Positions 1 through 45,097 of a stretch of DNA of 45,097 bases are shown here, one piece after another (positions within the stretch are counted from its first letter, which is position 1; every line of letters begins with the position of its first letter). The position numbers were made by a program, and so were the translations under genes. The stretch is from a virus. The DNA lies in the IMG/VR virus record IMGVR_UViG_3300032182_000111, positions 1-45,097 of that record. The stretch is one strand, 5' to 3'. The notes under the pieces were generated by a model. That model saw nothing but the letters and a program-made list of their open reading frames with translations. It did not search any database and was not told the DNA's origin.

Positions 1-331
1 CTGTAAGGGTGGCCGCAACAGACACAGTTGCTGTCGATACGGCAGTGACCAGAATCTCTTGACTAGGGACTGGTACCTCTTTGTCTATAAGAGGCACCGT
101 CACATAGTCCATCTCTGGTGCTTTAGGTGTATTGGTTGTAGGTGTATTTGGTTGTTTGCCTTCTAACGGTTTCCCTTTGACTCCAGGAGGCGCTCTAAGG
201 GCGCTAGGAGGCACCACAATGGGCTTGTAACTAGGTACATGAGCATCTGGTACCTCCAGTACCGGAACCGGCAATGCAAGCGGTTCTGGAAGCGCCATAT
301 AGGGAAGCTTAGGTGGCTCCCCTAAATCCAT
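1..331 (-). CDS. Proline-rich cyanophage protein, 5' part (runs off the window edge)
   Basis: The ATG at 331 overlaps the stop of the upstream gene (TAATG). The frame encodes 110 residues beginning MDLGEPPKLPYMALPEP and is still open at base 1. It is rich in Pro, Val and Lys, with many short PxxP-like stretches, then turns into a Thr/Ala/Val-rich segment (TAVSTATVSVAATLT) that could start a membrane helix. If the window is circular, the frame continues at 45097 for 30 more codons and stops at 45003, giving 141 residues. Proteins of this type sit between the tail fibres and the small terminase in cyanophages. I know of no assigned function. A role in lysis or at the membrane is only a positional guess. 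Confidence 0.7.
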   Translation of the reverse strand, partial: MDLGEPPKLPYMALPEPLALPVPVLEVPDAHVPSYKPIVVPPSALRAPPGVKGKPLEGKQPNTPTTNTPKAPEMDYVTVPLIDKEVPVPSQEILVTAVSTATVSVAATLT

Positions 332-498
332 TACAGCTTAGGTGCAGGAAACAAACCGTTGCGGATAAACTCAACGGCTTTATCGTCAACTTCATTATCA
401 GTTGACTCAGCCAACTTAGTCAGCATGTCAACGATAAGAAGTTTAACTTTGTCAGAGTTCAGGAAACTGAACAAAATTGGACGGATAAGGGTGATCAT
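331..498 (-). CDS. Small conserved cyanophage protein (55 aa)
   Basis: The frame begins MITLIRPILFSFLNSDKVK and ends FIRNGLFPAPKL. The first 20 residues are hydrophobic and amphipathic, and the rest is mixed and acidic (LAESTDNEVDDKAVEF). Its stop overlaps the next ATG by one base (TAATG). It lies directly behind the fibre genes, the position where T7 carries its holin (gp17.5). I recognise it as a recurring small cyanophage protein without known function. A membrane-active role is possible but not shown by the sequence. Confidence 0.7.
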   Translation of the reverse strand: MITLIRPILFSFLNSDKVKLLIVDMLTKLAESTDNEVDDKAVEFIRNGLFPAPKL

Positions 499-504
499 AA
501 TAAT

Positions 505-795
505 TTAGGCGAAACGTTGTACAAGAACATTAGTAGAATTAACCCTGTAATGATCTCCAGGTTCTAAATAATAGCAATACTGATGACCACCAATAATGTA
601 GTTGCCAGTGTTATATTGCGGAAAAACATTAATAGCACTATTAGATACAATGTAATAGTATCCACTAGTGTAACTAAAAAATTTATAAAAACCAGCTTCA
701 GTTACAGTTTGATCAGCGGTGGTACCAGCAACTGGTTGACCTTGAGGACGTGCTGTTTCTGCGGGCGCATATCGCGCAATAGTTGAAGGATGCAT
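505..795 (-). CDS. Small hypothetical protein of the fibre region (96 aa)
   Basis: The frame starts at the ATG overlapping the previous stop (TAATG at 795). It has a short polar leader (RYAPAETARPQGQPVAG), then a Tyr/Asn-rich segment with alternating aromatic and polar residues (FYKFFSYTSGYYYIVSNSA), which suggests beta-strands of a small virion or adhesin domain. No known domain is recognised. Co-location with the fibre genes suggests a tail-tip accessory or capping protein. This is inference. Confidence 0.6.
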   Translation of the reverse strand: MHPSTIARYAPAETARPQGQPVAGTTADQTVTEAGFYKFFSYTSGYYYIVSNSAINVFPQYNTGNYIIGGHQYCYYLEPGDHYRVNSTNVLVQRFA

Positions 796-1004
796 TAGAA
801 GAAATTAGTAGGAGTGTAACCCTTACTAATGAAGTAAGCGTTAGCTTGTTCAGTAGTTAGTTCCTCCATAGATTCAGGAACATCAAACCCAGTCAAATCA
901 GCATTGGCGTTGCTAACTGCAAGACCCCAAATGTAGTAAAATTTGTTATCAAGGCCGGAGTTATCTGGAAACAGGTCTGAGTTATTTGTAAGTTTTAAAA
1001 TCAT
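795..1004 (-). CDS. Small hypothetical protein (69 aa)
   Basis: The likely start is the ATG at 1004, which forms an ATGA overlap with the upstream stop. An in-frame start five codons further up is less likely. The protein begins MILKLTNNSDLFPDNSG and ends with the motif ELTTEQANAYFISKGYTPTNFF. No domain is recognised. It is co-transcribed with the fibre-associated genes on both sides. Confidence 0.55.
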   Translation of the reverse strand: MILKLTNNSDLFPDNSGLDNKFYYIWGLAVSNANADLTGFDVPESMEELTTEQANAYFISKGYTPTNFF

Positions 1005-1492
1005 GCTTGAAGAGGCCATTGTTTCAGTGCAGCTGGGTTAGCAACAGTGTCACCATCGGAATTTTGAATAGTAGGTGCTGCTTTAACCAGAGTTTCAAGT
1101 GCAGCGATATTATCAGCTGCGTTGATTTGCGCTTCACGTTCAGCACACTTGGTGCGTACAGCAGCGCGATAAGTAGCTACATCATTAGGAATAGCAGTGT
1201 CAGTCTCAGCTTTGCGAGTAACGTACCAATCAGTGGGTGTAAGGAAATTACTTGCTGAAGCTTTTTGCAGGTTAATAAATTCCTTCTTTACTGTAGCAAG
1301 GTCACGAGCGACACCAACAGCAGAGTAAAAAGTGAAATCAACAGTTTCTGGCTCTGCTTGGTAAGTAATACCAATAGCAGTTTTCTCATCTTCGCTGAGA
1401 GCAGTCACCCACAATTGCGAATAAGAGGTGCCATCAGAAGTTTTAAAAGAACGGCCAACAGTAAGTTGCCGTCCGTCAAGAATGTAAGGCAT
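1001..1492 (-). CDS. Tail-fibre-assembly-like protein (163 aa)
   Basis: The C-terminal half carries a pattern common in proteins encoded next to phage fibres: LTPTDWYVTRKAETDTAIP followed by a helical region with regular Arg, Glu and Ala (YRAAVRTKCAEREAQI). This resembles the short helical module of tail fibre assembly chaperones and DUF4376-type proteins. The N-terminal 60 residues look like a small beta domain (ILDGRQLTVGRSFKTSDG). The position just after the 961-residue adhesin fits a chaperone or tip protein. The assignment rests on motif resemblance and context only. Confidence 0.6.
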   Translation of the reverse strand: MPYILDGRQLTVGRSFKTSDGTSYSQLWVTALSEDEKTAIGITYQAEPETVDFTFYSAVGVARDLATVKKEFINLQKASASNFLTPTDWYVTRKAETDTAIPNDVATYRAAVRTKCAEREAQINAADNIAALETLVKAAPTIQNSDGDTVANPAALKQWPLQA

Positions 1493-1497
1493 AATTG

Positions 1498-4383
1498 TTA
1501 TTGAATAGGTGCGGGTTGTACATTTTCACCACTGAATGGATACTCAGCAAATGCAATATAGGCGTAATAAGAGCCGTTTGTGTTTAAATGGCTTATCGTG
1601 CCACCAACATCAGTTCCAACTTTAAATCCGTCGTTTTTTAGTAAAACACTACCACTAGAAGCACCATTGAAACTATATTCTTGTTGAGCAAGGTTAACCA
1701 TAAACCATTTTTCGCTGCCTGTATTACTGTTGTGAGGGCGTCTGCCAGTGTCTAACAGAACCCACCCATTAGTACCGCCTGCATCTGCATTAAGACCTTT
1801 GACCATTAGCCATCGGACTTTAAAACCGGTGTAAATAGTAGGACCATAACTATTACCGTTGCCTACATATCTACCAATTTGAATATGATTGGGTACATTA
1901 TGGAAACAATAAGCAGTATGAGATTCATTAAGATTGTTTGTCTCCGCAGCAGCACCGACACTGATTACAGAATTTGTTGGGTAAGTATCTTGAAATTCGT
2001 TAGTTTGAGCGAAAGAGTTTCCATAGTCATTAATATTATTAATTTGAGTACCCACGCTAACACTTGAATCACAGAACCAAGCGGGACTGTCTTGGTCGGT
2101 GCTTCTGTTTTTAACCATGATAAAATCAGGTGCTTGACTCAATCCATGAGCAACTGTTCCGTTTGCACCAGTACCTGTCCATTTAACAATACTAAAACCA
2201 GCACTAGGGTTAGCGTTTACTTTTGATTGAATGGTTCCAGTAAAGTCAGATGATCCTTTTGTGTCGTTTGTATCAGCCTGTCCACCCATACCACTGTGGG
2301 CTGAACAGTAATAATACAAAGTTGGAGCACCACTTGCTACAGTGATTGTAGTTTCTGCACCTGCTTGTCCAGGTATTCCGTTTGTTACTACACCAGTTGT
2401 ATATTCAGATCCGCCACCATGTGTGCCGTCTGAAGTTGTAGAGAACCGCAACGGGTGGCCAGCATTTGACGAATCAGATTGATCGAAAACGTAAGTACCG
2501 CCTTCTTCTAAATCAAGCGTTACGGCTGATGTGCCAAAGTCATCAAACCTGTATTTATTACCAGAATCGTTTACAACTTTAACTGTATAGGTAACGCTGG
2601 CAGTGTCACCTGCTTTCCAGCAATAAGCTACATATTGAACCCCATTACTGTTAGATGTAGTTGCGTTACCTGTAAGTGTAAATCCGTCGCTATCAAAACT
2701 AACAATCGGAGAACCACTAGGAAGCGTGCTGGTATCAGTAACCCAAGATGAAGAAGCACCTTGTACAGAATCAACTAAAGTGTGACTAACATTAGAACCA
2801 CGGTTTTTAATCCATACAAAATCTGGTTGGAAGCCTACTCCTGTAATTGCACGGTTTGATGAGCCGTCACCTGGATACGTAACTATACTAAAGTCTTCAA
2901 TGCTAGTTACCCGTGAAGGTTTGTTAACAGTTTTACTTGATATTCTTTCGTACCCAGTTGGAGGGGTATAAACAAAAGCACGTTGACCAAAGTTTACTTC
3001 TTGATAATATGAAGGGTCATAAGTAGCAACTGTTGGATAGAAATGTGTTCCAGTAATACCTGTAAAAACAGAATTAGTAGTGGTACCTGCAACAACTTCA
3101 GACAATGTAGCGCCACCTAACCAAGTTCCATTACGATGCACCCACATAGTCCCAGTGTCTGCATCAAACGCCATACCGTAAATATCACCGGCTGAACCAC
3201 TTGACCCATACGCGCCACTTCCTAGTTCACCTGTAATATATTGACCATTAGTAAAGTAAGCATAGCTGCCATAACTACCACTACCGGGATAGATAGTACC
3301 ACCATCAATTTGGTAACCGTTTTCTTCGTAATATTGATTATTACAAACACCGTAGGCAGCTTTAGCTGTTTGGCTATTGTCCTTAACTTCCCAATAGAAT
3401 TTGCCTGTGTGCATTGCTACATTGCCTACAGTCCAACCCCAATCAGCGGTTTTAGATGTCATAGCCAAAGCGCCTCTGCTGATATTAGGGAAACGCACAC
3501 TGCTGTTTTTCATTCTATGCTTGAGTGACAACACTGGCGAATTATCATTAGGATTATCTAGATAATTAGTGTCGTTAGTAAAATTACTAGAACTAATAGC
3601 AGTTGAATTAAAACCAACAGCAGTCCAATGATTACCTTGGCCGCTTGAATCTGTTCCAATGTTATTAGGAGTTTGAGTTGGATCAAAGGTTAGGTGAAAA
3701 CCTTTAGTTCCGTAAGTAATACTGCCAGGAGTTTTCGGAACCCAAATTCCCTCATTACTGACTCTACCCCAAGTTGTAGGCGCATAAACGGTACCATCGA
3801 CAAAGTAAAAATCGCACAGGTACCCATCAAAACAGTGACTTGGATAACTAATGTTACTTCCACCAATTTGCGACCAATAATTACCATTCATCATGTACAA
3901 ATTGGACATGCCACCAGGAAAATTGGTAGGCCCAAGAATTAACTCACCATTAAGATACATTCTTAAGTTAGAGCCATCAGATGTCCATACATAATGTCCC
4001 CAACCAGCATTATCATTATCAAATACGTAATACCCAGCTGCGGTGTTATCAGCAGTAGATCCAGCATAACGATACACATAGGTCGTACCTTGATAGTTAT
4101 AGGCAGACATGTTATCTTTAAACTGGATGGTAATGTTACCAGTCGTTTGGTTGCCGGTACTGTTAGTAGTATTACCCCAATGGGTGTTATACCCACCTAA
4201 TCTACCCTGCTTGGCCCAATAACTAGCAGTCCAAGTTAGTGACGAAGTAGCAGGAAAATCAGTTTTTTTAAGATATTGACCTAAATTTTGAGCTTCAAAA
4301 CGTAATGGAGCAGGGAGGGGATCACCAAAATCACCCTCTACTCCTTTTCCGCCGAACCACTGACCTTGTGTAATATTTTCCAT
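1498..4383 (-). CDS. Large tail-fibre or adhesin protein with lectin/SPRY-like and cupredoxin-like domains (961 aa)
   Basis: This is a mosaic, Gly/Ser/Tyr-rich structural protein. Residues about 40-240 look like a LamG/concanavalin-like fold (WTASYWAK, WTSDGSNLRMYLNGE). Residues about 300-480 look like a SPRY-type module (FYWEVKDNS, GMAFDADTGTMWVHRNGTW). Copies of a DUF7483-like module follow (GFQPDFVWIKNRG, and again QAPDFIMVKNRS). Between them, about 600-702, sits a cupredoxin-like domain with His643, Cys693, His696 and Met699, the spacing of a type-1 copper site. It begins at an ATG overlapping the preceding gene. Such proteins are typical receptor-binding tail components of marine phages. 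The receptor is unknown. Confidence 0.8.
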   Translation of the reverse strand: MENITQGQWFGGKGVEGDFGDPLPAPLRFEAQNLGQYLKKTDFPATSSLTWTASYWAKQGRLGGYNTHWGNTTNSTGNQTTGNITIQFKDNMSAYNYQGTTYVYRYAGSTADNTAAGYYVFDNDNAGWGHYVWTSDGSNLRMYLNGELILGPTNFPGGMSNLYMMNGNYWSQIGGSNISYPSHCFDGYLCDFYFVDGTVYAPTTWGRVSNEGIWVPKTPGSITYGTKGFHLTFDPTQTPNNIGTDSSGQGNHWTAVGFNSTAISSSNFTNDTNYLDNPNDNSPVLSLKHRMKNSSVRFPNISRGALAMTSKTADWGWTVGNVAMHTGKFYWEVKDNSQTAKAAYGVCNNQYYEENGYQIDGGTIYPGSGSYGSYAYFTNGQYITGELGSGAYGSSGSAGDIYGMAFDADTGTMWVHRNGTWLGGATLSEVVAGTTTNSVFTGITGTHFYPTVATYDPSYYQEVNFGQRAFVYTPPTGYERISSKTVNKPSRVTSIEDFSIVTYPGDGSSNRAITGVGFQPDFVWIKNRGSNVSHTLVDSVQGASSSWVTDTSTLPSGSPIVSFDSDGFTLTGNATTSNSNGVQYVAYCWKAGDTASVTYTVKVVNDSGNKYRFDDFGTSAVTLDLEEGGTYVFDQSDSSNAGHPLRFSTTSDGTHGGGSEYTTGVVTNGIPGQAGAETTITVASGAPTLYYYCSAHSGMGGQADTNDTKGSSDFTGTIQSKVNANPSAGFSIVKWTGTGANGTVAHGLSQAPDFIMVKNRSTDQDSPAWFCDSSVSVGTQINNINDYGNSFAQTNEFQDTYPTNSVISVGAAAETNNLNESHTAYCFHNVPNHIQIGRYVGNGNSYGPTIYTGFKVRWLMVKGLNADAGGTNGWVLLDTGRRPHNSNTGSEKWFMVNLAQQEYSFNGASSGSVLLKNDGFKVGTDVGGTISHLNTNGSYYAYIAFAEYPFSGENVQPAPIQ

Positions 4384-4895
4384 TAAGCAATACCCTCCGT
4401 CCAGCTACCCAGCAAGAATTGATTACTCGCGGTAACAAAGAACGGAGCGATTGCTGGAAATGCAGTGGGTGCCGTATAAGCACCGTCGGGGTGATCCCAC
4501 TGGTTGCCAAAGCTGGTGGGAGCAGCAGTTACACGAATGACGCCAACTTGACCAGCGACACCATTGGTGGGGTTAGGAATTGCGATTGCACCACAAGTCC
4601 ACAGGTTGCCGGTTGCAAGGTCAAATGCACCAGCAGTAATAGTACGCTCAGTCATCGAGCGTTGAGCTGTAATAACAGCAGTTTCACCAACTTGATCTTT
4701 TACATATGCAGTAGTAGCAATCTGTGTTGTATCGGTACTAGCAGCTGCAGTAGGTGCAGTCGGGGTACCAGTAAACGCAGGGCTTGCAGTCGGTGCTTTA
4801 TTAGAGTTACTGGCAATAGTTGCCGATGTAATCTCTGCATCAGAACCATTATCGTCATAGATAAAGGCATCTGCTTTAATCTTGCCGTAGGCCAT
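4383..4895 (-). CDS. Tail-fibre-related structural protein (170 aa)
   Basis: The N-terminus MAYGKIKADAFIYDDNGSDAE resembles the start of other fibre genes of this phage type (compare MPLTKIKSDGVDS upstream). The middle contains a phage collar/fibre repeat (SPAFTGTPTAPTAAASTDTT, then QIATTAYVKDQV), a sequence type found in many tail fibres before the C-terminal tip. The last 80 residues form a separate, aromatic-poor beta domain. It is likely a virion tip or adaptor protein, co-expressed with the 961-residue adhesin whose ATG it overlaps. Confidence 0.7.
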   Translation of the reverse strand: MAYGKIKADAFIYDDNGSDAEITSATIASNSNKAPTASPAFTGTPTAPTAAASTDTTQIATTAYVKDQVGETAVITAQRSMTERTITAGAFDLATGNLWTCGAIAIPNPTNGVAGQVGVIRVTAAPTSFGNQWDHPDGAYTAPTAFPAIAPFFVTASNQFLLGSWTEGIA

Positions 4896-4897
4896 AA

Positions 4898-5113
4898 TTA
4901 ATTAAGGATAATTAGTTTCGAGTTTTGTCCAATGGTGAGTGTAACTCCACTGTTAATAGTGATGTCACCAACCATAAGGCTGTTAACGTCAGCACCTACG
5001 GTTTTATTTGTAGTAAATGTTTGAGGGGTGTCTACTTGTCCCAGTTCCAAGCCAGTAACTTTAGACGCTGCAAGACTGTCAACACCATCTGATTTAATTT
5101 TAGTAAGAGGCAT
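4898..5113 (-). CDS. Short fibre-like structural protein (71 aa)
   Basis: The protein begins MPLTKIKSDGVDSLAASKVTG and continues with Thr/Val/Asn-rich short strands (DITINSGVTLTIGQNSKLII), a pattern of beta-helical or trimeric fibre segments. It shares its N-terminal style with the neighbouring 170-residue protein, suggesting both attach to the same partner. It is far too short to be a complete fibre, so it may be a joint or cap. The function is inferred from composition and context. Confidence 0.6.
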   Translation of the reverse strand: MPLTKIKSDGVDSLAASKVTGLELGQVDTPQTFTTNKTVGADVNSLMVGDITINSGVTLTIGQNSKLIILN

Positions 5114-5118
5114 GGTTA

Positions 5119-6312
5119 TTAGCTAAAAGTAACGGATTCACCACTAGAAGCAGCAGTAATTACATAGGTGTTGTATCCAGAAATGCTAGTATCGGGTTGG
5201 ATTGATGCACCAGCAGCACCATTAGCAGTTACGCCAGTCGTAAATGTTGCGGTGCGACTTGTGGGTACTCTGATAATAATTACACCTGAACCACCAGCAG
5301 CACCTGCGTTAGTGCCAGGGTTACCTGCACCACCACCACCAGTATTGGTAGAACCAGTTGCAGCCGATCCTAAAGCTGTGCTTGCAGAACTCGTGTGTGT
5401 TGTATCACCACCACCACCAAGGCCGCCAATGTTAACAGTTCCAGCAGAACCAGTGCTATAAGCACCAGCTGCACCACCGCCAGCAAAATAAACATTACCG
5501 CTATCAACTTCACCAACTGAATAGGTTGAAGCCATGGAAGTAGTTATCAGTGTTGTTGCTAAACCAACACCACCGTCACCACCACCTTCAGAGCCACTTT
5601 CATTAGCACCGACGCCACCAGCGCCGCCACCGCCGCCTCCACAAGCGACAGCATTAACCAGTGAAGAACCTCCATCGAAGCCTTGACCGGCAGTACCAGC
5701 ACCGGCAGTACCAGCACCGCCTTGGCCTGAACTGACGCCACCACCACCGCCACCGCCGGAGCCACCAGCTAAACCAGGACCATAGCCGTTGTACCCAGTT
5801 CCGTATGCGTAAGTACCGCCACCACCACCTCCAAGAGAGGTAATGTTGTGGAACGTAGAATCATTTCCGTTGGAACCTCTATCAGTAATCAGACTACCTG
5901 CGTTGGATGTGTTTGTATTAGGACCACCGCCGGCACCACCAGTGCCTACAACAAGGGAATATGCAACACCTGTCTGTAATGTAAGAGAACTTTCAGCGCT
6001 AGAGTTTCCACCGCTAGTGCCAACAGAAGTGCGGTAACCACCTGCACCTCCACCACCACCGCGATAGCCGTTTCCTCCACCACCGCCACCAGCAACGACA
6101 AGATAATCAAGTGCAAACTGAACAAGTGGTGCTTGGTTTACTGCTCGCCATTGTGGTGTTGAGTCAGTTGTAGACCAATATTCCATTTGACCAGATGTTG
6201 AGTTAAAACGGATTTCACCACCTTGACCGGTACCACTACCAGTAGGCAATTTTAATCCATCAAAACTCCCACTACCTTCAATACTTTTTGCAAAATCAAA
6301 AGCTTTACTCAT
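5119..6312 (-). CDS. Glycine-rich adhesin-like tail protein (397 aa)
   Basis: Residues about 1-65 form a conserved entry domain (GGEIRFNSTSGQMEYWSTTD). From about residue 70 the protein is dominated by long Gly runs separated by short strands (YLVVAGGGGGGNGYRGGGG, GSGVIIIRVPTSRTATF), the Gly-rich repeat seen in many marine phage tail proteins. Poly-Gly blocks of this sort can pack as a polyglycine-II sandwich in phage adhesins such as those of T-even relatives. By its position among fibre genes it is most likely a virion receptor-binding or tip protein. The stop codon is at 5119 and the next gene starts 6 bases downstream. Confidence 0.75.
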   Translation of the reverse strand: MSKAFDFAKSIEGSGSFDGLKLPTGSGTGQGGEIRFNSTSGQMEYWSTTDSTPQWRAVNQAPLVQFALDYLVVAGGGGGGNGYRGGGGGAGGYRTSVGTSGGNSSAESSLTLQTGVAYSLVVGTGGAGGGPNTNTSNAGSLITDRGSNGNDSTFHNITSLGGGGGGTYAYGTGYNGYGPGLAGGSGGGGGGGVSSGQGGAGTAGAGTAGQGFDGGSSLVNAVACGGGGGGAGGVGANESGSEGGGDGGVGLATTLITTSMASTYSVGEVDSGNVYFAGGGAAGAYSTGSAGTVNIGGLGGGGDTTHTSSASTALGSAATGSTNTGGGGAGNPGTNAGAAGGSGVIIIRVPTSRTATFTTGVTANGAAGASIQPDTSISGYNTYVITAASSGESVTFS

Positions 6313-6324
6313 AATATTCCTCCA

Positions 6325-8520
6325 TTAAATAGGCAAGTAACGAACATCAATTTCATCACCTGTGCCTGGAGCAGAAGTGAATGTAAGGGTTGTTCCACTT
6401 ACTGTGTAGTCAGTAGTGGGACGCAGTACCAAGCCATTCACTACAACTAAAATGCTGTGTACGGTGTGACCGGTAACAATGGTAAAGTCAACAGTAGTGT
6501 TATCACCAGTAAACGTAGATGCGTTAGAGATACTTGGAGCAGGCACAGCAGCCCAGTCCATAGTTGTTGCACCAGTTTTCTGCAAGAACAAGCCAGTAGT
6601 ACCAGCACTGGTAGTAGCCAGTTTGGGTTCAGTTACTTGATCATCAGCAATTTTTGCAGAGGTAATTGCATCGTTACGAATGACGTTGGTGTTAACAGCT
6701 TCAGCGCCAGTAGTACTGTCAAGCTTGTCATTATTTACACCATCATCAGCCAGTTGTAGAGGGCCGACAGTTCCAGCACTAGGAGTACCGATATTGACAG
6801 AAGAACCAATAATTACACCAAATACAGTTGAACCTGCAGGAGGTGTAGCAGCAAGAGTAATCAGACCACCATTAAGGGTAAAACCTTCAGCAGGAGTACC
6901 AGTACCAGCGCTTGGTTTCTGGATTACACCGTTAATCGACAGAATGATTTGTTGAGCTGTTGTAGGTGCATTTGAAATAATTTCCGTAGCAGATGTACCT
7001 GCAGCAAAATCTGCAAGTTCAGATGCAGGAATCTCAAAAAACTGACCAATAGATTGAACTTCTTCCCACGCAGATGTCAGCCCGTTATAAACGAGCATTT
7101 TACCTGTGCTTTGGTTAAAGAACAGGTCACCCGAATCATTGTTAGTTGTGGGGTTAGAACCACTGTTGTCAGTACGATATCGCTCGTTAAAGTCGTTAAT
7201 ATCGTCGCTGAGCTGTACAAGGTCAGACTCTTTTAGAGTTGCCTTGTGGTAGTTATAGACCTGACCAGAGCCAGTAGATTCAACCAGCAGCCGCACACCA
7301 GCAACAATCGTGGTGTTATGGAAGTTGGAAGCAAAGTTATTGATGGTAACAGTTGTACCACCAACGGTCTGACCAGTACCAACACCGCTACCGTTAACAG
7401 CAATGCCACCAGCATCAGCAATACTAATCGTTACTTGATTAGGTGCTTGAGTGTTAGGAAAGCTGTTTTCATCAGCAATAGCGACAAAACCGTCAATAGC
7501 ACCGAGCTGAGTATTAACCCAATCAGCAACAGCTTTGGATGTAGGAAACTCAGTGTTACTGCTAGTGCTTAATGTCGTGGATTTAGTCATCCCCTGAACA
7601 ATGTTCAGATCAGTAGCACTAGAAGTAACTTGTGTACCAGCAATCTCTAAATTGCCAGCAACGTTCAAAGTCTTGTTAGTAACAACCTTGTCTGCACCAG
7701 TAGTAGTGTCAAACGTCAGGTAGGTATCAGCACCGTCAGTAACAGTCAATGCCGTAGCATTATTGTCAACAGCGCTGATAACGCGAGCACTGCCAGTAAA
7801 GTTAAGGTTAGCGCCAAGGTCTACGTTGTCATCAATATCAACTGCATCAAGGTTGGCTGTAGCGTCAACGTCCAGATCACCAGTAATAGTAACATTACGC
7901 AAACCAGTGATGTCTTTGTTGGCATCGACAACCACAGCTTTGCTAGCGGTTACCGTGCCGTCAGTAACAGGTCCAACTTTGTTGATGTCTTCAGGAGTAA
8001 CTGCAATCTGAGTTGTAGACGCAGATGCAAGTACGGGGACAAAACCAGTTTGGTTTGGCAGGCTGACAGTGTTAACACCTGTCGGCTCAACAACTGTCAA
8101 AGTTGTTGTAAGACCATCACCAACGTTAGCACCATCAAAGATAAAATTACCTTGAGTAGTAATATTACCTGTAAGAGTACCACCGGTTGAGTCAAGGTTT
8201 CTGTTTAAACGTTCTTGTGCAGAGAACAACACCTGATCATTGTTTCTGTTCAGGTCTTGTGCACGAATAGCCGAACCGGCAAAAAATGTAGCTTGTGCCG
8301 TATCAATTGCTGTATCGCGGAAGATACGAACAGCTACACCTGTGCCGGGTGCCGTGTTAAACGAAATAGTGGTAGCGTTGGCGAACGTATAGTCTGTAGT
8401 TACTGTTTTGAGAACGCCGTCAAGGGATACCTTAACATCCGTCTCCTCTAGATATTCAAATGTAATGGAATAATTCGTTGTAGCATTATTCCCTGTATAT
8501 GTGTTTTGGGTTACTGCCAT
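6325..8520 (-). CDS. Tail fibre protein, T7 gp17-like N-terminus (731 aa)
   Basis: The N-terminal ~130 residues match the T7 tail fibre N-terminal domain that docks the fibre on the tail: TYTGNNATTNYSITFEYLEE, then VRIFRDTAIDTAQATFFAGS and IRAQDLNRNNDQVLFSAQER. The central part is a long Asp/Asn/Thr-rich array of short beta-strands (DVDATANLDAVDIDDNVDLG), as in a trimeric shaft. The C-terminal ~130 residues repeat the N-terminal type of fold (TFTGDNTTVDFTIVTGHTV, then LRPTTDYTVSGTTLTF). This is the main host-contact fibre, placed as in T7 after the internal virion proteins. Confidence 0.88.
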   Translation of the reverse strand: MAVTQNTYTGNNATTNYSITFEYLEETDVKVSLDGVLKTVTTDYTFANATTISFNTAPGTGVAVRIFRDTAIDTAQATFFAGSAIRAQDLNRNNDQVLFSAQERLNRNLDSTGGTLTGNITTQGNFIFDGANVGDGLTTTLTVVEPTGVNTVSLPNQTGFVPVLASASTTQIAVTPEDINKVGPVTDGTVTASKAVVVDANKDITGLRNVTITGDLDVDATANLDAVDIDDNVDLGANLNFTGSARVISAVDNNATALTVTDGADTYLTFDTTTGADKVVTNKTLNVAGNLEIAGTQVTSSATDLNIVQGMTKSTTLSTSSNTEFPTSKAVADWVNTQLGAIDGFVAIADENSFPNTQAPNQVTISIADAGGIAVNGSGVGTGQTVGGTTVTINNFASNFHNTTIVAGVRLLVESTGSGQVYNYHKATLKESDLVQLSDDINDFNERYRTDNSGSNPTTNNDSGDLFFNQSTGKMLVYNGLTSAWEEVQSIGQFFEIPASELADFAAGTSATEIISNAPTTAQQIILSINGVIQKPSAGTGTPAEGFTLNGGLITLAATPPAGSTVFGVIIGSSVNIGTPSAGTVGPLQLADDGVNNDKLDSTTGAEAVNTNVIRNDAITSAKIADDQVTEPKLATTSAGTTGLFLQKTGATTMDWAAVPAPSISNASTFTGDNTTVDFTIVTGHTVHSILVVVNGLVLRPTTDYTVSGTTLTFTSAPGTGDEIDVRYLPI

Positions 8521-8533
8521 TGCTTACATTGTG

Positions 8534-11500
8534 TTAGCGGTTACGGGTGGCGTTTTGGAACTGTTGAACTTGCTCAACTTGTCCCAGTTTTCCAGCTTTT
8601 TGTAACCCTTCTTTAGCACGCCTAGTTTCACCCATTTCTATCAACTCTGGATAGATTTCAAATAGTTGAGCTTCAGCAGCTTGTTTAGCAACTCTGAAAA
8701 TCTGACTAATTTGATCGAATACTAAGCTAGATTCTAAACGAAGGTTTTCTGGATTTTCAAGATCTTTACCTGGAACACCTTTTTTACGTTGTTTGCGGTA
8801 AAATTCCAGTTCTTCTTTAATTTGTGGGTCTGTAAGCAGCTCTTTTAGTTGACCTTCAATGTCATATTGACCCATCAATTGTGCCATTTTACTCTTTTGT
8901 TCAGGAGTCAAACGGTTACCAAACGAATCAGTGTTGAAAGTTTGAGACACATCATAGCCAGTTTCACGCAGCAGCTTACCAACTTCGCTGTCTGTACCAG
9001 TCATTTGGAAAGGACTGATAGTATTAGCTAAACGTGTTGGAAAATCCCAATTTCTAACAACTTTGCCGTTTAAAGGATTATAAGCCAAAGGCAACCAACC
9101 ACGTGTAATTGGGTTACGATTAAGGATTGTGTCTTTAAAATCACGTTCTAGTTCACGCAATCCAGGGTTAAAGACATTAGCCAGTTCGTTACGCAAACCA
9201 CCGTAAGGAGCAAAGTTGTTAACTAGATTACCAGCCCAAGCTGCACCACGAGCACCATCAAATGCTAGGATGTCTTGGAGTGGTTGGATGCCTGCCAAGA
9301 ATGACTTGTTAGTCAAGTTCATAGAAACAATGTATCCTGCTTTGCGGAACATGTTTTCTGTAGCAGCTTCACCTAAGTTTTCAGCGTTGTCTCCAATGTC
9401 TGCAATCAATGCTAAGAAAGAAGCAAACGGTTCTAGACCATCATAGTTTATCCACTTGTTTCCAATTTTAATAGAACGTGGACGCCAATTAAAATCACGA
9501 ATCCAAGTGTTTCTAAGTTCACGATCAGCAGGACCATTGCCAGTCAAACGGTCAGTTGTGTACAAACCAAGAGCTGCACCAACCGTCATATAACCAGTAG
9601 CAATCCTACCGCGTACCAATGCTTTGTGTTGTGCTAATTGCGCGGGGGTTGTAATCCCATATTTTAACACATCTTCCATGTTATCCGCAGACGCCGACAA
9701 AATAGCTCGCACATCATCGTTAAACCGTGCAAGCAGTGGAGTATGCTTAGATACCACAGAAATAGCGTTAGCACCAGTTTTCATAAACAGGAAGAACGGA
9801 CGCAACAGAGGTGTCCGGTTGAGGAGGTTTTCAAGCTCACCCAGTTTACCACTTAGTGGAATCTGCAGAGCAACCTCTTGACCAGCCCGTTGGGCAGCAA
9901 TGTCGATGACTTCTCCTTGTTTGTTGAAGATGGTGTTGCGTAGATTTTCTTCATACTTCTGTAAAAGCTCTTTTGTCACCTTACCACCAGTTTCATCCCA
10001 TGCTGCATCAAAAGCTCGTGCTTTCAACTCTTGCCTACCAATCAACGTTTTAGAAAAAGCGTCGATGGTCTGCATAGCATTAGTAGGATAACGTACCCAC
10101 CGGTTGTTGTTAAAATCCTGCAAAGTAGAAGTAAACCGATACATCATTTTTTCAGCGCTTGTACCTTTTTCTTCAATAATTCTACCAAGATTTTGCCAGT
10201 AACTACGCTCACTAGGGCTAACCATCTGGTTTACATAAGGACCAGCTTGGTTATCAATTAGTGATTTATGGGTATTGCTAGCCAAGTGCCAAGCTTCACT
10301 GATGGTACCATACATGTTATCAAATGCCATGTGCAAACCTTTTGCCATAGCTTTTTGATCAGCAGCAAGTGCACCACCTAAAGCAATCTGCATTGGCTTC
10401 ATCACAGTCAACAATCCTGTACCGCTAAAAGCCCGTGCAAGGGTTTTAGGAGCCGATAGGATGCTATTGTACAACGTGTTGAACAAACCGTCAACAAACC
10501 GACTACGAGCATTGTCAGCGCCTACAAGAGACTTAAGGTTAAATACCTCATCCCTAGCATACCGGTACACTGCTTCCAAAGTGTTAGCGTGACCACCTGA
10601 CTCAGCAAACACGCGTAAAAACGTATCTGTTATTTCAGGGTCTGTACGCATAACCTGACCCAACTCTTTAATAAACGTTTGGATTTGATCTTGTTTGCTT
10701 TTTGCTAGACCGCTTCTCAACGTGCCAGCCGTCATAGAATCACGGCGACGTGCTCGCAGCAAAGAACCTGCAAACTCACTAGAACGTTGATTAGTCATCA
10801 ACGCAGCTTCGTACCTAGTCAAAAGCGTTGTAAGGCTTTCTTCCATAGGCACTTGACCTTTCAAAGTATGAAGAGCCAATGCTTTAGTATGAACCGCTTT
10901 GTTAAGGTCATGCATAACCATTTCGTATGCCATGACATTGGCAGGGTTCATAAACTCATTACGTGCACCAGTCTCTATATTCTTTGCGGTGATAGCGTCT
11001 TCAAGCAACATTTTTTCAATGTCGTCCCAATCAGCTTTACCAACATCAGGAAAACGCTCAACAATATCAAGATATTTACCCACAGCAAGTTGACGGGCTT
11101 CGGTCATGTTAACACCTAAACCAGCAACGTTTTTTCCAGCAGGTAGTTCCAAACCTTCTTGGATTTCTCCTGCCAACGTCTCTAATTGTTTACCAAGCTC
11201 TTTGTCATTCCTAGTAATACGTTTAATCGCAGCGTCAGTCATGATCCTTACACGATCACCAGCTGCAAAGTCACCACGTTTTGACATACTAATCATGTCT
11301 TTAAACGCAGCATACATACCATTAGTAGCAGAACCCCTGACTGCTTGATCAGGAACACTGTACATAGATGGGTGAGTAGAAGGAGTAGCTTTTGTCAAAC
11401 CGTAATCAAACAAATCCAATTGAATCTGCTCGTCAAGTGCATTAGCTTGCTCTTCTTTGATGTCATCACTGACTTTAGCAGCAGCTACTTCAGGATCAGT

Positions 11501-12463
11501 GCTCAAAGCTTCATCAAGATCTTTTTGAATTTTAATAAGCTTTTTCTGTGCTTTTCTTCGAGCTGGGGTGTCTACGTCACCCATTTGGGCTAATTCTTTA
11601 TTGAGTTTTTCAAGCTCTTTGTTGGCTGCTTCAAGATCAATATTTTTAGGTTTGATCGTGCCGTTGTCAATTCCTTCAGCTACAGCCTTGCCAGCTCTGA
11701 AAGAAAGCAGACGGTCTGTAATACCACCTAAAGAAATATCCTCAAGCACATGCTTAAGCTTTCTTTCCATAGGTGTGGTTTCAGGGCTGGTTGCTGTCAG
11801 AGTCCACCAAGGTACAATGTCTTTAATAGCATCGTTGATGGTTTCTCCTTCGGAATCAGACGAGATAAAGGTAGCAACAGCACTTTGTTTGACTGCTCCT
11901 GTTTTAAAAATACCAGGAATATATTTACCAAACTGTACAGCTTTACCGCCTTTCTCTACCCAATCAAGAGCACTTTTAACTTTGCCGATTTTGCCAACAG
12001 CACCAACACCGCTAAAAGAAAGACCAAAACCAAGAATACTACGAGCCACCTTACCCCAAACAGTTTTGTTCATGGGTTCGACTTCATCGTTGACTTGCAA
12101 CCATGTAGGCGTAAAATCCTTGTTAAAGGCTTGTCCAGTAAGAAGCATCTCAGCCGTACTGCCAATACCTTCTACAAAATCGATACCAGCGCCAACAACA
12201 GCAGTGCCGGCTTCTTGCAGTACGTTAACATCTTCTTCTTCTTCTTTCTCTTCTGTCTCAGGTTTCTCAGTTTGTTCTTCTTGCCTAGCTTTTATTTGCT
12301 GAGCTTCAGCATTGCGTTGTTGAGACTTTGCAACTACGTTTGCATCTACATCAGCTTGAGCTATACTGTCAGGACTGCTATACTCAAATTCTTCAACTTC
12401 CTTTTCCTGCTCTTCCTTGTCTCCAAGTTCTGTCTGTTCTGATCCCGTAGGAGTGTATTCCAT
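8534..12463 (-). CDS. Large internal virion protein, T7 gp16-like by position and size (1309 aa)
   Basis: The length (1309) is close to T7 gp16 (1318), and the gene sits between the gp15-like gene and the tail fibre as in T7. The first ~80 residues are extremely acidic and disordered (ELGDKEEQEKEVEEFEYSS). Several Gly/Ala-rich hydrophobic stretches follow (GTAVVGAGIDFVEGIGSTAE and ILGFGLSFSGVGAVGKIGK), as expected for a protein ejected into the envelope. The rest is largely helical. I see no lytic transglycosylase motif, unlike T7 gp16. The wall-degrading function seems to have moved to the neighbouring 1024-residue protein. Role inferred: ejected channel through the cell envelope. Confidence 0.75.
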   Translation of the reverse strand: MEYTPTGSEQTELGDKEEQEKEVEEFEYSSPDSIAQADVDANVVAKSQQRNAEAQQIKARQEEQTEKPETEEKEEEEDVNVLQEAGTAVVGAGIDFVEGIGSTAEMLLTGQAFNKDFTPTWLQVNDEVEPMNKTVWGKVARSILGFGLSFSGVGAVGKIGKVKSALDWVEKGGKAVQFGKYIPGIFKTGAVKQSAVATFISSDSEGETINDAIKDIVPWWTLTATSPETTPMERKLKHVLEDISLGGITDRLLSFRAGKAVAEGIDNGTIKPKNIDLEAANKELEKLNKELAQMGDVDTPARRKAQKKLIKIQKDLDEALSTDPEVAAAKVSDDIKEEQANALDEQIQLDLFDYGLTKATPSTHPSMYSVPDQAVRGSATNGMYAAFKDMISMSKRGDFAAGDRVRIMTDAAIKRITRNDKELGKQLETLAGEIQEGLELPAGKNVAGLGVNMTEARQLAVGKYLDIVERFPDVGKADWDDIEKMLLEDAITAKNIETGARNEFMNPANVMAYEMVMHDLNKAVHTKALALHTLKGQVPMEESLTTLLTRYEAALMTNQRSSEFAGSLLRARRRDSMTAGTLRSGLAKSKQDQIQTFIKELGQVMRTDPEITDTFLRVFAESGGHANTLEAVYRYARDEVFNLKSLVGADNARSRFVDGLFNTLYNSILSAPKTLARAFSGTGLLTVMKPMQIALGGALAADQKAMAKGLHMAFDNMYGTISEAWHLASNTHKSLIDNQAGPYVNQMVSPSERSYWQNLGRIIEEKGTSAEKMMYRFTSTLQDFNNNRWVRYPTNAMQTIDAFSKTLIGRQELKARAFDAAWDETGGKVTKELLQKYEENLRNTIFNKQGEVIDIAAQRAGQEVALQIPLSGKLGELENLLNRTPLLRPFFLFMKTGANAISVVSKHTPLLARFNDDVRAILSASADNMEDVLKYGITTPAQLAQHKALVRGRIATGYMTVGAALGLYTTDRLTGNGPADRELRNTWIRDFNWRPRSIKIGNKWINYDGLEPFASFLALIADIGDNAENLGEAATENMFRKAGYIVSMNLTNKSFLAGIQPLQDILAFDGARGAAWAGNLVNNFAPYGGLRNELANVFNPGLRELERDFKDTILNRNPITRGWLPLAYNPLNGKVVRNWDFPTRLANTISPFQMTGTDSEVGKLLRETGYDVSQTFNTDSFGNRLTPEQKSKMAQLMGQYDIEGQLKELLTDPQIKEELEFYRKQRKKGVPGKDLENPENLRLESSLVFDQISQIFRVAKQAAEAQLFEIYPELIEMGETRRAKEGLQKAGKLGQVEQVQQFQNATRNR

Positions 12464-12471
12464 GTGATTAA

Positions 12472-15400
12472 TTAACGCAAGTTATCTTTTGAACCATGCA
12501 TCAGTAAGATTTCGCCACCACCCGGTAAACGGTAGATGGACATTACGCCACCGCCTGAAGTATCAGTATAAGTTGTTACATAGCGAGCGCCTCGGACCGT
12601 AATCTGAGTACCTACTTCTGTTGCATAGTCAACCCCTCTATGGAATTTGCGGGTTCCATGTACAGGGTGCACACGCGAGCCGTAGCCCGATGTCATTTTA
12701 AATCGACCATCAGTAAGAGGACTGCCATCTACCATCAGATTCTTAAGAATCGGAGACGGATCTTGATAAGCTCCTCCTTTATAGTAACCCACATGAACGT
12801 GGGGTCCAGTGCTTGTACCAGTATTGCCAGTAATAAATCTACGCGCTGCTACACCCATTGTAGAGGGGTCTGAATAAGGAGAATCTGCAACTAAGCGTTG
12901 GTTGTTGAACGGGACATCAGGATCAATACCCATGTCTTTGTACAAACGAATCATCTTGTTTGCATACTGAGGGTCAGTTGCATAGCCTGCTTCTTTCAAA
13001 GCAATAGCTGCTTCCCTAGGAGTTTTAGCTGCTCGTACAGCAGCATATCTAGGTTGCTTCAGTAACTGTCCAAAGTCTGCAACACTTTGCAATCCGTTGT
13101 CATAGTCTCTAAACTGCGCTTCAGTGACTTGTCCTTCATATTCAGTGGTAGTGCGTACAGTACCGCTACCTTTAATACCAAAGAAATTGTTTCGTCCGCT
13201 TGGTTGTGTACCACGTGCAGACTCTAAAGCAAACACTGCTCCAGCCAATGGAATAGTGTTCGGTTCCATTTTATAGTGAGTGGCTGCTTGCATTACATCA
13301 GTAACACCAGCATCACCAGTTCTAATAGTTGCAGGAGGAAGTCCGCCAGCGACTGCAACATGGTTTACGCCTGTAGCCGTAGGGATGGCAAGCAAACGAT
13401 CTAAGCCAGCAAGTTTAGCGGCTTCCTCATATTCGTCTTTTTTATCAGTTCTGCGAGGTTCAGGTTTAAAACCATGAGCAGTGAGCAGAAGGTCACGAGC
13501 TTTATCATGAGTTAAGTATTCACCAGTTTCATTTCCTTTCGTTTTGTTGTAGGCACGGACATAAGTGTCCAACTTCCTACCAGCAGGGCTGTTTGGCGAA
13601 AGGCCGTTTTCATTGATAAACTTAGCATCAGCGTCAGTAAAGAAAGGGTCTTCACTAACATCAGTCAAACCGCCATAACCTGTTGATTTGGCATCTTCTG
13701 AAGCTGCAACTTCAATGTCTTGACTTAGTGTAGCACCATCTTGAGCGTTTGCAGTTACATAACCTTCAGGTGTAGTGAAGTTTGTAAAACGTATTCTAGC
13801 ACCATAACCAGTACGCGCATAAACACCTTTACCAGTTTCTACTAACTTCTCAACGTTACCCATAGAAAGCTGCAACGCTTCTTCCCAACTTGATGCTTTA
13901 GGTGGTTGAGTCATCATCAGTTGACCAGCTTCACGAATCATTTGACGACGAGCATGGTCTTTCATACCATTAACAGACGAGTGATGAAGACCACTCCGTA
14001 CAGCAACAAGGTTTAGTGTAGCATCTAAACTGTCGTTCAGTTCTTTTGTTTTTCTTTCTACTACATCAGCTGGCGGTTGTCCGAATTGATCGTTCTGTTC
14101 AACTCTCTTTCTTAAATCTTCAGAAATGCCATCCCTAACTAAAGCAGGATACTTTTCACGTAACCGCTCAGTCGTAAGGAAACCAGTCTTAGCATCGACC
14201 ATTGCATTTTTACGATCTTCTGCAAGGTCAATCTGATCTACTGTGTCGTTGTTAGCGAAGTCAATAAGCCGTTTATAGGCGGTGCTAGTAGTAGGCAGGT
14301 TATGTTCTCTACGGAACTTTTCAGCTGCTTCTAAAGCTTGTGCTTGAGTAAACGTGCCGTCTCTCAGCATAAATTCTCTAGCTTCTTCAGCACGACCACG
14401 AGCCTCTTGCTCGTTCATCTTGTCTTCTAAAACGTCCCTGTCATACCGTTGCTTTTTAATGTCGCTCTTAGCCTTTGCGATTTGATCAGGAAAAGAACGT
14501 GCAATAGTTTGTCCGGTTGGTCCGTGCGTTTCTGCAAAGATTTTGTTAACTTCTTCGTGTGAAAGAATGCCGTTCTCTTCTGCTTCTACAATGTATTTAA
14601 AAGCATGTTTAACAGCTTCTGTTTTAGTCATCCCACCGTAACGGTCAAGATGCAAAACTATGCCTTCAAAAGATTTACCACTGTAGTTATCCGACTGTAC
14701 ATCAGCAACTAACAGTTGTTGAGCTTCCTGTTTACCTACTTCTTGTTTTTCCTTTACAATTTCAGCACGTTGAGTTTGGCTAATTTCAGCCCGTGCCTTC
14801 CTCATGGTTGGCATCAGGACATTATTAACAATACCACGATTAAAGTTCAACACACCGTTTTCTCTAAAAAACTGGTTAGTCAAAACATTCATCGCAGTCT
14901 CTAGGTACTCTTCACCACGCTCAACAGACAGCTGAAATGCTTCAGAAGGTGTAAAGGTCTCACCAGGATTAAGAGGGTCAGGAATTGGAGTAGTAGTATC
15001 TGACTCCAAAGCTTGCATAATGTAAGGCTTAGCTTTAGCTCCAATGTCGCTCAAAGCCCGCATACGCTGACCGTAACCACGCCAGCCTCCAGCAAAACGC
15101 ATACGTTGCGTAGCTTCTTCAGGAGCACCAGCTTTCTTTAAATTATCTACACCAGCTTGGAAGTTCTCATCTTCCTGCTTTAGTGCAGCTACTTGTTGAT
15201 TATATTCAGCTTGTTCTGCTGCGTTAGCTACAGGGTTAATTAAATCTTCATTTAAACCTGCCAGCATCTCAGCTTCGTTGTAAGCTTGGACAGCTTTTAA
15301 ACTAACATCACTGAGTGTTTTAGAAAATGCAGCAAGCTGTTGCAGCCGCTTGTCTTCATAAACTTGACGGAACTTCTCTTGCTCTTGCATGTCAGAAAGA

Positions 15401-15546
15401 CGTGCGCGTGCCTGAGCTTCCATATTGTTTTGCTCAATCTGAGCATTCTTCTCCATCAAAGGAGTAGGGTCAGGAGCTTTTACAGCCTGGAATCCTTCGG
15501 CTTGGGCTGCTCCTTGAAACTGTGCCCTGTATTCAAAATCTTGCAT
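12472..15546 (-). CDS. Internal virion protein with glucosaminidase-like and permuted M23 peptidase domains (1024 aa)
   Basis: Residues 1-750 are a long helical region, Gln/Glu/Ala-rich, as in T7 gp15-like core proteins. Residues about 757-880 form a glucosaminidase/FlgJ-type muramidase domain with a likely catalytic Glu775 (FALESARGTQPSGRNNFFGI). Residues 899-1024 contain all M23 (LytM) peptidase landmarks but in permuted order: GPHVHV (His916, His918) first, then the SGYGSRVHPVHGTRKFHRGVD segment (His969, Asp973; quoted here in part), and finally LLMHGSKDN (His1017). Zinc ligands and the catalytic His are all kept. It probably cuts both glycan and peptide bonds of the cyanobacterial wall during DNA ejection, and perhaps at lysis. 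Confidence 0.85.
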   Translation of the reverse strand: MQDFEYRAQFQGAAQAEGFQAVKAPDPTPLMEKNAQIEQNNMEAQARARLSDMQEQEKFRQVYEDKRLQQLAAFSKTLSDVSLKAVQAYNEAEMLAGLNEDLINPVANAAEQAEYNQQVAALKQEDENFQAGVDNLKKAGAPEEATQRMRFAGGWRGYGQRMRALSDIGAKAKPYIMQALESDTTTPIPDPLNPGETFTPSEAFQLSVERGEEYLETAMNVLTNQFFRENGVLNFNRGIVNNVLMPTMRKARAEISQTQRAEIVKEKQEVGKQEAQQLLVADVQSDNYSGKSFEGIVLHLDRYGGMTKTEAVKHAFKYIVEAEENGILSHEEVNKIFAETHGPTGQTIARSFPDQIAKAKSDIKKQRYDRDVLEDKMNEQEARGRAEEAREFMLRDGTFTQAQALEAAEKFRREHNLPTTSTAYKRLIDFANNDTVDQIDLAEDRKNAMVDAKTGFLTTERLREKYPALVRDGISEDLRKRVEQNDQFGQPPADVVERKTKELNDSLDATLNLVAVRSGLHHSSVNGMKDHARRQMIREAGQLMMTQPPKASSWEEALQLSMGNVEKLVETGKGVYARTGYGARIRFTNFTTPEGYVTANAQDGATLSQDIEVAASEDAKSTGYGGLTDVSEDPFFTDADAKFINENGLSPNSPAGRKLDTYVRAYNKTKGNETGEYLTHDKARDLLLTAHGFKPEPRRTDKKDEYEEAAKLAGLDRLLAIPTATGVNHVAVAGGLPPATIRTGDAGVTDVMQAATHYKMEPNTIPLAGAVFALESARGTQPSGRNNFFGIKGSGTVRTTTEYEGQVTEAQFRDYDNGLQSVADFGQLLKQPRYAAVRAAKTPREAAIALKEAGYATDPQYANKMIRLYKDMGIDPDVPFNNQRLVADSPYSDPSTMGVAARRFITGNTGTSTGPHVHVGYYKGGAYQDPSPILKNLMVDGSPLTDGRFKMTSGYGSRVHPVHGTRKFHRGVDYATEVGTQITVRGARYVTTYTDTSGGGVMSIYRLPGGGEILLMHGSKDNLR

Positions 15547-15554
15547 TAGTTACC

Positions 15555-16259
15555 TCATTCAGAAACAGGGACAGGGGCTTTAAAGCCTAAGAAACCAGAA
15601 CCAGGAGCTGTTAGACTCATACCAGTCTGGAAAGCGCCGAACGCTGTATTAGCGATACCTAGCAGGTTATTGCTAGATGGCATAGGAATTCTAGGACCAC
15701 GTGCAATCTCTTGTTGCATCATGGGTTGTACCATAACATTTTGATAAGATGCCAAGTCAGCAGCATACTGTTGACGTGCAATGCCTTGCAGATTTCTGCC
15801 AGACTGACGCTTCATGCTAGCAAGTTGTTCAGCCTTTTCAGCTTGCATTCTACCAAAAGTTCCAAGTGTGCCCATCATACTAGCACGTTCATACGAACGT
15901 CCTCTACCTTCACCTGCCGCAACATTAGCACCCATAGCAGCCATCAGCTGTCTACGCTGTGCTGCTGTTGAGAATGCGTTTTGTTGGAAGGCTTCATTCA
16001 TCCGCTCTTGCTCCGTGATAAAACCACGTTGAGCAGCTTCCCTGTTAAAGTCCATCTGAGCAGAATGGACCTGCAGTTTCTTACCATAGATCTCCTGTGC
16101 ACGCCTGTTGGCAGCACGAATGCGTAGGTTCTGTTGGTTACGTTGGAAGTCTTGCTGTCGTTGTGCAAAGCGGGCTTGACGCTGAGCTTCAGCTTGTTCA
16201 GCCCCTTGATTAAAGAGACCCAAACCCATCTGGAGCCCAGCCATTGCATAATTTAACAT
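15555..16259 (-). CDS. Internal virion protein, T7 gp14-like (234 aa)
   Basis: The N-terminus MLNYAMAGLQMGLGLFNQG is a short hydrophobic/Gly segment. It is followed by a long Gln/Arg/Ala-rich helix (AEAQRQARFAQRQQDFQRNQ) that continues to about residue 180. Size (T7 gp14 is 196 aa), composition and place between tail tube B and the gp15-like protein fit the gp14 core protein, which is ejected and inserts in the outer membrane. The C-terminus returns to a hydrophobic Gly-rich segment (LLGIANTAFGAFQTGMSL). Confidence 0.72.
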   Translation of the reverse strand: MLNYAMAGLQMGLGLFNQGAEQAEAQRQARFAQRQQDFQRNQQNLRIRAANRRAQEIYGKKLQVHSAQMDFNREAAQRGFITEQERMNEAFQQNAFSTAAQRRQLMAAMGANVAAGEGRGRSYERASMMGTLGTFGRMQAEKAEQLASMKRQSGRNLQGIARQQYAADLASYQNVMVQPMMQQEIARGPRIPMPSSNNLLGIANTAFGAFQTGMSLTAPGSGFLGFKAPVPVSE

Positions 16260-16260
16260 A

Positions 16261-19194
16261 TTAGCCCCTCCTATAGAAACGCTTGTTGTACTTACCTTCC
16301 CAATCTAAACTCAGCAGCGATACAGGGAACGGAGTGTTACCGATGATACGAACAGCCAAGTTCTCGTTGCGTTGATAGATAGGTACAACGTGAATAGAGC
16401 TTGCTTGCATGTTTACGTTGTTGAGGTTATATTGACTGGGTTGAGTAACACTAATCGTATCCGTCCAGTCAGGGACACCAGTGATGCTGATCTTGTAGTC
16501 TACAGGACCACTAAGACCAGTCTTAACTTTCAGTCGATGGATGATCAGACTAGATACATCATCGTTATTGACACTTTTGTCAGCTACATTGTAGACATAA
16601 ATTTTAGGTAGATCAATGATCATTTCATAGATATACCCAATAACCAAGTCACGTCCTCTGTAGTCACCATCAATGTCTACATATTGTGCACCTGCACTGC
16701 CTGCAATTGTAGGCTTAAGTACAGCGCCAACTGATTCAGCTGAGGTTGTAGCGCCGTCTCCAATGAAACCACCCAACACAACCACATTAAGTTCTTTTCC
16801 AGCAACGCTATCATAAGGCAAGAACACACGGGTTTGATCTGTAGTGCTATTATAGGTACGATGTGGGTTTGTGCTGAACAAGTCTAGACACACATCAGTT
16901 TTTTCACCAGTAGGTAGTGTTAGGAAACCCTGCTCACTAGACTGAGTAACGTCAAACTTCTGTACATATACATCTGTACCATTCTTGACTACAGCATACC
17001 ACGTGCTGCTATCGAAGAACTGAGTCAGCAGTGTGCCAGTCAAGGTCCACTTATACCAAGAGTTCACGATACGCCGTTCCCGTGATTCTGTCAAGAAACG
17101 ATACTGGAAGATATCAGAGCTGCCAATGGTGCCCAACGAAACGATGGACAAAGCAGGTGATGATACCAAGCTATCGATTGATTGCGGAATCAGTTCCGGT
17201 ACAAGGTTTGTGATGTCAGCCATCAAAGGAGGCTGCTCAGTGTTGATCTCGTTCAGCTCAAACAGCCTTGTGTACAGCGGTGTCTTACTGATAAACGCTT
17301 GTGAGGTGCCAAGAGGCACAGACTCTACAGTAGCGTCACACTCGTAAGAGCTGAGTGTGTTGACCTTTGAAGACTTTGGAGATAGGATATCAGAGTCTGT
17401 CGTAAGGAGGAACTGCTCTGTTGTAGAGTACATAACCAGACCAACGCTGGTTGGCTCTACATAATTCAAGAACACTGGTTTCTTACCAGCAGCAGAGATG
17501 TCAATAGGATCGTCATCTGTAGCTACTTGAGCAGACGTGTTCCAGAAATTGAACAAGTCACCAGCCTTACCAAGAATCACATTCTGTCCAGACAAGAAAC
17601 CCATACGGTTCCTGTAGAAGAAGATGTGTGAGATCTCATGGTCTACAAAACTAGGCTTAGGGTTGGTAAGATCATCACCAACAATCCTATTATTCCAGTT
17701 TACAGGACCGAATGTAAATGACCCGTCAGCGTTGCGTACAAGCTGATGAGGCATAGTCAGAGGGTCAAACTCGTATGTAATACCAGGCTCAGTAGTTTCT
17801 TCCCAATAACCTGTACCATCACCACCAGAACCTACAAACTTAACATACATGTCATCGATGTCAACACTGGTAGAGTTGATCACCTTAGTGATGTAGCCAT
17901 CTTTAGATTGTGCTGGTAGTTTGCTAATGTTATCTACAGTATCTGTAATAGCGTAGATACTGTTAGAAGAACCAGGACCAGCTGTTTTGATAGTAAAAGC
18001 GGAAGTTCTAGTAATATAAAGCCCTGGACCAATTGCTTCAGCAGTATAACCGTTGTTGCCATTAATGTCACTAGCTAGATCAGCAGCAATAGCTTCACCA
18101 TCAGTTGTAGCACTAGAACTGAAAGTCGCAGTCTGCCCAGTCAAGGTGATATCATAATTACCACTGCCAACAACACTGATAACAACAAATGCACGGTATG
18201 CAGGGATGCCAGGGTGTGTGGTATTGGCAGTCATCTGTACTGTTTTAGATTTATTCAGTACAAACGTATAATCATTCAGAGTTAGCAGCTCGATATCAGA
18301 TGGGGTAGCATCTTTAAGATATGCGTTACCAGGCACACTTATGATGCTACAATTATTAAATTCAGCATCATAGGCAGTCTTAGCTGTTGCTTCTGCAGTA
18401 ACTAAGTTGTTGTAATTAAGTACAGCATTATCGTACGCAGTGGTGTCCAGCGCAAGCTGTGCGGGCGTGCTAGCTGCAGCCACCTCTAAATCAGCTTCAT
18501 AGACTCTGTAACCTTTACTGGCTAGCAGGGGCTGCTCTTCTGTGCGTTCGTTGCCAAGAGTGTAACCAGCTGGCAGGGTAGAGCTGTTAGAAGAAATAAC
18601 TGTTCCAGAATTTTTTACCAAAAAATTACCGCTGGAATCTTGGAGAATACCGCTTTCCAAATACTGCTCTAAGGTGGTACCATAGCTGGTCTGCTGTGGG
18701 TTGCTGATCTGTGCATAGGACACAGCAAACAAGTTTGTGATAGTTGCCGTCTGTCCAGCAATAGTTTTAGCTAGAGTAGCACCAGCAGTTTGCAAAGTCT
18801 CCAACGCTGTAGCCGTAGCCAGTTTAGCAGCGTTATAGTTATCAGTTGCGGTTTTTAAATTGACAAGGTTACAGGTACCAGGGACACCTGTATTAGAGCC
18901 CATATCAACAGCACGTGCAGTGCCGTCTAACAAGCTCCAAACACTGAACCTATCATTGTCATATTGAACGATATACTTCTCTTGTTGATCACGTAGGATG
19001 GGAAACCACTTACCCGATGCTGTAGCGTTGGGGAGCTTGGAAACAAACTCACCACCTGGACGCTTGAGCATACCCAATGCAAAGTCAGGGAATGCATTGA
19101 CTGCATCTTTTACCTGACCCGGACGTTTCTTACTGTCTGGCTGTTGTGATATACCAGACAGAAGATTAGGAATAGATTGAGAAATTGTACTCAT
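16261..19194 (-). CDS. Tail tubular protein B, T7 gp12-like nozzle (977 aa)
   Basis: The start MSTISQSIPNLLSGISQQPD and the following KKRPGQVKDAVNAFPDFA segment are the signature of podovirus tail tube B (nozzle) proteins. The rest is a large beta-propeller-like protein with typical pieces such as FFYRNRMGFLSGQNVILGKA and a C-terminal VRIIGNTPFPVSLLSLDWEG. At 977 aa it is longer than T7 gp12 (794). A Thr/Ala-rich helical insertion at about residues 95-290 accounts for part of this. It overlaps tail tube A by 4 bases. Confidence 0.9.
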   Translation of the reverse strand: MSTISQSIPNLLSGISQQPDSKKRPGQVKDAVNAFPDFALGMLKRPGGEFVSKLPNATASGKWFPILRDQQEKYIVQYDNDRFSVWSLLDGTARAVDMGSNTGVPGTCNLVNLKTATDNYNAAKLATATALETLQTAGATLAKTIAGQTATITNLFAVSYAQISNPQQTSYGTTLEQYLESGILQDSSGNFLVKNSGTVISSNSSTLPAGYTLGNERTEEQPLLASKGYRVYEADLEVAAASTPAQLALDTTAYDNAVLNYNNLVTAEATAKTAYDAEFNNCSIISVPGNAYLKDATPSDIELLTLNDYTFVLNKSKTVQMTANTTHPGIPAYRAFVVISVVGSGNYDITLTGQTATFSSSATTDGEAIAADLASDINGNNGYTAEAIGPGLYITRTSAFTIKTAGPGSSNSIYAITDTVDNISKLPAQSKDGYITKVINSTSVDIDDMYVKFVGSGGDGTGYWEETTEPGITYEFDPLTMPHQLVRNADGSFTFGPVNWNNRIVGDDLTNPKPSFVDHEISHIFFYRNRMGFLSGQNVILGKAGDLFNFWNTSAQVATDDDPIDISAAGKKPVFLNYVEPTSVGLVMYSTTEQFLLTTDSDILSPKSSKVNTLSSYECDATVESVPLGTSQAFISKTPLYTRLFELNEINTEQPPLMADITNLVPELIPQSIDSLVSSPALSIVSLGTIGSSDIFQYRFLTESRERRIVNSWYKWTLTGTLLTQFFDSSTWYAVVKNGTDVYVQKFDVTQSSEQGFLTLPTGEKTDVCLDLFSTNPHRTYNSTTDQTRVFLPYDSVAGKELNVVVLGGFIGDGATTSAESVGAVLKPTIAGSAGAQYVDIDGDYRGRDLVIGYIYEMIIDLPKIYVYNVADKSVNNDDVSSLIIHRLKVKTGLSGPVDYKISITGVPDWTDTISVTQPSQYNLNNVNMQASSIHVVPIYQRNENLAVRIIGNTPFPVSLLSLDWEGKYNKRFYRRG

Positions 19195-19811
19195 TGCCTA
19201 GATAGACCTTGGAATGGTTGATAGCTATTGTAGTAATTCTTACCATCTTGGAAACCAAACATGGAATAATCACCTTGTTGGCACTCTTCCTCAATCGCAG
19301 CTGCTCGGGTAGTAGCTTCCTGTTCTTGCAGAAGTTGATTTAAATCGCTGTCACCAACCATTTTAATGCAACACATACGTGCAGCTTTTGCAGTGATGTA
19401 TGCTTGAATGGCTGGAGGTAGATCTTGGAAATCAAAGAACCAAGTAACATCGGCTCTGATATCCTCATCAAATGTAAACTTGTGCTCGTACTTATCGTAC
19501 AGTTTACCGTTACGTTTTACTAGATCGTACTGATCTCTATGATAGTGTACATTAGCATCGAGAGCCAAGATATTGCTAGGATACGCAATCTCATTTGTTA
19601 GAGAATCACGAGACATAGTATAGTCACGCTCGATGTTAAATGACCACCCCTCTAGTTGAATCTGTTTGCTGACCTCACGCAAGGTATTGACAACAATAGC
19701 AACTTCAGGGTTCTGCAGATCCAGGGTGGTGACAGGAGCCTGTCCCACACTGCTAAGTATTTGATTTACAGCATCCAGTTCGGTGGACACAGCATATGTA
19801 GGAAAAGGCAT
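19191..19811 (-). CDS. Tail tubular protein A, T7 gp11-like adaptor (206 aa)
   Basis: Length (T7 gp11 is 196 aa), order after the capsid gene, and motifs place it in the gp11 family: ELDAVNQILSSVGQAPVTTL near the N-terminus and ITAKAARMCCIKMVGDSDLN in the second half. It forms the ring between portal and nozzle. It is separated from the capsid gene by a strong intrinsic terminator and is then directly coupled (ATGA-type overlap) to tail tube B. Confidence 0.9.
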   Translation of the reverse strand: MPFPTYAVSTELDAVNQILSSVGQAPVTTLDLQNPEVAIVVNTLREVSKQIQLEGWSFNIERDYTMSRDSLTNEIAYPSNILALDANVHYHRDQYDLVKRNGKLYDKYEHKFTFDEDIRADVTWFFDFQDLPPAIQAYITAKAARMCCIKMVGDSDLNQLLQEQEATTRAAAIEEECQQGDYSMFGFQDGKNYYNSYQPFQGLSRQ

Positions 19812-19826
19812 GTCTGTCGTATAGAT

Positions 19827-19852
19827 AAAAAAAAGGGACTCCGAAGAGTCCC
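19827..19852 (-). terminator. Intrinsic terminator after the major capsid gene
   Basis: Read on the minus strand there is a perfect 7-bp stem GGGACTC / GAGTCCC closing a TTCG tetraloop, followed by eight T. It lies between the capsid stop (19865) and the tail tube A start (19811). T7 has its main late terminator, T-phi, at exactly this point behind gene 10, so the logic of abundant capsid mRNA with partial read-through is probably conserved. Confidence 0.93.
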
Positions 19853-19864
19853 CGTGTATAAAAA

Positions 19865-21007
19865 TCAGAATGCGGAAGGAGCGCTAGCACCCACATACAG
19901 CTCAACAGAAGCTGCGGGGTTCAGGTAGTCAGCACCCATAGCCAAACGGCCAAGGATAACATCACCCTGATAGATCACGCTCACGTCACCAGAGGTGACT
20001 TGCACTTGAGGAGCGATTGCTTCGACGCAACCAGCGGCTTCTTTCTGGAAGATCAGACCGCAGGACACGGAACCCAGCTCAGCAGCGGTACCGTAGTCGT
20101 TGTTGACACCAGTAGTAGCGTTGCTTGCATCCTCAGCGGTTACACCAATGAAGTCACCAGTGTTACCAGGATCGGTGACACCGGTGGTGCCGCCGTACTT
20201 AGTGCCGTACTTACCCAGGAACGGAATGTTCATGGACTTGTAGACCTTGATGCCGGCGATCTCAACGATGCCGTTGCCACGCTGACGGGAAGAACCCTGC
20301 TCATCGCGGTTCACCAGACCGTTCTCACCAACCTGTTGGATCAGCGAGTAGTACTGGCGGGGGTTCAGAATCCCCACACGTCCGTCTTGGCTGACTCCCT
20401 TCTCATCCATTGCAGCAGCTGCATCGTAGAAGGCGTCAACCAGAGCGGTTGCGCTGTAAGCGTCAGACTCGTTAGTAGTAGCGCCAACGCGGACCTGAGT
20501 ACCGCCGGGCTCCTCGAAGCTGCTCATGGAGACAGGAGAAGCCTTACGTGCACCACGAGTGATAGCACGGAAGATGTAGCGGTCATACTTCTCAGCAAGA
20601 GCGTAACCGATCTTACGGGAGATTTCAGACCTCAAGTCGTAATGGCTCAGAACCTCGTCTAATTCATAGACAAATGCGGAACTGATGAGAAGGTCATCGC
20701 AGGTGATGGTCTTCTCTGCCACGGGAGGTGCACTCTGGTCGTTACCGAGAATGCTTTGGCCAGGAGTATGAAACTCGCTGGTGGTGCGACCCGTATAGAT
20801 GAACTGCAGAGACTTGCCGTTCTTCAGGGTACGCTTCATAACCAGATCGCGAGCGATCGTGTTGTTCTGGAAGCCCTTGAACATTTCACCAGAGAAGAGC
20901 TTCAGGTACAGGGCGCGTGCGTCTGCGCCACCGTTATCAGAACCCGGGCGCGTAAGCTGCGCGGGGTTCACGTTCGACTGGTGATCGAACGCACCAGGAT
21001 ATGCCAT
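19865..21007 (-). CDS. Major capsid protein, T7 gp10-like (380 aa)
   Basis: This 380-residue protein has the HK97-fold capsid pattern of T7-like cyanophages: an N-terminal arm (MAYPGAFDHQSNVNPAQ), an extended loop with FIYTGRTTSEFHTPGQSILG, a spine-helix region SHYDLRSEISRKIGYALAEK, and a P-domain ending in a strand pair (ADYLNPAASVELYVGAS). It has noticeably higher GC and cleaner codon choice than its neighbours, as expected of the most highly expressed gene. It is preceded by a 155-nt non-coding leader and followed by a strong terminator, so it can be expressed as its own abundant message. Confidence 0.95.
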   Translation of the reverse strand: MAYPGAFDHQSNVNPAQLTRPGSDNGGADARALYLKLFSGEMFKGFQNNTIARDLVMKRTLKNGKSLQFIYTGRTTSEFHTPGQSILGNDQSAPPVAEKTITCDDLLISSAFVYELDEVLSHYDLRSEISRKIGYALAEKYDRYIFRAITRGARKASPVSMSSFEEPGGTQVRVGATTNESDAYSATALVDAFYDAAAAMDEKGVSQDGRVGILNPRQYYSLIQQVGENGLVNRDEQGSSRQRGNGIVEIAGIKVYKSMNIPFLGKYGTKYGGTTGVTDPGNTGDFIGVTAEDASNATTGVNNDYGTAAELGSVSCGLIFQKEAAGCVEAIAPQVQVTSGDVSVIYQGDVILGRLAMGADYLNPAASVELYVGASAPSAF

Positions 21008-21010
21008 TGA

Positions 21011-21165
21011 TAGAGAGAGTTAATGTTTACTTGCTCTCCAAACGTTTGGAAATTTTTTGTTCAAAATGTTGTGGTCTATCCCACCGTCTAGACGGCAAAG
21101 GGTATCCGCGTACGGGCCAATGCCAATGAAGGGAGGGTCCGACTCTGAGGTGCCCTCCCAACTAT
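21011..21165 (-). promoter_or_regulatory. Non-coding leader of the capsid gene with palindromes and a hairpin
   Basis: These 155 nt hold no convincing ORF. They contain a GGGAGGG/CCCTCCC stem (21131-21157, 13-nt loop), a 12-bp palindrome CCGTCTAGACGG (21084-21095) and a 14-bp palindrome TCCAAACGTTTGGA (21037-21050). The likely uses are end of the psbA-region transcript, a late promoter for phage RNA polymerase, and a structured 5' leader for capsid mRNA. No sigma-70 promoter is convincing here. Confidence 0.5.
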
Positions 21166-21276
21166 TCAATTCTTAGGGTGATTGTAACGCTCGTCGTTAG
21201 CCTTGTCTACAGGAGTAGGCTGCGGATCGTGCTTTACAGGCTTAGCCTTTGCACCTTCTTTGGATTGTTGTGCCAT
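21166..21276 (-). CDS. Tiny hydrophilic protein (36 aa)
   Basis: The ATG frame at 21276 encodes MAQQSKEGAKAKPVKHDPQP and ends DERYNHPKN. It is entirely polar and Pro/Lys-rich, likely disordered. It fits exactly between the next upstream small gene (stop at 21279) and the capsid leader, in the same compact string of tiny genes. No homology is recognised. Confidence 0.5.
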   Translation of the reverse strand: MAQQSKEGAKAKPVKHDPQPTPVDKANDERYNHPKN

Positions 21277-21278
21277 TT

Positions 21279-21386
21279 TTATTTAGCAGATTGTTTGAGA
21301 TAAGTAACGCCGCGATACTTCAGCTTAGCTTGCTTGACAGCAGCTTGTTGCTCTTTGACGCGAGCTTGCAGTTCAACAGTAGGCAT
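21279..21386 (-). CDS. Tiny DUF4278-like protein (35 aa)
   Basis: The likely start is the ATG at 21386 (MPTVELQARVKEQQAAVKQA). The frame is open further upstream, but that part overlaps a hairpin and the previous gene. The C-terminal KLKYRGVTYLK matches the short YRGxxY strand motif of DUF4278, a small family common in cyanobacteria and cyanophages. Function unknown. A short helix precedes the motif. Confidence 0.55.
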   Translation of the reverse strand: MPTVELQARVKEQQAAVKQAKLKYRGVTYLKQSAK

Positions 21387-21403
21387 TGAAATACTCCGAA
21401 GTA

Positions 21404-21427
21404 CCACACCCCCGTTCCATGGTGTGG
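21404..21427 (-). terminator. Hairpin downstream of the 59-aa gene
   Basis: A perfect 7-bp stem CCACACC/GGTGTGG with a 10-nt loop sits between two tiny genes, 3 nt past the stop of the 59-aa gene. No T-run follows on the minus strand, so it may be an RNA processing or mRNA-stabilising element rather than a true terminator for the psbA-region transcript. Confidence 0.4.
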
Positions 21428-21429
21428 CG

Positions 21430-21609
21430 TCATGCGTCCTGTTGGAATGTTTCCTCAAGAACACACTTGAACAGAAGACCTTTTAAATAAGCGAGAGCTT
21501 CTTGTTCTAGTGGATCACCACCTGCCCAGTGCTGATAGTGGTAGTCAACAGACTTGTATATCAGCTTCAAGGCATCGGGTGTTAGTTCTATTTGATAAAC
21601 ATGTTCCAT
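21430..21609 (-). CDS. Small conserved cyanophage protein (59 aa)
   Basis: ATG at 21609. The protein starts MEHVYQIELTPDALKLIYKS and continues VDYHYQHWAGGDPLEQEALA. The pattern of a short strand, then DAxxLIYxSVxxHxxxWxGGDP, then a helix, recurs in small cyanophage proteins near capsid or psbA genes. Function unknown. It is a small, soluble alpha/beta protein by composition. Confidence 0.65.
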   Translation of the reverse strand: MEHVYQIELTPDALKLIYKSVDYHYQHWAGGDPLEQEALAYLKGLLFKCVLEETFQQDA

Positions 21610-21628
21610 AAGGATGAACGTACGTTAC

Positions 21629-22000
21629 TTAGAAAGAGTACTTGAGACCAGCCTTGGTACCAACACCGAGACCTTCCAGCTCGAGACCTTCAACGGTCGC
21701 AACAGAAACCTCACCATATGCTTCCAGTCGCTCAGTTACAGCGACTTTCAAACCGGTTTTACCAGAGGCAGCACCGACTTGATCAGCATTATCAGGAAAG
21801 TTAATAGCAGGGCCTCCCTGGATATACCAGCTAGAGGACTTACCCAGGCTGTTCTCGTAGCCCACGTGAGTCTCCAAAGAAGCACCACTATAGTCTTGAC
21901 CAGACCATTTTTGGTTAGCCTCTACTTCCAAGTAAGGACCAGCCATAGCAGGCAGGGCGAAGGAAGACAGCGCGAGGGTGGAAAGAGCAATAGTTTTCAT
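21629..22000 (-). CDS. Small exported outer-membrane beta-barrel-like protein (123 aa)
   Basis: Residues 1-20 are a clean Sec signal peptide (MKTIALSTLALSSFALPAMA, cleavage before GPYLEVEAN). The mature ~103 residues alternate polar and hydrophobic residues in short strands broken by Gly/Asn turns (SLETHVGYENSLGKSSSWYI, TGLKVAVTERLEAYGEVSV) and end KAGLKYSF. A C-terminal Phe with alternating pattern is the beta-signal recognised by the BAM machinery. It lies 23 nt behind psbA, so it is expressed with the photosynthesis genes. Possible roles are outer-membrane modification, exclusion of competing phages, or a virion component. None is proven. Confidence 0.72.
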   Translation of the reverse strand: MKTIALSTLALSSFALPAMAGPYLEVEANQKWSGQDYSGASLETHVGYENSLGKSSSWYIQGGPAINFPDNADQVGAASGKTGLKVAVTERLEAYGEVSVATVEGLELEGLGVGTKAGLKYSF

Positions 22001-22023
22001 TAATTTAAAAGTTGTGTGTATAA

Positions 22024-23103
22024 TTAGCCGACCGCCGGAGCAGTGAGCGCAACAGGTGCACTCTCTACACTAGCCAGGTCGAGTGGGAAATTGTGAGCAT
22101 TACGCTCGTGCATGACTTCCATACCAAGACCAGCTCGGTTGAGGATGTCAGCCCAGGTGTTGATGACTCTGCCATCCGCAGCCTGGATCGATTGATTAAA
22201 GTTGAAGCCGTTCAAGTTGAACGCCATAGTGCTTACACCAAGTGCGGTGAACCAGATACCCACCACAGGCCAAGCAGCCAAGAAAAAGTGAAGACTACGT
22301 GAATTATTAAAAGACGCATATTGGAAAATCAAACGTCCGAAGTAGCCGTGTGCGGCAACAATGTTGTAGGTCTCTTCTTCTTGACCGAACTTGTAACCAT
22401 AGTTTTGGCTTACGTTTTCAGTCGTCTCTCGAACCAGCGAGGACGTAACAAGCGAACCGTGCATTGCAGAGAACAGCGACCCACCAAACACTCCAGCAAC
22501 GCCCAGCATATGAAAGGGGTGCATGAGGATATTGTGTTCAGCTTGAAAGACGAGCATGTAGTTGAACGTGCCACTGATACCCAGAGGCATGCCATCACTA
22601 AATGAACCCTGACCGAAAGGGTAGACGAGGAATACTGCAGTAGCAGCAGCGACCGGAGCAGAGTATGCAACAAAGATCCAGGGCCTCATTCCGAGTCGAT
22701 AACTAAGTTCCCATTCGCGTCCCATGTAAGCGAAGACACCGATAAGGAAGTGGAAGACAACAAGCTGGTAGGGTCCTCCGTTGTAGAGCCATTCGTCGAG
22801 ACTGGCTGCTTCCCAGATGGAGTAGAGATGTAGTCCGATTGCGTTGGAGCTGGGTACGACTGCTCCTGAGATGATGTTGTTTCCATAGAGAAGCGATCCA
22901 GCAACCGGTTCACGGATGCCATCAATATCAACAGGTGGTGCTGCAATAAATGCAACGATAAAACAAGTGGTAGCTGCCAGTAGACAAGGAATCATGAGGA
23001 CACCGAAGTGTCCCACATAAAGCCGGTTCTCAGTGCTGCTAACCCACTGGAGGTAGCGATCCCACAGAGAGGGACGCTTCTGAAGTGCGATAGTAGCTGT
23101 CAT
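22024..23103 (-). CDS. psbA: Photosystem II D1 protein
   Basis: Full-length D1 (359 aa). All functional residues are present at the canonical numbers: Tyr161 (TyrZ), Asp170, Glu189, His190, His198, His215, Ser264, His272, His332, Glu333, His337, Asp342 and Ala344, with a C-terminal extension after DLA344 for CtpA processing. Residue 130 is Glu ([18 protein letters not shown]), the D1 form linked in cyanobacteria to high light. During infection it replaces damaged host D1, so photosynthesis keeps supplying energy. It is embedded in the middle of the structural genes, between tiny basic proteins and the beta-barrel gene, as in other marine cyanopodoviruses. Confidence 0.99.
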
Positions 23104-23106
23104 TGT

Positions 23107-23268
23107 TTACTTAATTTTTAGATTACGTTTTGCAGTCTTAGCTGCACGTTTGAAGTTTGCTGCCGTGGGAGCACCTTTGGCTCCAGGCTTCCGCATTTTT
23201 TCACCACTGCCAGCAGCGATACGCTTACGCTTGGCGTGGATGTTAGCATAGAGTCCAGGTTTAGCCAT
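23107..23268 (-). CDS. Tiny basic protein (53 aa)
   Basis: ATG at 23268 overlaps the upstream gene. The stop lies 3 nt before psbA. The sequence MAKPGLYANIHAKRKRIAAG and GEKMRKPGAKGAPTAANFKR is strongly basic. The KPGLYANIHAKRKRIAAGSG segment is a recurring motif of small marine-phage proteins. No function is known. Charge suggests nucleic-acid binding or a minor capsid role. Confidence 0.72.
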   Translation of the reverse strand: MAKPGLYANIHAKRKRIAAGSGEKMRKPGAKGAPTAANFKRAAKTAKRNLKIK

Positions 23269-23482
23269 AACGTTTCTTAGATTTTTTCTTGGCGAGTGGA
23301 AGGCGAGGACCTGTACGCTTCATAAAAGTTTCCTTTTCATGAGGGTTGTCAGTACCCTTGCCTTTGTCATAAATTTTTTGTTGCCTTTGAATTTTTTTAA
23401 AATTTGTAGGATCGATCGGATGATTCATACTACCCGCGATCTTCAAATCTTTCTTCTTTTTCTTTTGCATCAGCATTTCCAT
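23261..23482 (-). CDS. Tiny basic protein (73 aa)
   Basis: The sequence is very Lys-rich (MEMLMQKKKKKDLKIAGSMN, KKIQRQQKIYDKGKGTDNPH, LPLAKKKSKKRYG). It overlaps its neighbours at both ends, as expected for translationally coupled genes in this cluster. The frame between them is closed in other phases. No domain is recognised. It is likely disordered and nucleic-acid associated. Confidence 0.6.
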   Translation of the reverse strand: MEMLMQKKKKKDLKIAGSMNHPIDPTNFKKIQRQQKIYDKGKGTDNPHEKETFMKRTGPRLPLAKKKSKKRYG

Positions 23483-23730
23483 TTACGAAGTGCCAGTGCC
23501 TTCCGTGTAGGCCGTCCCTTCTCATCTTTCATAGGTCCTTTGTTACCAGACATACGAGCACAGAACGAACGTTTACGAGGCCCACCTTCAGGCTGAGGAG
23601 CCTTCAGGTTTGACCCCGTTGCTCTATTATATTTACGACGACCGGCAGCTGTCAAGCCACCGGACCTCGATTTGTGTACACCGATCTTTAGACTAACAGA
23701 ACGTGTACTACTTTTTGTAGCCTTTGCCAC
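23470..23730 (-). CDS. Small basic conserved phage protein, DUF6321-like (86 aa)
   Basis: The central and C-terminal part, GGLTAAGRRKYNRATGSNLK followed by FCARMSGNKGPMKDEKGRPT, is a widely shared phage motif (DUF6321 type). The mix of Cys, Arg and Gly gives it the look of a small compact basic protein. It is encoded between hli and psbA. Function unknown. Confidence 0.75.
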   Translation of the reverse strand: MAKATKSSTRSVSLKIGVHKSRSGGLTAAGRRKYNRATGSNLKAPQPEGGPRKRSFCARMSGNKGPMKDEKGRPTRKALALRKWKC

Positions 23731-23770
23731 CTTTCTTGCCTCCGCAAGATCCTTTGCCTTTGTGTGCCAT
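23708..23770 (-). CDS. Possible 20-residue basic peptide
   Basis: The ATG overlaps the preceding stop (TGATG) and the frame encodes MAHKGKGSCGGKKGGKGYKK before stopping inside the next gene. Composition matches the neighbouring Lys/Gly proteins, and the start overlap is typical of this genome. The length makes chance possible. Confidence 0.4.
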   Translation of the reverse strand: MAHKGKGSCGGKKGGKGYKK

Positions 23771-23922
23771 CACTTCATCTTCCGAAGTTTGGTGAAGTCA
23801 GCCTTCTCAATCTTGTTAGGATTGCCGGCTTTGCTAGCGATCTTCTTTTGTCCGGGTGAAAGTTTCTTTGCTTTTTTAGGGCGACCTACTTTAGAACCGT
23901 AGGTGCCAGGACCATAGGGCAT
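23770..23922 (-). CDS. Tiny basic protein (50 aa)
   Basis: ATG at 23922 overlaps the hli stop (TAATG). The protein is MPYGPGTYGSKVGRPKKAKK followed by LSPGQKKIASKAGNPNKIEK and a short C-terminal helix (ADFTKLRKMK). The MPYGxGTYGxKVGRPKK opening recurs in cyanophages. It is basic and mostly disordered. Function unknown. Confidence 0.72.
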   Translation of the reverse strand: MPYGPGTYGSKVGRPKKAKKLSPGQKKIASKAGNPNKIEKADFTKLRKMK

Positions 23923-24092
23923 TACCAGATACCAGGAATAATTTGACCAGTGAAAGCATACGCTCCAAGCGCAGCCATCACGCCGAGCATGGCAAGCCTG
24001 CCATTGAGACGCTCGGCGCGTTCGTTATGAGGGATGGAGTTTTCGTCGATGTACATACGGGGTTCAGTAGGCCAGATTTGTGTGTCGTTCAT
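23922..24092 (-). CDS. hli: High-light-inducible protein (Hli, 56 aa)
   Basis: The single transmembrane chlorophyll-binding motif is present: ERAERLNGRLAMLGVMAAL followed by GAYAFTGQIIPGIW, with the ExxNGRxAMxG signature of the light-harvesting-like (ELIP/HLIP) family. The N-terminus (MNDTQIWPTEPRMYIDENSI) is soluble. Phage Hlis are thought to protect photosystem II and bind chlorophyll freed from damaged D1, so it fits with psbA 0.8 kb downstream on the same transcript. Its ATG overlaps the scaffold stop by one base. Confidence 0.95.
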   Translation of the reverse strand: MNDTQIWPTEPRMYIDENSIPHNERAERLNGRLAMLGVMAALGAYAFTGQIIPGIW

Positions 24093-24838
24093 TAAAAGGT
24101 AAGTTCAGAGCGATCCAATTTACTAAGTACATCCTGCCGGTACGCTGGATCAGAGTCGTACCGAGGATCGTTCATAGCTTCAATCAGTTCTTGCTGGCTA
24201 CGGTAAGTGCTCTGCGCGGAGGCAGGCTTACCTTGCAGCATGTTGCCGTCTTGTCCCATAGCATCAGTGTATCGGTAGTAGAGAGCTTGAAGTGCAAAAC
24301 TAATCTGACCCATATCTCCTGATTCAATCATGGAGTCATAGGTATCGATTTCGTTTTCGTTGAGATTTTCAGAAGCCCATGAAGTCAAAGCTTGATAGGA
24401 CTCTTGACCACCGACAGCTTCATATACAGAAGAGATCTCCTCTCCTGTCATTTCTCTGCCTTCGGCTTGCTGGTCTACCATCATAGAAAATACATCACTA
24501 GCTGACATCTGATCGATGGCTTCCAAAGCTTCATCAGAAATCTCACCAGTTTCACGATATGCATTCAAAATATCATAAAAACCGCCGTCATCAAACTCTT
24601 CAGTTTCTTCATATTCTTCATCGCCTTCTTCAAACTCTTCTTCCTGATTACCTAGTTTTTTTTGCAGCTCAAGATAAGCTGCTTCTAGTTCTTCAGTGTT
24701 TTTGTACTTGCCTGCAAGACGTGCCTCCTGTTCAGCTACAATCTGTTCGCCAATCTCAAGAGATTCAGCCTCGTCAGCAGTCATGGATTCCATAACCTCT
24801 GCAGGTACGCTGTTATCAGATGTGAAAACTTCTGCCAT
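24092..24838 (-). CDS. Capsid scaffolding (assembly) protein, T7 gp9-like (248 aa)
   Basis: The protein is extremely acidic in its first half (NQEEEFEEGDEEYEETEEFD) and helical, with a basic C-terminal end (DPAYRQDVLSKLDRSELTF) as in scaffolds that bind the capsid protein through a positively charged C-terminal helix. The position between portal and the capsid block is that of T7 gene 9, here separated from the capsid gene by the photosynthesis cassette. It overlaps the portal stop by one base. Confidence 0.85.
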   Translation of the reverse strand: MAEVFTSDNSVPAEVMESMTADEAESLEIGEQIVAEQEARLAGKYKNTEELEAAYLELQKKLGNQEEEFEEGDEEYEETEEFDDGGFYDILNAYRETGEISDEALEAIDQMSASDVFSMMVDQQAEGREMTGEEISSVYEAVGGQESYQALTSWASENLNENEIDTYDSMIESGDMGQISFALQALYYRYTDAMGQDGNMLQGKPASAQSTYRSQQELIEAMNDPRYDSDPAYRQDVLSKLDRSELTF

Positions 24839-26415
24839 TATTCAATAGGTGGTTGTTGTGGCGGAGCTTGTTGTTGCTCCAGTTGTTGTGCAAGTGCAGG
24901 ATTTTTAGATGGATCGTTGATAGGAGCAGACTGCATAGCCGCAGCTTGCTTAGTCATTTCTATCTGCTGTTGTTGTTCCATAGCTTGCTGCTGGTCTTGC
25001 TGTCGTTGATCCATCGACTTAACAAGATTCAGAACATCAATGCCTTGTGCAGCTGCCAGGCGTTTAACTACTTCATCTGGATTTAGATACTGTAGCATAG
25101 CTTGTGGTCCAAGCGTCTGTGCAATGGTTGTGATGAATGCGGTCAAAGACTCACGATCTTGACCACGACCCAATGCGTTGATACCAGCAACAATGGTTGG
25201 CTTGACTAGATCTTTAGGATACCTAGGCAGCTCACCACTACGTTGCATAGTCAATAGCTTACGGTTAAGATATGGCACAAGAAACTCAACAGTCAACAGA
25301 CTAAACAGTCCACCAAGTTGTTGTTCAAGTTCCAGTTGTGTCAGCCTAACCTCTTCAGCTGTCGTACGTTCTGATTGTCGTACGGTCAACACAAGGAATG
25401 CTTCAGAGATGCGACGTTCAAGGGTCTGCATCTGTTGTAGTGCTGTAGCAAAGTCAGCTGTCTTGCCAACCTGCACAACAGCAACATCATCAGGTCGCCC
25501 TTGAATAATAGCACCGTTGCCAGCTTTGGCTAGAGTCTGTGGTTTGGTAGTCGATGATGGTGACACAAGGAAGACAACTTTAGCAGCTGCTGCAGAGCCT
25601 TCTGTGATAGCCTGAGAGAGTGCATTGAGTGACTTCAGATCACCGATGAACTCTTCGACTCGACCACGACCGTAGTTCTCACCATCCACAGAGTTGAACC
25701 TGAGGACCAACCATGGAGATGCTTCTTTGGGAGCCTTGCCTTGGGTGCCAGGGATAGTCTTATCGTACACCTCTTGGTGCCACACCCAACGATTGTTCTC
25801 CAGTTTGCAGTGTGTATATACTTCTACATCATTACTCTGGTTTGTTGATTCGTCGTTGACCATCAATGGATCTTTGACAATATCAACAGGTAGAAGTTTT
25901 TTGTTAATAAGTTCTTTGGTTACGATCTCAATTACGTTGCCGTTACCATCTCGTTCTACGACATAGCGGTTCAATGGGTAATGCTTAATCCCATCCTTAC
26001 CCATAAACAACAGAGCGTTACCACCAACAACAAGATGTTTGATGGCTTGGTGTACAGTGACACGATCGCTAGAAGCAGCGATAGCATCCATCACCATACG
26101 CTCAAGTTTAGCAAAACTAAGATCAAGTTCAGATCGAATCTCAGCAGGCAGTTCAGTGCCAAGCTTATCATCTTTTATCTGTAGCTTGAAGAACGTAGTT
26201 TGAGGCGGCAGCAGAGCCAGCATCAACTTGGATGCCAGAGTAACAACCGCCTTAGCGCCTACGCTTTGCCAAGGTTGTGTAAGGGTTTTATGGGAACTCC
26301 GCATCTCATCACGTTGGATGAGGTAAGGAAGTGTAAGCTCAGAGCATTTAACAGCAGTGTCAAGAAACTGTGTACGGCCACTACTTAGTGCATCGTACCT
26401 AGCTTTTGCTGTCAC
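24838..26415 (-). CDS. Portal (head-tail connector) protein, T7 gp8-like (525 aa)
   Basis: The length is almost that of T7 gp8 (536). The N-terminus (RYDALSSGRTQFLDTAVKCS, LTLPYLIQRDEM) and central stem/clip region (RISEAFLVLTVRQSERTTAE EVRLTQLELEQQLGG, quoted with a break) are typical T7-group portal motifs. The C-terminus is a Gln-rich tail (QRQQDQQQAMEQQQQIEMTK). Twelve copies should form the vertex through which terminase packages DNA and to which the gp11-like adaptor binds. The gene is co-transcribed with scaffold. Confidence 0.92.
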   Translation of the reverse strand: MTAKARYDALSSGRTQFLDTAVKCSELTLPYLIQRDEMRSSHKTLTQPWQSVGAKAVVTLASKLMLALLPPQTTFFKLQIKDDKLGTELPAEIRSELDLSFAKLERMVMDAIAASSDRVTVHQAIKHLVVGGNALLFMGKDGIKHYPLNRYVVERDGNGNVIEIVTKELINKKLLPVDIVKDPLMVNDESTNQSNDVEVYTHCKLENNRWVWHQEVYDKTIPGTQGKAPKEASPWLVLRFNSVDGENYGRGRVEEFIGDLKSLNALSQAITEGSAAAAKVVFLVSPSSTTKPQTLAKAGNGAIIQGRPDDVAVVQVGKTADFATALQQMQTLERRISEAFLVLTVRQSERTTAEEVRLTQLELEQQLGGLFSLLTVEFLVPYLNRKLLTMQRSGELPRYPKDLVKPTIVAGINALGRGQDRESLTAFITTIAQTLGPQAMLQYLNPDEVVKRLAAAQGIDVLNLVKSMDQRQQDQQQAMEQQQQIEMTKQAAAMQSAPINDPSKNPALAQQLEQQQAPPQQPPIE

Positions 26416-26783
26416 TAGAATCCTCCAATATTTAGACCACTGCCGGCTGCACTGCCAGCAGTAAGTGCTTGATTGATACGACGCTTCGGACGAATCCGAA
26501 GGCTAGCAAGCGTTGTACGCTCACGTTTTTTACCAGGGCTACGAACGCCACTCTCGGTAGCACCAAGAGTAGCATTGGTAGGAGTCGGTGCTCGGTACTG
26601 CGATGCTTGAGGCATCGGCGGAGGAGCAGGCATTGTTTGTGCAGGAGTAGGCGGAACAAACGCCTGCTGGAACCTACGGAATGCACGACCAGGACGTTTT
26701 GCCCTAGCTGCATTCATAGCAGATGCCTGACTGCCACCCATGGCAATGATTTGATTGTAGATTCCTTGATTGAATCGTGCCAT
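26415..26783 (-). CDS. Basic Pro/Ala-rich hypothetical protein (122 aa)
   Basis: The N-terminal MARFNQGIYNQIIAMGGSQA is a short helix. It is followed by a basic, Pro-rich disordered linker (FVPPTPAQTMPAPPPMPQAS) and an Arg-rich segment ending in Gly/Ala (LASLRIRPKRRINQALTAGS). Directly upstream of the portal gene and sharing its stop/start base, it is plausibly a minor head protein. I do not recognise a named domain. Confidence 0.65.
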   Translation of the reverse strand: MARFNQGIYNQIIAMGGSQASAMNAARAKRPGRAFRRFQQAFVPPTPAQTMPAPPPMPQASQYRAPTPTNATLGATESGVRSPGKKRERTTLASLRIRPKRRINQALTAGSAAGSGLNIGGF

Positions 26784-26944
26784 TAGTCTTCAGTGATACG
26801 TTGTTTAATCCAATGGATAATATCTTGTTGACCAGCATTAAACATGATGTGTTGGATCTTGTCTTCTGGTCCAGTGAAGGGTGGTGGAAAGTTTTCTTCC
26901 AGTTCTTTCAGCAAACCCTCAGGAGTTAGTCCTAGGTTAAGCAT
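26783..26944 (-). CDS. Small conserved cyanophage protein (53 aa)
   Basis: The start at 26944 is chosen because its ATG overlaps the end of the RNR beta gene by 8 bases, while a longer frame would run deep into that gene. The sequence MLNLGLTPEGLLKELEENFP then PPFTGPEDKIQHIMFNAGQQ is a short helical protein. FNAGQQDIIHWIKQRI is a recurring pattern in small cyanophage proteins. Function unknown. Confidence 0.65.
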   Translation of the reverse strand: MLNLGLTPEGLLKELEENFPPPFTGPEDKIQHIMFNAGQQDIIHWIKQRITED

Positions 26945-27656
26945 ACTGTGGGAGGTTTTGGTTAGCGTGTTCAAAGAAGGCAGGCATCCGTGCTCTCTGT
27001 GTGTCAGAAAGCTGTGGTGCTTTACCTTCATACATTAGCCGGTCGCTAGAATCCAGCCAAAATTTTTTGTCCAAATATTTATCGTTACTTTTACCTAGTG
27101 GTTGCATGACCCAGGCAATAGTCGCCTTACGGAGTTTGTCCAAAGACGGCGAAGCTTCCAGCCCAAGCTCTCTACAAACCAAACTATTTGTTGCGACGTG
27201 AACTTGTTCGTCTCTACTGATGTCAGCGCTGACAGTTCGCATTCCCGCGTCACCAGCAAACCGCATGAAGGGTAGTAGGACGAAAAAAATTGCACGTTCA
27301 GCAACCATGGCTTTGAGGATAGTGTGATCAGGATGTTCTGTCCACGCATCACGGAGTGCGAGGGCTTCCCGTTCAGCTTTCGGATCAACGCCCCAAGCAT
27401 CGGCGACATAACCCAGAGCCCTGTCGTGCTTAATCTCGTCTTGGACATTGCTCTCCAGTATCTCACGTGCGAGAAGTGGAACTTCAGAGGCGAGCGCATC
27501 ACGAATAAAATCTCCCACAGGTAGTTCCATATGTCGCAAGGCAAGTGCACGGCGCAGAGTCTCTTCCGCTCCCTCCTTGCACTTCCCTTTGGTAGTAGCC
27601 ACAGGGGTCCATGTCCGTTTGCGTTCTAGTAGTTTTTGATAAGGATGTTGTCTCAT
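26937..27656 (-). CDS. nrdB: Ribonucleotide reductase class I beta-like subunit (239 aa)
   Basis: A four-helix ferritin-like protein with two metal-ligand pairs: Glu74/His77 in QDEIKHDRAL and Glu150/His153 in ISRDEQVHVATN, plus Glu120 in MVAERAIFF. At 239 aa it is shorter than typical NrdB (about 320-380). It starts with an ATGA overlap on the alpha-subunit stop, so the two chains are made together. In P-SSP7-type cyanopodoviruses the RNR was reannotated as class I once such an adjacent beta subunit was recognised. This gene is the same kind. It should generate the oxidant for the Cys179 thiyl radical in the alpha subunit. Confidence 0.85.
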   Translation of the reverse strand: MRQHPYQKLLERKRTWTPVATTKGKCKEGAEETLRRALALRHMELPVGDFIRDALASEVPLLAREILESNVQDEIKHDRALGYVADAWGVDPKAEREALALRDAWTEHPDHTILKAMVAERAIFFVLLPFMRFAGDAGMRTVSADISRDEQVHVATNSLVCRELGLEASPSLDKLRKATIAWVMQPLGKSNDKYLDKKFWLDSSDRLMYEGKAPQLSDTQRARMPAFFEHANQNLPQYA

Positions 27657-29023
27657 TCTTGGCAGTCACAGGTAGGTTCTTTTTCATTGAGTAAATCTGC
27701 AAGGTAGTCGTCTACATCTTGTTGGTCAAGAGCGGCATACGCATCAGATTTATCTTGTGTATCGCTCATAACTTGGAGCGAATAATACAAGGAAGTCTGG
27801 GGACTCTTTAGCCACTCTTCGATAAAGGCGTTGTCGTAGGTGACAACATCACTCCAGCTATTGAAGCTATACCCGTGAAGAAGCCCAGTGCGATCGAGAA
27901 TCGTCATCATACCATCAGCCACACGCTTGTAAGCGTCCCAGCCGACCTCTGATGCGATCTCTACATCGCCATAGAAATATGATTGGACACCAAAGGTGCC
28001 ACTATCCCGGTCAACGACACGGGAGATAGGTGGTGCAATCTCAGGAGTGCAGGTGAAACCATCTACATCCTTACTGCGGTAGCTACAGCTCGCAGTAGGA
28101 GCGATTGCGAAAGCTCGGTCCATCGTGTAACTGCGTGCGATACTTGCAGCAGCGTCGATGCCGGAAGCGAATTGAGAGACCAGCTCGAATGCAGGTGTCT
28201 GGAGAATCTCGCCGTTGTTGTACTGGTCAAGAGCACGTCCAAATTGTTCATAGGTTACACCTACACGTCGAAGGAGATTTGCAAGTCCGAGCATTCCAAG
28301 GCCGACTTGTCGATCCGTCTCGGGTGGGAGGTATTCACCACTCGCACCAACTCCAGTGGTTGCATGCAGTGCACACAGTTCAGACATACCTTCGACGAAA
28401 GCTCTTGGAATGTCATCGAACTCACAGGCTCCAAGATTAACATGCTGTAGGAGACAGGTCCCTCGGCTAGGCAGGTACACTTCGAGACAAACGTTGCCTC
28501 GAATACGGTTGCCTTCTTTGTCATACTTTACTTTGTTGAGCCAAATGTCACCGGACTTAATGCCATTGAGTAGTTCCTCTTTAAAAGAACACGCCTCCCA
28601 CCATTCATCTGTAATGTTGATGCATCGCTTAGCCCAAGGTAGCTCATGACGTGGAGTTTGTATAAACTCAAGAGCATCAGCGTGGCACAGGTCCAAGTGC
28701 AGGACCACAGCACCATTTTTATAGACTCCACCACGTCGGAGTACAGAGTTAAGGGTCGAATAGATCTGGCCAAATGAAACCGGGCCGCTAGCGACAAGTC
28801 CCTTTCCATTTTCAGTTCCTTTCGGTCGAAGTTCGGACAGGTGGATAGCTACACCAGCTCCGTTACGGAGAGCGTGTGATGCAAACCGCCAGCTGGCTTC
28901 AATACCTTCAGGACCCTCGCAAGAGTCGGCAACTTTAAAAATTGTACAGCTGACAGGCAACCGTGATGTTGGGTCATCGATCCAGCTTTGGACGCGACCC
29001 GTACGTGAAATAAGATTGGACAT
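27653..29023 (-). CDS. nrdA: Ribonucleotide reductase alpha (catalytic) subunit, compact form (456 aa)
   Basis: The catalytic core is complete: Cys26 (LPVSCTIF) and Cys190 (GTCLLQHVNLG) as the redox pair, Asn177/Cys179/Glu181 in the NVCLEV finger loop, and a phosphate-binding IAPTASCSYRS. The C-terminal tail CDCQE supplies a CxC re-reduction pair. At 456 aa it lacks the N-terminal ATP-cone activity domain, so it should escape dATP feedback inhibition (inference from the domain's known role). It converts ribonucleotides to deoxyribonucleotides for phage DNA synthesis. ATG overlaps the MazG-like gene stop (TAATG), and the beta gene follows with an ATGA overlap. Confidence 0.93.
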   Translation of the reverse strand: MSNLISRTGRVQSWIDDPTSRLPVSCTIFKVADSCEGPEGIEASWRFASHALRNGAGVAIHLSELRPKGTENGKGLVASGPVSFGQIYSTLNSVLRRGGVYKNGAVVLHLDLCHADALEFIQTPRHELPWAKRCINITDEWWEACSFKEELLNGIKSGDIWLNKVKYDKEGNRIRGNVCLEVYLPSRGTCLLQHVNLGACEFDDIPRAFVEGMSELCALHATTGVGASGEYLPPETDRQVGLGMLGLANLLRRVGVTYEQFGRALDQYNNGEILQTPAFELVSQFASGIDAAASIARSYTMDRAFAIAPTASCSYRSKDVDGFTCTPEIAPPISRVVDRDSGTFGVQSYFYGDVEIASEVGWDAYKRVADGMMTILDRTGLLHGYSFNSWSDVVTYDNAFIEEWLKSPQTSLYYSLQVMSDTQDKSDAYAALDQQDVDDYLADLLNEKEPTCDCQE

Positions 29024-29391
29024 TAGACGAGATCAGACAAATCAGGTGGTTGATAGTTCGGTCCTTTGAGGACTTTTCCGTCCTCGCGGTAGATCGGTTT
29101 GCCGTCTTCTCCTAGCTTGGACATATTCGATTTATGGACACGGCGTAGAGCTTGCTCTAGATCCCAGTCCATGTTCTCAGCGTACTGAGCACACACATAT
29201 ACTAGGTCAGCAAGCTCTTTTAGGCAAGCCTCCCGGTCCTGAGGATGGATCAGCTGCATTTGCTGATGAGATTCAAGGAACTCTTTGAACTCCTCAACGA
29301 TCAAAGACTTCTGGAGATTCCGTTTCTGTAAATCGTTCCGTATATTGAACGCTTGGCGGAATTCGATAGCTTGGTTGGACAGCAGTGACAT
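29023..29391 (-). CDS. MazG-like nucleotide pyrophosphohydrolase (122 aa)
   Basis: A helical MazG/HisE-type protein. The metal-binding EExxE motif is in LIVEEFKEFLES and the partner ExxD in LKELADLVYVCAQY. The downstream NMSKLGEDGKPIYREDGKVL then KGPNYQPPDL is the characteristic C-terminus of phage MazG-like proteins. It likely hydrolyses (d)NTPs or related nucleotides to tune pools during replication, and is coupled to the RNR genes. The start overlaps the upstream DUF3310 gene. Confidence 0.88.
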   Translation of the reverse strand: MSLLSNQAIEFRQAFNIRNDLQKRNLQKSLIVEEFKEFLESHQQMQLIHPQDREACLKELADLVYVCAQYAENMDWDLEQALRRVHKSNMSKLGEDGKPIYREDGKVLKGPNYQPPDLSDLV

Positions 29392-29569
29392 GTTCTAGTT
29401 CTTTCTCAAGGTAGGTGATAGCTTTTTTGAGGTCTTCTACCTTACAGTCTTTGTAGCCTGCACGGCAGATGTATTTGATTGCGTTCCCGAGAAAGTAGTT
29501 CAATTCTTGATCGCGGATGAAGTCCCAGACTTCTATTGTTCCTCGGGTGTAGTAGGATGGGCGGGCCAA
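29294..29569 (-). CDS. DUF3310 protein (91 aa)
   Basis: YYTRGTIEVWDFIRDQELNY then FLGNAIKYICRAGYKD and LKKAITYLEKELEH match DUF3310 (the nucleotide-metabolism-associated SaV-like family of phages), including GNAIKYICRAG. The best start is a TTG at 29569, inside the end of the upstream gene. No ATG occurs before the domain. The C-terminal 30 residues overlap the start of the MazG-like gene. Probable role: nucleotide kinase or pool-related, unproven. Confidence 0.85.
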   Translation of the reverse strand: MARPSYYTRGTIEVWDFIRDQELNYFLGNAIKYICRAGYKDCKVEDLKKAITYLEKELEHVTAVQPSYRIPPSVQYTERFTETESPEVFDR

Positions 29570-29772
29570 TTTTTTACTAAGTTACTTACAGTATTACATA
29601 AACAGAAGTTCTGATGCTGCAAGGCGTCAAGCAATGTGATGAGGTCTTCCTTGTCTGCGTTAGGCAGCAGGTCTCTCATCCTTCTCATCTTGAAGCTTTG
29701 CTCCATCGTCAACTCTGTAACCGGGGGCGGGGGTCCAAGGAATTGGACATCGTTGTTTGAAGTCATAGTCAT
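29533..29772 (-). CDS. Small conserved cyanophage protein (79 aa)
   Basis: ATG at 29772 (MTMTSNNDVQFLGPPPPVTE) is preferred over a longer frame that would overlap the exonuclease further. The conserved part is MEQSFKMRRMRDLLPNADKE and DLITLLDALQHQNFCLCNTV, a small all-helical protein also found next to exonuclease genes in other T7-like cyanophages. It overlaps the 3' end of the exonuclease gene by 113 bases in another frame. Function unknown. Confidence 0.65.
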   Translation of the reverse strand: MTMTSNNDVQFLGPPPPVTELTMEQSFKMRRMRDLLPNADKEDLITLLDALQHQNFCLCNTVSNLVKNWPAHPTTPEEQ

Positions 29773-30439
29773 CAACGGTAAGGATCTTAGCGAGTCGTGC
29801 ATTTTGTAGAGCAATCTCTTCACCGAGATCCTTTTCCTTGAATGCATTGACTACGGTTTCCCAGCTGTAGCCGTGTTTGTCGAACAGGATTTCTGCTCGC
29901 TTCACACCTACCCCAGGTGCACCAGAGTAACCATCAGTCTGGTCACCAGCTAGTGTTTGAATGAGGTGCCATTTAGCGCCCTCTGTAGGCGTGACTGTGA
30001 CTCGTTCGTCAAGAGTATACAAAGATCCGGGAATCTGTCGCATATCCTTGTCTGGCGAGACTATGACATTGCCTGAAAATTTTGTGGCATAAATCCCCAT
30101 GGCATCATCTGCTTCAAGGGTATCCATGATCACAACCTCGTACTCAGTCTTGAGTTGGTTGATTACACGTTTGTAGCCACACGGTTTCTTTCGGTTGCGG
30201 TGTCCTTTGTAAGAGGGGAGGATCGATTTCCGAAAGTTAACCGAGTCAGAAAAGAATAGCACAGGTTCCGTGAAACCGCCAAACTCTCCAACGATTTTAT
30301 CGATGTCTTTAAGAATGTTTTTATATGCATCAGAAAACTTAGATGTAACCATGATCACGTCAGATCCCCAGTCAATCTCTGTTTCAGCAGCAGCACAGCC
30401 CTTATAGACAATATAGTCAGCGTCGATGTACAGTTTCAT
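29660..30439 (-). CDS. 5'-3' exonuclease, T7 gp6-like FEN family (259 aa)
   Basis: All acidic metal sites of the FEN/PIN-like fold are visible: MKLYIDADYIVYKGCAA at the N-terminus, SYKGHRNRKK in the arch region, MDTLEADDAMGIYA, VIVSPDKDMRQI, and LAGDQTDGYSGAPGVGVKRA with the helix-hairpin-helix. It removes primers and supplies ssDNA for recombination during T7-type replication and concatemer processing. Its ATG overlaps the DNA polymerase stop by one base. Confidence 0.93.
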   Translation of the reverse strand: MKLYIDADYIVYKGCAAAETEIDWGSDVIMVTSKFSDAYKNILKDIDKIVGEFGGFTEPVLFFSDSVNFRKSILPSYKGHRNRKKPCGYKRVINQLKTEYEVVIMDTLEADDAMGIYATKFSGNVIVSPDKDMRQIPGSLYTLDERVTVTPTEGAKWHLIQTLAGDQTDGYSGAPGVGVKRAEILFDKHGYSWETVVNAFKEKDLGEEIALQNARLAKILTVDDYDFKQRCPIPWTPAPGYRVDDGAKLQDEKDERPAA

Positions 30440-31719
30440 CAGTGCACCTCTGCCCAGTTGTTCCCGATTTTGGCTTCTGCTGCGATTGGGATTCTAAGTT
30501 TGTAGAACTCGCCAGCCGCTGCAGCGCTGTATACCAGGGATGTTGATAAATCTTCTGCATGTTGTGGATCGCACTCAAACTGCAGTTCGTCATGAACGAA
30601 CGCCAGCTGAGAGCAGCATAGTTGTGTGTTGTCAATTGTTTCTTGGTTTATGACTAGCCATCTTTTCGCAAGCGCAGCAGCTGACCCTTGGAGTAAGAAG
30701 TTAAGGGCTTTGTGAGATGAGTCGAGCGGTATTCTGCGACCGTCAATCGCCTTAATAAACCCTCGATCACCCGTAGCTTTAACAGCACTAAGGAGCGCAT
30801 CAAGACCAGGGATCGCCTCAACATACGCATCGCGAATCTCTTTACCTTTGGATTTAGCTCTAGAACTGCTGAGAGATGAGTCATAACTGAGTCCAATCTT
30901 TTCGTTGCCTGCTCCATAAAGGAAGGCATAGGTTACGGTCTTCACAAGTTTCCTTGAAATACCGATCTTGTCTGCGTTTACTTGGTGGATGTCTCCGTTG
31001 AGAAGGATGTCGGCGTATCTACCACCGTCGTAACGGGCGAGATAGTGTGCCAACATGCGAAGCTCAATGCCAGCAAGATCAGCACCGACCATGACTTGAC
31101 CCGGAGTTGGTACAAATAGTTGTCTAAATCGTGAGTCACTCGGTACCTGGGCTAGGTTGGGGTTCTTGTGCGACATACGGAACGTAGCACACCCAACAGA
31201 ACAATGGTGGTGAACTCGGCTAGCAGTCGTACACAGCTTCAGCCATGCGTTCGTGCCTTCCGAGATCATCCCCAACTTCTTCGTAATATCGAGACACTTC
31301 GCGAAGTCCCCTGCAATCGTAATCCCACCGGAGGCAATCTCCATCAATATGGTCTCGTCGATAACAGGCTTCCCAGTAGTTGTCAACTGGGTTGGCTTCC
31401 AGCCATAGAATGTGGAAAGGATCCATGCAATATGATCTCGCGATGTGGGGTTCAGCTCTTTGAGCCGTGTTGACGGGCAGCCTTGAAAGTATCCTTGTAC
31501 TTTGTTATTTCTTTTAGGATTGAACGTCGAGCCTTCGACGAAAGGATGCCTGTCTCGTAATACTTTCTTAGTTTCTTCCAGCTCTTTTTGGAGAGCCGAT
31601 GCAAGCTGCCATGCAGCGCGTTCATCAAAATACCATCCATGTAGCTCCTGCTTAGTCATAAGGTGTGCTACCTGATGTTCCATTTGGACCCATTCAGGTA
31701 AGGGCGGAAGTGTTGGCAT
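30439..31719 (-). CDS. DNA polymerase, polymerase domain (family A, T7 gp5-like), separate gene (426 aa)
   Basis: Motif A is GADLAGIELRMLAHY (Asp214). The O-helix RKLVKTVTYAFLYGAGNEKI carries Lys260, Tyr264 and Tyr268. Motif C is FVHDELQFE (His376-Asp377-Glu378). Tyr264 occupies the position of E. coli Pol I Phe762, as in T7. The palm, fingers and thumb are complete, but the 3'-5' exonuclease domain is a different gene just upstream. The ATG at 31719 overlaps that gene by 52 bases in the -1 frame. NPTSRDHIAWIL near residue 90 matches the T7 thumb region. No thioredoxin gene is seen in the window. Confidence 0.94.
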   Translation of the reverse strand: MPTLPPLPEWVQMEHQVAHLMTKQELHGWYFDERAAWQLASALQKELEETKKVLRDRHPFVEGSTFNPKRNNKVQGYFQGCPSTRLKELNPTSRDHIAWILSTFYGWKPTQLTTTGKPVIDETILMEIASGGITIAGDFAKCLDITKKLGMISEGTNAWLKLCTTASRVHHHCSVGCATFRMSHKNPNLAQVPSDSRFRQLFVPTPGQVMVGADLAGIELRMLAHYLARYDGGRYADILLNGDIHQVNADKIGISRKLVKTVTYAFLYGAGNEKIGLSYDSSLSSSRAKSKGKEIRDAYVEAIPGLDALLSAVKATGDRGFIKAIDGRRIPLDSSHKALNFLLQGSAAALAKRWLVINQETIDNTQLCCSQLAFVHDELQFECDPQHAEDLSTSLVYSAAAAGEFYKLRIPIAAEAKIGNNWAEVH

Positions 31720-32195
31720 AATTTAACAGTGACGTTTACATCCTGTACACAATAGTCTTCCATCGCTTGGCTCCACTCCTTCCAGTCAGTATCCTTAGCA
31801 AAGCCACCTTTGTACTCACCCAGCCTGTAGCCATAGGACTCCAACGAGTGGCGACCATACAGCTGCAATGGCATGTGTTTCCATTGGTGCTTCTTGTCTA
31901 AGCCTAGCATGTCAGGATGGTAGAGCCTGCTCAGCAAGAGAGTGTCAATCACCTCACCTTGCGGGTCAAAGAAACCAAAGACCTTTTTGATACAGGGGAT
32001 ATCGAAAGATATGATATTGTGTCCGGCTATTCGATCTGCTTCCTCCAACCTAGTAACACCTGCAGAGATTGGAGCTTGAGTGCCGCTGTCATTGTATGCA
32101 AGCGTCTCATCTGTCTCAGTATCGTAGATTGCAAGGCAATGTATGTGGGTAAAATCATTTAGAAGACCGTCCGTCTCCAGGTCGAATACCAGCAT
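31668..32195 (-). CDS. DNA polymerase 3'-5' exonuclease domain, separate gene (175 aa)
   Basis: DEDDy exonuclease of family A polymerases: Exo I MLVFDLETDG (Asp5, Glu7), Exo II AGHNIISFDIP (Asp65) and Exo III DYCVQDVNVT (Tyr148, Asp152). The SYGYRLGEYKGGF segment is the T7 gp5 pattern. The frame stops at 31668, inside the polymerase-domain gene. The two chains therefore look like a split gp5 and must associate, or be joined by a frameshift, to proofread. Confidence 0.93.
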   Translation of the reverse strand: MLVFDLETDGLLNDFTHIHCLAIYDTETDETLAYNDSGTQAPISAGVTRLEEADRIAGHNIISFDIPCIKKVFGFFDPQGEVIDTLLLSRLYHPDMLGLDKKHQWKHMPLQLYGRHSLESYGYRLGEYKGGFAKDTDWKEWSQAMEDYCVQDVNVTVKLCQHFRPYLNGSKWNIR

Positions 32196-32325
32196 TTTTC
32201 CAGTGGTAGGTTTTATCTACGAACTGTGCTTTTCTAACTGCTTCAGCCGTAGGTGGATTGGGTTTGCGAAGGTCCAGCACCGTGCTAGAAATCGGTTGCC
32301 GGGTTGAAATCGGGTTCAGCTTCAT
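32155..32325 (-). CDS. Small hypothetical protein (56 aa)
   Basis: ATG at 32325 lies 41 bases inside the end of the primase-helicase gene, and the stop lies inside the start of the exonuclease gene. It fills the only gap between them. The sequence is basic: MKLNPISTRQPISSTVLDLR then KPNPPTAEAVRKAQFVDKTY, ending RPGDGRSSK. No domain is recognised. Confidence 0.55.
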   Translation of the reverse strand: MKLNPISTRQPISSTVLDLRKPNPPTAEAVRKAQFVDKTYHWKNAGIRPGDGRSSK

Positions 32326-33895
32326 GTTCAGTAAATTTACAGGTGTCAAGGTCATACGTCAACTGTCCAGCCACGCCTGTTTCGCCAGAGTATCTATTCT
32401 TGAGGACTCTAACAGTTGTAGCAGCGTGTTTAGGTCCACTTTGTTGATCCCTTTCGAGTGCGATAACTCCGTCAGAAAGTTGAGCAATGCTCGCACTTCC
32501 TCTAAGTTGTCCAATCGTAACTCGTGCTCCTTCTTCATGGTTGTGGTCCGATTGTGTACGGCGTAAGTGTGAGACAAGGAACAAGGCAATGCCTGTCCGC
32601 TCGACCAATGACCGTAGCTTGGTCATGGTCTGGTCAATCATCCGCCGCTCTTCACCTTCAAGACCGCTAAGAAGGATAGACAAATGATCCAGAAAAATAA
32701 TACGGCAATCGAGTCCGCTTGCCAAATACTCAATGCGATTATAGATAACATCAGGATCATAGCTACCAAAACCATCATACAAATAGAGATTCCAAGTAGC
32801 CATTGTCCTACCATATGCATCTTGTAGCGACGCCTTGTCATGCTCTCCTATGTGAAAAGGTTTGCCACAAGCGACACTCATCAAGCCGAGAGCCGTTCGT
32901 CGGTTACTTTCTTCAAGCGCCAGGTAACCAACCCGTTCGCCATTTTGTAGGAAGTGAGTGCAAAGTTCTCGACAGAACGAGGACTTACCAGCGCCAGTTG
33001 CTGCAGTAATAGTGACAAGCTCGCCGTATCTGACACCATGAGTGATGTGTTGGAGTCCGGTGAATGGGTATTCATGGTCGCAAGGTTTGGAAGGTTTGGT
33101 AACTAAGTCTAGCAGAGTTTTGCCATCGACAATGCCGTCTGGTCGGTACAACACATGGTCGTAGTTACAGACAGCTCGTACTGCCTCTGAATCACCTGCT
33201 TGTAATGCCTCTGAGGCATCCTTGTAGTCCTCTAGAGCACCGATGAAAACCTTGCCAGGGGGTAAGACCCCAGCGCAGTCAGTCGCGGCCTTCTGGCCGG
33301 GCTCATCGTTGTCAAAGAATAGGACAATCTTGTCGTAATGGTTTATCCATTCATAATGATTTTGGATTGCTTTCTTTGCTGCCGGTGCTCCGTTAGGAAT
33401 CGAGACCACATCCCAGTTGGGTTGTGCCTCCCATACAGACAGGCAATCCATCTCGCCTTCAGTAATGACGAGCTTCTTTGTTTTGTTGGTTGTCTTGTGC
33501 CTGAACAACTGCATGCCGAACAGACTATTGACCTTGCCCTCGCACGTAAACGTCTTGTCTTTGCCTTTTACCTTGGCTCCAAGAAGTGTACCAGAGCTGT
33601 CATAATAATAGAAGCGTAGTAGTTCTCCGTCTCGGTAGACCTTGAACTTCTCGCATGTTTGCTCAGAGATTCCTCGCTTCTGCAGCCGTCCGGCTGATCC
33701 TCGTAGCTGAACATTGGTGGTCATTGTGTGGTGGTGGTTAGTAGTGCCGTCACCATGAACATAGTGGTGACAGACAAAACAAAAAGTGTGCCCGTCAGAG
33801 TACAGAGAATTGCCATCTGACGAGCCACAGTTTGGACATGGTTCATGTCGCACAAACTCACTTTCAAGTGAGCCATTCAACAGGGATGGTAGCAT
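32285..33895 (-). CDS. DNA primase-helicase, T7 gp4-like (536 aa)
   Basis: The start at 33895 (MLPSLLNGSLESEFVRHEPC) gives an N-terminal zinc-binding domain with Cys20, Cys23, Cys39 and Cys42. A TOPRIM-type primase follows (EGEMD at 146-150, FFDNDEPG at 193-200). The RecA/DnaB-type helicase has Walker A AATGAGKS (298-305) and Walker B RIIFLDHLS. The C-terminus is acidic and ends in Phe (HEAEPDFNPATDF), like the T7 gp4 tail that contacts the polymerase. It unwinds DNA and makes primers at the fork. It overlaps the endonuclease gene by 32 bases. Confidence 0.95.
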   Translation of the reverse strand: MLPSLLNGSLESEFVRHEPCPNCGSSDGNSLYSDGHTFCFVCHHYVHGDGTTNHHHTMTTNVQLRGSAGRLQKRGISEQTCEKFKVYRDGELLRFYYYDSSGTLLGAKVKGKDKTFTCEGKVNSLFGMQLFRHKTTNKTKKLVITEGEMDCLSVWEAQPNWDVVSIPNGAPAAKKAIQNHYEWINHYDKIVLFFDNDEPGQKAATDCAGVLPPGKVFIGALEDYKDASEALQAGDSEAVRAVCNYDHVLYRPDGIVDGKTLLDLVTKPSKPCDHEYPFTGLQHITHGVRYGELVTITAATGAGKSSFCRELCTHFLQNGERVGYLALEESNRRTALGLMSVACGKPFHIGEHDKASLQDAYGRTMATWNLYLYDGFGSYDPDVIYNRIEYLASGLDCRIIFLDHLSILLSGLEGEERRMIDQTMTKLRSLVERTGIALFLVSHLRRTQSDHNHEEGARVTIGQLRGSASIAQLSDGVIALERDQQSGPKHAATTVRVLKNRYSGETGVAGQLTYDLDTCKFTEHEAEPDFNPATDF

Positions 33896-34217
33896 AAGAT
33901 GCCCATTTGATTCCGTGCTTCTCGCACCATTGTGCGTAGGTTGTTTTAGATTTCTTAGATATTGTATTGTAAGGGGCTTGAAAGACCATACGGAGGTCAA
34001 CCAGAGGGTTTTGTTTGATTACCTCCAGTACCTTCTTACGGTCTTTCGCGTCCCAGTAACCCTTGGTTTCTAACCAGATGCCATTGGGCAGGCAGAAGTC
34101 AGGGGTGTACGTATGCTGAATGACATAAGGAATCTTAGTGCTTTCGTACTCGTACGTTACACCAAGATTGGTAAGCAGGTCAGCAACCTGCTCCTCCAAC
34201 TTTGATCTGAATGCCAT
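33864..34217 (-). CDS. Endonuclease I / Holliday junction resolvase, T7 gp3-like (117 aa)
   Basis: The PD-(D/E)xK site of T7 endonuclease I is clear: Glu8/Glu9 in SKLEEQVADLL, Asp40 in YTPDFCLP, and Glu50 and Lys52 in WLETKGYWDAKDRKK, with the same D-E-x-K spacing as T7 gp3. The ATG at 34217 overlaps the upstream stop (TGATG). It resolves branched DNA before packaging and helps degrade host DNA. Confidence 0.93.
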   Translation of the reverse strand: MAFRSKLEEQVADLLTNLGVTYEYESTKIPYVIQHTYTPDFCLPNGIWLETKGYWDAKDRKKVLEVIKQNPLVDLRMVFQAPYNTISKKSKTTYAQWCEKHGIKWASYATIPVEWLT

Positions 34218-34477
34218 CAGCACTCATCTTCAATAAGTCCCTCAACGATCTGTTCAACTACATCAGTGACGGCACGTGCCATCTCATAACGAAAGTCAGA
34301 CTTGTCTTTCTTGTGTCGAGTAACCGTAATAGTAGGTAGCTCAAGGGTGAGCCGGCATTCCCAAAGACCCAGTGCAGGATCTTTGGTGATGTTAACGTCA
34401 GCGTTCATTCGCGTAGGTGCTCCTAATCCAATAGTCATAGTGTTCATCGAAGTCGTTCCACTTTCAGAAATCGTCAT
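34217..34477 (-). CDS. Hypothetical protein between ssDNA-binding protein and endonuclease (86 aa)
   Basis: The frame begins MTISESGTTSMNTMTIGLGA and contains ALGLWECRLTLELPTITVTR and FRYEMARAVTDVVEQIVEGL. It looks like a small alpha/beta protein with a two-strand sheet and a C-terminal helix. The start overlaps the ssDNA-binding protein stop. It recurs at this locus in related cyanophages. Function unknown. Confidence 0.7.
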   Translation of the reverse strand: MTISESGTTSMNTMTIGLGAPTRMNADVNITKDPALGLWECRLTLELPTITVTRHKKDKSDFRYEMARAVTDVVEQIVEGLIEDEC

Positions 34478-35036
34478 CTACGACCTCCTCTTGCGGCGAG
34501 ACCGTGATGTTCGGATCACCAGCTTTGAACCCTTGGGTTTTACCAAACAACTCAGCAACAGCAGAGTCAGAGAGATCGCCAGTATCAACACCAGCAGATC
34601 CACTAAGTGTAACAATTTGAACCCCCTGAAGTTTCAGTGAAGTGCCATAGGTCACACCATCCTTGAGGATGTAAGGTTTCTGGTAGAAAGCTACCTTGAC
34701 TTTACTGCCAGAGTACAACGGAGTGCCATTGTCAACGACTGGTGTACCTTCTGTATCTACAACAGGTGGTTTGGTGTCCTCATTCCATGAGAACTTGACT
34801 TTGTACTTACCCTCAGACACTTCTTCCCACGGCTCAGGGCGCAGGACAGAACGCTTCGGGTTCTTCAGTTTTGATTCAGCCCACTTGAGGCTTTCGGTTC
34901 GATCTTCTTCCATCTGATCGACCATATCAGTGTCAATAATAGCAGACAATGAATAGCCAAACTTGGAAGGCTTCAGCACAGCCTGGTAGCCCTCCAGGAC
35001 TACAGGCTCTTTAGTAACGAAGGTGGTTCGTGCCAT
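34464..35036 (-). CDS. ssDNA-binding protein, T7 gp2.5-like (190 aa)
   Basis: The start is the ATG at 35036 (MARTTFVTKEPVVLEGYQAV) overlapping the RNA polymerase stop (TAATG). Order, length (T7 gp2.5 is 232 aa) and an acidic C-terminal tail ending in Phe (PQEEVVDDDF) are diagnostic of gp2.5-type proteins, whose tail recruits polymerase and helicase. Typical OB-fold strands are KVKFSWNEDTKPPVVD and SKVKVAFYQKPYILKDGVTY. It coats single strands and promotes annealing. Confidence 0.88.
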   Translation of the reverse strand: MARTTFVTKEPVVLEGYQAVLKPSKFGYSLSAIIDTDMVDQMEEDRTESLKWAESKLKNPKRSVLRPEPWEEVSEGKYKVKFSWNEDTKPPVVDTEGTPVVDNGTPLYSGSKVKVAFYQKPYILKDGVTYGTSLKLQGVQIVTLSGSAGVDTGDLSDSAVAELFGKTQGFKAGDPNITVSPQEEVVDDDF

Positions 35037-37384
35037 TAACAAAAGAAATAGGTTGATTCAATCACCGATGACGGTTCAAGGTCACCGATGATCGGTGGTT
35101 TGGTGGTTGCGCCGACTTGCTCGGCCCATTCGTTTAGATAGTCATGCTCCGCAAAAAGGTGCATGTAAGTTTCGCGTACGATTGCTGACAGAATAGACAT
35201 ATCAGTACTGCGGCATAGAACCGAGTCGTGTATGAGGGCCAGCGGAGCGTTAAAGCGGAGCGCAGATATGTGGAGTAGACTAGCATCAAGTGAGTGAATA
35301 AGGTTGGGTGCGGTTGCGTTCTTGTGATGTAATAGATCTACTTCATTTGAATCTCCGACAGCAACTGCAACTTTTTTAACACGACCAAGAAGTTTAAGTT
35401 GTACTTCTTCTACCTCTGGTTTCATTAGTCGTTGTGTGACTGTGAAGCCTGATGGTGTAGTCCATGTAAGTTCAGTTGCACCTGCTTTGATCAGCTCAGA
35501 GACAGTGGACTCAATCCACTTCATGACAGCCATAGGACCAGGAACGACCTCATCCATAGCCTGACGCACAGCAGAGACAACCTGGGTTAGTACCTCATTG
35601 TGTACCTCCACGTTCTTCTCTGCCAGTGCATCCCTAATGTAGCCACGATTGCTGAAAGGCTTCGCATTGTAAGGAACTGTCATAACTGTACGTTTCGTAC
35701 ATTTTCTGTCCCAGACATCATGAAGACACTCAGGTATATTTGGCTTACTAGCTTCTGCAATCACTTTGTAGGCGTCTTGTGGTTTGTCACTAGGGATGAC
35801 ATTAACAAGTTTAGCCGTTGATGCATCGCGTGCAAGCCCAGCCAGGATTTGCAGACCAGAGCAGGTCGCATCCACAGCAATAGGCAGACCAGTGTAATTA
35901 CGGCTACAAGAAATGACACAAGCATAGTACTCCTCACATGCAGCTAGGAACTGCCAGGGTTCATCAGCTACTTCCCATTCATGTAAGTTACCAATGGGAT
36001 CTGTAGCTATCTTTTCTATTAGTGTGTGGTTGTTTTCTACCCACAAGATACGTTCTTTGATAGGCGCCTTGTCGAGTCCGTATTGTGTAGCGACATGGAA
36101 CTTAAGCCAGTCAACTGCTACTTCATCGATAAAGCTCATCATATAGAACTTTAATAGTGACTTACCGAAGTCAGTATCTTGTGGTGTGAGAAACGCAGCA
36201 ACAGGGTAACATCTTCCACGGTAATCGTACGACCATGGCAAAAACCACTTGTCGTGGACCTCAAACCTACGCACACATTCCATTGTCATGCGTGTTCTTA
36301 CACACTTCTGTGTCTGAACTCGGTTGTGGTTTTCTACATCCCTGCGTCTACGTTTATACTCACGTTTAGCTTCTTCATTTGTGTCGATGTCGAGTGGTTT
36401 GTTTGGTAGTTCTAGGATATCTGTTTCTGGTATGAATTTACCAACAGTACGTCCTTGTCTTTCTAGTTGTTTTGCGACATCAACAACAAACTTATTCAGG
36501 GTGAAAGCCGTTTTCTGAATCTTGTTCAGGAACCGGTAGGTGGTTTCCTCCTGTATAGGGGGGGACCCCCTCCTAATCATATCATGCTCTCGCATAACTT
36601 CATTAGAAAGGTAACCACCAGCTGTTTCTTCTGTCCAGTCATTTGGTGGAATTAACATAGGCCACGTCAAGAATGCGTGATCTTGTAGTTCCTTGAACAA
36701 CTGTTGCTTTGCATCTGCAAAGTATGCGGTGGGAATCAGATAAGTGTTTGTTTTCCGGTTGGTGCGGAAGATAACAGTTTCAAATAAGTTAGGCTCTTGC
36801 CTCAGGATGCAGTCTAGCAACCAGTTGCCAAGCCTAACCTGTGTCTTTGGTCCCCATTTGGTCCAATGGTACCCGTTGCGCTCAAGCATGATGCGTGCGT
36901 CCTTGTAGCGTTGCTGTGTGCCCGCTGCAGAGTGCCAATACTTTTTGACCACGTAGTTCATCAAGCCAGGTGCTACACGCTCATAGTACCTGATCTGGCA
37001 CTCCTGTTCGACTGCTTTGCCAATGGCTTCTTGAATCTTAACAAGCTTGTTAGCATCCTCAACAAGGCTGAACACCTTGTCAAACGTCACCTTCAACGCA
37101 ATACCAGCACAAGCTAGTGGTTCTATGTCCTTGAGATATGTTGCAATCTCAGCATAATACGCACCAGCATTGTTCCAAATACGATTGTTGACCGTGCGTT
37201 CAATTGTGTCACACACAGCTGGCAGGTAAGTGCTCATGAATGACTGAGAAGTCACAAGAGATGAAGCATACTCACGTGCCAATGCTTTGTCTTCTTGCTT
37301 ACGAATCTTAGTGGCTCCTTGTGCTAGCGCATCACGCTCTAGCTGCCACTGCTTTTCGATCTCAGTTTCATCAGGAATCAGCAT
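35036..37384 (-). CDS. Single-subunit DNA-dependent RNA polymerase, T7 gp1-like (782 aa)
   Basis: All catalytic motifs of the T7 RNAP family are present: DYRGRCYPV near 387, Asp505 in AVDATCSGLQILAG, Lys564 and Tyr572 in TKRTVMTVPYNAKPFSNRG, and His719/Asp720 in LALIHDSVLC, with APNLIHSLDASLLH before it. At 782 aa it is shorter than T7 RNAP (883), mostly in the N-terminal domain. It transcribes the late genes. Its own mRNA comes from the early transcript, downstream of an intrinsic terminator. Residues 272-278 are encoded by a 21-nt GC-rich element repeated behind the terminase gene. Confidence 0.97.
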   Translation of the reverse strand: MLIPDETEIEKQWQLERDALAQGATKIRKQEDKALAREYASSLVTSQSFMSTYLPAVCDTIERTVNNRIWNNAGAYYAEIATYLKDIEPLACAGIALKVTFDKVFSLVEDANKLVKIQEAIGKAVEQECQIRYYERVAPGLMNYVVKKYWHSAAGTQQRYKDARIMLERNGYHWTKWGPKTQVRLGNWLLDCILRQEPNLFETVIFRTNRKTNTYLIPTAYFADAKQQLFKELQDHAFLTWPMLIPPNDWTEETAGGYLSNEVMREHDMIRRGSPPIQEETTYRFLNKIQKTAFTLNKFVVDVAKQLERQGRTVGKFIPETDILELPNKPLDIDTNEEAKREYKRRRRDVENHNRVQTQKCVRTRMTMECVRRFEVHDKWFLPWSYDYRGRCYPVAAFLTPQDTDFGKSLLKFYMMSFIDEVAVDWLKFHVATQYGLDKAPIKERILWVENNHTLIEKIATDPIGNLHEWEVADEPWQFLAACEEYYACVISCSRNYTGLPIAVDATCSGLQILAGLARDASTAKLVNVIPSDKPQDAYKVIAEASKPNIPECLHDVWDRKCTKRTVMTVPYNAKPFSNRGYIRDALAEKNVEVHNEVLTQVVSAVRQAMDEVVPGPMAVMKWIESTVSELIKAGATELTWTTPSGFTVTQRLMKPEVEEVQLKLLGRVKKVAVAVGDSNEVDLLHHKNATAPNLIHSLDASLLHISALRFNAPLALIHDSVLCRSTDMSILSAIVRETYMHLFAEHDYLNEWAEQVGATTKPPIIGDLEPSSVIESTYFFC
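36550..36570. repeat. Copy A of a 21-nt G/C-run element (inside the RNA polymerase gene)
   Basis: On the plus strand the unit is CC-TGTATA-G7-A-C5. The identical 21 nt occur at 41189-41209. It combines two overlapping inverted repeats (CC..GG around TGTATA, and G-run/C-run around A). Here it is in frame and encodes part of RRGSPPIQ. Confidence 0.85.
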
Positions 37385-37503
37385 ACTTGATAGTCGTCGT
37401 CAAGGATTTGTTCAAACATGATATTGATAAGCTCGTCCCTGTGTGGGTGTGCCTCAACATCTGCAATCAATTTACTAACAACAGGATGATCAGTCGTCAT
37501 CAT
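37378..37503 (-). CDS. Tiny acidic protein upstream of RNA polymerase (41 aa)
   Basis: The ATGs at 37503/37500 overlap the end of the upstream gene. The frame MMTTDHPVVSKLIADVEAHP then HRDELINIMFEQILDDDYQV ends 7 bases into the RNA polymerase gene (ATGCTGA). It is a single helical, acidic peptide. The longer upstream frame is rejected because it would lie inside the 105-aa gene. No domain is recognised. Confidence 0.55.
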   Translation of the reverse strand: MMTTDHPVVSKLIADVEAHPHRDELINIMFEQILDDDYQVC

Positions 37504-37807
37504 CGTCAGCAAAGTCGTGGGGGATGAAGTGTACTGTGTCATGGGTGCAAATAGTAATATCATGGCCGCCTTTGTCAATCAACTCTGCGACCTTTCGTTG
37601 TGCGTAGTGTGTGCTTTTGTAGGTGAACTCTTTCACCTTACCTGTTTTTACCTCATCAGTGCGTATTACGCAACTAATCTCCTCAGGTAATTCCCAGCCT
37701 CCCACCTTCCATTCCATGAAGTGATCAAACTCAATGCTAGGGAAGGCGATGGCTGGACAGCTCTTAATCAATTCCCATTTGTGAGGAAAGTATTTTTTGT
37801 TTGACAT
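37490..37807 (-). CDS. Early hypothetical protein with Asp-rich tail (105 aa)
   Basis: The sequence MSNKKYFPHKWELIKSCPAI, FMEWKVGGWELPEEISCVIR and YKSTHYAQRKVAELIDKGGH suggests a small alpha/beta protein. It ends in DFADDDDD, an acidic tail of the kind early phage proteins use to bind basic or DNA-binding surfaces. It is coupled to its neighbours by overlaps. Function unknown. Its position just before RNA polymerase makes a host-takeover role plausible. Confidence 0.65.
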   Translation of the reverse strand: MSNKKYFPHKWELIKSCPAIAFPSIEFDHFMEWKVGGWELPEEISCVIRTDEVKTGKVKEFTYKSTHYAQRKVAELIDKGGHDITICTHDTVHFIPHDFADDDDD

Positions 37808-37943
37808 AGGTTGGGATCACGTCCTTGAGTATTGTGTTTCTGTCCGTGGACAACTGGAGACCCTGCCATGCAGCATCCTCCAAGTCGGCGGCGAGTATGT
37901 AGCACACCTCGCCACTGGACATAGTAATCTCATATTCAATCAT
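37764..37943 (-). CDS. Early hypothetical protein (59 aa)
   Basis: The ATG at 37943 overlaps the stop of the 46-aa SHOCT-like gene (ATGATTGA). The longer start at 37976 lies inside that gene. The sequence MIEYEITMSSGEVCYILAAD and LEDAAWQGLQLSTDRNTILK resembles small phage proteins with a strand-strand-helix (EDAAWQAL) layout. Function unknown. Confidence 0.6.
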   Translation of the reverse strand: MIEYEITMSSGEVCYILAADLEDAAWQGLQLSTDRNTILKDVIPTYVKQKILSSQMGID

Positions 37944-38076
37944 GCTGTGCTTTGGTGTGAAACGATCTACGATCAAGCAAAAAAACTAGGGAACATAACT
38001 GCTCCCTAGTCAGTAACCCTCTCTCGTAGTCTTGTGTGAGTTGTTCAATCCTCCTTGTGATTGCGTCCGTGTCCAT
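37936..38076 (-). CDS. SHOCT-like tiny protein (46 aa) containing an internal terminator
   Basis: The frame MDTDAITRRIEQLTQDYERG then LLTREQLCSLVFLLDRRSFH has the SHOCT-like pattern: helix, Gly-(x)-hydrophobic-T-x-E-Q-hydrophobic, helix. Its ATG overlaps the preceding membrane-protein gene and its stop overlaps the next ATG, which supports real translation. A strong intrinsic terminator (37979-38009) lies entirely inside the coding sequence, with FFL-type codons made by the T-run. Confidence 0.55.
   Translation of the reverse strand: MDTDAITRRIEQLTQDYERGLLTREQLCSLVFLLDRRSFHTKAQHD
37979..38009 (-). terminator. Intrinsic terminator upstream of RNA polymerase
   Basis: Minus strand: stem CTAGGGA / TCCCTAG (7 bp), 10-nt loop, then seven T. 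It stands between the first early genes and the RNA polymerase region and would reduce read-through into the polymerase unless translation or an antitermination mechanism opens it. Confidence 0.85.
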
Positions 38077-38182
38077 AGTATCGTGAAGTGATGCGGTTGG
38101 CCCGCTGCCAGATTATAGCAGTTGAGAACAACCCTATCATCCCCACAATAGCGAAGATAATGTTAACTTCTGACCAGATCAA
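38045..38182 (-). CDS. Tiny single-pass membrane protein (45 aa, TTG start)
   Basis: TTG at 38182 overlaps the stop of the upstream gene (TTGA). The sequence is MIWSEVNIIFAIVGMIGLFS then TAIIWQRANRITSRYYGHGR: one membrane helix at about 5-25 with a basic cytoplasmic tail (positive-inside). It could be an early membrane modifier such as an exclusion or energy-related peptide. No ATG is available. The helix and the overlap are the evidence. Confidence 0.55.
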   Translation of the reverse strand: MIWSEVNIIFAIVGMIGLFSTAIIWQRANRITSRYYGHGRNHKED

Positions 38183-38481
38183 GCTGCCTCCGCTTCTGCT
38201 TTGGCCTTCTCACGAGCGTTGACATAGTTTGTCAGCGCAGTGATCATCTCCTTGGCCTGGTCTACTTGGTAGTCTGCGTTGCGCAGCTCCTTGAAGCACG
38301 GCTGACTAGCGCACATTGCGTTCCGACACATCTGAAAGATAGCGTCGGCATCAATGCCATGGATGCAGATGCCATCCTCGCAGCTGGTATCATAGACGTT
38401 GATTGAATCGTCGCAGATGTGCCAGAAAATGGATGCATCCTTGATGCGGTAGGTGATCAGGGTGTCAGGTTGTTGGATCAT
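38179..38481 (-). CDS. Early hypothetical protein with Cys-rich middle (100 aa)
   Basis: The N-terminal half looks like a small beta domain (TLITYRIKDASIFWHICDDS, YDTSCEDGICIHGIDADAI). It is followed by CRNAMCASQPCFKELRNADY and an Ala/Glu/Lys-rich C-terminal helix (AREKAKAEAEAA). Six Cys residues in the middle 45 residues could bind a metal. It is co-transcribed in the early block. Function unknown. Confidence 0.65.
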   Translation of the reverse strand: MIQQPDTLITYRIKDASIFWHICDDSINVYDTSCEDGICIHGIDADAIFQMCRNAMCASQPCFKELRNADYQVDQAKEMITALTNYVNAREKAKAEAEAA

Positions 38482-38696
38482 GATGCAATCAAGCGGTTGG
38501 GAAAGTAAGCCAGCTGTGGCTGTTGTGTCTGTTCCTCACGGCGGAGATGTAGATAAGCAGCTGACTGGCAGCATCCTAACACCATCTGCAGCTCGTTGAG
38601 GCGTGTGATACGTGGTGCGGTGAGCACATACCTACGCACCTTGAATACCTTGTTAGGCTCCTTGGTGGGCAGGTGGAATGTGTAGCACTTACGCAT
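38478..38696 (-). CDS. Early hypothetical basic protein (72 aa)
   Basis: The frame begins MRKCYTFHLPTKEPNKVFKV and contains ITRLNELQMVLGCCQSAAYL then HLRREEQTQQ. The central part looks like a DNA-binding-like helix pair, but this is composition only. ATGA-type overlap with the next gene. Function unknown. Confidence 0.6.
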   Translation of the reverse strand: MRKCYTFHLPTKEPNKVFKVRRYVLTAPRITRLNELQMVLGCCQSAAYLHLRREEQTQQPQLAYFPNRLIAS

Positions 38697-38698
38697 GG

Positions 38699-38872
38699 TT
38701 AGATGTCCTGTGGGTAGAGTTGATTGATGACCTCCTGGTACTCATACGGGCTGTCGTGTTGCAGGTCCGTATAAAGTTCGGTGAGATCTTCTAGCACATA
38801 TTCGCGCAGGTCAGCCTCCTTTAGGCGGTCAACCATAGCTTGTGCTAGCTTTTCTGGTTCGATGTCCAGCAT
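38699..38872 (-). CDS. Early hypothetical acidic protein (57 aa)
   Basis: The start at 38872 (MLDIEPEKLAQAMVDRLKEA) is preferred. The longer frame would run through a hairpin and into the upstream gene. The protein is helical and acidic (DLREYVLEDLTELYTDLQHD). The stop is 2 bases before the next ATG. Function unknown. Confidence 0.6.
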   Translation of the reverse strand: MLDIEPEKLAQAMVDRLKEADLREYVLEDLTELYTDLQHDSPYEYQEVINQLYPQDI

Positions 38873-38903
38873 GTGGGTGTGTCCTTGGATGAGACTGTGA
38901 AAC

Positions 38904-38923
38904 GAGACAAAAAAGATTGTCTC
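38904..38923 (-). terminator. Hairpin between early genes
   Basis: The minus strand reads GAGACAA / TTGTCTC, a perfect 7-bp stem with a 6-nt loop (TCTTTT), followed by GTTTC. It sits in the 91-nt gap between the DUF7227-like gene and the next early gene. The tail is weak, so it may be an attenuator or an RNase processing site. Confidence 0.55.
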
Positions 38924-38963
38924 AGAGGCCCAACCTAGACGGAATGGGCCAGTGAGACAGTCA

Positions 38964-39623
38964 TTAGGCGACCAGTTGGTCAACTGTCTTTTTGGCGGTG
39001 CCGTGTGCCCGGAACATAACCACACAGGTGCGGTCAGCCTTGGCACATAAGCCACACTCAGCACACGTCACATCCCGCGATTGAGCGGGGCATAAGACGG
39101 CCTTATGGCCGGCTGGTGTGCGTTCAGGTAGAACAGAATCAGATGGGATGACAGTAACAGCAGGCAACCCATGAGCCATGGCTTCATCAGCAGCTGCGAG
39201 AGACTCTGTAGAGGCGTTAACGGTGAAACCGAGCGCGTTTGTGAGCTGAAGCGTACCGATGTTTTCATGGTTGAGGGTGTGGTGAGTGTAGGTGTAACCC
39301 CTGCGGCCTTGGTTAGCGTTGATGAGCTGAACCATCAAGTCAGAATCAATGATTCCGTCCTTGTGTGGTAGATCACCTGCCTGATTGGCTCGCCAGAGCT
39401 GACGCTTTGGTAGGCTAGCGACGAAATCGCAAAGTCCTTGCCAGTCTGTGCCACGTTCTCCTGCGGATGTCTTGCGCCAGTGAAGGGCAAGCGGCCCGCT
39501 GAGTGCGTAACACCCCTTATCATAAAAGGGGCATGTTGTTGGGCATGATGCCCGCTCTGTCGTTGTGACAGGTATTGGACCGGTCTTTTTGTTTGAAGAC
39601 CGGGGCGTGATGTGCACTCGCAT
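38964..39623 (-). CDS. Cys-rich DUF7227-like early protein (219 aa)
   Basis: The protein has an N-terminal cluster TTERASCPTTCPFYDKGCYA, with a CxxxCxxxxxxC spacing, and a C-terminal cluster VTCAECGLCAKADRTCVVMF. Between them lies an alpha/beta region (GYTYTHHTLNHENIGTLQLT, NALGFTVNASTESLAAADEA). Gene and layout match the phage family DUF7227, probably a metal- or Fe-S-binding enzyme-like protein of unknown activity. The early position suggests a host-modification role. It has no ribosome binding site that I can recognise, and a tRNA-arm-like structure precedes it. Confidence 0.8.
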   Translation of the reverse strand: MRVHITPRSSNKKTGPIPVTTTERASCPTTCPFYDKGCYALSGPLALHWRKTSAGERGTDWQGLCDFVASLPKRQLWRANQAGDLPHKDGIIDSDLMVQLINANQGRRGYTYTHHTLNHENIGTLQLTNALGFTVNASTESLAAADEAMAHGLPAVTVIPSDSVLPERTPAGHKAVLCPAQSRDVTCAECGLCAKADRTCVVMFRAHGTAKKTVDQLVA

Positions 39624-39645
39624 TGTGTTGTGAGCGGTTGTTTTA

Positions 39646-39707
39646 GGGGATAAACCCCAGACGGATGGCGGGAGTTGGACCCGCCGTGAGCCTGGCTACT
39701 CTTCCGT
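39646..39707 (-). other. Structured leader with tRNA-arm-like fold
   Basis: In minus-strand order: ACGGA (39707-39703), a GAG/CTC hairpin, a GGCGGG-loop-CCCGCC hairpin (loop TCCAACT, like a T-arm loop), then TCCGT (39665-39661) closing a three-way junction, then GGGG-TTTAT-CCCC (39658-39646). It covers the end of one gene and the leader of the next. Confidence 0.4.
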
Positions 39708-39908
39708 GTCTTCCTTCAGGAAGATGAGATCTTCGTTTATCTCGTTGGTGATGTCCTGCGTGTCATCAACGTGACGGCTGATGTAGATTGCAAGATCACT
39801 AGCGAGACCGTCGAGATCGTCGCGTTCTAGGTAGTGTGGAATCACTTCCTTTAGAACGGCTTGCAGGTGTTCTTGAGTCATTGGAAAATGAGCTGCTGTG
39901 GTGAACAT
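39696..39908 (-). CDS. Early hypothetical acidic protein (70 aa)
   Basis: The ATG at 39908 overlaps the previous stop (TGATG). The protein is MFTTAAHFPMTQEHLQAVLK, then EVIPHYLERDDLDGLASDLA and a C-terminal EDLIFLKEDTEE. It is all-helical and acidic, with no recognised domain. Confidence 0.6.
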   Translation of the reverse strand: MFTTAAHFPMTQEHLQAVLKEVIPHYLERDDLDGLASDLAIYISRHVDDTQDITNEINEDLIFLKEDTEE

Positions 39909-40105
39909 CAATAACCTAGCCAATTGAGCAAGGTTTGGGCGTGGTGTTGTGCCAGTTTGTGGGCTGGCTCACCGTGTGAGTCGTCGAGCACGTCATCGAG
40001 TGTGAAGCCGTGGTCATTGAGTAAGCGTTCTGCCAAGCGTTCCGACAGGCAGCCGGTTTGACAGTTCGCCGCGTCAAGTACTGACTCCTCGTAACTGTTG
40101 AACAT
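39908..40105 (-). CDS. First early hypothetical protein (65 aa)
   Basis: MFNSYEESVLDAANCQTGCL, ERLAERLLNDHGFTLDDVLD and KLAQHHAQTLLNWLGY: a small acidic helical protein. It is the first clear gene behind the early promoter (about 330 nt downstream). First-expressed position suggests host takeover. No homology is recognised. Confidence 0.6.
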   Translation of the reverse strand: MFNSYEESVLDAANCQTGCLSERLAERLLNDHGFTLDDVLDDSHGEPAHKLAQHHAQTLLNWLGY

Positions 40106-40452
40106 GGTGCAGATGGTGATTGGAACCGGGGTGCGTCCCTGTTCAGCTGCGCCCTTGGCGCTTTACTAAGGGACTAGGGATGGCGTCAGATCGTAGGCAG
40201 CCAGCGGGCTGTCGTCTGACGTGATCACACTATGGCACCGACGGCAGCCGATCACAAGGCGTCCACTCGAAAAACTGGCACACTCACCCCGAGATCCCTT
40301 GCAGCGCAACGGCCGACAGATCGCACATGACAGACGGCACACCGTCCACCAAGCGGCATCGCATCGGGCACAGGGAGGATCGGGCGCGGGTGCGCGTTAC
40401 ATGCAGAGGGGGCCACGGGGGTGCGGCGCACGCAACGCGTATAATATAGACC
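40106..40452 (-). other. GC-rich, hairpin-rich leader downstream of the early promoter
   Basis: About 340 nt with visibly higher GC than the rest of the window and no clear ATG gene. Inverted repeats include GTCAGA...TCTGAC enclosing CAGCC-AGCG-GGCTG (40185-40220), GCGCC-CTT-GGCGC near 40149-40161, and several G/C-run blocks. It could be a structured mRNA leader, a non-coding RNA, a packaging/terminal-repeat region, or hold the Cys-rich frame listed separately. Confidence 0.55.
40166..40342 (-). CDS. Possible small Cys-rich (zinc-ribbon-like) protein in the GC-rich leader
   Basis: An open frame extends from 40396 to the TAG at 40166 and has no ATG. A GTG at 40342 would give 58 aa: VCRLSCAICRPLRCKGSRGE then CASFSSGRLVIGCRRCHSVI. 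Nine Cys residues occur in the whole open frame, with four CxxC pairs. It would be the first gene after the promoter. High GC alone raises the number of Cys codons in every frame, so this is uncertain. Confidence 0.3.
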   Translation of the reverse strand: MCRLSCAICRPLRCKGSRGECASFSSGRLVIGCRRCHSVITSDDSPLAAYDLTPSLVP

Positions 40453-40469
40453 TCAGAAATTTTTGTTAA
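40441..40469 (-). promoter_or_regulatory. Host-type sigma-70 early promoter
   Basis: Minus strand: -35 TTAACA (40469-40464), exactly 17 bp, -10 TATTAT (40446-40441), each 5 of 6 to consensus. It overlaps the 3' end of the zinc-ribbon gene and points into the early genes. This is where host RNA polymerase should start the infection programme. Confidence 0.8.
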
Positions 40470-40587
40470 TTTTTTGCCGGCTTGTAACGTAACAACTTTG
40501 ACAAGTTACCTCACGAATAGGATATGATGCATTTACTTTGACATCTTTACCACACACAAGACACGGAAGTATCTTGACATCAGGCAT
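40453..40587 (-). CDS. Tiny zinc-ribbon protein (44 aa)
   Basis: MPDVKILPCLVCGKDVKVNA then SYPIREVTCQSCYVTSRQKI: two CxxC knuckles (Cys9/Cys12 and Cys29/Cys32) with a 16-residue gap, a minimal zinc ribbon. Proteins opening MPDVKILPCLVCGKDV are typical small cyanophage proteins. The function is probably binding to nucleic acid or to host RNA polymerase, unproven. The early promoter's -35 lies within its last codons. Confidence 0.8.
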   Translation of the reverse strand: MPDVKILPCLVCGKDVKVNASYPIREVTCQSCYVTSRQKINKNF

Positions 40588-40598
40588 AGGAAAATCCA

Positions 40599-40919
40599 TT
40601 AGATTACCATTTTAATGTTGTCGTTAGGTTCTTCATGTACTTCAGGACCGAAGCCATGTTTTTCTATGTATTTGATATATTGTTCATCCTGTTTATCTGT
40701 ATCACTACCATATTTATTGACCATTTCGTAACACCAGTCACGCATTTCGTTTACCCATGGTGTAAACTTAGCTATACCAAACACACGTCCTACTTCTTTT
40801 GGAGTAAAACGGATACATGCACTATTTTTGTAGTACACCAGGAACCAGTTTGGACCTGTTCGTGTCCGATGGTATGTTACGTTGCAATCGTTCGTATTCT
40901 TTTCGTAGCTGTACTGCAT
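40599..40919 (-). CDS. Conserved cyanophage protein (106 aa)
   Basis: MQYSYEKNTNDCNVTYHRTR, GPNWFLVYYKNSACIRFTPK and EVGRVFGIAKFTPWVNEMRD, ending in an acidic tail. A compact alpha/beta protein that recurs downstream of the terminase in cyanophage genomes. A GAGAAG box precedes the ATG. The start lies inside the preceding gene (98-base overlap). Function unknown. Confidence 0.72.
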   Translation of the reverse strand: MQYSYEKNTNDCNVTYHRTRTGPNWFLVYYKNSACIRFTPKEVGRVFGIAKFTPWVNEMRDWCYEMVNKYGSDTDKQDEQYIKYIEKHGFGPEVHEEPNDNIKMVI

Positions 40920-41088
40920 TCTTCTCGTTACTATAGGGTGGGTTAGTTTGGAAGTCTTTGAGGTCTTGTATGTAGGGTGGGAACCATTGGTTTACCCGTA
41001 CGCATTGATTCCAATTGACGGGACTTAATATACATGATATCACTATTATCTCGATAAACTTAGATACGTGATACAGGCTAGTTAACAT
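40822..41088 (-). CDS. Small protein with N-terminal hydrophobic segment (88 aa)
   Basis: MLTSLYHVSKFIEIIVISCI then LSPVNWNQCVRVNQWFPPYI: a hydrophobic helix at about 10-22 that could be a membrane anchor or uncleaved signal. It is followed by a charged helical part (NAVQLRKEYERLQRNIPSDT). It recurs beside the 106-aa protein in cyanophages. It could act at the envelope. No function assigned. Confidence 0.65.
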   Translation of the reverse strand: MLTSLYHVSKFIEIIVISCILSPVNWNQCVRVNQWFPPYIQDLKDFQTNPPYSNEKNAVQLRKEYERLQRNIPSDTNRSKLVPGVLQK

Positions 41089-41112
41089 ACAAATAAATAC
41101 ATGTCTTTTTAG

Positions 41113-41131
41113 ATGTCCATTCAGCGGACAT
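41113..41131 (-). terminator. Second hairpin downstream of terminase
   Basis: Perfect 6-bp stem ATGTCC / GGACAT with a 7-nt loop, 7 nt behind the stronger hairpin at 41139-41160. A CTAAAAAG tail follows on the minus strand. Part of a tandem. Confidence 0.45.
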
Positions 41132-41138
41132 AAGTAAA

Positions 41139-41160
41139 GGGGAGAGGTTTATGTCTCCCC
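41139..41160 (-). terminator. Intrinsic terminator downstream of the terminase gene
   Basis: Minus strand: GGGGAGA, 8-nt loop, TCTCCCC, then TTTACTT. It ends the late transcript after the last late gene. Confidence 0.75.
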
Positions 41161-41188
41161 AAACACAGGAAGAGTCCACCCTTCTCCC

Positions 41189-41209
41189 CCTGTATAGGGG
41201 GGGACCCCC
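41189..41209. repeat. Copy B of the 21-nt G/C-run element (behind terminase)
   Basis: Identical to 36550-36570. It begins 2 nt past the terminase stop codon and is flanked by further C runs (CTCCCCC before, CTTTAAA after), so the palindrome around TGTATA is longer here (CCCCC/GGGGG). Confidence 0.85.
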
Positions 41210-41211
41210 CT

Positions 41212-42966
41212 TTAAACCCAGTTAGAGACTGATGTTTTACCTCTTGCTTGTCGTTGTTGTTCTGCGGTCATACCAAACACGATATGATTAGCAGATTGTT
41301 GGGGGTCTTCTAGGAACGATTCTAGCATTTGGTTCCATTCTTCACGTTTACGTGCTTTAATTTCTTCTTGTGCAGAGATACCAAAAGCATCTGTAAAGTA
41401 TTTGACACCTTGTGCTAGACAGTCTATTCTATCATCGTGTCGTACAGCGCCTTTTTCACGGCACATACGGCTCATTTGGTAGAAGAGCATGTAGAGAAGA
41501 CGCCGTTCAGGTGCCTCATCGGGGTTAGATTTGTAATCCCAGTCAATGACAGAACGATCAACAACCAACCGATGTTGGTTAAGAACAGGCTCCAAAGCAT
41601 CGATGATACGATCTTCTTTTCGTACGTTTGCACGGGTTTCCTCAATACCAATATTCATTGTAAGGTTTTGGATGTGCTTTTTGAAAAGCTCACCCACGAT
41701 TCCATCACCAAAATTACTTTCTATAAGGAGTGTAGAAGCTTTGTATTTTTTACAACCTTTTAGAATGTCCAGTAACGTGTTGTCTGAGTATCCATCCTTG
41801 TAAGCTCGCATTTCATGCAAGTACAGAAAACCATTTCGTTGGGAGATATAAGCTGCAGTTGTCTCATCCGAGCCTCGACCCGATGGGTCAACTGAGCAGA
41901 TTGTTTCGGCGTAAGGAAGCCACTCTCCTTGGAGCTGCATTGGACTGTAGAAATAATCTCCAGGTAGTCCGACAGTTGGAGCATCTTTGATGACGTTTTG
42001 GGGGTCTGAGCACCAGACGATCGACTCAGGACACTTATCAGGGTTAACGGAAGTAACGATAAGGTCAGCCATTTTAAGCGGGAACTTTTCTGCATCACTT
42101 AAACTCGTATCTAACATGAACTGTAACTGAAAGTTCGACCTGCCCATGGCAGCTTCCCGTTCAATTAAGTCTTCGTGGTCAAATCTATCGTCTGTTACAC
42201 CCCAGGGTTCTGCTCCTGTATCAATGTCTTCTTGGAGTTGGGGAGCGAGAAGTCCTTCATAATTACTGGTTTTACGGGGATAACGTGCTGGCCACACGAA
42301 AGGGCGATAATTCCGTTCTGCAAGTTTCCTGTAGACGGTAAAGACGGTCTGAGGAGTACCAAGGAACATAATTCTGCTATCATCTTTCGGAGTTAGGATA
42401 GATTCGGCTTCTGTACAAAGTTGTAATAGTTTTTCACGCATCAATTCTGTCATCGAGTTGCCAGGCACTTCGATGTCATCTAGAATCATAAGGTCTGCGC
42501 GGCTGCCAGTCAATTGGCCAGTAATCCCTACGGATTTGACGGATGGGGCTTGGTGGGGAGAGCAGTTTACGTCGAAAGAGATCCGACTCCATCTGGCGTC
42601 GTCGCTCTTCGGCCTCAAATGAGTCAACCATGGGGTTTCAATGATAAGCTTCTGTAGGAAGATAGACATATTATCTGCTCTCTCTTTAGAGGCAGAGATA
42701 ATCATTATCTTTTTTTCTGCATCATTAAACAAAGTCCAAAGCACAAAAGCGCCAGTAATCCAAGATTTACCGACGCCACGGAAGGCTTGTATTTGTAGAC
42801 GCTTAGGTCCACTTTGTAAATAGTCTGCGATTGCGTATTGTGCGCGTGTGGGTGAAGGAAGGTCTAGCTGCCCCCACAGAGCCTGTAGGAACAGCTTGAA
42901 GTCCGCTTGCATAGCAACGGCGACCGATACCTCCTTGGACGCGCTAGAGCGGCGTTTACGGGGCAT
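41212..42966 (-). CDS. terL: Terminase large subunit, T7 gp19-like (584 aa)
   Basis: ATPase domain: Walker A FRGVGKS (62-68), Walker B LMILDDIE (159-166), coupling motif FLGTPQT (about 200). Nuclease domain: Asp359 in ICSVDPSGRGSDE, SNFGDG (about 416-421) and VRHDDRIDCLAQG (Asp510, Asp511, Asp514). The FRGVGKS form is the podovirus (T7/T3) type. It docks on the portal and cuts and packages concatemeric DNA. The next gene in line is separated by hairpins. Confidence 0.96.
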   Translation of the reverse strand: MPRKRRSSASKEVSVAVAMQADFKLFLQALWGQLDLPSPTRAQYAIADYLQSGPKRLQIQAFRGVGKSWITGAFVLWTLFNDAEKKIMIISASKERADNMSIFLQKLIIETPWLTHLRPKSDDARWSRISFDVNCSPHQAPSVKSVGITGQLTGSRADLMILDDIEVPGNSMTELMREKLLQLCTEAESILTPKDDSRIMFLGTPQTVFTVYRKLAERNYRPFVWPARYPRKTSNYEGLLAPQLQEDIDTGAEPWGVTDDRFDHEDLIEREAAMGRSNFQLQFMLDTSLSDAEKFPLKMADLIVTSVNPDKCPESIVWCSDPQNVIKDAPTVGLPGDYFYSPMQLQGEWLPYAETICSVDPSGRGSDETTAAYISQRNGFLYLHEMRAYKDGYSDNTLLDILKGCKKYKASTLLIESNFGDGIVGELFKKHIQNLTMNIGIEETRANVRKEDRIIDALEPVLNQHRLVVDRSVIDWDYKSNPDEAPERRLLYMLFYQMSRMCREKGAVRHDDRIDCLAQGVKYFTDAFGISAQEEIKARKREEWNQMLESFLEDPQQSANHIVFGMTAEQQRQARGKTSVSNWV

Positions 42967-42977
42967 ATAGAGGGGTT

Positions 42978-43502
42978 TTAGCGACCACGACGAGCGCGAA
43001 GACGCATTGCACGGCGTTGTGCTACGGTCATCGGCTTAGATGCGGGTTTAGATGTACGGTTTGCAGCTTTTGCAGCGGCAGCACCAGTGCGGCCAGTGCC
43101 AGGCTTAGGCTTGCGGTTAGGTGCAGGAGTAGATACAGTGGGAGTACCACCACGACCGCCGGTATAACGCATACCACCTGCATCAGTTTTGTTACGATTG
43201 CTAACAGTAACTTGAGTTTGTTGACGTGCAGGTGCTGGTTTAGCAGGTGCAGGCTTAGGAGCAGGTTTAGATGCTGCAGGCTTAGGAGCAGGCTTTGGTG
43301 TAGGTTTAACTGCCGGAGGTGCTTTCAACACAGGGCGAACTTTAGGAGTGTCCATCAAGCTTTTACCACCAAAAGCAGTTTTGGTTGCTTGCTTTTGAGT
43401 TACAGGTTTTTTAACTGCAGGCTTTGCTGCTGCTTTCTTTTTACGTTGCTGATTACGCTTCAGCATTTCATCTCGGCCAGTTGCGCGACGTTTAAAAGAC
43501 AT
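42978..43502 (-). CDS. Disordered cationic Pro/Ala/Lys-rich protein (174 aa)
   Basis: It opens MSFKRRATGRDEMLKRNQQR and is then built from Lys-Pro-Ala repeats (KPAPKPAASKPAPKPAPAKP) with a basic C-terminal helix (VAQRRAMRLRARRGR). It has no fold, very high positive charge and resembles a histone H1-like tail. It lies between the HNH and terminase genes, so it may bind DNA during packaging or be a virion protein. Function unknown. Confidence 0.75.
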   Translation of the reverse strand: MSFKRRATGRDEMLKRNQQRKKKAAAKPAVKKPVTQKQATKTAFGGKSLMDTPKVRPVLKAPPAVKPTPKPAPKPAASKPAPKPAPAKPAPARQQTQVTVSNRNKTDAGGMRYTGGRGGTPTVSTPAPNRKPKPGTGRTGAAAAKAANRTSKPASKPMTVAQRRAMRLRARRGR

Positions 43503-43504
43503 AA

Positions 43505-43834
43505 TTAGTTAATGTGTGATTGAATAATGTGTTCGCGAAGTCTATTGACTCCAAATTCTGTTCTCATCCAGCCCTGCCACTCTTCACTACCTTTTCTCTG
43601 GTTACAACAGGTACAAGCTGGTACGATGTTGCTTGTAATCGTTTCCCCGCCAAGACTGCGAGGACGAACGTGATCAAGAGTAAGTTCATGTAATTCATAA
43701 GATTTTCCACAATAAACGCATGTGCAGTCGAAGGTTTCCTTAATGGCTTTACGCCAAAGACGGGTTGCTTCCGAACTTGTCATGGTAATTAAATTATGAA
43801 GGTAGTGATTTGGAGTAGGCAGGAGAGGAGTCAT
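43505..43834 (-). CDS. HNH endonuclease (109 aa)
   Basis: A complete HNH site with zinc: CVYCGK (first Cys pair), LTLDHVRPRSLGGETITSNI (catalytic His and Asn) and VPACTCCNQRKGSEEW (second Cys pair). The start is the ATG at 43834, in an ATGA overlap with the upstream gene. HNH proteins beside terminase often help make the packaging cut. Others are free-standing homing-type nucleases. Here the tight coupling to the packaging genes favours the former. Confidence 0.9.
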   Translation of the reverse strand: MTPLLPTPNHYLHNLITMTSSEATRLWRKAIKETFDCTCVYCGKSYELHELTLDHVRPRSLGGETITSNIVPACTCCNQRKGSEEWQGWMRTEFGVNRLREHIIQSHIN

Positions 43835-44076
43835 GCGCGGTCGCGTCCCCCGCGTGCGCGATTAATTTTAAGGCTTTCTTTAACAAATTTGCCATTCTTT
43901 TTGCTCATGTCTGGACCACCTTTGCCCATAATACCGGCTGCGCGGCGGGCTCTAGAGTGTTCACGTTTGTATGCATTAGAATGTGCATATTTACCGCCAG
44001 GAGAGTTATCACGAATGTGCTTAGCACGTGACTTCGCGTTACTGGCATAGTGTTGTGCAGTCTTACCTTTTGCCAT
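43831..44076 (-). CDS. Small basic conserved phage protein (81 aa)
   Basis: MAKGKTAQHYASNAKSRAKH, then HSNAYKREHSRARRAAGIMG and NGKFVKESLKINRARGGRDR. It is Arg/Lys-rich, with a recurring C-terminal NRARGG motif found in small phage proteins near packaging genes. It lacks the Cys/His of a real HNH. Overlaps the HNH gene by 4 bases. Function unknown. Confidence 0.7.
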   Translation of the reverse strand: MAKGKTAQHYASNAKSRAKHIRDNSPGGKYAHSNAYKREHSRARRAAGIMGKGGPDMSKKNGKFVKESLKINRARGGRDRA

Positions 44077-44308
44077 AGAGTCTACTTTTTACGAGTTCAG
44101 GATCAACTTGTGGCATGACACTAGCAAGTTTGTCTAGTGGGTTACCATCGTAGGCAATACCACTGATGTCGTTTGCTTTGAGCCAGTCACACGCTGCTTT
44201 TAGGTCTTGTGTAGACGCTTCACCCGTTTTAATACGAGCGAGAAACTCTTTGGTTACAAGATTGTGCAGTTCGTTAAATTGATCTTCTGTTGCTTTTTTA
44301 TGCGCCAT
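44063..44308 (-). CDS. terS: Terminase small subunit-like protein (81 aa)
   Basis: ATEDQFNELHNLVTKEFLAR, TGEASTQDLKAACDWLKAND and PLDKLASVMPQVDPELVKSR. The pattern of helix, GExxTxDLKAAxxWLKxNxI, short linker, C-terminal helix is that of podovirus small terminases (T7 gp18 type). The gene order small terminase-...-large terminase is also right. It should recognise the packaging region and recruit the large subunit. Confidence 0.75.
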   Translation of the reverse strand: MAHKKATEDQFNELHNLVTKEFLARIKTGEASTQDLKAACDWLKANDISGIAYDGNPLDKLASVMPQVDPELVKSRLYGKR

Positions 44309-44555
44309 GTCGTAATACGATTTGATCTAGTTTATTTTCGATGCGTACCATATGATCTTCCATACGTTTCGTCATAACAGACAAATCGGCTTTAGACACA
44401 TAATCTTGGGCAACGCCAAGTTCTATTGCATCTATACGCCGGTCGAGACCACTAATACGATCGTGTACGTTGTTTATTCGTTGATGTAGGCGGTTATTGA
44501 GAGCTGCTCCGCCGGCTATCCCGGCTATCGCTACGCTCACTAGTGCTTCCAGCAT
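44298..44555 (-). CDS. Membrane-anchored coiled-coil protein (85 aa)
   Basis: Residues 1-18 are one membrane helix (MLEALVSVAIAGIAGGAALN). The remaining 65 residues form a coiled coil (RINNVHDRISGLDRRIDAIE, MTKRMEDHMVRIENKLDQIV). This topology is that of an i-spanin (Rz-like) or a small holin-like protein. It overlaps the exported-protein gene by 62 bases and lies where T7 has its lysis genes (gp17.5-18.7). A lysis role is inference. Confidence 0.65.
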   Translation of the reverse strand: MLEALVSVAIAGIAGGAALNNRLHQRINNVHDRISGLDRRIDAIELGVAQDYVSKADLSVMTKRMEDHMVRIENKLDQIVLRHGA

Positions 44556-45097
44556 TATTTATAGATACAATAGGTACAATGTCGTTACACAAGTGTTCGA
44601 CACGCGAGCCAGGTCTAAATGTAAAACCTTTTCTCATTAGGTCTGCACATTTCTCTGCTCTGATAAGCTCGTAGTTGAGCCGCATCTTTTGTTCGTGTCG
44701 TTTAGCTATTGCCTTGCACTGTTCGATCATCCCACTATCAAGCGGAATCATAAAATTAACCTGTGCACCCCAGTTGGCGTTTTTTACATAGCCATCAGGG
44801 TCTACAGGTCGTGTTTCATTGCCCATCATAAACGGGCTAAGTGTCATTGTCGGACCATTACAGGAATTGCTCCCTGCGAAGTATTGACGAGACGGCGCTC
44901 CATTGTTTTGGAATTGCACCGCTTGATTTGTGACGTTACCAGTAGCAGCGGCAACAGGATTAGAGGTATTCTGTACGCGAGGCTCTTCAGCATAAGCCGG
45001 TCCTATTGCGAGAAGATAGACAAGGACGTGGTAGTAGAAGTGATGTCGATGTCTTCGGTAATTGTGATGTCTTCGATTACCCCTGCCGCACGGGTCG
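44494..45097 (-). CDS. Exported conserved cyanophage protein, open at the window edge
   Basis: The frame is open to 45097. Its useful part reads HFYYHVLVYLLAIGPAYA (signal peptide, cleavage before EEPRVQNTSN), then NQAVQFQNNGAPSRQYFAGS and NSCNGPTMTLSPFMMGNETR, and ends with a Ser/Arg-rich tail. The conserved mature part (NTSNPVAAATGNVTNQAVQF) is well known among cyanophages, with a signal peptide in front. No ATG, GTG or TTG precedes the signal peptide in this frame, while a GTG at 44919 would start after it. Possibly periplasmic, lysis-related. Confidence 0.7.
   Translation of the reverse strand, partial: DPCGRGNRRHHNYRRHRHHFYYHVLVYLLAIGPAYAEEPRVQNTSNPVAAATGNVTNQAVQFQNNGAPSRQYFAGSNSCNGPTMTLSPFMMGNETRPVDPDGYVKNANWGAQVNFMIPLDSGMIEQCKAIAKRHEQKMRLNYELIRAEKCADLMRKGFTFRPGSRVEHLCNDIVPIVSINNAGSTSERSDSRDSRRSSSQ
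45003..45097 (-). CDS. Presumed 3' part of the Pro-rich gene (continues from base 1)
   Basis: If base 1 joins base 45097, the frame from 331 continues here: ATRAAGVIEDITITEDIDIT then STTTSLSIFSQ and TAG at 45003. The in-frame fit, with stop near the next gene's signal peptide, is the reason for treating the window as circular. Confidence 0.55.
   Translation of the reverse strand, partial: TRAAGVIEDITITEDIDITSTTTSLSIFSQ

Follow-up and report, generated by a model that had tools for sequence, protein, structure and literature searches.

Does a wall peptidase of the M23 family, found at the end of a predicted cyanophage ejection protein, have the two halves of its chain in exchanged order, and is its active site still complete? 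M23 is among the commonest wall-peptidase folds, and the order of its motifs is treated as a defining feature. An initial annotation, made from the sequence, had proposed that the domain is circularly permuted, that it has lost none of its ligands and that it forms, with a glucosaminidase domain before it, a pair of wall-cutting activities in one protein. We found no permuted M23 domain in the literature searched, which included review articles covering M23 and wall hydrolases and left most subscription journals outside its range, so that a prior description is possible.

Genomic context

The DNA analysed, here called the window, is the whole 45,097-nucleotide virus record IMGVR_UViG_3300032182_000111. 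It belongs to a T7-like cyanophage, with capsid, portal and terminase genes of the T7 type, and carries psbA and a ribonucleotide reductase gene, both typical host-derived genes of cyanophages. The genes that bear on the question are the following.

16261..19194, minus strand: tail nozzle, gp12-like, the synteny anchor (Pfam PF25675, E 8.6e-180; 51% identity to S-RIP2)
15555..16259, minus strand: small virion-module protein of 234 aa, placed at the gp14 position by its location (phrog_29086, function not annotated)
12472..15546, minus strand: P0001, predicted virion protein of 1024 aa at the T7 gp15 position, with both putative wall-cutting domains (open reading frame and translation)
8534..12463, minus strand: gp16-like internal virion protein of 1309 aa (phrog_6651, internal virion protein, E 9.8e-223)
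22024-23103: psbA
27653-29023: ribonucleotide reductase gene
35036-37384: T7-like RNA polymerase (59% identity to S-CBP1)

The P0001 gene is flanked by the gene at the gp14 position and that of the gp16-like protein, with the nozzle gene upstream. The window thus preserves the synteny of nozzle, gp14, gp15 and gp16, and matches the T7 ejection proteins gp14, gp15 and gp16 in gene order and position, suggesting that P0001 is carried in the virion and ejected. The T7 wall enzyme is located in gp16, whereas the window has two predicted wall enzymes at the C-terminal end of its gp15-position protein. Elsewhere in the window, the DNA polymerase is encoded by two overlapping open reading frames (30439-32195), one for the 3'-5' exonuclease (31668-32195) and one for the family A polymerase (30439-31719); the gene is either split or frameshifted.

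Domain layout and motif order

The C-terminal part of P0001 contains these features.

12931..13287, minus strand: GH73 glucosaminidase domain, residues 754-872 (Pfam PF01832, E 4.7e-19)
12475..12870, minus strand: circularly permuted M23 domain of LytM type, residues 893-1024 (doubled-profile alignment, AlphaFold model, crossed structure matches)
12742..12843, minus strand: C-terminal half of M23, first in the chain, residues 902-935, GNTGTSTGPHVHV (Pfam M23; half-profile at 902-920, 36 bits)
12493..12699, minus strand: N-terminal half of M23, second in the chain, residues 950-1018, TSGYGSRVHPVHG...HRGVD...LLMHG (half-profile at 950-1023, 100 bits)
12472..12474, minus strand: stop codon TAA, 7 codons past H1017 (sequence; the next gene starts at 12463)

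The GH73 match exceeds its cut-off (69.7 bits against 30.2), and FlgJ structures match this domain both by sequence and by fold. Its candidate catalytic residue, Glu775 (codon 13222-13224), is invariant across 36 relatives. The placement of a glucosaminidase directly before the M23 domain, as first annotated, is borne out by Pfam.

Both zinc motifs of M23 are present in P0001, but in reversed order. The HxH motif lies in GPHVHV, with H916 (12799-12801) and H918 (12793-12795); the Hx3D motif follows as HRGVD, with H969 (12640-12642) and D973 (12628-12630); and the additional catalytic histidine, H1017 (12496-12498), comes last, after HxGxD as usual and yet not before HxH in the chain. The canonical order is Hx3D, His, HxH and that of P0001 is HxH, Hx3D, His, so that the domain is a permuted variant of M23 and not an ordinary member. 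The protein has a single HxH (916-918) and two matches to HxxxD: HRGVD, at residue 969, and HGSKD, which starts at the middle histidine, residue 1017. When residues 880-1024 were shuffled 200,000 times, a motif pattern of this kind arose in 47 cases. The residue numbers, motif coordinates and order originally read from this 1024-aa open reading frame were exact, and the stop codon does follow directly after the domain.

Standard profiles see little of this domain. Pfam by itself matches profile positions 72-96, the last quarter, to residues 906-930, and the whole-protein M23 score, 19.5 bits, stays below the curated cut-off of 28.7, as is expected of a model that can match one half only. The other half was recovered in part by PHROG 37190, positions 123-179 of which (the middle of a peptidase profile) match residues 951-1006, and by phmmer, which matched residues 943-1018 to 3SLU. 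Since standard profiles match one half only, incomplete annotation or a score below cut-off is probable for many phage wall enzymes.

A second M23 domain in P0001 would have told against a permutation. Half-domain profiles gave one C-terminal and one N-terminal half in the protein, and no second domain. Because GH73 ends at 872, the C-terminal half begins at 902 and the stop codon lies 7 codons past the middle histidine, the remaining space is too small to hide an ordinary M23 domain. Pfam found no M23 in the other window proteins scanned, which included the main structural and replication genes, and a six-frame Pfam search of the record returned no M23 match at E <= 0.001.

Evidence for a circular permutation

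Residues 893-1024 of P0001 are a true circular permutation of M23. Evidence comes from the A6 alignment, made of 34 diverse permuted domains, which was compared with a profile built from eight canonical M23 domains (A7). Against a single canonical copy the match covers no more than 80 columns (score 119, E 1.2e-20); against a doubled canonical profile it passes the junction without a break and covers 123 columns (score 192, E 5.4e-31). Homology to M23 thus extends over the whole domain, 123 of 143 columns. Template columns 93-131 are used first and columns 1-87 next, with about 5 columns skipped, which places the cut just past the strand of the middle histidine.

Structures of known peptidases agree. 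The permuted profile aligns with 3SLU and 6MUK in two segments whose order is crossed (total E 2.9e-21); in 3SLU the N-terminal half pairs with chain residues 213-298 and the C-terminal half with 307-338. Within A6, H916, G971 and D973 are invariant and H1017 nearly so. A family-wide mis-reading is ruled out by S-SRP01 and L218-L233, whose domains are canonical at the same locus. The doubled-profile test, the crossed matches, a compact single-chain model and the occurrence of the same order in independent phages all support the original view that this is a real permutation and not a duplicate fragment.

Active site and an altered clade

In LytM, zinc is bound by H210, D214 and H293, and water is activated by H260 and H291 (PMC4594094; PMC9662197). 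By motif, the equivalents of H210, D214, H293, H260 and H291 in P0001 are H969, D973, H918, H1017 and H916. All five are present, in keeping with the claim that no ligand has been lost.

Most relatives at the gp15 position have not kept the full set. In a collection of 36 distinct permuted domains from this locus, every member has H916 and D973, and H1017 is missing only from one truncated match; Asp replaces H918 in 32 of the 36 and Ser replaces H969 in 31, and both of these zinc ligands are replaced in 31/36. The full set of five residues is found at this locus in the window, L009 and L010; S-TIM54, S-TIM66 and the majority of the stand-alone proteins described below keep it as well. The gp15-position proteins of L012-L088 form a large clade with HLD in place of HxH and SHGID in place of HxGxD, a pattern which, kept under strong purifying selection, suggests a changed metal site. 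The median dN/dS in this sister clade is 0.067 in the M23 region, compared with 0.136 in the preceding stretch.

With two zinc ligands replaced in 31 of the 36 gp15-locus domains, activity may not be the shared function, and the permuted domain could be a degenerate M23 fold that serves in peptidoglycan binding or virion assembly rather than in cutting. The substitutions to HxD and SHGID in domains that are nonetheless conserved (dN/dS 0.07) fit this explanation, and binding roles are on record for degenerate M23 folds such as EnvC and NlpD (PMC9662197). We nevertheless regard it as unlikely for P0001: the five residues are intact in the window and in the L009, L010, S-TIM54, S-TIM66 and most stand-alone domains, and even the altered clade retains the water-activating histidine pair and the Asp, which pure binding would not need.

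Predicted structure

Modeled by AlphaFold2 with the A6 alignment, the 132 residues of the M23 part fold as a monomeric single domain (pLDDT 92, pTM 0.86). The M23 part was folded alone because a model of both domains together gave only GH73 matches. In BFVD, the model has full-length matches in the same order to other phage models (E 8.7e-10 to 9e-4): a 1191-aa model, the P60 internal virion protein, an S-TIM5 virion protein and a tape-measure fragment. Foldseek gave the permuted model no significant full-length match in the PDB. A permuted chain order is expected to produce this outcome, and we did not take it as a sign of a new fold. In a fold comparison with the PDB, 2GU1 aligns to one half of the model (40-132; Z 5.3, 85 residues, 3.2 A), and the M23 entries, 2GU1 among them, tie with unrelated lectins. 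An alignment confined to one half is likewise expected from the permuted order, yet it is not proof of it.

An active site shared between chains is a further consideration. T7 gp15 is oligomeric, and split halves are compatible with swapping, so that the halves might pair between adjacent subunits of the ejected ring. The model makes this improbable, since a single chain folds by itself (pTM 0.86) with a short linker between the halves. Small stand-alone proteins and tape-measure proteins have this order too, and a common oligomeric state is unlikely for them.

Distribution among phages

The permuted M23 domain is not unique to the window phage: it turns up in virion and tail genes across several phage groups that are unrelated to one another. 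Scans of viral contigs with single sequences, either the window domain or full P0001, found no relatives; these were retrieved from viral contigs with a four-sequence alignment (A2) and a three-sequence alignment (A5). Fetched open reading frames were classed by half-profiles, with both halves required close together. By this procedure 122 were permuted and 87 canonical, counts that include near-copies and two repeated contigs. Permuted domains are found at the gp15 locus of S-CBP1, DSL-LC07, P60 and most of L009-L088, in virion proteins of S-TIM54 and S-TIM66, in S-EIVl, and in the tape-measure proteins of the Acinetobacter phage R3177 and the Moraxella phage Mcat23. They also occur in stand-alone proteins of about 240 aa, one of which lies close to head genes (L113), and in proteins of 550-675 aa, one of them between tape-measure-like and tail genes (L147). 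Loci from bacterial genomes were canonical in 49 of 49 cases despite the permuted query, though permuted copies may exist in prophages.

Decayed M23-like sequence lies upstream of the permuted domain in the Aurunvirus phages S-TIM66 (L004, 6435-9491) and S-TIM54 (L008, 4366-7332), possibly a trace of a permutation that arose by tandem duplication. Such a trace could also speak for the view that the halves in P0001 are remnants of a tandem duplication that form no domain. This view is very improbable: P0001 has no spare half between the end of GH73 at 872 and the start of the C-terminal half at 902, and the domain is conserved, under purifying selection and recurrent in more than 100 open reading frames. 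An assembly or sequencing artefact, conceivable because the window is an environmental virus record, is refuted by the same order in the genomes of the isolates S-CBP1, DSL-LC07, P60, S-EIVl, R3177, Mcat23, S-TIM54 and S-TIM66.

One contig shows a different arrangement of the two enzymes. In L074 (5989-6737) the GH73 open reading frame stops at 6396 and the permuted M23 is encoded by an overlapping open reading frame in another frame (6360-6737); a frameshift, a sequencing error or a programmed event could account for the frame change.

Variation at the gp15 position

The C-terminal wall-enzyme module at the gp15 position varies among cyanopodoviruses, as follows.

GH73 and permuted M23: window, S-CBP1
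SLT and permuted M23: L010, L091
Phage lysozyme and permuted M23: P60
GH73 and canonical M23: S-SRP01
Canonical M23, without GH73 in Pfam: L225
Hydrolase_2, without M23: S-RIP2, S-SBP1, S45-C4 and 7B11-B (the last below the curated cut-off)

The comparison of domain order among cyanopodoviruses that had been suggested at the outset thus yields a canonical domain in S-SRP01 at the very locus that is permuted in the window, and another hydrolase in S-RIP2, S-SBP1 and 7B11-B. The S-SRP01 domain shares with that of the window its locus, its GH73 partner and its active-site residues, but it has the ordinary motif order and belongs to the canonical group in a tree. In that tree, built from both halves (76 rows, 89 columns), one change splits permuted from canonical domains with weak support (82/91), and the half-profiles used, having been derived from permuted sequences, may bias the tree towards grouping the permuted forms. 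Because the S-SRP01-like domains place among other canonical domains, whole domains have more likely been exchanged than rearranged where they stood.

A further reading, with a little less than even probability, is that phages have an M23 clade of their own that descends from one ancient permutation and has spread among virion genes of different phage groups, and that a large cyanopodovirus subclade with a different metal site (HxD and SHGID), under purifying selection, possibly performs new chemistry. The gp15 locus is a natural experiment in which the domain may be canonical, permuted with intact ligands, permuted with altered ligands, or without M23. It offers a way to study how permutation affects an enzyme of the virion and if the changed metal site is still functional.

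Proposed function and nearest known enzymes

Very probably, residues 893-1024 of P0001 are a single permuted M23 metallopeptidase domain with a rebuilt active site that acts with GH73 on the wall at entry. The new chain ends would fall within the segment that normally joins the strand of the middle histidine to the HxH strand, and the original ends would be joined by a short linker, at about residues 932-949. On folding, the domain would restore the usual site, with zinc held by H969, D973 and H918 and water activated by H916 and H1017. Once set free from the virion, as infection begins, the GH73 and M23 pair would cleave the peptide cross-links of the wall as well as its glycan strands. A D,D-endopeptidase acting on meso-DAP cross-links is suggested by the GYGSRVHPVHG segment and by the best matches among structures. 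The M23 domain is most likely an active, ejected D,D-endopeptidase, and P0001 is best read as a two-enzyme protein, carried in the virion, that opens the wall at entry. What the permutation might gain for the phage, a tether beside the active site or an easier passage through the tail, is speculation.

The closest known enzymes are the M23B D,D-endopeptidases of the meso-DAP type (NMB0315, 3SLU; the N. gonorrhoeae enzyme, 6MUK; ShyA, 2GU1/6U2A). Both of their halves align with P0001, and they share with it the five active-site residues and an SxFGxRxHP segment before HxGxD, but the halves are swapped in the phage domain and its new ends lie between the middle histidine and HxH. The zinc ligands and catalytic histidines of LytM/lysostaphin (M23B) also map to window residues; the window differs from LytM in its swapped order and in having GYGSRVHPVHG in place of the LytM sequence around Tyr204. 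The nearest precedent for the rearrangement itself is provided by the permuted NlpC/P60 proteins (LRAT-like, YaeF/Poxvirus G6R families; PMC6403190), which likewise have a wall-peptidase fold with reordered catalytic residues, although NlpC/P60 is a cysteine-peptidase fold unrelated to M23. Two further phage structures in the PDB contain M23-like stretches: chain E of 9K2V, named 'Internal protein', matches one M23 half (E 1.4e-5), and chain A of 9M7N (Gp16) has M23 half matches in two stretches.
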